A stretch of 41,505 bases of DNA from Mycobacteriales bacterium (GTDB lineage Bacteria > Actinomycetota > Actinomycetes > Mycobacteriales > SCTD01), in assembly GCA_030697205.1 (NCBI GenBank), contig JAUYQP010000005.1, positions 1 to 41,505 on the forward strand. The letters run 5' to 3'. The notes under the pieces were generated by a model. The model saw nothing but the letters and a program-made list of their open reading frames with translations. It searched no databases and was not told where the DNA came from. The stretch's first letter is position 1. Each line of letters starts with the position of its first letter. Positions 1-41,505 of this stretch are shown piece after piece. The position numbers and the translations under genes were made by a program.

Positions 1-3000
1 CGCGCCACCTCGTACTCGTCCTTGTAGGCCATGACGTGCGCGAGCCCACGAGCCACAGCACAGGAGTACGCCGTGGCCTCCCCCAGCACCCGCTCCGCCT
101 GCCACGCGGCGACGACGTCGTCGAGGTAGCGGCGGGCCACCCGTCGGCCCTGCCACGCGAGCAGCAGCTCGACGCGGACCAGCGCGACCCGCCGGGTCTC
201 CCCGGCCAGCGGCGTGGCGTCGACGAGCGCGGCTGCCCGCTCAGAAGCGCGGACTGCCCGCGACGACGGCGCCACAGCGGCCGGCGAGACCGCGGCCGCG
301 AAGGCGGCCGGGTCCGCGACCAGGACGCGGCCCCAGCGGAAGGCCGCGACGTTGGTGACGACCGCGACGCCGTTGACCTCGAGCGCCGCCTCGATCGCCG
401 ACGACGACACCGGCAGCGCGCCGGACTGGTAGGCCGCACCGACGAGCAGCATGTTTGCGCAGGCGGTCGAGCCGAAGAGCGCCTCGGCCGCGGCCAGCGC
501 GTCGAGCTGCACGAGCGAGCGCGATGCCTGGGTCAGCGCCTCGAGCAGCCGAGGCTGCGACGGGTGCTCGGCGTTGGGGTCGAAGACCTCGTCGCCGGTC
601 GGGGTCACCGACGTCGAGGCGATCGACACCGTCCGCGCCGGCGAGCAGTAGGCGAGCTGTCGGGCGTCGGTCGCGACGAGCAGGTCGAAGGCCAGCACGC
701 ACGAGGCCGACCCCGGCGAGAGCCGGTTGACCGCGCCGGAGCCGAGCCGCAGATGCGACGTCACCGGACCGGCCTTCTGCGACAGCCCCGTCTGGTCGAG
801 CCCCGACGCGTCGAGGCCGTCCATCAGCGCCGCGGTCGCGAGCACCTGGTTGACCGTGACGATGCCGGTCCCGCCGATCCCGGCGAGCAGCAGGTCGAAG
901 GTCCCCTCGAACACCGGCAGCGCCGGCTCGTCGACGACAGGGGGAGCCCCGGCGGCACGGCGCACCGGACGCCGGGCAGCCGCGACCTCGACCGTCAGGA
1001 ACGACGGGCAGTCGCCGTCGAGGCAGGAGTAGTCGGTGTTGCACGAGGTCTGGTCGATGCGCGTCTTGCGACCGAGCTCGGTCTCGACCGGCTGCACGGA
1101 CAGGCAGTTCGACTTCTGACCGCAGTCACCGCAGCCCTCGCAGACCGCCTCGTCGATGACGACCCGTTGGGTGCGCACCGGCAGCGACCCGCGCTTGCGC
1201 AGTCGCCGCGCCTCGGCGGCGCACTGCTGGTCGTAGACGATGACCGTCACGCCGGCGATCTCGCGCAGCTCCCGCTGGACCGCGTCCATGTCGTCGCGGT
1301 GCCGCACCTCGACCCCCGGCGCGAAGGACGTGCGGCGGCCGTACTTGCCAGGGTCGTCGGCGACGACGACGGTCTTCACGACCTGCTCGGCGTGCAGCTT
1401 CCACGTCAGCTGCGGCACGGTCAGCGCGCCCTGCGCGTCCTGCGCACCGGTCATCGCGACGGCCGCGTTGTAGAGGATCTTGTAGGTCATCGTCATGCCC
1501 GCGGCGATGCACGCCTGCAGCGCGAGCTGGCCGGAGTGGAAGAACGTCCCGTCGCCGACGTTCTGGAAGAGGTGGTCCGCCACGGCGAAGGGCGCCTGGC
1601 CGATCCACTGCACGCCCTCGCCTCCCATGTGGGTGAGCCCGGTGACCTGCGCGGACTCGCGGCCAGCCATCGTCACCAGCGCGTGACAGCCGATGCCACC
1701 TGAGGAGATCGAGCCCTCCGGCACCGGCGTCGAGCGGTTGTGCGGGCAGCCGCTGCAGAAATACGGCGTACGACGGACCGGCGTCAGCGACAGCATCGTG
1801 CGCGGCCGCGCCGGCGCCTCGGGCAGGACGAGCTCCTGGCCGAGGACCTTGCGCAGCGCGGGCAGCAGCCGGTCCGCGGTGAGCTGGCCGTCGGCGGGCA
1901 CGAGCACCAGTCCGTGCTCGTCGCGCTTGCCGAAGACCCGCGGCGCCCCGACGGAGTAGAGGGCCGTGCGGACCTGGTCCTCGACGAAGGCGACCTTCTC
2001 CTCGACGACGAGCACGTCGCGGACCCCGCGGGCGGCCTTGCGCACGATCGGGCCCGAGAGCGGGAACGGCATGCCGATGCGCAGCAGCCGGACCCCGGCC
2101 CGGGCCAGGGCGGCGTCGTCGAACCCGAGCTCCAGCAGGGCCTGGCGGGTCGCGTCGTACGCCGTGCCCGTGGCCACGACGACCAGCCACGCGTCAGGGG
2201 TATCGACCTCGACAGCGTCGAGGGCGTTGGCGTCGCGGTAGGCCTCGACGGCCGCCCAGCGCGGCCCGAAGAGGTCCTGCTCGGCGTAGAGCGAGTCGGG
2301 CGGCGAGGCGAAGATCCGCTGCTGGTAGGTCCAGGGCCGGCCCTCCCACTCGAGCTCGGGGACGACGATCGACAGGTCGCTGAAGTCGCGTTCGACGGTG
2401 AACAGCCCGTCGGCGACGTCGGCGAGGACCTTCACGCCGGTCCAGCAGCCGGACAGCCGCGACAGCGCGACGCCGTGCATCCCGAACTCCACGAGCTCCG
2501 ACGGGTTGCGCGGGGTGACGACCGGCAGCTGCAGGGAGGCGAGGGTGCGCTCGGAGACACACGGCAGCGACGACGACTTCGCGCCGGGGTCGTCACCGGC
2601 GAGGACGAGCACGCCGCCCTCGGGGTTGGCGCCGTAGGCGTTGCCGTGCCGGATCGCGTCACAGGCGCGGTCGACGCCGGGGCCCTTGCCGTACCAGACG
2701 CCGACGACCCCGTCGACGGTCCGGCCACCGGGCAGGTCGAGCTGGGAGCCCCAGACCGCGGTCGCGCCGAGCTCCTCGTTGAGGCCCGGGACGACGTGGA
2801 CGTCGTGGTCGGTGCGCAGGTGCGGCATCCCGAGCAGCAGCTTGTCGAGCCCGCCCAGCGGCGAGCCGGGGTAGCCGGAGACGAGGTGGGCGACGCGGCG
2901 GCCGGCACGCGCGTCGCGCTGCTGCTGCTCGACGAGCAAGCGAGCCACCGACTGCACGCCGGTCATGAGGACGCGCCCGCCGGTGGGGCGGTAGCGGTCG

Positions 3001-3047
3001 GCGAGGTCGTAGGCAGGGCGGGCGCCGGCGGCCGGTGCAGTCGTCAT
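1..3047 (-). CDS. Indolepyruvate ferredoxin oxidoreductase, fused alpha-gamma type (C-terminus cut by window edge)
   Basis: This thiamine-pyrophosphate and Fe-S enzyme oxidatively decarboxylates arylpyruvates (indolepyruvate, phenylpyruvate, hydroxyphenylpyruvate) to aryl-acetyl-CoA. About 1015 residues are visible; fused members usually have 1150-1190, so the C-terminus lies left of base 1. The N-terminal pyruvate:ferredoxin-type domain has SGYPGSPLGGLD near residue 58. The TPP domain has GGEGVQWIGQAPF and VGDGTFFHSGQ near residue 495. A ferredoxin-like cluster motif CEGCGDCGQKSNC sits near residue 634. The gamma domain opens with GIGGTGIVTVNQVL near residue 715. The start is the ATG at 3045-3047 (MTTAPAAG), with GGAG just upstream. 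It is divergent from an Lrp/AsnC gene 121 bp away, the likely regulator. Family assignment is firm; substrate preference is inferred. Confidence 0.95.
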   Translation of the reverse strand, partial: MTTAPAAGARPAYDLADRYRPTGGRVLMTGVQSVARLLVEQQQRDARAGRRVAHLVSGYPGSPLGGLDKLLLGMPHLRTDHDVHVVPGLNEELGATAVWGSQLDLPGGRTVDGVVGVWYGKGPGVDRACDAIRHGNAYGANPEGGVLVLAGDDPGAKSSSLPCVSERTLASLQLPVVTPRNPSELVEFGMHGVALSRLSGCWTGVKVLADVADGLFTVERDFSDLSIVVPELEWEGRPWTYQQRIFASPPDSLYAEQDLFGPRWAAVEAYRDANALDAVEVDTPDAWLVVVATGTAYDATRQALLELGFDDAALARAGVRLLRIGMPFPLSGPIVRKAARGVRDVLVVEEKVAFVEDQVRTALYSVGAPRVFGKRDEHGLVLVPADGQLTADRLLPALRKVLGQELVLPEAPARPRTMLSLTPVRRTPYFCSGCPHNRSTPVPEGSISSGGIGCHALVTMAGRESAQVTGLTHMGGEGVQWIGQAPFAVADHLFQNVGDGTFFHSGQLALQACIAAGMTMTYKILYNAAVAMTGAQDAQGALTVPQLTWKLHAEQVVKTVVVADDPGKYGRRTSFAPGVEVRHRDDMDAVQRELREIAGVTVIVYDQQCAAEARRLRKRGSLPVRTQRVVIDEAVCEGCGDCGQKSNCLSVQPVETELGRKTRIDQTSCNTDYSCLDGDCPSFLTVEVAAARRPVRRAAGAPPVVDEPALPVFEGTFDLLLAGIGGTGIVTVNQVLATAALMDGLDASGLDQTGLSQKAGPVTSHLRLGSGAVNRLSPGSASCVLAFDLLVATDARQLAYCSPARTVSIASTSVTPTGDEVFDPNAEHPSQPRLLEALTQASRSLVQLDALAAAEALFGSTACANMLLVGAAYQSGALPVSSSAIEAALEVNGVAVVTNVAAFRWGRVLVADPAAFAAAVSPAAVAPSSRAVRASERAAALVDATPLAGETRRVALVRVELLLAWQGRRVARRYLDDVVAAWQAERVLGEATAYSCAVARGLAHVMAYKDEYEVA

Positions 3048-3168
3048 GAGGTCTCCGTCCACGAGGAGCAGCAAGTGTCGCCTGACCTGCCCTTCACGCC
3101 CAGCCGCTCAGCGGCGACTTGTCATCCTGCTAGGTTCACGAGGCCATCGACCCCCGGAGCCTCCCGCC
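3048..3168. promoter_or_regulatory. Divergent control region between the IOR gene and the Lrp/AsnC gene
   Basis: This 121-bp gap separates two divergent genes and must hold both promoters. It contains an imperfect inverted repeat, CAAGTGTCGCC near 3074 against GGCGACTTG near 3114 (arms differ by a 2-base insertion), and a short dyad CCGCT-C-AGCGG between them. Lrp-family proteins often bind degenerate dyads in such positions. No clear -35/-10 pair was recognised. Confidence 0.4.
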
Positions 3169-3666
3169 GTGAGCAGCACCCTCGACCGCCTCGACGCCGA
3201 GCTCCTCGCGCTGTTGGAGGACGACCCGCGCACCGGCGTCGTCGAGCTGGCCGAGCGGCTCGGCACCAGCCGCGCCACCGTGCAGGCCCGGATGACCCGG
3301 CTGCGCGACTCCGGTGTGCTGCGCGGCTTCCGGGTCGCCCTCGACCCGGAGCTGCTCGGCGTCCCGGTCACCGCCCTGGTCAGCATCGACCTGTCGCAGG
3401 GGTCCCTCGCCGACGCCCTCGTCGCGCTCACCGACCTCCCCCACGTGCTCGAGGTCCTGACCTGCACCGGCGACGCCGACCTCGTCGTGCGCGTGGCCGC
3501 GGAGTCCAACTCGCAGCTGCAGGACCTCATCCAGGAGGTGCTGCTCATCCCGGGAGTCGTGCGGACCACCACGCAGATCGTCCTGACGACCCCGGTGCCC
3601 TACCGGGTGCAGCCGCTGCTGCACCACCTCACCCGCTCGTCGGGACGGGGTCGCGCCAGGGCGTGA
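3169..3666 (+). CDS. Lrp/AsnC family transcriptional regulator (paralogue 1)
   Basis: 165 aa. The N-terminal helix-turn-helix (residues about 5-50, core LAERLGTSRATVQARMTRL) is followed by a RAM/AsnC effector-binding domain (about 70-150) ending in PVPYRVQPLL. Such proteins form octamer-like assemblies that sense amino acids or related metabolites. The start chosen is GTG 3169 (VSSTLDRLDAELL), which aligns with family N-termini; the frame is open further upstream but that stretch resembles no protein. It is divergent from the arylpyruvate oxidoreductase gene, the probable target. A second regulator with the same C-terminal signature lies at 9915-10427 beside hpd. Confidence 0.9.
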   Translation: MSSTLDRLDAELLALLEDDPRTGVVELAERLGTSRATVQARMTRLRDSGVLRGFRVALDPELLGVPVTALVSIDLSQGSLADALVALTDLPHVLEVLTCTGDADLVVRVAAESNSQLQDLIQEVLLIPGVVRTTTQIVLTTPVPYRVQPLLHHLTRSSGRGRARA

Positions 3667-3686
3667 CGGCGTGGGAGCATCCGCGG

Positions 3687-3932
3687 GTGCACGCCGACCT
3701 GACCCTGGGAGCCCAGCCCCTGTCGGTCGCCTCGCCGTGGCTCGAGAGCCAGCTCGCGACCTGGGGGCTGCGCCCCGGCCTCGCCCGCCTGTGGCTGACC
3801 TCCGCCGAGGGCCGCATCCCGCTCGAGGAGTCCACCGCGATCCACCTGGAGTACGACGAGGACCTCGGCCTCGTCACCTGCGAGGTGTGGGCGGCAGGGC
3901 GCCGGCTGTTCGGCATCGACGACCTGGCCTGA
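3687..3932 (+). CDS. Small hypothetical protein
   Basis: 81 aa from GTG 3687 ([12 protein letters not shown]). I do not recognise the family. Codon use is strongly coding (nearly all third positions G/C) and the acidic middle (HLEYDEDLG) and closing GIDDLA look like a small globular cytoplasmic protein; there is no signal peptide or membrane segment. The start is preceded by GGGAG eight bases upstream. An alternative GTG at 3663 would overlap the regulator stop as GTGA and give 89 aa. It lies between the Lrp gene and the FGE gene, all on the plus strand, and may be co-transcribed with the former. Confidence 0.6.
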
Positions 3933-3941
3933 CCCGCGGCC

Positions 3942-3957
3942 TACGCTCGCGGACGTG
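3942..3957 (+). promoter_or_regulatory. Probable leaderless promoter of the FGE gene
   Basis: TACGCT at 3942-3947 fits the actinobacterial -10 pattern TAnnnT and lies 7 bases before the GTG at 3955, so transcription would begin at or next to the start codon. No Shine-Dalgarno sequence precedes the GTG. Confidence 0.5.
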
Positions 3958-4809
3958 TCGGCCTGCTGCGCACCTGGTCGCCCGCCGGAGGAGACCGGTG
4001 CGGCAGCGGCTCCCGTCGTACCCGCCGGTGATCCTGGGCCCCTGCTCGCGATCCCTGCCGCCACCTTCTCGATGGGCGAGGACGGGCCGCTGGCCGAGCC
4101 CTACGACGGGGAGGGCCCGGTCCGCGACGTCGAGGTGGCGGCCTTCGAGATCGCGGCGTGGACCGTCACCGTCGAGCGCTTCGCCGGCTTCGTCGCGGCG
4201 ACCGGTCACGTCACCGACGCCGAGCGCTTCGGCTGGTCCTACGTCGTCGCGCACCAGGTCGCCGGCGAGGTCCGCGGCACCGTCGCGGGGGCGCCCTGGT
4301 GGTGCGGGGTCGACGGCGCCGACTGGCGGCACCCCGGCGGCCCGCGGTCCGACGCGCTGCCCGACCACCCGGTCGTGCACGTGTCGTGGGACGACGCCGT
4401 CGCCTACTGCGGCTGGGCCGGGGTGCGACTCCCCACGGAGACCGAGTGGGAGCGCGCGGCGCGTGGCGGTCTGCACCGCACGACCTACCCGTGGGGCGAC
4501 GAGCTGCGCCCGGATGGCCCGTGGTTGCTCAACATCTGGCAGGGCGACTTCCCGTCGCACGACACCGGCGAGGACGGCTTCAGCGGCACCGCGCCGGTCG
4601 ATGCCTTCCCGCCCAACGGTCTCGGGCTGTACCAGGTCGTGGGCAACGTGTGGGAGTGGACAGCCTCGCCCTGGGGCGACCAGCGCGTCCGGCGCGGTGG
4701 CTCCTACCTGTGCCACGCGTCCTACTGCCACCGCTACCGCGTGTCCGCGCGCGACCGATCGATGCCGTCCGACACCACCTGCCACACGGGCTTCCGGGTC
4801 GCCCGCTAG
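3955..4809 (+). CDS. Formylglycine-generating enzyme (SUMF1/FGE family)
   Basis: 284 aa. FGE oxidises the cysteine in the CxPxR motif of sulfatases to formylglycine, their catalytic residue, using copper and oxygen. The whole protein is one FGE-sulfatase domain: [10 protein letters not shown] near the N-terminus, [14 protein letters not shown], the WQGDFP segment and [13 protein letters not shown]. Both active-site cysteines are present in [15 protein letters not shown] (about C253 and C258), separating it from EgtB and other FGE-fold relatives lacking this pair. The protein begins VSACCAP and has no signal peptide. No sulfatase is encoded here, so its clients lie elsewhere. Its stop codon is interlocked with that of the convergent GH79-like gene. 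Confidence 0.92.
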
Positions 4810-6302
4810 AGCGGAGCGGGCAGCTCCGGGCCATCGGTGACGTGCAGGACGACGGTCTGGCAGGGAGAGACGGTGACCGACACGGTGCCGTCCTCCGCGC
4901 GCTGAAGCGGTGCCCGCTCCCACTGCAGCGTGCCGTCGGGCTGCAGGGTCGCGCCGTTGATCGTCGTCGTGCGGCCACTGCAACCGGCGAGGTCGTTGAT
5001 GCGGCTGGCGGTCACCTCGCCCGGGGGGAGGGTCACGGCGACCTGGCCCGAGTGGGCCGAGGTGGTGCCCTTGTTGACGAGGTAGACGACGTGCGAGGTC
5101 TCGGTCAGACCGGTCGCCGCCCAGGCCTTGACGAGGTCGCCGGCCAGGCCCGCGGAGAGGTCGCTGGTCGTCGTACCGCAGAAGCGCTTGCCGGCGATCT
5201 CCTTGACCAGCGCCAGGGCGTAGACGCCCGGTGCGGGGAGGGTCTTGCCGTCGCGCACGAAGAACGGCGTGTAGCGGGCCTTGAGCGGGTGCGAGCGGTA
5301 GTAGTGGTTGTCCCAGGAGTGGAGGTGGTAGCCCGCGAGGCCCGCCTGCGCCCCGCTGAGGATCGTGTCGATCGTCCAGGCTGACGAGCCCGTCACGTCG
5401 CTGACCCGGCCGAGGCCGCCGCGACCCACGCTGTTGCCCTCGCTCATCCGCTGCGGCACCAGGGCCGCCGCGTCCTCGGCGAGCCCGACCCTGCTGAGGA
5501 AGCGCTGCTGCACCTCCGGCGAGAGCAGGGTCGCGAGCGACGGACGGTTGCCGTAGTCGTGCCAGCCGAGGTAGCCGATCCGGCTGCTGTGCGCGCGCCG
5601 GAGCGCCTCGATCCAGCTCAGGTCCACGCCGTTGCTGACGTCGGGGCCGGTCAGGGGCACCGTGCGCGCCAGCGGGTCGGCGTCGAGTGCGTCGACGTAG
5701 CGGCCGTAGCGCTCGAGGTAGCTCGTCACGTCTGGCATGTAGGCGTCGGGCTCGTTGCCGGGCGCGACGGCGAGCAGCCGGCGGTCGATGTCCTGCAAGA
5801 CGGCGTAGCGGACGAGGGCGGCCGCCTTCTCGGGCTGGTCGACCTTGAGGTTGAGGCCCAGCACGAGGTGCCACCCGCTCCGCCGCGCGACCTCGAGCAG
5901 CGCGTCGACCATCCCCGTGGTGACGACGCCCGAGAAGAGCTGGTTGGTGGCGGGGTCACCGTCGGGTGTCCAGTGGTAGTCGTCCTGGCTGTTGCCGCCG
6001 ATGCGCAGGACCCCGTCGTCGCCCAGCTCCTGCAGCAGCCTGACGGTCGCGGCCACCGCGGTGTCCGCGCTGGTGCCGAACCAGTGCTGGACCATGCTCC
6101 ACTCGATCGACAGCCCGAGGTAGTCAGCCGGCACGACGGGGGCGTTGACCGCGCAGCCGCCGACCGTCACCGTCGTCGTGGGGGCGGGGGTCGCGTCCGC
6201 GGCGCGGGCGTCCGGGCCCAGCCCGCCCACCCCCGCGACGAGCCCGGCCACCAGCAGCGGCAGCAGCGCGCGCCTCACTCCGTCGTACCCCCCCTTGCGC
6301 AT
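4806..6302 (-). CDS. Secreted GH79-like glycoside hydrolase (heparanase/beta-glucuronidase fold)
   Basis: 498 aa from ATG 6302 (MRKGGYDGV). A signal peptide is clear: basic N-terminus, hydrophobic [17 protein letters not shown], then cleavage near ARA-ADA. The catalytic TIM barrel carries [13 protein letters not shown], the acid/base motif APGNEPDAY (E about 184) and the nucleophile region [11 protein letters not shown] (E about 288), the GH79 pattern. A C-terminal beta domain (about 370-498) follows with [16 protein letters not shown]79 members release glucuronic acid or cleave heparan-type chains; the substrate cannot be read here. A GTG at 6368 would add 22 residues before the signal peptide and is less likely. 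It is convergent with the FGE gene. Confidence 0.8.
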
Positions 6303-6457
6303 GCTGGGTGCGTCCCAGGTCCTGCCGTTGATGTTCGTCGTCGTCGGTCGTACTCCTGCTCTCGGCACGGAGGACGCTCGCCTGCAGCCCGCCTCCCCGG
6401 CTCGCGGCGATCTTCACCTCTCGACAGGTGCGGGGAGCGCGTGCCGGCGCCTACCCG

Positions 6458-7549
6458 CTACGCCAAGGCGGGCAGGACCGTGCCGCGGACCTCGCCGAGG
6501 GGGAGGCCGGCGGCGGTCGCGCGGATGACGACCTCGTCGCCGTCGTCGAGCCAGCTCGTCGAGCGCCCCGGCAACGGGTCGCGCCCGTCCCAGGTCAGCT
6601 CCAGCAGGCAGCCGCGCTCGTCGGCGCCCGGGCCGCTGACGGTGCCGCTCGCGTAGAGGTCACCGGTACGCAGGGACGCGCCGCCCGAGGTCAGGTGCGC
6701 GAGCTGCTGCGGCGCGGTCCAGTAGGTGCCGGCGAAGGGCGGGCGCGACACGACCTGCCCCCCGATCTCCAGCTCCAGCGCGATGTCGAGGCCCCAGTCC
6801 TCGTCGCAGCGCAGGTGCGGCGCCGGCACCGGGTCCTGCACCGGCGGTGCGACCCGAGCAGAGCCGAGCGCCTCGAGTGGCACGACCCAGCCGCTGATCG
6901 AGGTCGCGAAGCTCTTGCCGAGGAAGGGCCCGAGCGGGCGGTACTCGTAGGACTGCACGTCGCGGGCGCTCCAGTCGTTGAGCAGCACGACGCCGAAGAC
7001 GTGGTCACGGAACTGCCCCGTCGACACGGTGGTGCCGAGCGGCGTGCCGACACCGACGACGAAGCCGACCTCGACCTCGACGTCGAGCTTGCGGGTCGGG
7101 CCGTAGCCCGGCCCGGGGAGCGCCAGCCCCTGGGGACGCCTGATCGGCGTACCGCTGACCACGACCGTGCCGGCGCGCCCGTGGTAGCCGACCGGGAGCT
7201 GCGTCCAGTGCGGCAGCAGCGGCGGGTCGTCGGGCCGGAAGATCTGGCTGACCGTGCTGGCGTGGACAGCGCTCGAGTAGAAGTCGACGTAGTCAGCGAC
7301 CTCGAAGGGCATGAGCACCTGGACGTCGCGGAAGAGCGGCCGGTCCAGCATCGTGCGGACGACGGAGCGCCAGTAGGTCCAGGCGTCGCGACCGAGCGCC
7401 AGGAAGGCGTTGAGCGACGGCTGTGCGAAGACCGGGTCGAGCTCTGAGAGGTCGAGCACCCCGTCGTCGACCGCTACGCCGACGCGCGGCGGGCCGCCCT
7501 CGGGGGAGAAGACGCCGTAGGGCAGGACCTCCCGACCCCAGTCGGTCAC
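6458..7549 (-). CDS. fahA: Fumarylacetoacetase
   Basis: 363 aa. It hydrolyses fumarylacetoacetate to fumarate and acetoacetate, the last step of tyrosine/homogentisate breakdown. The family core is intact: DFYSSAVHAS with the catalytic histidine, PVGYHGRAGTVVVSGTPIRRP, LLNDWSARDVQSYEY, GKSFATSISGWVVP and TYWTAPQQLAHLTSGG. The start chosen is GTG 7549 (VTDWGREVLPYGVFS), which overlaps the hmgA stop as GTGA and matches the usual N-terminus; GTG 7567 would add six residues. It is last in the operon hpd-hmgA-fahA. No maleylacetoacetate isomerase gene lies between it and hmgA. Confidence 0.95.
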   Translation of the reverse strand: MTDWGREVLPYGVFSPEGGPPRVGVAVDDGVLDLSELDPVFAQPSLNAFLALGRDAWTYWRSVVRTMLDRPLFRDVQVLMPFEVADYVDFYSSAVHASTVSQIFRPDDPPLLPHWTQLPVGYHGRAGTVVVSGTPIRRPQGLALPGPGYGPTRKLDVEVEVGFVVGVGTPLGTTVSTGQFRDHVFGVVLLNDWSARDVQSYEYRPLGPFLGKSFATSISGWVVPLEALGSARVAPPVQDPVPAPHLRCDEDWGLDIALELEIGGQVVSRPPFAGTYWTAPQQLAHLTSGGASLRTGDLYASGTVSGPGADERGCLLELTWDGRDPLPGRSTSWLDDGDEVVIRATAAGLPLGEVRGTVLPALA

Positions 7550-8711
7550 CCGCGCGCCCAGGTCCACGGGTAGTCGGCGTCCTCGACGTCGTAGGCCGCG
7601 GGCGCGAGGTCGAGCGGCGCGAAGGTGTCGACCATGACGGCGAGCTCGTCGGTCGACGCGCGACCCAGGGCCTTCTCGACCGACCCGGGCTGCGGGCCGT
7701 GCACGAACCCGCCCGGGTGCAGCGAGATCGAGCCCTGTCCGATGCCGCTGCCGGCGCGGCTCGTGAAGTCGCCGCCGACGTAGAACAGCACCTCGTCGCT
7801 GTCGACGTTGGCGTGGTTGTAGGGCACCGGCACCGCGTCGGGGTGGTAGTCGAGCAGCCGCGGCACGAACGAGCAGACCACGAAGCCGGGGCCGCTGAAG
7901 GTCTGGTGCACCGGCGGCGGCTGGTGCAGCCGACCGGTCACCGGCTCGAAGTCGTGGATCGACAGGGCGTAGGGGTAGAGGCAGCCGTCCCAGCCCACGA
8001 CGTCGAAGGGGTGGCTCGGGTAGGTGTAGCGAGTGAGGCGACCACGACGGCGTACGACGATGTCGGTCTCGCCGGCGTCCACCAGCAGCGGGGCATCCGG
8101 TGCGCGGAAGTCCCGCTCGCAGTAGGGCGACTGCTCGAGGACCTGACCGTGCTTGCCGAGGTACTGCGAGGGGATCGTCACGTGGCCGCGGGCCTCGACG
8201 ACCAGTGCCCGCAGCGGGCCGTCGGTGACGACCCAGCGGTGGGTGGTGCCGGTGGGGACGACGACGTAGTCGCCCGGGCCGATGTCGAGCGCACCGAAGA
8301 CCGACTCGAGGCGTCCGGTCCCGGCCTCGACGTAGACGAGCAGGTCGCCGTCGGCGTCTCGGTAGAGCGGTGAGTCCGCCACCGCTGCGGCGTAGGAGAT
8401 GCGCACGGTGGCGTTGCCCATGAGGACCGAGCGGCCGGTGACGAGGTCCGTGTCCCCTGGGCCGGACGGCAGGTCATGGGTCCGCAGGTGGCGGGGGAGC
8501 AGCACGTCGGGTGGCTGCAGCTCGGCGTCGCTGCTGACGACCGGTTCGGCCTTGACGATCCGGGTCGGCAGCTCGCGGTGGTAGAGCAGGGCGCTGTCGC
8601 TGGAGAAGCCCTCCTCGCCCATGAGCTCCTCGGCGTAGAGCCGTCCGTCGGGCTGGCGGAACTGCACGTGCCGCTTGCGCGGGACCTCGCCGACCGACCG
8701 GTAGTGCGGCA

Positions 8712-8712
<1 letters not shown>
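7546..8712 (-). CDS. hmgA: Homogentisate 1,2-dioxygenase
   Basis: 388 aa. This Fe(II) cupin enzyme opens the homogentisate ring to maleylacetoacetate. Recognisable segments are RTHDLPSGPGDTDLVTGR, GDYVVVPTGTTHRW, HPFDVVGWDGCLYPYALS and the metal-site region YNHANVDSDEVLFYVGGD with SISLHPGGFVHGPQPG. Probable iron ligands are H300, E307 and H338. The start is the GTG at 8710-8712, sharing one base with the hpd stop (TAGTG), with AAGGGG about ten bases upstream; the frame stays open upstream inside hpd, but that part is not homologous. It is the middle gene of the tyrosine operon. Confidence 0.95.
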
Positions 8713-10419
<1,707 letters not shown>

Positions 10420-10427
<8 letters not shown>

Positions 10428-11667
10428 CGGTGGCTCGCGCCGCGGGGTGACGCAGGTGCGAGCCGGTGACGAGGGCGTCGCGCAGCTCGGCCATCGCGTC
10501 GTGCACGTCGACGAAGCGGGTGTAGAGCGGCGCCGGCCCGAGCCGGATCCGGTCCGGCTCGCGGAAGTCCGGCAGCACCTTGCGGGCGCGCAGCTCCTGC
10601 GCGAGCTGCCACGCCTCGGGGTGCTCGAGCACGACGTGCCCGCCGCGCCGGGCCGGGTCGCGGGGCGACGCGACGCGCACACCGTGGTCGGCGAGCCACG
10701 CGTCGGCGAGCTCGACGAGGTACGACGTGAGCGCGACCGACTTGGCCCGCAGCCGTGACAGGCCGGCGTCCGCGAGCAACCGCACCCCCTCCTCGACCGC
10801 GACGAGGCCGGAGACCGGCGGCGTCCCGGTGAGGAAGCGGCGGACGCCGGGAGCGGGCTGGTAGGCCGCGTCCATCGCGAACTGCGACGCCGAGCCGAAC
10901 CAGCCCGGCACCGGGTTGCGGAGCTCCTCGGCGAGCCCGGGCCGGACCCAGAGGAAGGCCGGCGCGCCCGGCCCGCCGTTGACGTACTTGTAGGTGCACC
11001 CCACCGCGAGGTCGGCGGTCGAGAGGTCGACCGGCACCGAGCCGGCGGTGTGGGAGAGGTCCCACAGCGTGAGGGCGCCGGCCTCGTGGGCCAGCCGGTC
11101 GATCTCGGCCACCGGCGCGAGGGCGCCGGAGCGGTAGGCGGTGTGCGACAGCGACACCAGGGCGACGTCGGGCCCGAGGGCCGCGCACACCGCGTCGACG
11201 GACACGCCCTCGTCGATGTCGGTGTGCACCACGCGCACCTCCGACCCCGCGAGGCGGGCGACCTCCTCGAGCACGAAGCGGTCGGTCGGGAAGTTGTCGT
11301 CGTCCGTGACGACGACGGTGCGCGCCGGGTCCCGGCGTACTCCTGCGAGCGCGAGCTTGTGCAGGTTGACCGTGACGCTGTCGCAGACGACCGTCTCGCC
11401 GGGGCCGACACCGAGCAGTGCCGCACCGAGGGCGTCGCCGACCGCGACCGGCAGGTCGACCCAGCGCGACCAGCCCTCGACGAGGTCGCCGCCCCACTCC
11501 TCGTCGACGAAGGAGCGCAGCCGGTCGCGGGTCGCGACGGGCAGCCGGCCGAGGGAGTTGCCGTCGAGGTAGCGCACGTCGGGGTCGGTGATCACGACGC
11601 GGTCGCGGAAGGTCGCCAGCTCGTCGTCGGCGTCGAGGTCGAGGGCGCGCTGCCGCAGGTCAGTCAC
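10420..11667 (-). CDS. kynU: Kynureninase
   Basis: 415 aa. This PLP enzyme cleaves kynurenine to anthranilate and alanine in tryptophan catabolism. Seen in order: YLDGNSLGRLP near residue 33, EEWGGDLVEGWSRW near 56, the PLP aspartate region LWDLSHTAGSVPVD (D203), the lysine motif GCTYKYVNGGPGAPAF (K227) and the C-terminal IRLGPAPLYTRF. The start is GTG 11667 (VTDLRQRALDL). No tryptophan dioxygenase or kynurenine formamidase gene is adjacent. It is convergent with the Lrp gene, so the two transcripts overlap at their ends. Confidence 0.95.
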
Positions 11668-11680
11668 CCGGTCGAGAGTA
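11665..11680 (-). promoter_or_regulatory. Probable leaderless promoter of kynU
   Basis: On the minus strand TACTCT (11680 down to 11675) lies 7 bases before the GTG start at 11667-11665. It fits TAnnnT, and no Shine-Dalgarno sequence is present. Confidence 0.45.
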
Positions 11681-11729
11681 GGCGGGGACGAACCGGCAGG
11701 AATGGGCGAGTGTCGGCGAGGTCACAGCC

Positions 11730-11989
11730 ATGAGCCCTTCCTGGCACGCCCTGGCAGCGCTGCTGCTGCTCCCGGCCCTGGCCTTCCCGGCCAGCACCGC
11801 GCAGGCCACCCCCGCCCCGCAGGCGGCCCCGGGCGAGTCGCCCTCCGCCAAGGGCAACGCCGCCTGCCGCGCCGTCGACTTCATCCAGTACTCGGCGGCA
11901 TCCGGCTGCGGGCTGCGGACACGTGGAGGCCGGGTGCGGGCGAGCGCGCGGCGGGACGAGCTGGGGAGCGGGCCGAGGGGGCTCGCTAG
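11730..11989 (+). CDS. Doubtful small secreted protein, possibly frameshifted
   Basis: ATG 11730, with GAGG nine bases upstream, opens a convincing signal peptide (WHALAALLLLPALAFPAS, cleavage near AQA-TPA) followed by a Pro/Ala stretch and KGNAACRAVDFIQYS. Codon use is good to about 11910, after which this frame becomes Arg-rich and runs on antisense through the M15 peptidase gene to a stop at 12290, which is implausible. Another frame ends at TAG 11987-11989, interlocked with the peptidase stop. The reading offered is a short secreted protein that shifts frame near 11905, or a gene remnant. No family was recognised. This ORF is the only content seen between kynU and the M15 gene (11668-11985). 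Confidence 0.3.
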
Positions 11990-13104
11990 CCGACGTACTC
12001 CCAGTGCCACGGCTCGGGCTTGCTGCCGCCCTGGCGGGCCCACGACGGGTGGATCCAGCCGAAGCGGCCGGCGTTGGCGCGCATCCACTCGTGAGCCTCG
12101 GAGCCGAAGCGCTCGACGCCGCCGCAGAAGTCGACCGCGACGCCCCAGCCGTGGTTGGAGGTGCCGGGGGTGGCCGCGAGGCCGGGCTTCTCGCGGTAGA
12201 CCGCGACCTGGTCGGAGTAGGAGCGGTAGGAGTCGCTCACGCACAGCGGGGTGCCGCGGGAGGCCTTGGACGCCTCGGTCATCGCGTTGAAAGCCTTGGC
12301 GGCGTCGGAGCGCAGCGACTCACCGGGCGCGTACTTCAGCGGGCACAGCGCCTCGGGCGGGATGTTGCCGTTGCTGTAGCCACCGATCGGCTTGCCGGAG
12401 CAGCTCGCGATGATGCCGCCGCGGCTGCGCGACGCGCGCCGGGCCGCGGCCGCCTTGCGGGCGTCGACCAGGCGGGTGAGCTTGGCGTTGGCGGCCTGCA
12501 GCTCCTGGTCGGTCTTCACCGCGAGGTCGCGCAGGGCATCGAGCTGGGCCTTGAGGATCTGCTCGCGCTTGGCGGCGTCGGCCTCCAGACCAGCGGCGGC
12601 TTGCACGGAGGTCTGCGCGCGGATCTGGTCGCCGAGCAGCCCGGCGAGGACGTCCTCCTGGCTGCCGCGGACCTGCTCGAGGTCGGCGGCAGCGAGCACG
12701 GAGTCGCGGAAGCCGTCCTGGCCCGAGGCGCCGAGGGTCTGCAGCAGTGTGCTCGGGACGGGGTTGCGGTAGGCGGCGGCGGCGAACTCGCGCAGCCGGG
12801 TGCGGCTCGCACCGGCGACCTGCTCGGCAGCGGCCGCGCTGCGGCGGGCGGCGGCGGCCTTGCGGCGTACGGCGGTGAGCTCCCTGCTGCCCTTCGCGTA
12901 GCGCTCCTCGCCGGCGACGAGCTGCGCGGTGACGCGCTCGACCTTGGCGTTCATCGCGCGCACGATCGACTGCGCCTCGGCGACCGGGTCGGCGGCCTGC
13001 GCGGGCTGGGCCGGCAGCGTCGTCGCGAGGGAGGCGAGCGCTAGACCGAGGGCGGCGACGTGGAGACCACGGCGGGCCCGGCGGACACGGCTGTGCAGCA
13101 GCAA
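11986..13104 (-). CDS. Secreted M15-family peptidase (VanY-like D,D-carboxypeptidase) with coiled-coil N-terminus
   Basis: 372 aa from a TTG start at 13104-13102, chosen because AGGAG lies eight bases upstream and a signal peptide follows at once (basic HSRVRRARRG, hydrophobic LHVAALGLALASLATTL, cleavage near AQA-ADP). Residues about 38-220 are a long Ala/Gln/Arg-rich coiled coil, as in cell-wall hydrolases that dock on division or secretion partners. The C-terminal M15 domain (about 235-372) carries SDSYRSYSDQ, the zinc motif SNHGWGVAVDF (H318, D325) and the last ligand in EPWHWEY (H367). It should trim peptidoglycan stem peptides outside the membrane. The RibD-C gene lies upstream on the same strand. 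Confidence 0.85.
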   Translation of the reverse strand: MLLHSRVRRARRGLHVAALGLALASLATTLPAQPAQAADPVAEAQSIVRAMNAKVERVTAQLVAGEERYAKGSRELTAVRRKAAAARRSAAAAEQVAGASRTRLREFAAAAYRNPVPSTLLQTLGASGQDGFRDSVLAAADLEQVRGSQEDVLAGLLGDQIRAQTSVQAAAGLEADAAKREQILKAQLDALRDLAVKTDQELQAANAKLTRLVDARKAAAARRASRSRGGIIASCSGKPIGGYSNGNIPPEALCPLKYAPGESLRSDAAKAFNAMTEASKASRGTPLCVSDSYRSYSDQVAVYREKPGLAATPGTSNHGWGVAVDFCGGVERFGSEAHEWMRANAGRFGWIHPSWARQGGSKPEPWHWEYVG

Positions 13105-13171
13105 GGCAGGAGCTCCTGGGAGGGAACGGGGGGAGGGCAGCCAGGATAACGGACACGGCCACCCATCTCGA

Positions 13172-13885
13172 CTACATCGGCGGGTCGGCGAGCACCCTGT
13201 AGCGCCCCAGCACGCGCCCGTCACCGCCGTCGAGAAGGTGCACGGCGGCGAGCCGGACCGGCTCGTCGAGCCCACCCACGAGCCGCGGGGCGTCGCCGAC
13301 GAGCAACGGCTCGCTGGTGAGGCACAGCTCGTCGACGGCCCCCAGTCGCAGCAGATCGGTGAGCAGCGCGGGCCCGCCCTCGCAGAGCAGGTGGCGCAGG
13401 CCGCGGGCCCGCAGTGCGGCGATGCCGGCGAGCAGGTCGACGGACTCCTGCCCGGCGACGACGAGGTCCGCGACGTCGGCCAGGCCGGCGGGGACGGTCG
13501 CGGCGGCGCAGGTGAGCACGAGCGGCCGGGTGTCCCCGGTGAAGAGGCGGGCGTCGGGGTCGAGGTCCAGAGAGCGCGAGACGATCACCAAGGGGGGTCG
13601 TGGCAGTCCCCTTGCCGCCCGCCAGGCGGTCCCGCTCGGCGACAGCAGCACCGTGCCGTAGTCCTCCGCGCGGACCGTGCCGGCGCCGACGAGCACCCCG
13701 TCGCAGACCGCCCGCAGCGCCCGGAACACCTGCTTGTCCGCGGCCGACGACAGCCCTTCGCTCGAGCCGTCGACCGCGATCGCACCGTCGACGGTGTGCA
13801 CGAAACCGGCGCGCAGCACAGCGCCGTCGACCGCATAGAGGTCCTCGAGGGAGGCGACCGGGTCGCCGGGCTGCAGCAGGCGCAC
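13172..13885 (-). CDS. RibD C-terminal domain / dihydrofolate-reductase-fold reductase
   Basis: 237 aa, one RibD_C domain. Visible: GFVHTVDGAIAVDG (substrate loop), DKQVFRALRAVCDGVLVGAGTV (helix plus NADPH-site glycine run), PLVIVSRSLDLD and LLCEGGPALLTDLL. Members reduce the ribosylamino-pyrimidine of riboflavin synthesis or are stand-alone homologues of unknown substrate. There is no deaminase domain and no other rib gene nearby, so a role in riboflavin synthesis is not established. It starts at GTG 13885 (VRLLQPGDP), 33 bp from the divergent amidase. Confidence 0.85.
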   Translation of the reverse strand: MRLLQPGDPVASLEDLYAVDGAVLRAGFVHTVDGAIAVDGSSEGLSSAADKQVFRALRAVCDGVLVGAGTVRAEDYGTVLLSPSGTAWRAARGLPRPPLVIVSRSLDLDPDARLFTGDTRPLVLTCAAATVPAGLADVADLVVAGQESVDLLAGIAALRARGLRHLLCEGGPALLTDLLRLGAVDELCLTSEPLLVGDAPRLVGGLDEPVRLAAVHLLDGGDGRVLGRYRVLADPPM

Positions 13886-13892
13886 GACCCGA

Positions 13893-13919
13893 GCGTCTCA
13901 GACGCCTACGGTGACGGCG
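13893..13919. promoter_or_regulatory. 13-bp dyad and leaderless -10 between the reductase and amidase genes
   Basis: GCGTCT-C-AGACGC (13893-13905) is a perfect dyad with a one-base centre. TACGGT (13907-13912) directly follows and lies 6 bases before the amidase GTG at 13919, fitting a TAnnnT -10 of a leaderless message. A repressor on the dyad would block this promoter; which protein binds is unknown. Confidence 0.4.
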
Positions 13920-15211
13920 TGGCCAGCCTGGTGGAGACCGCAGAGCTCGTACGCCGAGGCGGTGCCTCGCCGCTCGAGCTGGTGACCGCGGCGGTGCGCC
14001 GGTGCTCCGCGGACGACCTCGGCGCGGTGGTGCACGTCGCCGCGGAGCGGGCGCTCGCCGAGGCCACCGGGTCGCTGCCGGACGGGCCGCTGCGCGGCGT
14101 GCCCGTGCTCGTCAAGGACATCGTCGACGTGACCGGCGAGGTGACCCGCTGCGGCTCGCTCACGACCACGTCCGACGCCCCCGCCCGGGCCGACGCCGCC
14201 GTCGTCCGGGCGCTGCGGGCAGCCGGTGCCGTCGTCGTCGGCCGGACCCGCACCCACGAGCACGCCTGGGGGCTGACGACCCAGCACGAGGTCCTCGGCG
14301 GTACGGCGAACCCCGTGGACCCGGCGCGGGTGCCGGGCGGGTCGAGTGGCGGGTCGGCGGTCGCCGTCGCGACCGGTCTCGTGCCGCTCGCGCTCGGCAC
14401 CGACACGGCCTGCTCGCTGCGGCTGCCCGCGGCCTGGTGCGGCGTCGTCGGCCACAAGCCGACGCACGGCCTCGTCGACGCGACTGGGGTGTCGGAGCTG
14501 GCCGCCTCGCTCGACCACGTCGGGGCGCTGACCGCCGACGTCGCGGACGCCCGGCTCGCCCTGTCGGTGCTCGCGGGCCTCACCCTGCCGGTCACCCGCC
14601 GCGACCTGCGCGGCCTGCGGGTCGGCCTGCCCACTGGGCCGGACCTGCCGCTGTCCGCGGACGTCGCGGCGGTGCTCGCGGCGCTCGTCGACCGGGTCAC
14701 CGACGCGGGCGCGGAGGTCGTCGAGGTGACCGCCCCGCCGGCCGCGCAGCAGTGGGACTGCTTCGTCGCGGTGCAGGCGGTGGAGGCGCTCGCCCACCAC
14801 CGCGCGCGCGGCTGGTGGCCGGACCGCGCCTCGGCGTACGGCTCCGACGTCCGTGGCCGGCTGGAGCGCGCGGTCGGCGTGACGGCCGACCAGGCCGCGC
14901 AGGCCCGTCAGGCCCGGGAGGCGATCCGGGCGCAGGTCGACGCGGTCTTCGACGACATCGACGTGCTGCTCTCGCCAGTGGCCGGCAGCGGTCCGTCGCT
15001 GCGCGCCGACCCCGACCACGTGCTGCTCGACGGGGCGCGCGTGGAGCTGCGGTCGGTGGTCCTGCCGCACACGGTGCTGGCCGACCTGTGCGGCCTTCCG
15101 GCCTGCGCGGTCCCGGCGGGAGTCGACCGCGACGGGCTGCCGGTGGGCGTGCAGGTCACCGGGCCGCGCGGTGCCGACGCCGTCGTCCTCGACGTGGCCG
15201 CCCTGCTCTGA
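13919..15211 (+). CDS. Amidase (amidase-signature family)
   Basis: 430 aa. AS-family enzymes hydrolyse amide or carbamoyl bonds with a Ser-cisSer-Lys triad. Here K66 is in VPVLVKDIVDV, the cis-serine in VPGGSSGGSAVA (about 142-143) and the nucleophile is S166 in GTDTACSLRLPA, followed by GVVGHKPTHGLV. The usual Gly-Gly or Ala-Gly before the nucleophile is Ala-Cys here, altering the oxyanion-hole region. The start GTG 13919 is supported by TACGGT six bases upstream; the frame is open further left only as antisense of the reductase. Substrate unknown. Confidence 0.88.
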   Translation: MASLVETAELVRRGGASPLELVTAAVRRCSADDLGAVVHVAAERALAEATGSLPDGPLRGVPVLVKDIVDVTGEVTRCGSLTTTSDAPARADAAVVRALRAAGAVVVGRTRTHEHAWGLTTQHEVLGGTANPVDPARVPGGSSGGSAVAVATGLVPLALGTDTACSLRLPAAWCGVVGHKPTHGLVDATGVSELAASLDHVGALTADVADARLALSVLAGLTLPVTRRDLRGLRVGLPTGPDLPLSADVAAVLAALVDRVTDAGAEVVEVTAPPAAQQWDCFVAVQAVEALAHHRARGWWPDRASAYGSDVRGRLERAVGVTADQAAQARQAREAIRAQVDAVFDDIDVLLSPVAGSGPSLRADPDHVLLDGARVELRSVVLPHTVLADLCGLPACAVPAGVDRDGLPVGVQVTGPRGADAVVLDVAALL

Positions 15212-15291
15212 CCTGGGACCCGGGCGAACAGTGCGGCCGGCGGTCGGGCAGGCTTGTCGTCGTACACCCCTGACTGAGGAAGAGGCTCCCC

Positions 15292-16221
15292 TTGAGCGAG
15301 ATCAGCTTCGACGGCCGTGTGGCCGTCGTGACCGGTGCCGGTGGCGGCCTGGGCCGCACCTACGCGCTCGACCTGGCGTCGCGCGGCGCGAAGGTCGTCG
15401 TCAACGACCTCGGCGGCAGCGTCGACGGGAAGGGTGGCGACGACGCCGCGGCCCAGAAGGTCGTCGACGAGATCACCGCGGCCGGCGGCGAGGCCGTCCC
15501 CAACTACGACTCCGTCTCCACGCCCGAGGGCGGCAAGGCGATCGTCCAGACCGCGGTCGACGCGTTCGGCAAGGTCGACATCGTCATCAACAACGCGGGC
15601 ATCCTGCGCGACAAGAGCTTCCTGAAGATGGAGTGGTCCGACCTCGACGCGGTCCTCGACGTCCACCTGCGCGGGGCCTTCTACGTCTCGCAGCCGGCCT
15701 TCGCCGTCATGAAGGAGAACGGCTACGGCCGCTTCGTCTTCACCGCCTCCAACGCGACCTTCGGCAACTTCGGCCAGAGCAACTACGCCGCCGCCAAGAT
15801 GGCGCTGGTCGGCCTGTCCAACACCCTCGCGGTGGAGGGCGCCCGCGCGGGCATCCTCTCCAACGTGATCATGCCGGTCGCGAAGACCCGCATGACCGAG
15901 GAGCTGCTCGGCGACTTCGCGCAGTACCTCGCGCCGGAGCTCGTCACCCCGATGGTCACCTACCTGTCGTCGGAGGCCTGCACCGCGACGCACGGCGCCT
16001 TCTCCGCCGCCGGTGGCCGCTACGCCCGCGTCTTCTGGGGCCTCGGCCAGGGCTGGTTCGCCGGCCAGGGCGCGTCCCCGTCGGCTGAGGACATCAGCGA
16101 CAACTTCGCGAAGATCGACGGCACCGACGGCTTCATCGTCCCCGGCTCGACCGGCGACGAGATCATGGCGCTGGCCGGCATCTTCCAGGGCGACCAGTCC
16201 GGCGCGGTCCCCTTCCAGTAG
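15292..16221 (+). CDS. SDR family oxidoreductase resembling the MFE-2 (3R)-hydroxyacyl-CoA dehydrogenase domain
   Basis: 309 aa. It has the Rossmann motif TGAGGGLG (about 14-21), VVNDLGGSVDGKG typical of the MFE-2 dehydrogenase, NNAG, and the triad S153, Y165, K169 (SNYAAAK). Members oxidise (3R)-hydroxyacyl-CoA in beta-oxidation or related ketone/alcohol substrates. No hot-dog hydratase domain follows, so it is a single-domain version. Start is TTG 15292 (MSEISFDGRVAVVTG), behind GAGGAAGAGG; no ATG or GTG suits the N-terminus. It stands alone and is followed by a strong hairpin. Confidence 0.9.
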   Translation: MSEISFDGRVAVVTGAGGGLGRTYALDLASRGAKVVVNDLGGSVDGKGGDDAAAQKVVDEITAAGGEAVPNYDSVSTPEGGKAIVQTAVDAFGKVDIVINNAGILRDKSFLKMEWSDLDAVLDVHLRGAFYVSQPAFAVMKENGYGRFVFTASNATFGNFGQSNYAAAKMALVGLSNTLAVEGARAGILSNVIMPVAKTRMTEELLGDFAQYLAPELVTPMVTYLSSEACTATHGAFSAAGGRYARVFWGLGQGWFAGQGASPSAEDISDNFAKIDGTDGFIVPGSTGDEIMALAGIFQGDQSGAVPFQ

Positions 16222-16239
16222 GCACTTACCGCAGACACC

Positions 16240-16279
16240 GGGCCCGGGTGGAGCAGCGACCGCTGCGCCGCCCGGGCCC
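16240..16279 (+). terminator. Strong hairpin after the SDR gene
   Basis: Arms 16240-16258 and 16261-16279 pair at 17 of 19 positions, plus one G-U and one mismatch, starting with GGGCCCGGG and ending CCCGGGCCC, 19 bases past the SDR stop. There is no T-run, as is common for actinobacterial terminators. Confidence 0.6.
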
Positions 16280-16312
16280 TGTCGTGTCCGGGGGAAGATC
16301 ACCCGGATGGCG

Positions 16313-16349
16313 GTCGTGACGAAACGTCACGACTGTCACTGTCGGTGAC
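16313..16349. repeat. Tandem dyads upstream of the metalloprotease gene
   Basis: A perfect hairpin, GTCGTGACG (16313-16321), loop AAA, CGTCACGAC (16325-16333), is followed at once by GTCAC (16335-16339) and GTGAC (16345-16349). GTGAC/GTCAC half-sites thus occur four times in 37 bases. They could be operator sites or a second terminator; the distance to the next gene (16513) is about 160 bp. Nothing else was recognised in this 291-bp gap. Confidence 0.45.
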
Positions 16350-16512
16350 GTCGCCGGCAGGACGCGGGCGGACCGAGCCGGCGGACCCGGTGATGGACGC
16401 GACGATCCGAGCCGGCCCCACCGACGCACCCAGCGCACGGAGACAGCCGGTCGCCTAGCGGGCTCGGGGAGCGAGTGGCGAGACCGACCCCTGTCCCCTC
16501 GTCAGGTCGCAG

Positions 16513-17217
16513 ATGGTCGCTCTCCTCCTCCGGACGCTGCTCGTCGGAGCTTTCTCCCTCACCGCCGTCGCGGGCACGGCCGTCGAGCTGTGGGCCCCGG
16601 TCCCGCTCGCCGTCGCCGACCCGCTCGACGTCGCCACCCCCACCGGCGGCCCGGTCCTGGTCGTGCCGCCAGCGCCCCGACCGCCGGCGGTCACGCGGAC
16701 GCTCCCGCGCACGGAGCCTGTCCGTCGTACTCCCGTGGCTCGTCCTGTCCAGCGCGAGTCGCGACAGGCCTACGCCGACCGTCGTGGGCGGGCAGCCCTT
16801 GCCGCGCTGGGCTACCCGACCGAGCGGCTCGGCTACGCGATCGTCTTCCGGCCCTACGTCGGACGCGAGCTCGGCCGGGCCGACGGCCGGACCCGGACGA
16901 TCACGCTCTACGTCAAGCCCGGCCAGTCCGAACGGGTCCTCCGGGTGACCCTCGCCCACGAGATCGGTCACGTCGTCGACTACCTGACCTCGACCGATGA
17001 GAGCCGGGCCGCCTACCTGCGAGCCCGCGGTATCGCGCCACAGCGGTGGTTCCCCTGCTCTGGATGCTCGGACTACGCCTCGCCCGCCGGCGACTTCGCC
17101 GAGGTCTTCGCGCTGTGGCTCGCGGGCCCCGGCGACTTCCGCAGCCGGATGGCGCCCGCCCCGGGTCGCGCGCAGCTGGCCCAGCTCGGGGCCCGCTTCT
17201 TCCAGCCCCCTGCCTGA
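16513..17217 (+). CDS. Secreted putative zinc metalloprotease (HEIGH motif)
   Basis: 234 aa. An N-terminal hydrophobic segment (about 3-22) looks like a signal peptide or anchor, then a Pro-rich linker (about 40-80). The C-terminal domain has LAHEIGHVVDYL with H149, E150 and H153 of an HExxH zinc site, and E197 in GDFAEVFALW as a likely third ligand. Between them PCSGC gives a CxxC pair (C182, C185), possibly a disulfide or metal knuckle. I recognise no named family; peptidase activity is inferred from the zinc motif. ATG 16513 has no clear ribosome-binding site. It is convergent with the TetR gene; a 12-bp palindrome CGGCGTACGCCG (17219-17230) lies between the stops. Confidence 0.75.
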   Translation: MVALLLRTLLVGAFSLTAVAGTAVELWAPVPLAVADPLDVATPTGGPVLVVPPAPRPPAVTRTLPRTEPVRRTPVARPVQRESRQAYADRRGRAALAALGYPTERLGYAIVFRPYVGRELGRADGRTRTITLYVKPGQSERVLRVTLAHEIGHVVDYLTSTDESRAAYLRARGIAPQRWFPCSGCSDYASPAGDFAEVFALWLAGPGDFRSRMAPAPGRAQLAQLGARFFQPPA

Positions 17218-17242
17218 ACGGCGTACGCCGAGGGCGCGTCAG

Positions 17243-17812
17243 TCAGCGGGCCAGCAGCGCGGCGAGCCCCATAGCGGAGAGCTGCCCGCGCAGTACGGCC
17301 TCGTCGACGCCGACGGCGCTGTGGGGGGTGGAGTTGAGCAGCCCGAAGCAGGCATGGGCCCGCGACCGGGCGACCGCCTCCGTGAGGTCGGGCCGCACTT
17401 CGCGCAGGGCGGTGGTCCACAGCTCGACGTAGGCCCGCTGCAGCCGGCGCACTTTGCGGCGTGGCTCGTCGCCGAGGTTGTCGAGGTCGCGGTCGTGGAC
17501 CCGGACGATGTCGGGGTCGCCGATCGAGAAGTCGAGGTGGAAGGCGACCAGTCGCACGAGCAGCCCGTCGGGGCCCCGCGCGACCTCGGCGCGCCCGCCG
17601 GCGAGCAGGTGCTCGCTGATGCCGACGAGCAGGTCGGCGAGCAGTGCGTCCTTGTTGGCGAAGTGGCGGTAGACGGCAGGGCCGCTGATGCCGCACGCTC
17701 CGCCGATGTCCTCGATGGTGACGCCGTGAAAGCCTGCGGTCGCGAACAGCCGAGCGGCGACGTCGCGGATCTGGGCGCGGCGGGAGGCGGTCGGCATCCG
17801 AGATGTCGTCAT
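17243..17812 (-). CDS. TetR family repressor of the leucine-catabolism operon
   Basis: 189 aa from ATG 17812 (MTTSRMPTASRRAQIRDV), preceded by GAGGGAGG. The TetR DNA-binding domain covers residues about 10-60 (ARLFATAGFHGVTIEDIGG, ISGPAVYRHFANKDALLADL). The rest is the all-helical ligand domain. Starting at 17836 would put coding sequence into the operator and is less likely. It is divergent from mccB with two identical-arm operators between, so it very probably represses the carboxylase operon and itself. The inducer is presumably an acyl-CoA of the leucine pathway (inference). Confidence 0.9.
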   Translation of the reverse strand: MTTSRMPTASRRAQIRDVAARLFATAGFHGVTIEDIGGACGISGPAVYRHFANKDALLADLLVGISEHLLAGGRAEVARGPDGLLVRLVAFHLDFSIGDPDIVRVHDRDLDNLGDEPRRKVRRLQRAYVELWTTALREVRPDLTEAVARSRAHACFGLLNSTPHSAVGVDEAVLRGQLSAMGLAALLAR

Positions 17813-17825
17813 CGCCCTCCCTCTC

Positions 17826-17854
17826 TGGACAGTCATGTTAGCAAGTCCTAACAT
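17826..17854 (+). promoter_or_regulatory. Promoter of the mccB operon
   Basis: TGGACA (17826-17831) and TAACAT (17849-17854) are separated by 17 bases, a good sigma-70-like pair on the plus strand. The first TetR operator covers the spacer and -10, and the second lies just downstream of the -10. Confidence 0.6.
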
Positions 17855-17874
17855 GATGTTAGGCACTCCTAACA
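17836..17874. promoter_or_regulatory. Two tandem TetR operators (TGTTAG-N6-CTAACA)
   Basis: Two 18-bp dyads with identical perfect arms, TGTTAGnnnnnnCTAACA, lie at 17836-17853 and 17857-17874. Their centres are 21 bp apart, two helical turns, so two dimers could bind one face. They fill the gap between the TetR gene and mccB and stand out as AT-rich. The second ends just before the mccB ribosome-binding site AGAGGA. Confidence 0.85.
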
Positions 17875-17887
17875 AGAGGACGAACCT

Positions 17888-19498
17888 GTGACCGCACGAC
17901 CCCCCGTGCTCGCCAGCCGGCACGACCCCGGCAGCGACGCCGCGCAGGCCAACCGCGCCGCCCTGACCGCGGTCGTCGACGAGCTGCAGGCCAAGCTCGC
18001 GAGCGCCGCCCGCGGCGGCTCCGACAGCGCGCGGGAGAAGCACGTCGCCCGCGGCAAGCTGCTCCCGCGCGAGCGGGTCGATGCGCTGCTCGACCGCGGC
18101 AGCGCCTTCCTCGAGCTGAGCCCGCTGGCCGCCGACGGGATGTACGACGGAGACGCCCCGGGCGCGAGCCTCATCACCGGCGTGGGCCGGGTCGCCGGGC
18201 GAGAGTGCGTCGTCGTCGCCAACGACGCGACCGTCAAAGGCGGCACCTACTACCCGATGACGGTGAAGAAGCACCTGCGCGCGCAGGAGGTGGCGCTGCA
18301 GAACTCCCTGCCCTGCGTCTACCTCGTCGACTCCGGCGGCGCCTTCCTCCCGCGGCAGGACGAGGTCTTCCCCGACCGCGACCACTTCGGCCGGATCTTC
18401 TACAACCAGGCGCAGCTCTCCAGTCGCGGCATCGCCCAGATCGCGGCCGTCCTCGGCTCCTGCACCGCCGGCGGCGCCTACGTCCCCGCGATGGCCGACG
18501 AGGCCGTCATCGTCCGCGACCAGGGCACCATCTTCCTCGGCGGCCCGCCGCTGGTGAAGGCCGCGACCGGCGAGGTCGTCACGGCCGAGGACCTCGGTGG
18601 CGGCCTGCTCCACAGCAAGACCTCCGGCGTCACCGACCACCTCGCCGACGACGACGTCCACGCGCTGTCGATCGTCCGCAGCATCGTCAGCACCCTCGGG
18701 CCGCGCGCCGCCGAGCCGTGGGACCGGCTGCCGACCGAGGCGCCCGCCTTCGACGAGCAGGAGCTGCTGTCGGTCGTCCCCGCCGACGCCCGCACCCCCT
18801 ACGACGTCCGCGAGGTCATCGCCCGCCTCGTCGACGGCAGCCGGTTCCTCGAGTTCAAGAAGGAGTACGGCGCGACGCTCGTGTGCGGCACCGCCCACAT
18901 CCACGGCCACCCGGTCGGCATCGTCGCCAACAACGGTGTGCTGTTCGGCGAGTCGGCGCTGAAGGGCGCGCACTTCATCGAGCTGTGCGACCAGCGCTCG
19001 ATCCCCCTGCTGTTCCTGCAGAACATCACCGGCTTCATGGTCGGCCGGGAGTACGAAGCGGGCGGCATCGCCAAGCACGGCGCGAAGATGGTGACCGCTG
19101 TCGCGACCGCCCGCGTCCCCAAGCTCACCGTCGTCATCGGCGGGTCTTTCGGTGCCGGCAACTACTCGATGTGCGGGCGGGCCTACTCCCCGCGGTTCCT
19201 CTGGATGTGGCCCAACGCGCGCATCTCGGTGATGGGTGGCGAGCAGGCCGCGTCGGTGCTGTCCACCATCCGGCGTGACCAGCTCGGTGACTCCTGGAGC
19301 GCCGAGGACGAGGAGGCCTTCAAGGCCCCGATCCGCCAGCAGTACGAGGACCAGGGCAACCCCTACTACTCGACCGCGCGGCTCTGGGACGACGGCGTCA
19401 TCGACCCCCGCGACACCCGGCTGCTCGTCGGCCTCGCCCTGTCCGTCGCGGCCAACGCGCCGCTCGAGCCCGTGCGCTACGGCGTCTTCAGGATGTGA
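17888..19498 (+). CDS. mccB: Methylcrotonyl-CoA carboxylase, beta (carboxyltransferase) subunit
   Basis: 536 aa. It transfers carboxyl from biotin to 3-methylcrotonyl-CoA in leucine catabolism. The N-half has the acyl-CoA side ([40 protein letters not shown]); the C-half the carboxybiotin side ([54 protein letters not shown]). The [14 protein letters not shown] segment and the linked HMG-CoA lyase favour the methylcrotonyl enzyme over propionyl- or acetyl-CoA carboxylase. The start is GTG 17888 with AGAGGA seven bases upstream. First gene of a four-gene operon; its stop overlaps the alpha start as GTGA. Confidence 0.93.
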
Positions 19499-21474
19499 GC
19501 GAGATGTTCGAGACAGTCCTGGTCGCCAACCGCGGTGAGATCGCCTGCCGCGTCATCAAGACCCTGCGCGCCATGGGGATCCGCTCGGTCGCTGTCTACA
19601 GCGACGCCGACGCCGAGGCCCGCCACGTGCGCGAGGCCGACGTCGCAGTCCGCCTCGGTCCGGCCGCAGCCCGCGAGTCCTACCTGTCCATCGAGAAGGT
19701 CGTGCAGGCCTGCCTCGACACCGGCGCGCAGGCGGTCCACCCCGGCTACGGCTTCCTCGCCGAGAACGCCGACTTCGCCCGGGCCCTGGAGGCCGCGGGG
19801 ATCGTCTTCATCGGCCCGCCGGTCCACGCCGTCGAGGTGATGGGCGACAAGATCTCCGCCAAGCAGACGGTCTCCGCGGCGGGGGTTCCCGTCGTACCCG
19901 GCCGGTCGGTGCCCGGGATGACCGACGACGACCTCTACGCCGCGGCGCTCGAGGTCGGCTTCCCCGTGCTGCTCAAGCCGAGCGCCGGTGGCGGCGGCAA
20001 GGGCATGCACCTCGTCGAGGCCGAGCCGGAGCTGCGGGCCGCGATCGAGCGGGCCCGGCGCGAGGCCGCGTCGTCCTTCGGCGACGACACGCTCTTCCTC
20101 GAGCGCTTCGTCGACACCCCGCGCCACATCGAGGTGCAGGTCCTCGCCGACGGTCACGGCAACGTCGTGCACCTCGGCGAGCGCGAGTGCTCGCTGCAGC
20201 GCCGCCACCAGAAGGTCGTCGAGGAGGCGCCGTCGGCGCTGCTCGACGCGGCCACCCGCGCGCGCATCGGGGCCTCTGCGGTCGAGACCGCGCGGTCCGT
20301 CGGCTACACCGGCGCCGGCACCGTGGAGTTCATCGTCCCGGCCGCGAGCCCCGACGAGTTCTTCTTCATGGAGATGAACACCCGGCTGCAGGTCGAGCAC
20401 CCGGTCACCGAGCTCGTCACCGGCATCGACCTCGTCGAGCAGCAGGTGCGGGTCGCGGCCGGCGAGCCGCTGCCCTTCACCCAGGACGACATCACCCTGA
20501 CCGGCCACGCGGTCGAGGTCAGGGTCTACGCCGAGGACCCCGCTCGCGGCTTCCTGCCCACCGGCGGCCGGGCGCTGCTCGTGCGCGAGCCCGGCGACGT
20601 GCGGGTCGACTCGAGCCTCGTCGAGGGCGGCGTCGTCGGCACCACCTACGACCCGATGCTGTCGAAGGTCATCGCCTACGGCCGCGACCGCGCCGAGGCG
20701 CTGGCCCGGCTGGACGGCGCGCTGTCGCGGACCGCCGTCCTCGGTGTCGGCACCAACACCGCCTTCCTGCGCGCGCTGCTCGCCCACCCCGACGTCGTCG
20801 CGGGCCGGCTCGACACCGGGCTCATCGACCGCGAGGTCGCGGGTCTCGTGGACGTGCCCGTCCCGGCGGAGGCGCTCGCGGCCTTCGCGATGGACCGGCT
20901 CGCGCGGCTCACCCCGACGGGCGCGCTCGTCGACCCGTGGGACCTGCCGACCTCGTGGCGACCGAGCGGTCCCGCGGAGATGGCCTGGGACCTCGTCGTC
21001 GCGGGCGCCCGCCACACTGTCGCGGTGCGCGGCTCGGCTCGCGCCGCCGCGGTCCGCGTCGACGGCGGCGAGCCCGTCGCGGTCCGCGCGGCCGTGCGGG
21101 GTCGCGAGCTCGCGCTCACCGTCGATGGCGTGACGACGACCTTCCTCGTCGCGCACGAGGGCGACGTCGTCCACCTCGGACGAGGCGGTGCGGCCTGGGC
21201 GCTGTCCGAGGCGCAGCGGGTCGGCAAGGCCGGTGCGTCGGCGAGCCACAGCGGCGACGTGCTGTCGCCCATGCCCGGCTCCGTGGTGGCGGTCCACGTC
21301 ACCGAGGGGGAGGCTGTCACCGCAGGGCAGTCGCTGCTCGTGGTGGAGGCGATGAAGATGGAGCACACCCTCACCGCTCCCTTCGACGGGACGGTCACCG
21401 AGCTGCGCGCGCGCACCGGCGACCAGGTCAAGGTCGACCAGCTGCTGGCGATCGTCGAGCCGGTGACCCCGTGA
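19495..21474 (+). CDS. mccA: Methylcrotonyl-CoA carboxylase, alpha (biotin carboxylase / biotin carrier) subunit
   Basis: 659 aa. Biotin carboxylase domain about 1-450: [18 protein letters not shown], the glycine-rich ATP loop [48 protein letters not shown] linker region (about 460-585) leads to the carrier domain, with VVEAMKMEH whose lysine (about K621) is biotinylated. It starts at GTG 19495, overlapping the mccB stop by four bases; its own stop overlaps the HMG-CoA lyase start in the same way, so translation is probably coupled and the subunits made in fixed ratio. Confidence 0.95.
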
Positions 21475-22409
21475 CGTCCTACGGCACGACACCGCTGCCG
21501 GGCCTGCCCGACCGCGTCACGATCTACGAGGTCGGTGCCCGCGACGGCCTGCAGAACGAGAAGGCGCTCGTCCCCGTCGAGGTCAAGGCAGAGCTCGTAC
21601 GCCGGCTCGTCGCCGCCGGCCACACCGCGGTCGAGCTGACGTCGTTCGTCCACCCGAAGTGGGTGCCCCAGCTCGCCGACGCCGCCGAGCTGCTCGACCT
21701 GCTCGGGGACGTCGGGGTCCGCGCCCCGGTCCTCGTGCCCAACGAGAAGGGCCTGGAGCGGGCGCTCGCCGCAGGTGTCCGCGAGGTCGCCGTCTTCGGG
21801 TCGGCGACGGAGTCCTTCGCGCAGCGCAACCTCAACCGGTCGGTCGCCGAGTCCCTTGAGATGTTCGCGCCGGTCGTGAAGACCGCCCGCGACGAGGGGC
21901 TCGCGGTCCGCGGCTACCTCTCGATGTGCTTCGGCGACCCGTGGGAGGGCGAGGTCGTGCCGGCGCAGGTCGTCGGGCCCGCCCTGGCGCTGTTCGAGCA
22001 GGGCATCGGTGAGCTGTCCCTCGGCGACACCATCGGCGTCGCCACCCCCGGCCAGGTCGTCGCGCTGCTCGACGCGTTGGAGGCCGCCGGCATCGCGCGG
22101 TCCTCGCTCGCGGTGCACTTCCACGACACCTACGGCCAGGCACTGGCCAACACGATCGTCGCGCTGCAGCACGGTGTCACCACCGTCGACGCGAGCGCAG
22201 GCGGCCTCGGCGGCTGCCCCTACGCGAAGTCGGCTACCGGCAACCTCGCCACCGAGGACCTGCTCTGGCAGCTCGAGGGCCTCGGCGTCTCGACCGGCGT
22301 CGACCTCACCGCCATGGTCGAGACCTCGGTCTGGATGGCCGCGCAGCTCGGCCGCCCCTCCCCGTCCCGCACCGTCACCGCTCTCGCACCGAATCTCCTG
22401 GAGTCCTGA
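21471..22409 (+). CDS. mvaB: Hydroxymethylglutaryl-CoA lyase
   Basis: 312 aa. It cleaves HMG-CoA to acetyl-CoA and acetoacetate, ending leucine breakdown. The TIM-barrel family motifs are [12 protein letters not shown] (metal ligand D25), [37 protein letters not shown] (H216, H218) and [15 protein letters not shown] with the active-site C249. Starts at GTG 21471, overlapping the mccA stop as GTGA. Its last stop base is the first base of the acyl-CoA dehydrogenase start (TGATG). Confidence 0.95.
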
Positions 22410-23563
22410 TGTCCCTCGACACCCGCCTCACCGACGACCAGCTGCAGCTCAAGAAGGTCGTCCAGGAGTTCGCCAACGAGGTCGTCGCGCCGGTGTCCTA
22501 CCACCACGACAAGACCAAGACCTTCCCCTACGACGTGGTGCGGCAGATGGGGGAGATGGGGCTGTTCGGCCTGCCGTTCCCCGAGGAGTTCGGCGGGATG
22601 GGCGGCGACTACTTCACGCTGTGCATCGCCCTCGAGGAGCTCGGCAAGGTCGACCAGTCGGTCGCCATGACGCTCGAGGCCGGCTGCTCGCTCGGCGCGA
22701 TGCCGGTCTACCGCTTCGGCACCGACGCGCAGAAGGCCGAGTGGCTGCCGCGGCTGGTCAGCGGCGAGGCGCTCGGTGCCTTCGGGCTCACCGAGGCCGG
22801 CGGCGGCAGCGACGCCGGCGCGACCCGCACGACCGCTCGCCTCGAGGACGGGCAGTGGCTGATCAACGGCACCAAGGCCTTCATCACCAACAGCGGCACC
22901 GACATCACGCAGCTCGTGACGGTCACGGCCGTGACCGGCGAGAAGGCCGACGGGCGCAAGGAGATCTCCGCGATCCTCGTGCCCGTGCCGACGCCTGGCT
23001 TCACGGCGGAGCCGGCGTACGACAAGGTGGGCTGGAACGCCAGTGACACCCACCCGCTGACCTTCGACGACGTGCGGGTGCCGGAGGAGAACCTCCTCGG
23101 CGAGCGCGGCCGCGGCTACGCCAACTTCCTGTCGATCCTCGACGAGGGTCGCATCGCGATCGCCGCCGTGTCGGTCGGTGCGGCGCAGGGCTGCGTCGAC
23201 GCGTCGGTGAAGTACGCCAAGGAGCGCGAGGCCTTCGGCAAGCCGATCGGCCACTACCAGGGCATCGCGTTCAAGATCGCCCGCATGGAGGCGCGCGCCC
23301 ACGCGGCCCGCACCGCCTACTACGACGCGGCGGCGAAGATGCTGGCCGGGCTGCCGTTCAAGAAGGAGGCCTCGATCGCCAAGCTCGTCGCCGGCGAGGC
23401 CGCGATGGACAACGCCCGCGACGCGACGCAGGTCCACGGCGGCTACGGCTTCATGAACGAGTACGTCGTGTCCCGCCACTACCGCGACTCGAAGATCCTC
23501 GAGATCGGTGAGGGCACCACCGAGGTGCAGCTCATGCTCATCGCCCGCGACCTCGGCCTCTAG
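22409..23563 (+). CDS. Acyl-CoA dehydrogenase, short/branched-chain type
   Basis: 384 aa. This FAD enzyme should make the alpha-beta double bond of isovaleryl-CoA or a related acyl-CoA for the operon. Motifs: FGLTEAGGGSDAGATRT, WLINGTKAFITNSG, EREAFGKPIGHYQGIAFKIA, QVHGGYGFMNEY and EIGEGTTEVQLMLIARDLGL. The probable base is E368 in GEGTTEVQ, the short/medium-chain position; isovaleryl-CoA dehydrogenases instead use a glutamate near 254, where this protein reads LDEGRIAI with glycine aligned. The name isovaleryl-CoA dehydrogenase therefore rests on context only. ATG 22409 has GGAG upstream. Last gene of the operon, followed by a hairpin. Confidence 0.9.
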   Translation: MSLDTRLTDDQLQLKKVVQEFANEVVAPVSYHHDKTKTFPYDVVRQMGEMGLFGLPFPEEFGGMGGDYFTLCIALEELGKVDQSVAMTLEAGCSLGAMPVYRFGTDAQKAEWLPRLVSGEALGAFGLTEAGGGSDAGATRTTARLEDGQWLINGTKAFITNSGTDITQLVTVTAVTGEKADGRKEISAILVPVPTPGFTAEPAYDKVGWNASDTHPLTFDDVRVPEENLLGERGRGYANFLSILDEGRIAIAAVSVGAAQGCVDASVKYAKEREAFGKPIGHYQGIAFKIARMEARAHAARTAYYDAAAKMLAGLPFKKEASIAKLVAGEAAMDNARDATQVHGGYGFMNEYVVSRHYRDSKILEIGEGTTEVQLMLIARDLGL

Positions 23564-23598
23564 TCCACACGACCAGGAGTACGCCGAAGCCCGTCAGC

Positions 23599-23622
23599 GA
23601 GCGACCTCACCTGCGGTCGCTC
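23599..23622 (+). terminator. Hairpin ending the leucine operon
   Basis: GAGCGACC (23599-23606) and GGTCGCTC (23615-23622) form a perfect 8-bp stem with an 8-base loop, 36 bases after the dehydrogenase stop. No T-run follows. Confidence 0.55.
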
Positions 23623-23695
23623 AGTGCGTAGGCCGCCTCTCCCTTGGGTCGCCGATCACCAGCAACGCTGAGGCCATGGGCGCCGAGCGCCCCAG

Positions 23696-23710
23696 TACAG
23701 TCGGCCGATG
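23696..23710 (+). promoter_or_regulatory. Probable leaderless promoter of the LAATG surface protein
   Basis: TACAGT at 23696-23701 fits TAnnnT and lies 6 bases before ATG 23708. No Shine-Dalgarno sequence is seen. Confidence 0.45.
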
Positions 23711-25393
23711 GTCGCCAGGAGCATCGCGTCGTGCCGCACCTCACGAGTCCGGGTGGCGCTGGCTGTCACGGCGGTCGTGGTGCTCGTCGCCTCCGGGAGC
23801 GCTTCCGCGACCGATGCAGCACCGACCCAGTCCCGCGCTCAGCGCAGCGCCGTGCCTGCCGAGCCAGTGCTGCAGGCGGTTCCCAGGGCGGTCTGCGGGC
23901 CCAACGCACGCCAGGAGACCGGGATTCAGGGCCGGATCAGCCGAGCGGACCACGTGAGTGGCCTGGCCGCGAAGGGGCTGCAGTGCAACGCCGAGCTCGT
24001 CGGCAAGCACACCCAGGAGAAGGTCGGGGTCGACGGCACGATCGTCGGCACCGTCGGTGGCTACAAGGTCCTGCGCTACAAGGACAAGCAGGGCAACGAG
24101 TGCGCCTACTACGACACCTCGCTGCTGCCCCCGACCAACGCCGGCGATGGCAACCTCGGCGTACGCGTGCTCGACATGAACGACCCGAAGAACCCCAAGC
24201 TCTCGATGGTCCTCGACTCGGTCGCGATGGTCTCCCCGCACGAGTCGCTTGTCCTCAGCGAGAAGCGCGGCCTGCTGATGGCGGTCGCCGGCAACCTCGC
24301 CCAGGCCGCACTGCCGGGGATCGTCGACATCTACGACCTCGAGGGCCCGCTCGGCTGCTCCGTCCCGATCCTGACGTCGTCGACGCCCCTGGGCATCTTC
24401 GGCCACGAGAGCGGGCTCGCCCCTGACGGCAACACCTTCTACTCCGCGTCGTTCTCGACCAAGACCGTCGTCGCCCTCGACATCAGCAATGCCTCGCTAC
24501 CTGTGATCCTCGGCTACATCCCGGTCAACTCGCACGGCCTGTCGATCTCCCAAGACGGCATGCGGGCCTACGTCGCCAAGGACGCCGCCTACGTCGCCGC
24601 GGACGGCGACACCGGCGACTTCGGTCTCGGCATCTACGACATCAGTGACTTCCAGAACCGCAAGCCCAACCCTGTGGGCCGGGAGATCTCCTCGCTGACC
24701 TGGAAGGGCATCAGCATTCCGCAGAGCACTGTGCCGATCACCATCAAGGGCAAGCCGTTCGTCCTCGAGTCCGACGAGTTCGGCCCGGGCGCATCCCGAC
24801 TCATCGACATCACCAACGACGCGACGCCGTTCGTCATCTCCAACCTTCGCTTGCAGGTGCACCAGGCCGACATCCGCAAGGCCAACCCGAGCATGGAGGA
24901 CGACCCGGGCGTCAACACGCCCTTCGCGTTCGCGCAGGACTACACCGGCCACTTCTGCAACGTGCCGACCCTGGTCGACCCGCCGATCGTCGCCTGCAGC
25001 ATGGCGGTCTCGGGCCTTCGGATCTTCAACATCGAGGATCCGTACCACCCCTACGAGGCCGCCTACTTCACGGCGCCGGTGCAGACCAGGGCCGTTCCGG
25101 AGGGCTCCAACTGGGCGTACTCGATGCCGGCCTTCGTGCCTGAGCGCAAGGAGGTCTGGTACTCCGAGGCCTACACCGGCTTCTACGCCGTGAAGCTCAC
25201 CAACGGCGCTTGGCCCGACGCACAGGCAGCCCCGTCCGCGCCAGTGGTACCGCCTGTCGCTCCGCCGGCGGCTGCCCCCGCCCCCACCGCAGGAGGCAAC
25301 CTGGCCGCGACCGGCCCGATCCCCTGGCTGCCGATGGCCGCGTTCGGCGTGCTCGTGCTGGCCGTCGTCGTCCGCCACCGGCGCACCGCCTGA
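23708..25393 (+). CDS. Secreted beta-propeller-like (LVIVD-type) protein with LAATG cell-wall anchor
   Basis: 561 aa. A signal peptide (ALAVTAVVVLVASGSASA, cleavage near residue 34) precedes a large extracellular region with repeated strands like LGVRVLDMNDPKNPKL, IVDIYDLEGP, VVALDISNASLPVILGY and LRIFNIEDPYHPYEA, the pattern of LVIVD-repeat propellers. An Ala/Pro linker (about 505-530) leads to LAATG (532-536), a hydrophobic span and a basic tail RHRRTA: a sorting signal of the LAxTG form used by class E sortases of actinobacteria. It should be covalently wall-linked. Function of the propeller unknown; an enzyme or adhesin role cannot be told apart. No sortase gene lies in the window. Confidence 0.85.
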   Translation: MVARSIASCRTSRVRVALAVTAVVVLVASGSASATDAAPTQSRAQRSAVPAEPVLQAVPRAVCGPNARQETGIQGRISRADHVSGLAAKGLQCNAELVGKHTQEKVGVDGTIVGTVGGYKVLRYKDKQGNECAYYDTSLLPPTNAGDGNLGVRVLDMNDPKNPKLSMVLDSVAMVSPHESLVLSEKRGLLMAVAGNLAQAALPGIVDIYDLEGPLGCSVPILTSSTPLGIFGHESGLAPDGNTFYSASFSTKTVVALDISNASLPVILGYIPVNSHGLSISQDGMRAYVAKDAAYVAADGDTGDFGLGIYDISDFQNRKPNPVGREISSLTWKGISIPQSTVPITIKGKPFVLESDEFGPGASRLIDITNDATPFVISNLRLQVHQADIRKANPSMEDDPGVNTPFAFAQDYTGHFCNVPTLVDPPIVACSMAVSGLRIFNIEDPYHPYEAAYFTAPVQTRAVPEGSNWAYSMPAFVPERKEVWYSEAYTGFYAVKLTNGAWPDAQAAPSAPVVPPVAPPAAAPAPTAGGNLAATGPIPWLPMAAFGVLVLAVVVRHRRTA

Positions 25394-25401
25394 GCGGCGG
25401 T

Positions 25402-25415
25402 CGGTTGCTGAACCG
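25402..25415. terminator. Weak hairpin between convergent genes
   Basis: CGGTT (25402-25406) and AACCG (25411-25415) form a short stem with loop GCTG in the 51-bp gap between the convergent surface-protein and ABM genes. It may assist termination from either side; the stem is only 5 bp. Confidence 0.25.
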
Positions 25416-25444
25416 TCGGTGATGCTCAGCCAGGCGCAGGACGC

Positions 25445-25741
25445 TCACACGCGGACCGGCGTCGCGTCGTACACCTGCATCTCCGGCGACGAGGTGGCCA
25501 GCGCCGTGAGGGCGGTGACGAAACGTCCGGACTCAGGGAGGTCGAAGTGAGCGCGGAGCGAGGCCGCGTCGTCCCAGATCTCGTGGAACACCAGGCGGTG
25601 CGCGTCCTCGACATCGACCTGCACGGAGTGCATGCGGCAACCCGCCTCGAGCCGCGATCGTCGTACGTGCTCGAGGGAGAGGCGCAGGGCTTCGTCGAGG
25701 GAGTCGGCCGCGACACGGACCGAGCCGGTCACGAGGATCAC
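25445..25741 (-). CDS. Antibiotic-biosynthesis-monooxygenase (ABM) fold protein
   Basis: 98 aa from GTG 25741 (VILVTGSVRVAADSLDEA), overlapping the NTF2-like gene stop as GTGA. The dimeric alpha-beta ABM pattern is clear: SLEHVRRSRLEAGCRMHSVQ, then HRLVFHEIWDDAASLRAHF and a final strand MQVYDATPV. Members include quinol monooxygenases, heme-degrading enzymes and proteins without known activity; the substrate is unknown. A longer frame upstream is open but only covers the neighbouring gene. The tight overlap suggests that it works with the NTF2-like protein. Confidence 0.8.
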   Translation of the reverse strand: MILVTGSVRVAADSLDEALRLSLEHVRRSRLEAGCRMHSVQVDVEDAHRLVFHEIWDDAASLRAHFDLPESGRFVTALTALATSSPEMQVYDATPVRV

Positions 25742-26205
25742 CGGGCTGACCGGAAGGCGGCCAGCCCGGCGCGGGCCGTGCCCTGGACCTTGCCGCGCAC
25801 GACTGGTGTCCAGCCGAGCAGCAGGCCCGGTGTCCCCAGGGCCTGCCGCGACCAGCCCCAGAAGCCAAAGTCGTCGCGCTGCTCGACGACGAGGCCGTCG
25901 CGGAAGCGGAAGGTCGAGCGGACGTCGTTGACGACGGGTCGGCCGGTCTGGGCGAAGGTGTAGTGCGCGATCCACCGGGCGGACCCGGTCGTCTCGTCAG
26001 CGGAGCACTGCGGCAGCTCGACGGTGAGGTCGGCGGAGCGCGACGTCAGCATCCGCCACATGTCCGCCGGCTCGCCGTCACGCAGGCCCTCGAAGACCGG
26101 GTCGGTGAAGGTCGCGTCGGGTGCGTAGAGCGTCGCCATGGCCTCGCCGTCACGGCGATCGAAGGCGGCGTAGAAGTCCCGCAGGGCCTGCTCGTTGGGA
26201 TGCAT
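25738..26205 (-). CDS. NTF2-like (SnoaL-type) protein
   Basis: 155 aa. The NTF2/SnoaL cone fold is seen in NEQALRDFYAAFDRRDGEAMATLYAPDATFTDPVF, ARWIAHYTFAQTGRPV and VRSTFRFRDGLVVEQRDDF. Such proteins are small isomerases/cyclases or binding proteins. The C-terminal LGWTPVVRGKVQGTARAGLAAF is a helix typical of the actinobacterial nuclear-transport-factor-2-like group. ATG 26205 has TACGGT six bases upstream (leaderless). Translationally coupled to the ABM gene. Function unknown. Confidence 0.85.
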   Translation of the reverse strand: MHPNEQALRDFYAAFDRRDGEAMATLYAPDATFTDPVFEGLRDGEPADMWRMLTSRSADLTVELPQCSADETTGSARWIAHYTFAQTGRPVVNDVRSTFRFRDGLVVEQRDDFGFWGWSRQALGTPGLLLGWTPVVRGKVQGTARAGLAAFRSAR

Positions 26206-26217
26206 GGCGGCACCGTA
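26203..26217 (-). promoter_or_regulatory. Probable leaderless promoter of the NTF2-like gene
   Basis: On the minus strand TACGGT (26217 down to 26212) lies 6 bases before ATG 26205. It fits TAnnnT, with no ribosome-binding site. Confidence 0.45.
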
Positions 26218-26233
26218 CGCGGGCCGGGTGGTG

Positions 26234-27541
26234 TCAGGAGTAGCGGAGGAGGGTGCCGCGGGCGAGCGGGCCGAACAGCAGCGTCGCGACGTCGGGCACC
26301 TCGTCGGCGGCCATGCCGAGGGCCGGCGCGACCGCGGCCCGCTCGAGCTCCTCCGACGACAGCAGCAGCGCGGGCGGGTCGGTCACCGAGCCCGAGCGGC
26401 AGTCCCCGGTCGTCACCCCGGGCGAGGCCGCCTCGAACTCGTCGCAATAGCCGTCGCGCGGCTCGTAGGTCGGCTGGAACGGTCGGACCGGCTCGCCGAT
26501 CAAGCCGTCGCACTTCGGACCGCTGTCGTCGACGTACTGCGGCTCGTCCCCGGGCTGGAAGCCGTTCTGGTCCTGCACGACCTCGAGGGTGATGTGCAGG
26601 CCGGGCTGCAGCCCGCCAAAGGTGTCCTCGGCGAGGGCGTTGGTGCGGGTGATGCCGTCGAGCAGGCAAGGGAAGCCGGGGGCGTAGCGGGCGTAGGCCT
26701 GCAGCGACGGAAGTGAGTCCTGGGACAGCCGCACGAGGCGCTGCTCGTTCTCGCGGAGGAAGGCCTCGGTCTCGTCGGAGAAGGCCGCGGTCGCGTCGAG
26801 GAAGCCCGACAGCTCGTCCTGCTGGTCGACGACCGACCGGCTGGAGAACGACAGGTCCTCGATGACCGACAGCAGGTCGGGCGCGGCTGCGTCGAGGGTG
26901 TCTGCGAAGTCGGCAAGCCCCCGGAAGTCCTGCTCCAGCGTGGGCAGCGACGGGTTGAGGTCGCGCAGGTAGGCGTCGAGCAGCTCGAGGTTGGCGCCGA
27001 GCCGGTCGCCCCGGTCGCGCAGCGCGGACGACAACGCGCCCAGCGTCGTCGACAGCTGCTCGGGCTTCAGGGTGCGCAGCAGCGGGAGCAGGTCGTCCAC
27101 CACGCGAGCGGTCTCGAGCGCGGTCGACGAGCGGTCCTGCGTGATGACGTCGCCGTCGGCCAGCCGGTCGGCGGAGGTGCCGGGGACCAGGGCCACGAAC
27201 TTCTCGCCGAACAGCGTCTTCGGCAGCAGCTGCGCGGTGACGTCGCCCGACAGCTGACCGATCATCGAGCGGTCCAGCTTGAGCTCGAGCTCTGCTCCGT
27301 CGTCGGTCGCGCTGACCTCGGAGACCCGCCCGACGATGAGGCCGCGGGCCTTCACGTCAGCGCCGGTCGTCAGCTGGTTGCCCGCCCGGTCGGCGCGCAG
27401 CAGCACGGTCGCCTCGTCGGCGAAGCGCTTTGTGTAGAGCGCGACCGTGGTCCAGACCAGCAGCGCGATCACGACGAGGAAGACCAGGCCGAGGACCCGG
27501 CGGCGGACGAGGGCGGCGCCGCGCGCGATGGGGGCGGACAC
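26234..27541 (-). CDS. MCE-family (MlaD domain) membrane-anchored protein, orphan
   Basis: 435 aa. A transmembrane anchor (VLGLVFLVVIALLVWTTVALY, about 16-36) is followed by the MCE/MlaD domain (about 40-118: VLLRADRAGNQLTTGADVKARG, LLPKTLFGEKFVALVPG) and the helical MCE C-terminal region (about 130-300). A Cys-containing tail after residue 300 is likely extracytoplasmic. MCE proteins form hexameric channels carrying lipids or sterols between membranes. No YrbE permease, Mkl ATPase or further mce gene is adjacent, unlike normal mce operons. Starts at GTG 27541, one base after the TetR stop, so it is co-transcribed with the regulator. Confidence 0.9.
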   Translation of the reverse strand: MSAPIARGAALVRRRVLGLVFLVVIALLVWTTVALYTKRFADEATVLLRADRAGNQLTTGADVKARGLIVGRVSEVSATDDGAELELKLDRSMIGQLSGDVTAQLLPKTLFGEKFVALVPGTSADRLADGDVITQDRSSTALETARVVDDLLPLLRTLKPEQLSTTLGALSSALRDRGDRLGANLELLDAYLRDLNPSLPTLEQDFRGLADFADTLDAAAPDLLSVIEDLSFSSRSVVDQQDELSGFLDATAAFSDETEAFLRENEQRLVRLSQDSLPSLQAYARYAPGFPCLLDGITRTNALAEDTFGGLQPGLHITLEVVQDQNGFQPGDEPQYVDDSGPKCDGLIGEPVRPFQPTYEPRDGYCDEFEAASPGVTTGDCRSGSVTDPPALLLSSEELERAAVAPALGMAADEVPDVATLLFGPLARGTLLRYS

Positions 27542-27542
27542 C

Positions 27543-28178
27543 TCAGCGCAGCCCGGACAGCACGGTGCGCGTGAAGTCCACGAGCCGATCGACGGGGTAG
27601 TGCTCGGGGTCGGTCAGCATCAGCCGGGCTGCTCCCTCGGCCAAGGTGAAGACCGAGCGGGCGAACAGGTCGGCGTCGAGGCCGGTCGGCCCGCTGCGGT
27701 GCGCGAGGCCCCAGTCGGTCAGCGCCGACAGCTGCCCCAGCATCGTCGCGCGGTGGGCCCGCACCCGCACCCGCATCTCCTCCGGGGCGCCCTCCGGTGG
27801 CAGCAGGATCACGCGCCAGGTCGCCGGGTCGTCGCGGATGGCGCAGAGGTACGCCGAGATCCCCGCGACCAGCAGCTCGTCCGGATCCGCGTCGCCGTCG
27901 GGGATCGACGGGAAGACGGCGGCCAGCTGGGTGAGGGCCCGTGCCTCGGACCGGTCGGCGAGCGCCATGAGCAGCTCGCCGCGGTCGGCGAAGACGCCGT
28001 AGACGACCGGTCGGGTGACGCCGGCCTCCTTCGCGACGCCGTCGACGGTGACCGCGTGGAAGCCGCGCTGCAAGGCGATCGCGAGGGCAGCGTCGAGCAG
28101 CTGCTCGCGGCGCTGGTCGGCGGGCAGCCGGGGCGCGTAGGGGCGCTTCGCGGGTGTTGCCACGGTCACACCGCGCAT
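27543..28178 (-). CDS. TetR family regulator of the monooxygenase operon and MCE gene
   Basis: 211 aa. The DNA-binding domain spans residues about 20-65 (RREQLLDAALAIALQRGFHAVTVDGVA, GVTRPVVYGVFADRGELL); the ligand domain includes DPATWRVILLPPEGAPEEMR. ATG 28178 sits at the edge of the tandem operator, so autoregulation is expected. In-frame GTGs at 28169 and 28163 are alternatives. It is divergent from the six-gene operon and precedes the MCE gene, so it probably controls both. Its inducer is unknown; a lipophilic ketone or acid would suit the neighbours. Confidence 0.9.
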   Translation of the reverse strand: MRGVTVATPAKRPYAPRLPADQRREQLLDAALAIALQRGFHAVTVDGVAKEAGVTRPVVYGVFADRGELLMALADRSEARALTQLAAVFPSIPDGDADPDELLVAGISAYLCAIRDDPATWRVILLPPEGAPEEMRVRVRAHRATMLGQLSALTDWGLAHRSGPTGLDADLFARSVFTLAEGAARLMLTDPEHYPVDRLVDFTRTVLSGLR

Positions 28179-28179
28179 G

Positions 28180-28207
28180 CTACACAGGTGTTGCTACATG
28201 AGTGTAG
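28180..28207. promoter_or_regulatory. Tandem 14-bp TetR operator dyads (CTACA-N4-TGTwG)
   Basis: Two adjacent 14-mers, CTACACAGGTGTTG (28180-28193) and CTACATGAGTGTAG (28194-28207), share CTACA-N4-TGT; the second is perfect in its arms, the first has one arm mismatch. They occupy the 54-bp gap between the TetR gene and the monooxygenase gene and overlap the -35 of the latter. Centre spacing is 14 bp. Confidence 0.7.
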
Positions 28208-28220
28208 GAATTGCGACAAT
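28191..28220 (+). promoter_or_regulatory. Putative promoter of the six-gene operon
   Basis: TTGCTA (28191-28196) and GACAAT (28215-28220) have an 18-base spacer. The -35 lies inside the tandem operator. GGAGG follows at about 28222 as the ribosome-binding site of the monooxygenase. Confidence 0.45.
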
Positions 28221-28232
28221 CCGGAGGAACGG

Positions 28233-29756
28233 ATGACCGTCAGCACCACCGAGCAGGAGCTTCCCGCGCACGTCGGGGTGCTCGTCGTCGGGACCGGATT
28301 CGCGGGCATCGCCACGGCGGCCGCGCTGCTGCGCGCGGGTCGGCGGGACTTCGTGCTCCTCGAGCGGGCCGGGTCCGTCGGGGGCACCTGGCGCGACAAC
28401 AGCTATCCCGGCTGCGCCTGCGACGTGCCCAGCCGGCTCTACTCGCTGTCCTTCGCGCCCAACCCCGACTGGACCCGCGCCTTCTCCACCCAGCCCGAGA
28501 TCAAGGCCTACCTCGAGCGGACCGCCCGCGAGCAGGGCGTCCTGCCCTACTGCCGCTTCGACGCCGACCTCGAGCAGGCCCGGTGGGACGACAACGCCCA
28601 GCACTGGGTCGTCACGACCAGCCGCGGCACCCTGACTGCCGACGCGATCGTCGCCGGCACGGGCGGGCTGTCCAACCCCAAGCTCCCCGACATCACCGGC
28701 ATCGACAGCTTCGCCGGCACGATGTTCCACTCCGCGCAGTGGCGCCACGACCACGACCTCACCGGTGAGCGCGTCGCGGTCATCGGCACCGGCGCGAGCG
28801 CGATCCAGTTCGTCCCGCAGATCCGCAGGACCGCCGGCCACGTCACGGTCTTCCAGCGGACCGCCCCGTGGGTGCTGCCCCGTCGCGACCGCGCCATCAG
28901 CCGCCTCGAGCGCGCGCTCTACCGCCGGGTCCCGGCGCTGATGCGGCTGCCCCGCTTCGGCATCTACGCCCTGCACGAGCTCTACCTCTATGCCTACGCC
29001 TACCAGCAGCGCATCCTGCCGCTGGCCGAGCGGGAGGCCAAGCGCCACATCGCTCGGGCCATCCCCGACCCCGAGCTGCGGGACAAGGTGACTCCGACCT
29101 TCCGGCTCGGCTGCAAGCGGACCCTGCTGTCCAACGACTACTACCCGGCGCTCGCGCAGCCCAACGTCGACGTCGAGACCAACCGCATCGTCGAGGTCCT
29201 CCCACACGGCGTCGTCACCGAGTCCGCCGACGGCGGCCGCACCGTCCACGAGGTCGACACCATCGTGCTCGGCACCGGCTTCGCCATCACCGACCAGCCG
29301 ATCGGCCACCACATCGTCGGCCGTGACGGCCGCAACCTCGCCGAGCACTGGGCCGCCACCGGCATGCAGGCGCTGCACGGCACGACAGTCGCGGGCTTCC
29401 CCAACTGGTTCCACCTGATGGGCCCGCACACCGGGCAGGGCCACACGTCCGCCGTCTTCATGATCGAGCAGCAGGTCGGCTACACGATGCAGGCCCTCGC
29501 CGAGCTGCAGAAGCCCGACGTCGCAGCCCTCGAGCCCACCCCCGAGGCCGTACGCCGCTTCGTCGGCACGGTGGACCGGCGGATGACCCGCACCGTCTGG
29601 GCCCGCGGGGGCTGCTCGTCGTGGTACCAGGACGACCACGGCCGCATCACCACGCTGTGGCCCACCTTCACCTTCCTCTACAAGCGCCAGGTCGCGACCT
29701 TCCCCGTCGCCGACTACGTCGTGCACGCCCCCCGCCGCGCGGACATCGCCGCGTGA
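28233..29756 (+). CDS. Baeyer-Villiger type flavin monooxygenase
   Basis: 507 aa. FAD- and NADPH-dependent enzymes of this class insert oxygen next to a ketone, giving an ester. Motifs: FAD Rossmann VVGTGFAGIATA (about 18-29), RLYSLSFAPNPDWTRAF, the BVMO fingerprint FAGTMFHSAQW (160-170) and the NADPH Rossmann VIGTGASAIQFVPQ (about 183-196). Later LGCKRTLLSNDYYPAL and FHLMGPHTGQGHTSAVFM are typical of the group that includes mycobacterial MymA. ATG 28233 follows GGAGG. First gene of the operon; its stop overlaps the hydrolase start as GTGA. Confidence 0.94.
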   Translation: MTVSTTEQELPAHVGVLVVGTGFAGIATAAALLRAGRRDFVLLERAGSVGGTWRDNSYPGCACDVPSRLYSLSFAPNPDWTRAFSTQPEIKAYLERTAREQGVLPYCRFDADLEQARWDDNAQHWVVTTSRGTLTADAIVAGTGGLSNPKLPDITGIDSFAGTMFHSAQWRHDHDLTGERVAVIGTGASAIQFVPQIRRTAGHVTVFQRTAPWVLPRRDRAISRLERALYRRVPALMRLPRFGIYALHELYLYAYAYQQRILPLAEREAKRHIARAIPDPELRDKVTPTFRLGCKRTLLSNDYYPALAQPNVDVETNRIVEVLPHGVVTESADGGRTVHEVDTIVLGTGFAITDQPIGHHIVGRDGRNLAEHWAATGMQALHGTTVAGFPNWFHLMGPHTGQGHTSAVFMIEQQVGYTMQALAELQKPDVAALEPTPEAVRRFVGTVDRRMTRTVWARGGCSSWYQDDHGRITTLWPTFTFLYKRQVATFPVADYVVHAPRRADIAA

Positions 29757-30742
29757 GGGCGGGACTGCTGCTCGCTGCCGGGGCCGGTGCGCTCTCGCTC
29801 GCCGTACGCCGGGCCGAACGCGCCTACGCCGCAGCCGTCGCCTCGGACCCGCGGGCGGCCGACGTCGCCCCCGTCAGGCCCGACGAGGTCCGCACCGTGA
29901 CGACGCCCGACGGCACCCGGCTGCACGTGGAGCTGTCCGGTCCCGTCGGTGCGCCCGTCGTCGTACTGGCCCACGGCTGGACCTGCGCGACGCCCTTCTG
30001 GTCGGCGCAGGTGCGCCGGCTGCGGGCCGACCACCGGGTCGTCGCCTACGACCAGCGTGGTCACGGACAGAGCACCGGCGAGCACGCAGCCTTCTGCACC
30101 GACGTGCTCGGCGACGACCTGCAGGCCGTCCTGCAGGCGTTCCTCGGCGACGGCGAGCGGGCCGTCCTCGTGGGTCACTCCATGGGCGCGATGTCCATCG
30201 CCGCCTGGGCCGGGCGTCACCCCGAGGAGGTCGGGCGCCGCGCCTCGGCGGCCGTGCTGCTCAACACCGGGCTCGACGGGCTGTCGTGGGAGAGCACCTT
30301 CCTGCCGGGCCGCGGGCGGCTCTCCGGTCGGGCCCAGCGCGCCCTGCTCGCCCGCCCCGACGCGCTCATCGGCCCGGTGTCCCTCACCGCTGCCGGCCTG
30401 CGCCACCTGGCCTTCGGGCCCGGCGCCAGCCCGGCCGCGGTCGACCTCGGCACCCGGCTCATGCGCCAGACCGACCGCCGGCACCGCGCGGCCTGGGCGG
30501 ACGTCATGGGCGACCTGCACCTGCTCGCCGAGGCTCGCTCCCTCACCGTCCCGACGACCGTGGTCGCGTCCGACCGCGACCGGCTCACCCCGCCGGTCTA
30601 CGCCCGCCGCTTCGCCGCCGAGCTGCCGCAGCTCGTCGAGCTGGTGGAGCTCCCCGGCGTCGGTCACATGTCCCCGCTCGAGGCGCCCGACACCGTCGCC
30701 GCGCTGATCCGCACCGCCGTCCGCGAGAGGGCAGCCGCATGA
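29753..30742 (+). CDS. Alpha/beta hydrolase (LipR-like position)
   Basis: 329 aa. Hydrophobic residues 3-18 (AGLLLAAGAGALSLAV) suggest a membrane anchor. The hydrolase core has VVLAHGWTCATPFW (oxyanion loop), the nucleophile elbow LVGHSMGAM (S143), an acid in VVASDRDRLTP and the histidine in LPGVGHMSPLEAP. It may split the ester made by the monooxygenase upstream. GTG 29753 overlaps that gene by four bases, and its stop overlaps the SDR ATG (ATGA). Confidence 0.9.
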   Translation: MRAGLLLAAGAGALSLAVRRAERAYAAAVASDPRAADVAPVRPDEVRTVTTPDGTRLHVELSGPVGAPVVVLAHGWTCATPFWSAQVRRLRADHRVVAYDQRGHGQSTGEHAAFCTDVLGDDLQAVLQAFLGDGERAVLVGHSMGAMSIAAWAGRHPEEVGRRASAAVLLNTGLDGLSWESTFLPGRGRLSGRAQRALLARPDALIGPVSLTAAGLRHLAFGPGASPAAVDLGTRLMRQTDRRHRAAWADVMGDLHLLAEARSLTVPTTVVASDRDRLTPPVYARRFAAELPQLVELVELPGVGHMSPLEAPDTVAALIRTAVRERAAA

Positions 30743-31647
30743 GCCGCAGGACCTCCCCGAGCGTCGCCGGCAAGGTCGTCGTCATCACCGGAGCGGCCCG
30801 CGGGGTCGGGGCCGAGCTGGCCCGTGCCCTCACCGCCCGGGGCGCCCGCGTCGCACTGCTCGGGCTCGAGCCGGCGGAGCTGGCCGCCCTGTCGGCCGCG
30901 CTGCCGGGCAGTGCGGCGTACGACATCGACGTGACCGACGCCGATGCGCTCGACGTCGTGGCCGCGAGGGTCGTCGCCGACCTGGGACGCGTCGACGTCG
31001 TCGTCGCCAACGCGGGCATCGCCGCTGCTGGCCCGCTGCTGCTCGCCGACGTCCGTTCCTACGAGCGTGTCCTCGAGGTCAACCTGCTCGGCAGCATCCG
31101 CACCGTGCGGGCCTTCCTGCCCCACGTCGTCGCGAGCCGCGGCTACGTCCTGCAGGTGGCTTCGCTCGCCGCCATGGCCCCGGCCCCGGTGATGAGTGCC
31201 TACTGCGCGAGCAAGTCCGGGGTGGAGGCCTTCGCCCACTGCCTGCGCGGCGAGGTCCGCCACCACGGGGTGGAGGTCGGTGTGGCCTACCTCGCCTTCA
31301 CCGACACCGACATGGTGCGCGGCACCGACGCCGTGAAGCCCTTCGCCGAGATGCGCCGGCAGATGCCCGGTCCGTTCGGGCGGACCTACCCGCTGGCGCC
31401 CGCTGTGGAGCGCCTCGCCGACGGCGTCGCGCGCCGCAGCGCCCACGTCTACGCGCAGCGCTGGCTGCGCGCCGTCCAGCCGGTGCGCGGCCTGCTGCCG
31501 GCCCTGGTGGCGCGCGCGGCGAAGGACCTGCCTGCGCTCGAGGCCGAGCTGCGGCAGGCTGGGCCTTCGGCCACCACCCCGGTGGGCGCCGGCGGCAGCG
31601 CCGACAACGCTGCCGCGATCGCGTCAGCCCGCCCAACGACGAGGTAG
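30739..31647 (+). CDS. Short-chain dehydrogenase/reductase
   Basis: 302 aa. Classical SDR: VVVITGAARGVGAELA (about 13-28), VVANAGIAA, catalytic S142, Y155 and K159 (SAYCASKSGVEAF). The extended C-terminus (WLRAVQPVRGLLPALVARA) is as in the SDRs of mymA-type operons. It should oxidise the alcohol released by the hydrolase or reduce a carbonyl. Third gene of the operon, starting at ATG 30739. Confidence 0.9.
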   Translation: MSRRTSPSVAGKVVVITGAARGVGAELARALTARGARVALLGLEPAELAALSAALPGSAAYDIDVTDADALDVVAARVVADLGRVDVVVANAGIAAAGPLLLADVRSYERVLEVNLLGSIRTVRAFLPHVVASRGYVLQVASLAAMAPAPVMSAYCASKSGVEAFAHCLRGEVRHHGVEVGVAYLAFTDTDMVRGTDAVKPFAEMRRQMPGPFGRTYPLAPAVERLADGVARRSAHVYAQRWLRAVQPVRGLLPALVARAAKDLPALEAELRQAGPSATTPVGAGGSADNAAAIASARPTTR

Positions 31648-31653
31648 GTCCCC

Positions 31654-33018
31654 GTGCAGCTCATCGCCCCCGCCGACCAGATGTTCGTCGTCCCCGAGAC
31701 CAGGGAGACGCCGATGCACGTCGGTGGGCTGCAGCTGTTCGCGCTGCCGCCTGGGGCGGACGACGACTACGTCGCGCAGGTCTACCGCCAGGTGCTGCAG
31801 ACCACCGCGATCGCGCCTGCCTTCCGCAAGCGGCTGCACCGCTCCGTCGCGACGCTCGGGCAGTGGACCTGGGTCGACGACGAGGACGTCGACCTCGAGC
31901 ACCACGTGCGGCTGTCGGCGCTGCCGAAGCCTGGCCGGGTCCGCGAGCTGCTGGCGCTGGTCTCGCGGCTGCACGGCACCCTGCTCGACCGCTCCCGTCC
32001 GCTATGGGAGGCGCACCTCATCGAGGGCCTCGAGGGCGACCGCTTCGCCGTCTACACCAAGGTCCACCACGCGATGATGGACGGCATCTCCGCGATGCGG
32101 CTGCTCGAGCGGTCGATGTCGACGGACCCCGACGAGCGCGGCATAGGTGCGCCCTTCGAGGAGCGGCCGTCGACGCGCACCAAGGCCCCTGGTGGGGGGC
32201 TGCTGTCCGTGCCCGGTGCGGCGCTCGGCACCGTCACCGACCTCGTGGGGCTGACGCCGCGGATCGCGCAGATCGCGGTCGACGCGCTGCGCCGCCAGTC
32301 GGCGACGCTGCCCATGACCGCACCGAAGTCGATCCTCAACACCACCATCTCCGGCAGCCGCCGCTTCGCCGCTGACGACTGGCCGCTCGCGCGCATCAAG
32401 GCCGTGGCCAAGGGCGCAGAGGCCACCGTCAACGACGTCGTCCTCGCCATGTGCTCGGGTGCGCTGCGCCGCTACCTCGTCGACCACGACGCGCTGCCGG
32501 GGTCGTCGTTGACCGCGATGACGCCGGTGTCGCTGCGGGCTGCCGACGACGAGGGCGGCGGCAACGCCGTCGGCAGCATCCTGTGCAGCCTGGGCACCGA
32601 CCTCGACGACGCGGAGGAGCGGATGCAGCACATCCAGGCGTCGATGCGGGCCGCGAAGCAGACACTCTCCGGGCTCAACCAGACCCAGGTGACGGCGCTG
32701 TCCGCGGCGGTCATGGCCCCGCTCGCGCTGCAGATGGTGGGCGCCCTCGGCAACGCCGCGCCGCCGCCGTTCAACATCATCATCAGCAACGTCCCGGGCC
32801 CGTCGAAGAAGCTCTACTGGAACGGCGCGCGGATGGTCGGCCACTACCCGCTGTCGATCCCCACCCACGGGCAGGCGCTCAACATCACGGTCACGTCCTA
32901 CGACGGCGACCTGCAGTTCGGGCTGACCGGCTGCCGCAAGTCGGTGCCCCACCTGCAGCGGCTGCTCACCTACCTCGACGAGTCCCTGGTGGAGCTGGAG
33001 AAGGCCTTTACGCAGTGA
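31654..33018 (+). CDS. Wax ester synthase / diacylglycerol acyltransferase (WS/DGAT)
   Basis: 454 aa. It esterifies long-chain alcohols or diacylglycerol with acyl-CoA at the membrane face. The catalytic VHHAMMDGISAM (HHxxxDG at 138-144) is intact, as are ATVNDVVLAMCSGALRRYL and the C-terminal NIIISNVPGPSKKLYWNGA. GTG 31654 (VQLIAPADQMFV) has GAGG/AGG upstream, six bases after the SDR stop: the only junction of the operon without overlap. Its stop overlaps the GH3 start. Confidence 0.94.
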   Translation: MQLIAPADQMFVVPETRETPMHVGGLQLFALPPGADDDYVAQVYRQVLQTTAIAPAFRKRLHRSVATLGQWTWVDDEDVDLEHHVRLSALPKPGRVRELLALVSRLHGTLLDRSRPLWEAHLIEGLEGDRFAVYTKVHHAMMDGISAMRLLERSMSTDPDERGIGAPFEERPSTRTKAPGGGLLSVPGAALGTVTDLVGLTPRIAQIAVDALRRQSATLPMTAPKSILNTTISGSRRFAADDWPLARIKAVAKGAEATVNDVVLAMCSGALRRYLVDHDALPGSSLTAMTPVSLRAADDEGGGNAVGSILCSLGTDLDDAEERMQHIQASMRAAKQTLSGLNQTQVTALSAAVMAPLALQMVGALGNAAPPPFNIIISNVPGPSKKLYWNGARMVGHYPLSIPTHGQALNITVTSYDGDLQFGLTGCRKSVPHLQRLLTYLDESLVELEKAFTQ

Positions 33019-35516
33019 CCGAGCGGGTCGAGCAGGTCCTCGCCGCCCTGTCCGTCGCCGCCCGCGCCCGTCTCACCGCCGGGCTCGACCTCTGGACCGT
33101 GCCGTCGGTGCCCGGGGTGCCGGAGGTCCGGGTCACCGACGGGCCCAACGGCGCCCGGGGCAGCGCGCTGCTCGGTGCCGGGAGCGCCACCGCGCTGTGC
33201 GTCCCCTGCGGCACAGCGCTCGGGGCCTCGTGGGACCTGGCCCTGGTCGAGGAGGTCGGGGTGGCTCTCGGGGAGGAGACGCGGTCCAAGGACTGTCGGG
33301 TGCTGCTCGCCCCGACGGTCAACCTCGTCCGCCACCCGCTCGCCGGCCGCACCTTCGAGTGCTACTCCGAGGACCCGCTGCTGACGGGGCTGACCGCCGC
33401 GGCCTTCGTCACGGGCGTGCAGTCGCGCGGCGTCGCCGCGACCGTCAAGCACCTGGTGGGCAACGAGGCCGAGCACGAGCGCACCTCGATGTCGTCGGTC
33501 ATCAGCGCCCGCGCGCTGCGCGAGCTCTACCTCGTCCCCTTCGAGCACGCCGTGCGGGCCGGGGTGCTCGCGGTGATGACCGCCTACAACAGGGTCAACG
33601 GCACCTGGTGCAGCGAGGACGCCTGGCTGCTGCGCGACGTGCTGCGTGGCGAGTGGGGCTTCGACGGAGTCGTCATGACCGACTGGTTCGGGGTCGGGTC
33701 GACGGTCGCCTGCGCCGAGGCCGGCGTCGACCTGCAGATGCCCGGGCCCGACCGCTTCTACGGCGTGCCCCTGGCGGCGGCCGTCGGGTCGGGCGAAGTC
33801 GACCCCGCGCTGCTCGAGGCGATGACGCGGCGCTGGCTCACCCTCGTCGACCGCCTGCGGGCCTGGGACGACGAGCCTCGCGGGGAGTCCTCGGTCGAGC
33901 TCCCCGACCACCGCGCGCTGGCCCGCCGCGCCGCGACCGCCGGGACCGTGCTGCTGCGCAACGACGGGGTGCTGCCCCTGGCCGCTCCCGGCCGGGTGGC
34001 GCTGATCGGCACCGGGGCCGCCCGCCCGCACGTCATGGGTGGCGGCTCGGCGCAGCTGCGCCCGCACCGCGTGACCCCGCTGCTCGACGTGCTGCGCGAC
34101 CGGCTCGGAGACGACGCGGTGCTCTTCGCCCGCGGCCCGGACACCGACAAGACGGTCCGGCCGCTCGTGGCGACGACGCAGGTCGAGGTGCGCTCCGCCG
34201 ACGGCCGCGTCGTGACGAGCACCGTGCAGGACGACCTGCGCTGCCTGTGGTTCGGCGCCCCGGCACCCGGCGTCGACGAATCGGCCTTCACGGTCCGTGC
34301 GGTCGCGACGCTGCGCGCGGAGGAGAACGGCCCGCACGAGCTGACCCTCGTGCAGGCCGGTCGGGCGACCGTGTCCGTCGACGGGGTCATCGTGCTCGAC
34401 GGCGTCACCGACCCGCCGCCGGCCGGCGAGGCGCTGTTCGGCCTCGGGTCGGTCGAGCTGACCGCGACCGTCGAGCTCGTCGCCGGACAGCAGGTCGAGG
34501 TGGTCCTCGACTACAGCGCCGAGGCGTCGTTCATCCTGCACGGCGCGGTCGTCGGGCTGCGCCACCCGCGGCTCCGCGACCCCATCGACGAGGCGGCGTC
34601 CGTCGCCGCGCAGGCCGACGTCGCCGTGGTCGTCGTCGGCACCAGCGAGGAGTGGGAGAGCGAGGGACACGACCGGGCGACGATGGACCTCCCGGGGGAC
34701 CAGGACGAGCTCGTACGACGGGTCTGCGCCGCCAACCCGCGCACCGTGGTCGTCGTGTGCGCCGGCGCCCCCGTGACGATGCCGTGGGTCGACGACGCCG
34801 CCGCGGTGCTGCTGCCGTGGCTGGCCGGGCAGGAGGCCGCCGAGGCGATCGCGGATGTGCTGCTGGGCGATGACGAGCCCGGCGGGCGGCTGCCGATGAC
34901 CTTGCCGGTGCGGCTCGAGCACTCCCCGGCGTACCCCTTCTTCCCAGGGGACAACGACGAGCACCTCTACGGCGAGGACCTGCTGGTGGGCTACCGGTGG
35001 TACGACACCCGGCGGCTCCCGACGGCCGGTGCGTTCGGCCACGGGCTGTCCTACACGTCGTTCGCGTGGAGTGGGGCCGCGCTGTCGTCGGCGACGTGGC
35101 AGCCGGGCGAGGACCTGGTGGTCAGCGTCGACGTGACCAACACCGGTGACCGGGCCGGGTCGGAGGTCGTGCAGGTCTACGTCGAGCCCGGCGCCTCGCG
35201 GCTGACCAGGCCGCGGTGCGAGCTGCGCGGCTTCGCCAAGGTGTGGCTGGAGCCGGGAGAGACCCGTCGGGTCGAGGTTGTGCTGGGCGACCGGGCCTTC
35301 GCCTACTGGGACCCGGGCTCGCCGACCGGGGCAGCGCTGCGGGAGCGGCTGAAGGAGAGCGCGCTCGTGCCCGCCGAGGCCGGGCCCGAGCCGCGGGCGA
35401 CGGCCGGTTGGTGCGTCGACGACGGCCAGCAGCATGTGCTGATGGCCCGCTCGGTCGACCGGGTCGAGGCCCGGCTGCCGGTGACGGTGAGCGCGTCGGG
35501 CACAGTGCTGCGATGA
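33015..35516 (+). CDS. GH3 family beta-glycosidase with PA14-like insert
   Basis: 833 aa, no signal peptide, so cytoplasmic. GH3 barrel about 1-300: RVTDGPNGARG, AGRTFECYSEDP, KHLVGNEAEHER, and the nucleophile D223 in VVMTDWFGVGS. The (alpha/beta)6 domain starts near LLRNDGVLPL; a PA14-like beta insert (about 390-520) interrupts it, and VVVVGTSEEWESEGHDR carries the usual acid/base glutamate. A fibronectin-III-like domain (about 690-785) closes it. This architecture is that of beta-glucosidases acting on small aryl, alkyl or terpenoid glucosides. GTG 33015 overlaps the WS/DGAT stop (GTGA). A glycosidase is unexpected in a lipid operon. Confidence 0.92.
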   Translation: MTERVEQVLAALSVAARARLTAGLDLWTVPSVPGVPEVRVTDGPNGARGSALLGAGSATALCVPCGTALGASWDLALVEEVGVALGEETRSKDCRVLLAPTVNLVRHPLAGRTFECYSEDPLLTGLTAAAFVTGVQSRGVAATVKHLVGNEAEHERTSMSSVISARALRELYLVPFEHAVRAGVLAVMTAYNRVNGTWCSEDAWLLRDVLRGEWGFDGVVMTDWFGVGSTVACAEAGVDLQMPGPDRFYGVPLAAAVGSGEVDPALLEAMTRRWLTLVDRLRAWDDEPRGESSVELPDHRALARRAATAGTVLLRNDGVLPLAAPGRVALIGTGAARPHVMGGGSAQLRPHRVTPLLDVLRDRLGDDAVLFARGPDTDKTVRPLVATTQVEVRSADGRVVTSTVQDDLRCLWFGAPAPGVDESAFTVRAVATLRAEENGPHELTLVQAGRATVSVDGVIVLDGVTDPPPAGEALFGLGSVELTATVELVAGQQVEVVLDYSAEASFILHGAVVGLRHPRLRDPIDEAASVAAQADVAVVVVGTSEEWESEGHDRATMDLPGDQDELVRRVCAANPRTVVVVCAGAPVTMPWVDDAAAVLLPWLAGQEAAEAIADVLLGDDEPGGRLPMTLPVRLEHSPAYPFFPGDNDEHLYGEDLLVGYRWYDTRRLPTAGAFGHGLSYTSFAWSGAALSSATWQPGEDLVVSVDVTNTGDRAGSEVVQVYVEPGASRLTRPRCELRGFAKVWLEPGETRRVEVVLGDRAFAYWDPGSPTGAALRERLKESALVPAEAGPEPRATAGWCVDDGQQHVLMARSVDRVEARLPVTVSASGTVLR

Positions 35517-36361
35517 CCACACGCGCCCTTGTCCTCGGTGGTGGCGGACTCGCCGGCATCGGCTGGGAGATCGGCGTGCTCGCCGGCCTCGCCTCGGCCG
35601 GGGTCGACGTCCGCGAGGCCGACCTGCTCGTCGGCACCTCGGCCGGCTCGGCCGTCGCCTCTCAGCTCGGCCGCGACGCCTCGCTCGAGGACGTCTACGC
35701 CGAGCAGCTGCTGCCGCCCGACGGCGAGATCGCGGTGGAGTTCGACATCGCGACGATCGGGATGGCCTTCCTCGCCGCGATGGAGGGCGGGCCGACCCAG
35801 CAGGAGCTGCTCGCCCGGGTCGGGCGGATGGCCCTCGACGCCGACACCCTGCACGAGGCCGACCGGCTCGCCGTCATCGCCGAGCGGCTGCGGTCGCATG
35901 ACTGGCCGGCGACCCGGCTCCTCGTCACCGCGGTCGAGGCGACGACCGGCGTCTTCCGCGCGTTCTCCGCCGACGACGGTGTGTCGCTCGTGCAGGCCGT
36001 CGCGGCGTCGTGCGCCGTCCCGATGGTGTGGCCGCCCGTGACGATCGGCGCGAGCCGCTGGATGGACGGCGGGATGCGCTCCTCCACCAACGCCGACCTC
36101 GCCGCGGGCCACGACCGGGTGCTCGTCGTCGCGCCGCTCACCGTGCCTGCAGGGTCACCGGTGGGTGCGGGGCTGGAGGACGAGGTCGCCGATCTCGAGT
36201 CCGGCGGGTCGCAGGTCGTGGTCGTCAAGGGCGACACCGAGGCGCTGCGGGCCTTCGGCAGCAACCCGCTCGATCCGGCGACCCGCGGGCCGTCCGCCCG
36301 GATCGGCTACGCCCACGGCGTCCGCGTCGCCGACCAGGTCCGCACCCTCTGGACCCCCTGA
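35513..36361 (+). CDS. Patatin-like phospholipase
   Basis: 282 aa. Patatin fold with the oxyanion loop GGGGLAGIGWEIG (9-21), nucleophile GTSAGS (S43) and the dyad aspartate in WMDGGMRSS (D185). Such enzymes hydrolyse acyl esters of phospholipids or neutral lipids in the cytoplasm. ATG 35513 overlaps the GH3 stop (ATGA). Last gene of the operon; a long palindrome follows before helR. Confidence 0.9.
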   Translation: MTTRALVLGGGGLAGIGWEIGVLAGLASAGVDVREADLLVGTSAGSAVASQLGRDASLEDVYAEQLLPPDGEIAVEFDIATIGMAFLAAMEGGPTQQELLARVGRMALDADTLHEADRLAVIAERLRSHDWPATRLLVTAVEATTGVFRAFSADDGVSLVQAVAASCAVPMVWPPVTIGASRWMDGGMRSSTNADLAAGHDRVLVVAPLTVPAGSPVGAGLEDEVADLESGGSQVVVVKGDTEALRAFGSNPLDPATRGPSARIGYAHGVRVADQVRTLWTP

Positions 36362-36397
36362 CCCCAGGCACCCACCCCCAGCGACTCCCGACGCCCC

Positions 36398-36456
36398 GAT
36401 TGGGTGGCTTTTCTCGGTGTGTCGAGGCTCGCCACGCCGAGGAAACCCACCCAATC
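36398..36456. terminator. 59-bp imperfect palindrome between convergent units
   Basis: Arms 36398-36424 and 36430-36456 pair at 23 of 27 positions, plus two G-T pairs and two mismatches. They begin GATTGGGTGG and end CCACCCAATC, with a tiny central loop and C-runs flanking on both sides. It lies between the convergent patatin and helR genes, so a bidirectional terminator is likely; its size and neat ends also suit a dispersed palindromic repeat. Nothing else was seen in this 151-bp gap. Confidence 0.65.
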
Positions 36457-36512
36457 CCCTGGGGGGAGGTGCGCGGGGGAGCGGCGGGGCGGGCCGCGCG
36501 GGCGGGGCGGGG

Positions 36513-38783
36513 TCAGCGGCGGCCGCGGCTGCGGCCGCCTCGGGAGCGGGTGCGCGGGCGCGGGGTCGGTGCGGGCGGGGGCTCGGACTCGAGCGGTGGG
36601 AGCGGCTCGGGGTGCGCGACCGGTGGCCCGGACAGCAGCGGCTCGAGCTCGCCGACGACGACGAGCCGCTGGGTCGCGCGGGTGAGCGCGACGTAGAGCG
36701 AGCGCATCCCGGCGACCTCCGACAGGGCCTCGTCCACGACACCGGTCGGTGAGACGACGACGCACCCGTCGTACTCCAGGCCCTTGACCTGCCAGGTGTC
36801 GACGACGGACAGGCGCGGGTCCGGCGGCAGCTGCGCCCGCACGGACTCGCGCAGCGAGAAGGGCGTCACGACCCCGACGGTGCCGCTGACCGCGTCGAGC
36901 AGGCCGGCGACCGCGGCGGCGAGGTCGTCGGTGACGACGGGCTCGATGCCGTTGGAGCGGACCGCGGCGGGCGGCACGGCGGAGGGATCGATCCGCGCGA
37001 GCAGCCGGGCGGCGACCGCCGCGATCTCGGTCGAGGTGCGGTAGTTGGTCGTCAGCGTCGCTTCGCGGACTCGCGACCGGCCGATCGCCTCCTGCAGCGC
37101 CGCCCGGACCTCGGTGACGTCGGGCCAGGCCGACTGCGCCCAGTCGCCGACGATCGTCCACGTCGCGCCGCGGGCCCGACGGCCGAGCATCCGCCACTGC
37201 ATCGGCGTCACGTCCTGCGCCTCGTCGACGACGACGTGGGCGAAGGTGCGGTAGTCGAGCTCACCGGCGATGTCGCGGGCGCTCTGCGCGGTGCGGTCGG
37301 CGAAGGTCGTGACGCCGTGCTGCGACGCGAGCTCGTCGAGCTCGGCCAGCTCGTCCCAGTCGTCGTCGGGGTCGGCCTCGGGGGGAGGTGGCGGCCCGCA
37401 GAGCTCCATCAGCTCGTCGAGCAGCGCCGCGTCGGCAGCCGACAGCGACGTGCCCCACGCGAGGGCAGCGACCTCGTCGTCAGTGAGCGTGCCCTTGGCG
37501 AGCTGCGCGAGCGGGAGGCGCCCGGCGCGCAGGGCGTCGAGGACCGCGGTCGGCAGCAGCACCGGCCACAGGTCCTCCATCGCCCGCTGGAACTCCGGGT
37601 CGTGGCGCAGCCACAGGCCGAAGTCCTCGCGGTCGTCGGACTCGGTGCGGGTCGCGCCCGGCCGCCGCTCCCACGCGCGCCAGGCCGACTCGACGACCTT
37701 GCCGACGTAGGCGCTGCGGCCGGCGTTGGCGCTGCGCTGGTTGCGCGCGACCTCGGTGCGGCGGCGGCGCAGCTCGTCGGCGCTGACGACGAAGGCCGTC
37801 CCGAAGCGGTGCAGCTCGAGGTCCTCGACCCGGGAGGGGTGGGCCAAGGACGAGACGGTACGACGCAGCACGCGCGCCATCCGCGACGATCCCTTGACGG
37901 CGGTGCTGGCCGGTGGCTCGTCGAAACCCAGCTCGTAGCCGCGCGGCAGCTGCGGGACCTCGCCGAGCGACGACAGCCGCACCGACGTCTCGCCCAGCGC
38001 CGGCAGCACGGCGCCGATGTAGTCGACGAAGACCTTCGACGGGCCGACGACGAGGACACCGCGGCGACCGTAGAACTCGCGGCGGGCGTACATCAGGTAG
38101 GCGACGCGGTGCAGCGCGACGGCGGTCTTTCCGGTGCCGGGCCCGCCGGTGACGACGAGCGCGCCGTCGTCGGGGGCGCGCACGGCCTCGTCCTGCTCGC
38201 GCTGGATCGTCGCGACGATGTCGCGCATCTGCGGGCCGCGCTCGCGTGACACCGCGGCGAGGAAGGCGCCGTCACCGACGACGACGGTGCCCTCGAGGGA
38301 GTCGGCGAGGTCGGGCTGCAGCAGCTCGTCCTCGAGCCCGGTGACCGTGTCGCCCTTGGTGGTCAGGGTGCGACGGCGTACGACGCCCAGGGGGTCGGCC
38401 GCCGTCGCACGGTAGAACGCCGCCGCGGCCGGTGCGCGCCAGTCGACGACGATCGGCTCTTGGTCGGCGGTGCGCAGCCCGAGTCGACCGATGTGGTGGG
38501 TGTCGCCGTCGGCGTTGTCGAGCCGGCCGAAGACGAGGCCCTCGCCGGCGTTGTCGAGATCGGAGCGGCGGGCACTCGCGGCCAGCGCCGCGACGTCACG
38601 CTCGTACAGCGCCTGCGGGTTGCCGCCCTGCGCGCGGCCGAGGCTCTCGCGCTCGCGGGCGACGGCCTCCTGCCGCAGCACCTCGAGCCGGTCGACGGCA
38701 CGGCGGACATGGGCCTGCTCGCGCGCGAGCTCGGCCTGGAGGTCAGCCGGGTGGCTGCTGTCGGTCGTCGGCGTGGTCGTCAT
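36513..38783 (-). CDS. helR: HelD/HelR-type RNA polymerase-recycling ATPase (UvrD-like helicase fold)
   Basis: 756 aa. HelR proteins pull stalled or rifampicin-bound RNA polymerase off DNA using ATP. An N-terminal coiled-coil (about 13-50, ELAREQAHVRRAVDRLEVLRQ) is the secondary-channel arm. Then come the HelD-type IGRLGLRTADQEPIVVDWRAP, Walker A VTGGPGTGKTAVALH (213-220), Walker B VVVDEAQDVTPMQWRML, GDWAQSAWPDVTE, LTTNYRTSTEIA and LYVALTRATQRLVVVGEL. The tail is Pro/Arg-rich. The start is ATG 38783; the frame is open upstream without homology. Alone in its transcript, divergent from a small gene 84 bp away. Confidence 0.92.
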   Translation of the reverse strand: MTTTPTTDSSHPADLQAELAREQAHVRRAVDRLEVLRQEAVARERESLGRAQGGNPQALYERDVAALAASARRSDLDNAGEGLVFGRLDNADGDTHHIGRLGLRTADQEPIVVDWRAPAAAAFYRATAADPLGVVRRRTLTTKGDTVTGLEDELLQPDLADSLEGTVVVGDGAFLAAVSRERGPQMRDIVATIQREQDEAVRAPDDGALVVTGGPGTGKTAVALHRVAYLMYARREFYGRRGVLVVGPSKVFVDYIGAVLPALGETSVRLSSLGEVPQLPRGYELGFDEPPASTAVKGSSRMARVLRRTVSSLAHPSRVEDLELHRFGTAFVVSADELRRRRTEVARNQRSANAGRSAYVGKVVESAWRAWERRPGATRTESDDREDFGLWLRHDPEFQRAMEDLWPVLLPTAVLDALRAGRLPLAQLAKGTLTDDEVAALAWGTSLSAADAALLDELMELCGPPPPPEADPDDDWDELAELDELASQHGVTTFADRTAQSARDIAGELDYRTFAHVVVDEAQDVTPMQWRMLGRRARGATWTIVGDWAQSAWPDVTEVRAALQEAIGRSRVREATLTTNYRTSTEIAAVAARLLARIDPSAVPPAAVRSNGIEPVVTDDLAAAVAGLLDAVSGTVGVVTPFSLRESVRAQLPPDPRLSVVDTWQVKGLEYDGCVVVSPTGVVDEALSEVAGMRSLYVALTRATQRLVVVGELEPLLSGPPVAHPEPLPPLESEPPPAPTPRPRTRSRGGRSRGRR

Positions 38784-38867
38784 GGAGCGGACCAGTCTGC
38801 CGGACGCGTCCTTCGGGTCGTGGCAGGCGGGTCGTGTCAGGCGCGGTCGAGCGGGTAGGGCGCGGGC

Positions 38868-39188
38868 GTGAAGCGGACGGTCGAGCGTACCGACGACGGT
38901 CGGTGGGTCGTGATCGACGGGCGACGCTGGCGGGCTACCGACCCTGCGATCCCCGAGGACGTCGCGGCCGAGCTGCGCCGCGAGTTGATGAGCGCGCGCC
39001 GGGCCGTCGGTGTTGCCCTGCGCTCCGGGGACGTCGACGAGGAGCGGGTGGCGCGCGACCGCGTGCACCGCGCGAAGACCGCCCTCGGCGAGCGCGGCGA
39101 GCCCTGGTGGGAGCAGGACCTCGCGCAGCGCCGGGCCCGCTGGGAGGCCGGACTCTCCAACGGTGCGCCCCGGGCTCGAGACCTCTGA
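38868..39188 (+). CDS. Small conserved actinobacterial protein of unknown function
   Basis: 106 aa from GTG 38868. It opens with a beta-hairpin-like region (DDGRWVVIDGRRWRATDPAIP) followed by a charged helical part (ELRRELMSARRAVGVALRSGD, RVHRAKTALGERGEPWWEQD). Proteins of this pattern are common in actinobacteria and often carry the uninformative name biopolymer transporter Tol; nothing here supports transport. No membrane span or signal peptide. It is divergent from helR and convergent with the next SDR gene. Confidence 0.75.
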   Translation: MKRTVERTDDGRWVVIDGRRWRATDPAIPEDVAAELRRELMSARRAVGVALRSGDVDEERVARDRVHRAKTALGERGEPWWEQDLAQRRARWEAGLSNGAPRARDL

Positions 39189-39308
39189 GCCGACGCGTCT
39201 GCGGCTGCTCAGGCCTGAACTCGAGCCACGTGTGGTCGCTAGTTGATGACCGACCTTGGACGGTGCCGAGAAGGGCGACCCTCCGCTGCAGCGACGTCAC
39301 GCGCGTCG

Positions 39309-39980
39309 TCACCACGCAAGGGCAGCACCGTCGTAGTTCCAGAAGCGGCCGGTGTCCTTCATCGTCAGGCCTTGGAGCACCTGCACGATTCCCCTCGCGC
39401 TGGTGACGGGATCGATGTCGGCCTCCTGGCCGCCGATGTTGGTGCGAACCCACCCCGGATGCACCGCGGCCACGACGACTCCCCGCGGCTCCAGGTCAGT
39501 GGCCAGGCACTGGGTCACCTTGTTGGCGGCGGCCTTCGAGGCGCGGTACGCGACGGTGTCCGACTTGGCGTAGGACAGCGAGCCCATCCGGCTCGTCACG
39601 ACAGCCACCGTGGCCTCACCGGACCTGAGCAACGCAGGCAGCAGCGCCTGGGTGACACGCAGCGGACCCAAGGTGTTGACGGCGAGCACGTCGGCGAAGC
39701 CCTCGAAGTCCATGTCGCTCGTGGACTGCCGCTCCGGGCCAAGAACGCCTGCGTTGTTGATGAGAAGGTCGATGGCCCTGTCGCTGATCAGAGTTGCCAG
39801 GTGATCGACGGAGCGGGCGTCCGTGACGTCCACGACAGGCGCAGCAGCTCCCAGTACCTCCAGCCGCTTGGCATCGTCGGTGCTGCGCACCGTTGCCCAG
39901 ACCTGTGCTCCAGCCGCGAGGTACAGCCGTACGAGCTCGAGCCCGATCCCACGCGCCGAGCCGGTGATGACGACGTTGAT
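39309..39980 (-). CDS. SDR family oxidoreductase with apparent ATC start
   Basis: 223 aa if begun at ATC 39980. The reading INVVITGSARGIGLELVRLY gives the essential Rossmann motif TGSARGIG, followed by DLLINNAGVLGPE, SRMGSLSY, and YRASKAAANKV with the catalytic Tyr-Lys. The only ATG/GTG/TTG at the N-terminus is GTG 39890, which would remove the cofactor loop. Upstream of the motif the frame reaches an in-frame TGA with no standard start, while AGGAG (39991-39987) lies exactly six bases before the ATC. So either ATC is used or an ATG has mutated. The family is sure, the start unusual. Similar to C-factor-like SDRs; substrate unknown. Confidence 0.8.
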   Translation of the reverse strand: MNVVITGSARGIGLELVRLYLAAGAQVWATVRSTDDAKRLEVLGAAAPVVDVTDARSVDHLATLISDRAIDLLINNAGVLGPERQSTSDMDFEGFADVLAVNTLGPLRVTQALLPALLRSGEATVAVVTSRMGSLSYAKSDTVAYRASKAAANKVTQCLATDLEPRGVVVAAVHPGWVRTNIGGQEADIDPVTSARGIVQVLQGLTMKDTGRFWNYDGAALAW

Positions 39981-39991
39981 CTCGGACTCCT
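39978..39991 (-). promoter_or_regulatory. Shine-Dalgarno sequence deciding an ATC start
   Basis: On the minus strand AGGAG (39991 down to 39987), a six-base spacer TCCGAG, then ATC (39980-39978). Spacing is ideal, and the ATC sits where the homologous SDR start methionine should be. Confidence 0.6.
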
Positions 39992-40064
39992 GATGAGCGG
40001 TGGGTCGGCGCTTGAGGCACGGTGAGGGTATGTGCCGCGCAGCCGCCAGAGCACGCTCCGTGCG

Positions 40065-41505
40065 TCAGGCCGCAGCGGTGCCGAGGATGGTGTGGAGGCG
40101 CTGGCTCGCAGCTGCTGCGGTGCGGGCCTGGCGCGGCGGGCGCGTCGGCAGGGGTGGTGGCCAGACGTGGTCGTTGTCGTGGTCGGCGGGTCGGAAGCCG
40201 CGTTGGTCGAGGAGCCGTCCGTCGCGTAGCCGAAGGGTCGCGCCGTCGTGGACGCGGCTGTGGCAGCTGCTGGTGCCGTGGCAGAGCGGGGCGCAGTTGA
40301 CGAGGTCGGTGGTGCCGCCGTCGCGCCACCACAGGGCGTGATGCAGCTCGAGACGGTCAGCAGGGGCGTGGCAGCCGTCGGTCGCGCACTGCCACTGCCA
40401 TTGGGTCATGCTCGCGAGCCACTGCGGGTGCGTGAAGACGCGGCTGCCCCGTCCGACGTCGAGCACCGCTGAGTCCTGGTCGAGAACGACCCGGGTCAGG
40501 GTCGCGTTGCACAGCAGCATGTCCAGCGTGGTCTCCGCGACCGCGCTCCCGTCGGGGTAGGTCGCGGGTGGGACCGGGTCCCCGAGCAGGTCTGGGTGCA
40601 GTGCGTCTAGGCCGGTGGTGTCGGTGTGCGGGAGGAGCTTCCCGTCGCGGGTGAACAGCGGCTCGGTCAGCGGGTCGGGGAGCCGGGCTCCGCTGTCGGG
40701 GCACGTGACCGGGACCCCGTAGAGGTCACGCTGGCTCTGATGCGCAGCCAACCGCTCCTCGGGCACAGTCACGACGACCTGAACACCGCGGCCTCGGGTG
40801 ACGGTCTCGGTCCGCGACATCCAGGCGCTGGCGATCCCGACGAGCGCGTCGACGTCACGCTGCGCGGGGGTGCGGGTGTCCCCAGCGGTCTGGTCGTTGC
40901 GCCGCCACGCACTCAATGCTGCTTTCAGCACCTGCCCGCTGTGGGGGTCCAAGGTCCCGAGCAGGTTCCACATCCCCGCGAACCCCTCCGTCAGGGACGC
41001 CTTGCGTTCGGTGACCTTGTCGCGGTCCTCCTCCGCTGCCGGCTCCGGGGCGAGGGCACGTAGGCGCTTACCGAGCTCCCGCTGGAGCACGAGCGGGTCG
41101 GTGAGCTCCGCGAGGTCGCAGAACGCCTGCTCCTGCACGGCCAACCACTCCGGGGTGTTCAACGAGGTCCCGAGGACCCGCTTGTCGAGCAGGTCGAGCT
41201 GCGTCAGCAGCACCGTCGCGTGCGCCGCGGTGATCCGCGCCGACCGCAGCAGCCGCTCCACCGCCGGTCGTTCCCGCAGGCCCTTCGCGAGCTTCGCCCA
41301 CCGGCGGGCCTCACCCGCACTCATCGGCGCGGACGTCTCTGTCGCGGAGTGTCGGGCGAGCCACGCCCACTGCGCCCGCGACCCGGTCTGCTGCCAGGTC
41401 TGCGTCGCATCCACGACCTGCAACCGGCCAGCGAGAGCGGCGGCGATCTCGGCCTGCATCGCGAGCAGCTCGTGCACATCCGCCGCAGCCGTGAGCCCGT
41501 CAGCA
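40065..41505 (-). CDS. DUF222 / HNH endonuclease domain protein (13E12-type), start beyond window
   Basis: At least 470 aa from GTG 41477, but the frame stays open to the right edge, and the residues upstream (ADGLTAAAD) fit the usual DUF222 N-terminus, so the true start probably lies outside. DUF222 helical region about 1-330: WLARHSATETSAPMSAGEARRWAKLAKGL, LLRSARITAAHATVLL. The C-terminal HNH domain has CATDGCHAPADRLELHH, WWRDGGTTDLVNCAPLC and CHSRVHDG, with paired cysteines for a structural metal. This is the 13E12 REP group, multicopy in many actinobacteria. Nuclease action is inferred from HNH; biological role unknown. Confidence 0.88.
   Translation of the reverse strand, partial: ADGLTAAADVHELLAMQAEIAAALAGRLQVVDATQTWQQTGSRAQWAWLARHSATETSAPMSAGEARRWAKLAKGLRERPAVERLLRSARITAAHATVLLTQLDLLDKRVLGTSLNTPEWLAVQEQAFCDLAELTDPLVLQRELGKRLRALAPEPAAEEDRDKVTERKASLTEGFAGMWNLLGTLDPHSGQVLKAALSAWRRNDQTAGDTRTPAQRDVDALVGIASAWMSRTETVTRGRGVQVVVTVPEERLAAHQSQRDLYGVPVTCPDSGARLPDPLTEPLFTRDGKLLPHTDTTGLDALHPDLLGDPVPPATYPDGSAVAETTLDMLLCNATLTRVVLDQDSAVLDVGRGSRVFTHPQWLASMTQWQWQCATDGCHAPADRLELHHALWWRDGGTTDLVNCAPLCHGTSSCHSRVHDGATLRLRDGRLLDQRGFRPADHDNDHVWPPPLPTRPPRQARTAAAASQRLHTILGTAAA

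Follow-up and report, generated by a model that had tools for sequence, protein, structure and literature searches.

In Mycobacterium tuberculosis, EthR and EthA are encoded by divergent TetR and Baeyer-Villiger monooxygenase (BVMO) genes with an operator in their common gap. The mymA operon of the same species (Rv3083-Rv3089) contains, in this order, genes of the BVMO, hydrolase, SDR and wax ester synthase/diacylglycerol acyltransferase (WS/DGAT) kinds; its hydrolase LipR is of the HSL type, adhD and fadD13 lie within the unit, and VirS is AraC-type. RNA-seq suggested one promoter for the seven genes of the mymA operon (PMC13234193). In Mycobacterium smegmatis, the orphan MSMEG_6540 (oMce1A), which is 80-84% identical to the resident Mce1A, takes the place of Mce1A in the Mce1 complex, and MSMEG_5818, a 60% M. 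smegmatis paralogue, was not co-purified (PMC10517005, PMC9882608). In the literature we found, oMce1A is the only orphan Mce subunit with experiments. Here we describe a 41,505-nucleotide stretch of actinobacterial DNA (the window) that resembles each of these systems in part. We consider it probable, with some reserve, that its central locus is a substrate-induced lipid-catabolism unit in which one TetR regulator presides over both catabolism and an exchange of MceA subunits, with the needle domain of the orphan MceA matched to the resident one partly by gene conversion.

Layout of the block and its candidate operator

Six forward genes span positions 28233-36361. They encode a Baeyer-Villiger-type flavin monooxygenase of 507 aa (28233..29756, its ATG behind GGAGG), an alpha/beta hydrolase of the Abhydrolase_1 family that is likely an esterase or lactonase (29753..30742), an SDR of the NCBIfam PRK05872 subfamily (30739..31647; 344.5 bits, cut-off 276), a WS/DGAT (31654..33018; TIGR02946, 519.6 bits, cut-off 309.95), a GH3 glycosidase with an Fn3-like domain, a weak PA14 insert and, by eye, no apparent signal peptide (33015..35516) and a patatin-like acyl hydrolase (35513..36361). 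On the reverse strand lie the gene for a TetR-family regulator of 211 aa (27543..28178; PF00440, TetR_N at 44.1 bits) and, starting 1 bp past its stop, that for a 435-aa MCE protein (26234..27541; Pfam MlaD and Mce4_CUP1, TIGR00996), which falls outside the interval 27543-36361 covered by the first-pass annotation. Pfam and NCBIfam back the assignment of each gene to its family. The junctions of the forward genes are, in order, GTGA, ATGA, a 6-bp gap, GTGA and ATGA, in agreement with the first-pass annotation, which had described a block of these six gene kinds joined by 4-bp overlaps except for one 6-bp gap and divergent from TetR and MCE. Its reading of the block as a lipid-oxidation unit, apparently co-transcribed and facing a divergent TetR, is likewise supported. 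A scan for sigma-70-like promoters over positions 26000-36600 returned none, even in the gap between TetR and BVMO, so the scan had no power and internal promoters may be present. Two overlapping terminator-like sites were found 3' of patatin at 36387-36406, against a chance expectation of 1.1. The six-gene block would be of modest interest by itself.

Between the TetR and BVMO starts we found a tandem 14-bp operator candidate, CTACACAGGTGTTG-CTACATGAGTGTAG (28180..28207), which the first-pass annotation had missed. The TetR has relatives of 60-69% identity in seven other loci, and the tandem element occupies the TetR|BVMO gap in all ten blocks read that carry this TetR (the window and nine other loci). 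Scanning 24 whole genomes of the family for the tandem element yielded ten matches, nine of them inside this gap, and a control with the reversed pattern gave none. A looser scan of the window genome for a single palindrome gave three matches, all in the gap, against two for the reversed control (one per strand). No tandem match beyond the gap pointed to a wider regulon of this TetR in the window genome.

EthR|EthA and EthR2|EthA2 of M. tuberculosis both place a TetR regulator beside an oxidoreductase gene, and the window resembles the EthR/EthA kind in having TetR divergent from BVMO with an operator-like candidate in the gap between them. It differs from both in the further catabolic genes and the MCE gene that follow. 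The EthR and EthR2 chains gave weak, partial matches to the TetR profile (E 9e-9 and 4e-10); EthR (1t56_A) aligned to profile positions 6-113 of 212, short of homology over the whole protein. The best structural-chain match of the profile was Mce3R (E 4e-16), confined to the HTH.

The first-pass annotation had also called the block mymA-like with a GH3 and patatin extension. The likeness held for gene kinds and order, as in both units BVMO comes first, followed by hydrolase, SDR and then WS/DGAT kinds, with one regulator nearby; the extension proved not to be conserved. As that annotation had noted, and as the Pfam results for the six forward genes and TetR_N confirm, adhD and fadD13, both present in the mymA operon, are missing here and the regulator is a TetR rather than the AraC-type VirS. 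The window further differs in its GH3, patatin and MCE genes. Its hydrolase falls in Abhydrolase_1 and may or may not be of the LipR kind. The shared order of kinds might be taken to mean that the block is a true mymA variant, orthologous gene by gene with its regulator swapped, but we regard this as very unlikely: the unit lacks genes of the adhD and fadD kinds, and no SDR match at E 1e-55 was found among the best seven candidates per genome in eight genomes of family f8, four of them of genus g14. Around 24 BVMO loci of four g14 genomes that may lack mymA, judged only by window-protein matches and gene lengths and with the BVMO itself missed by the simple gene caller at some of the loci, relatives of BVMO, SDR and WS/DGAT did not occur in such an order; finding no such operon there, we set orthology aside. 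The survey of SDR candidates, with the best seven per genome scored, stands at 13 or more of 296.

A widespread triad with two additions

BVMO, hydrolase and SDR form a widespread actinobacterial triad, a membership of the hydrolase that had escaped the first-pass annotation. The triad was present in 68 of 80 related loci anchored on the SDR, and the BVMO/hydrolase junction was a 4-bp overlap in 52 of the 65 junctions called among related loci. In Streptomycetaceae the same triad, mostly with identical 4-bp overlaps, usually neighbours a MerR gene where the window, like its family, has a conserved TetR; searched with the window proteins, the MerR loci gave no WS/DGAT, MCE, GH3 or patatin match. 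We had considered the hydrolase a late insertion in the window genome, an idea rejected in view of its presence in most of the wider loci. It is absent from the four other family blocks whose BVMO and SDR share a contig (G155, G035, G082 and G068) and lies on a separate contig end in G061, so it was probably lost more than once. In a quick tree, the BVMOs from TetR-linked blocks did not form one clade, which speaks against the unit proposed here.

GH3 and patatin are additions to the block that, among the genomes examined, occur with it only in the window's. Neither had a match in any of the 80 SDR-anchored loci. The first-pass annotation had counted both genes as part of the unit; neither accompanied the block in any other genome examined, one of the outcomes which that annotation had itself named as refuting. 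Close GH3 relatives (62-63% identity) in six genomes of the family were all unlinked to the BVMO block and, in five of the six, had ogt/ada-type repair genes no more than roughly 2.4 kb away; the patatin relatives (45-47%) were unlinked in all three loci read. Given these unlinked relatives and the count of zero among 80 loci, we reject a conserved six-gene module. Elsewhere in the order, 53 genomes were GH3-positive; a BVMO match (E 1e-70) was present in 31 of them, and 11 had both genes on one contig, the closest pair 29.9 kb apart. Many of these contigs are short, and looser linkage could escape notice.

Two readings of the additions differ in whether they have a pathway role. On one, all six genes are a single functional module for a lipophilic glycoside, which is imported and stripped of its sugar by GH3, its aglycone being opened by SDR, BVMO and hydrolase and the acyl products taken by patatin and WS/DGAT. 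The overlaps run unbroken through GH3 and patatin, the GH3 motifs TDWF and ESEGHD are present, and among the NCBIfam neighbours of GH3 are exo-alpha-(1->6)-L-arabinopyranosidase and beta-D-glucosidase, each scoring under the cut-off. Against this stand the unlinked relatives and the absence of both genes from the 80 loci, so that the glycoside reading depends on one genome, and we think it rather improbable. Alternatively, GH3 and patatin landed by chance in the downstream slot and share transcription alone. In two relatives (L036 and L038) GH3 follows, with a 4-bp overlap, an unrelated O6-methylguanine methyltransferase gene, which indicates that such couplings form readily; the frames and catalytic motifs of the window's genes are nevertheless intact (GTSAG and DGG in patatin), which points to selection of some kind. 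We give chance arrival a serious, though less than even, standing.

The orphan MceA and its needle domain

The first-pass annotation had read the MCE gene as an importer arm. Its product is an orphan MceA-slot subunit and no transporter alone: it is 68% identical to the MceA (L194) of a complete yrbE-mce operon on another contig of the same genome (G000:C42), against 23-26% for the non-A slots that matched in this operon and 23-31% over both operons of the genome. Its best PDB chain was 8fed_A, an Mce1A chain (E 3.7e-25). The four yrbE (PF02405) matches of the genome all lie on C42 and C46, with none in the window, so the MCE is encoded alone. In only four of nine family blocks does the orphan adjoin TetR, and in a fifth it lies about 2 kb off. 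Like oMce1A (PMC10517005, PMC9882608), it is a lone mceA apart from a yrbE-mce operon and far nearer the resident MceA than other slots. It differs in being joined to a TetR gene opposite a catabolic operon, in the lower identity to the resident MceA (68% against the 80-84% of oMce1A) and in the concentration of that likeness in the needle domain.

We compared 15 orphans of the family, segment by segment, with operon MceAs (14 candidates each, ties counted as best). The count leaves out three orphans for whose genomes the set contains no operon MceA (L048, L201 and L214), the MCE of L043, which is partial, and the distant MceA of L184, which was also left out of the clade test and of the trees of residues 1-123 and of the helical domain. 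In the helical (needle) domain, the operon MceA of the orphan's own genome was best in 13 of the 15, with a mean excess of 16.2 points; for L205 and L210 it ranked third. For the TM and MCE segment the figures were 7 of 15 and 3.3 points, and for the C-terminal segment 5 of 15 and 6.9 points, an excess that is small yet above chance with 14 candidates each and that would equally follow from plain duplication. Nor do the 15 orphans count as independent, as two come from G000, two from G082 and three from G131, and L197-L199 form one group. As a negative control we used MceAs of families f14 and f5, which sit in operons (of 45 genes read, 44 lie beside yrbE and the other has MceB without a yrbE match). 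Between MceAs of separate complete operons the own-genome excess was 0.6 points, and the own-genome MceA was best in 7 of 58, counted strictly, whereas the orphan count admits ties.

The trees bear on whether the orphans are instead recent, lineage-by-lineage duplicates of operon mceA, and not old orphans kept alike by conversion. In the full-length tree the window orphan falls with the MceAs of its own genome (100/99), some own-genome excess is seen in all three segments, and forcing the TetR-linked orphans into one clade was rejected (p 0.0003 with three rows, 0.0006 with four and far lower with six, in a test made with the tree already in view), all as expected of recent copies. In the tree of residues 1-123, however, 13 of 14 operon MceAs fall in one clade (98/95) with all 18 orphans outside, and the closest neighbour of the window orphan is L174 (89/79), a TetR-linked orphan from a different genus, whereas in the helical-domain tree orphans join the operon MceA of their own genome in five genomes. 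Such a strong difference from domain to domain would not be expected of plain recent copies, and we consider recent duplication unlikely. In two orphan/operon pairs, uninterrupted stretches of 79 and 110 nt are identical, lengths reached in 0 of 2,000 codon shuffles each; the shuffle erases the natural variation of constraint along a gene and overstates rarity, and two pairs from unlike genomes, the better control, reach 23 and 28 nt. These runs suggest gene conversion, as read from sequence. The pairs L174/L211, L216/L203 and L197/L200 had no clear identical run, and faster evolution of the needle domain than of the N terminus was not seen in most slots of MceB-F in G000 and G023. Judged by title and start of abstract, the papers found on mce and gene conversion did not address this matter.

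Proposed mechanism and enzyme motifs

On the reading that we favour, TetR would repress both arms from the tandem operator in the gap that it shares with BVMO, and binding of a hydrophobic ligand, be it an alcohol, a ketone or a breakdown product, would relieve repression. In the forward arm, SDR may oxidize a secondary alcohol to a ketone, BVMO convert it to an ester or lactone and the hydrolase split this into acid and alcohol, with WS/DGAT storing acyl products; GH3 and patatin might conceivably free extra substrate from glycosides or acyl lipids. From the reverse arm, which comprises TetR and the orphan MceA, the orphan would take the resident MceA's position within the heterohexamer of the complete importer on G000:C42, as oMce1A does in Mce1, and so alter uptake while the catabolic genes are expressed. 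Its needle domain would be kept like the resident one, partly by gene conversion, as the ends diverge. That a catabolic repressor also governs an exchangeable importer subunit, which swaps into a shared Mce needle and retunes lipid import, and that conversion of the needle-forming domain keeps the swap possible while the membrane/MCE end and outer tip diverge, is a proposal to which we give nearly even chances. The conservation of the operator, the enzyme families and the sequence pattern of MceA are observed. Such an orphan bears on the choice of lipids by six-part Mce importers, tied as it is by gene order, and possibly by the operator, to a specific oxidation pathway. The domain pattern suggests that the needle must fit its partners and that the membrane/MCE end and tip are free to change, which opens both subunit exchange and the specificity-setting domain to direct testing by chimeras.

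Catalytic motifs, located by pattern match, were found in every enzyme of the forward arm: GHSMG in the hydrolase, TGAARGVG and YCASK in SDR, and HHAMMDG in WS/DGAT. Type I BVMOs carry the fingerprints GGTWxxxxYPGxxxD and FxGxxxHxxxW, and the window BVMO has both, as GGTWRDNSYPGCACD and FAGTMFHSAQWR. The residue after the fingerprint W is R in the window BVMO and D in 112 of 124 scanned protein rows, some of which are copies of one gene.

Layout of the locus and its GH3–patatin tail

Gene calls confirmed the eight-gene layout that the first-pass annotation had described on this contig (all of C5 in G000, a 4.02 Mb genome in 59 contigs). Genes for a BVMO, an alpha/beta hydrolase, an SDR, a WS/DGAT, a GH3 and a patatin (28233-36361, + strand) are joined by 4-bp overlaps, except that 6 bp separate SDR from WS/DGAT; all six are divergent from TetR (27543-28178, − strand) and MCE (26234-27541, − strand), which lie 1 bp apart. 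Pfam and NCBIfam backed all eight family names, and GC3, computed in frame, was 93-96% across seven of the eight genes, the BVMO being outside this set. A promoter scan gave no matches even in the TetR–BVMO gap and is thus uninformative on internal promoters; terminator-like sites 3′ of patatin were no more numerous than chance could yield. Downstream of MCE, after a 28-bp gap, ABM-domain and SnoaL-like genes with a 4-bp overlap (25445-26205, − strand) may be part of the reverse arm.

The same annotation had interpreted the locus as a module acting on a lipophilic glycoside, GH3 and patatin included, and support for a conserved pathway of this kind was lost. Of 200 genomes from the order, 54 had a GH3 match at E 1e-100, the count including G000; 62-63% identity was reached by only six others, all within the family, and the block was absent near GH3 in all six. 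There, GH3 lay directly 3′ of an O6-methylguanine-methyltransferase-type gene at three loci (L035, L036 and L038, the last two with a 4-bp overlap), was separated from it by one or two genes at L034 and L039, and had other neighbours at L037; Pfam confirmed the L036 pair and the ada-type gene of L034. Patatin relatives reached at most 49% identity (48% for the best E-value), and no other block genes were found at the three such loci read. Neither gene was matched at any of 80 SDR-anchored loci (tblastn, E 1e-8, at least 60 bits; best 80 of 577). When BVMO was searched for in 61 genomes, 31 of the 53 that were GH3-positive had a match and 11 carried both on one contig, the closest pair being 29.9 kb apart. 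The tail is therefore known here from G000 alone, and was in the block of no other genome examined. Such non-conservation, which the annotation had itself listed as refuting its reading, leaves the operon unaffected. A protein at 3-3074, cut by the left contig end, has ~62% identity to a protein near GH3 in L035 and L036, a possible sign that GH3 was relocated inside a single region.

A widespread core and its TetR-linked version

The BVMO-hydrolase-SDR core is widespread. We scanned a genome collection with an SDR alignment, which gave 577 confirmed stretches; the best 80 were taken further, a biased sample in which 68 loci had this order, 10 had BVMO-SDR without the hydrolase, and two, close to a contig end, had no BVMO. 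Among these 80, the genes overlapped by 4 bp at 52 of the 65 BVMO/hydrolase junctions that were called, and hydrolase and SDR did so at 57 of at least 67; the nearest named relatives among the matches listed were one Frankiaceae and one Frankiales MAG. In Streptomycetaceae, the usual divergent neighbour encoded a MerR regulator; the corresponding cluster counted 71 proteins across the same 80 loci, and Pfam confirmed two of them. Within the window's own family, a MerR gene (Pfam) lies close to a BVMO of another clade at L047. This further clade (L047, L050, L056 and L062) has an upstream conserved gene of 600-613 residues with a 4-bp overlap, for which the L047 protein matched no Pfam family, and a divergent MerR, Pfam-confirmed for L047 only.

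The TetR–BVMO pair was present in nine of the 24 family genomes sampled, as counted from loci read (G000, G155, G061, G035, G082, G068, G161, G103 and G173). MCE adjoins TetR in four (G000, G155, G103 and G173) and lies ~2 kb away in G068; SDR followed by WS/DGAT occurs in three (G000, G155 and G068). Five of the nine bear BVMO and SDR on one contig, with the hydrolase between them only in G000; in G061, hydrolase-SDR sits at a different contig end. An Actinomycetota MAG supplied a tenth block, L073, which reads TetR, BVMO, hydrolase, SDR. Seven other TetR proteins aligned at 60-69% identity to that of the window. A quick BVMO tree grouped the window with L073, L043, L048, L051 and two others (support 84-85), setting G061, G035 and G161 in an adjacent clade and G082 by itself, so a single clade for TetR-linked BVMOs was not demonstrated.

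The 54-bp TetR–BVMO gap contains a tandem pair of 14-bp imperfect palindromes, CTACACAGGTGTTG and CTACATGAGTGTAG. The pattern CTACANNNRTGTWGCTACANNNRTGTAG (up to two mismatches) was found inside this gap in all ten blocks, and nine of its 10 matches across the 24 whole family genomes fell there; the reversed pattern gave none. A looser single-palindrome scan of G000 (up to one mismatch) gave three matches, every one in the gap, and its reversed control gave two. From this confinement of operator-like sites, TetR looks local and self-regulating. The tenth CTACANNNRTGTWGCTACANNNRTGTAG match (G149:C43:4228-4255, two mismatches) is an operator-like site elsewhere.

Other arrangements were seen in the family: at L059 (G131:C159), a BVMO and a different TetR are divergent, with SDR-MCE-WS/DGAT following; at L060 (G023:C5), a BVMO and an orphan MCE point away from each other, no gene being called in between; and at L057, L058 and L064, BVMOs precede a hydrolase relative of 36-40% identity, with a 4-bp overlap at L057 and L064.

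The orphan MceA of the reverse arm

It is the TetR–orphan MceA arm, rather than GH3 and patatin, that now carries the weight; the earlier interpretation is supported in part. G000 has four yrbE matches, paired on contigs C42 and C46. The window MCE shows 68% identity to the MceA beside the C42 pair, then 61% to a further lone MCE, carried by C13, and 41% to the C46 MceA, as against 23-31% to matching non-A slots. Its best hit among solved structures was 8fed chain A (3.7e-25; next chain, 1.1e-9), which we take to be Mce1A of the Mce1 complex. By sequence, then, it is an MceA-slot protein outside a yrbE-mce operon.

We built trees from 32 MceA-type family proteins, 18 of them orphans by a rough criterion of neighbouring gene lengths and strand. 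With residues 1-123, 13 operon-type MceAs formed one clade (98/95), outside which fell all 18 orphans and the operon MceA L218; the window orphan was nearest to the TetR-linked orphan of G173 (89/79). With residues 124-300, orphans instead joined the operon MceA of their own genome in G000 (99/99), G103 (100/99), G173 (96/91), G082 (100/100) and G131 (99/95). We then compared 15 orphans, not all independent, with 14 operon MceAs, including that of their own genome. The latter was the best match for 13 of 15 in the helical domain (mean excess 16.2 points), vs 7 in TM+MCE (3.3 points) and 5 in the C terminus (6.9 points); the own-genome effect thus peaks in the helical domain, yet extends beyond it. 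Among 45 control MceA genes from families f14 (44) and f5 (1), 44 with adjoining yrbE, comparison across operon types that had three or more members gave excesses of 0.6 points (helical), 0.9 (TM+MCE) and 0.4 (C terminus), own strictly best in 7, 4 and 9 of 58 comparisons, which argues that the effect is not general to MceA genes of one genome.

Between the window gene and its C42 counterpart, 79 successive nt are identical at codons 236-262; in G103, the orphan and operon genes agree likewise over 110 nt (codons 234-270). Either length was reached in 0 of 2000 codon shuffles, and the longest runs in two orphan/operon pairs from unlike genomes were 23 and 28 nt. Outside the helical domain, at codons 329-346, one G082 pair matched over 54 nt, a length reached in 1 of 2000 shuffles; other pairs gave a weaker signal or none. 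As most family genomes are fragmented, mis-assembly at shared tracts may have occurred in single cases.

The Mce1 needle is described as stacked six-helix bundles formed by the helical domain (PMC9882608), a 2007 paper noted extra copies of Mce1A (PMC1810536), and M. smegmatis forms distinct Mce1 complexes with the orphan MSMEG_6540 (which others have named oMce1A; 80-84% identical to Mce1A) in place of Mce1A (PMC10517005, PMC9882608). A subunit replacing MceA would need to fit five partners in the needle, and a resident-like helical domain with divergent ends is the pattern expected of an exchangeable specificity subunit. Counting against this needle-fit reasoning, MceB-F needle domains did not evolve faster than N-termini in most slots of one genome pair. 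The TetR-joined orphan would be made whenever the BVMO arm is made, and gene content suggests that SDR, BVMO and hydrolase could convert an alcohol to a ketone, then to an ester or lactone, and hydrolyse it, an order used in an engineered cascade (PMC7542165).

G000 has a second orphan MceA (L195; C13:87853-89199), in a gene setting similar to those of L197 and L198 in G161 and G035; others occur in G149, G082, G137, G044, G053, G110 and G131.
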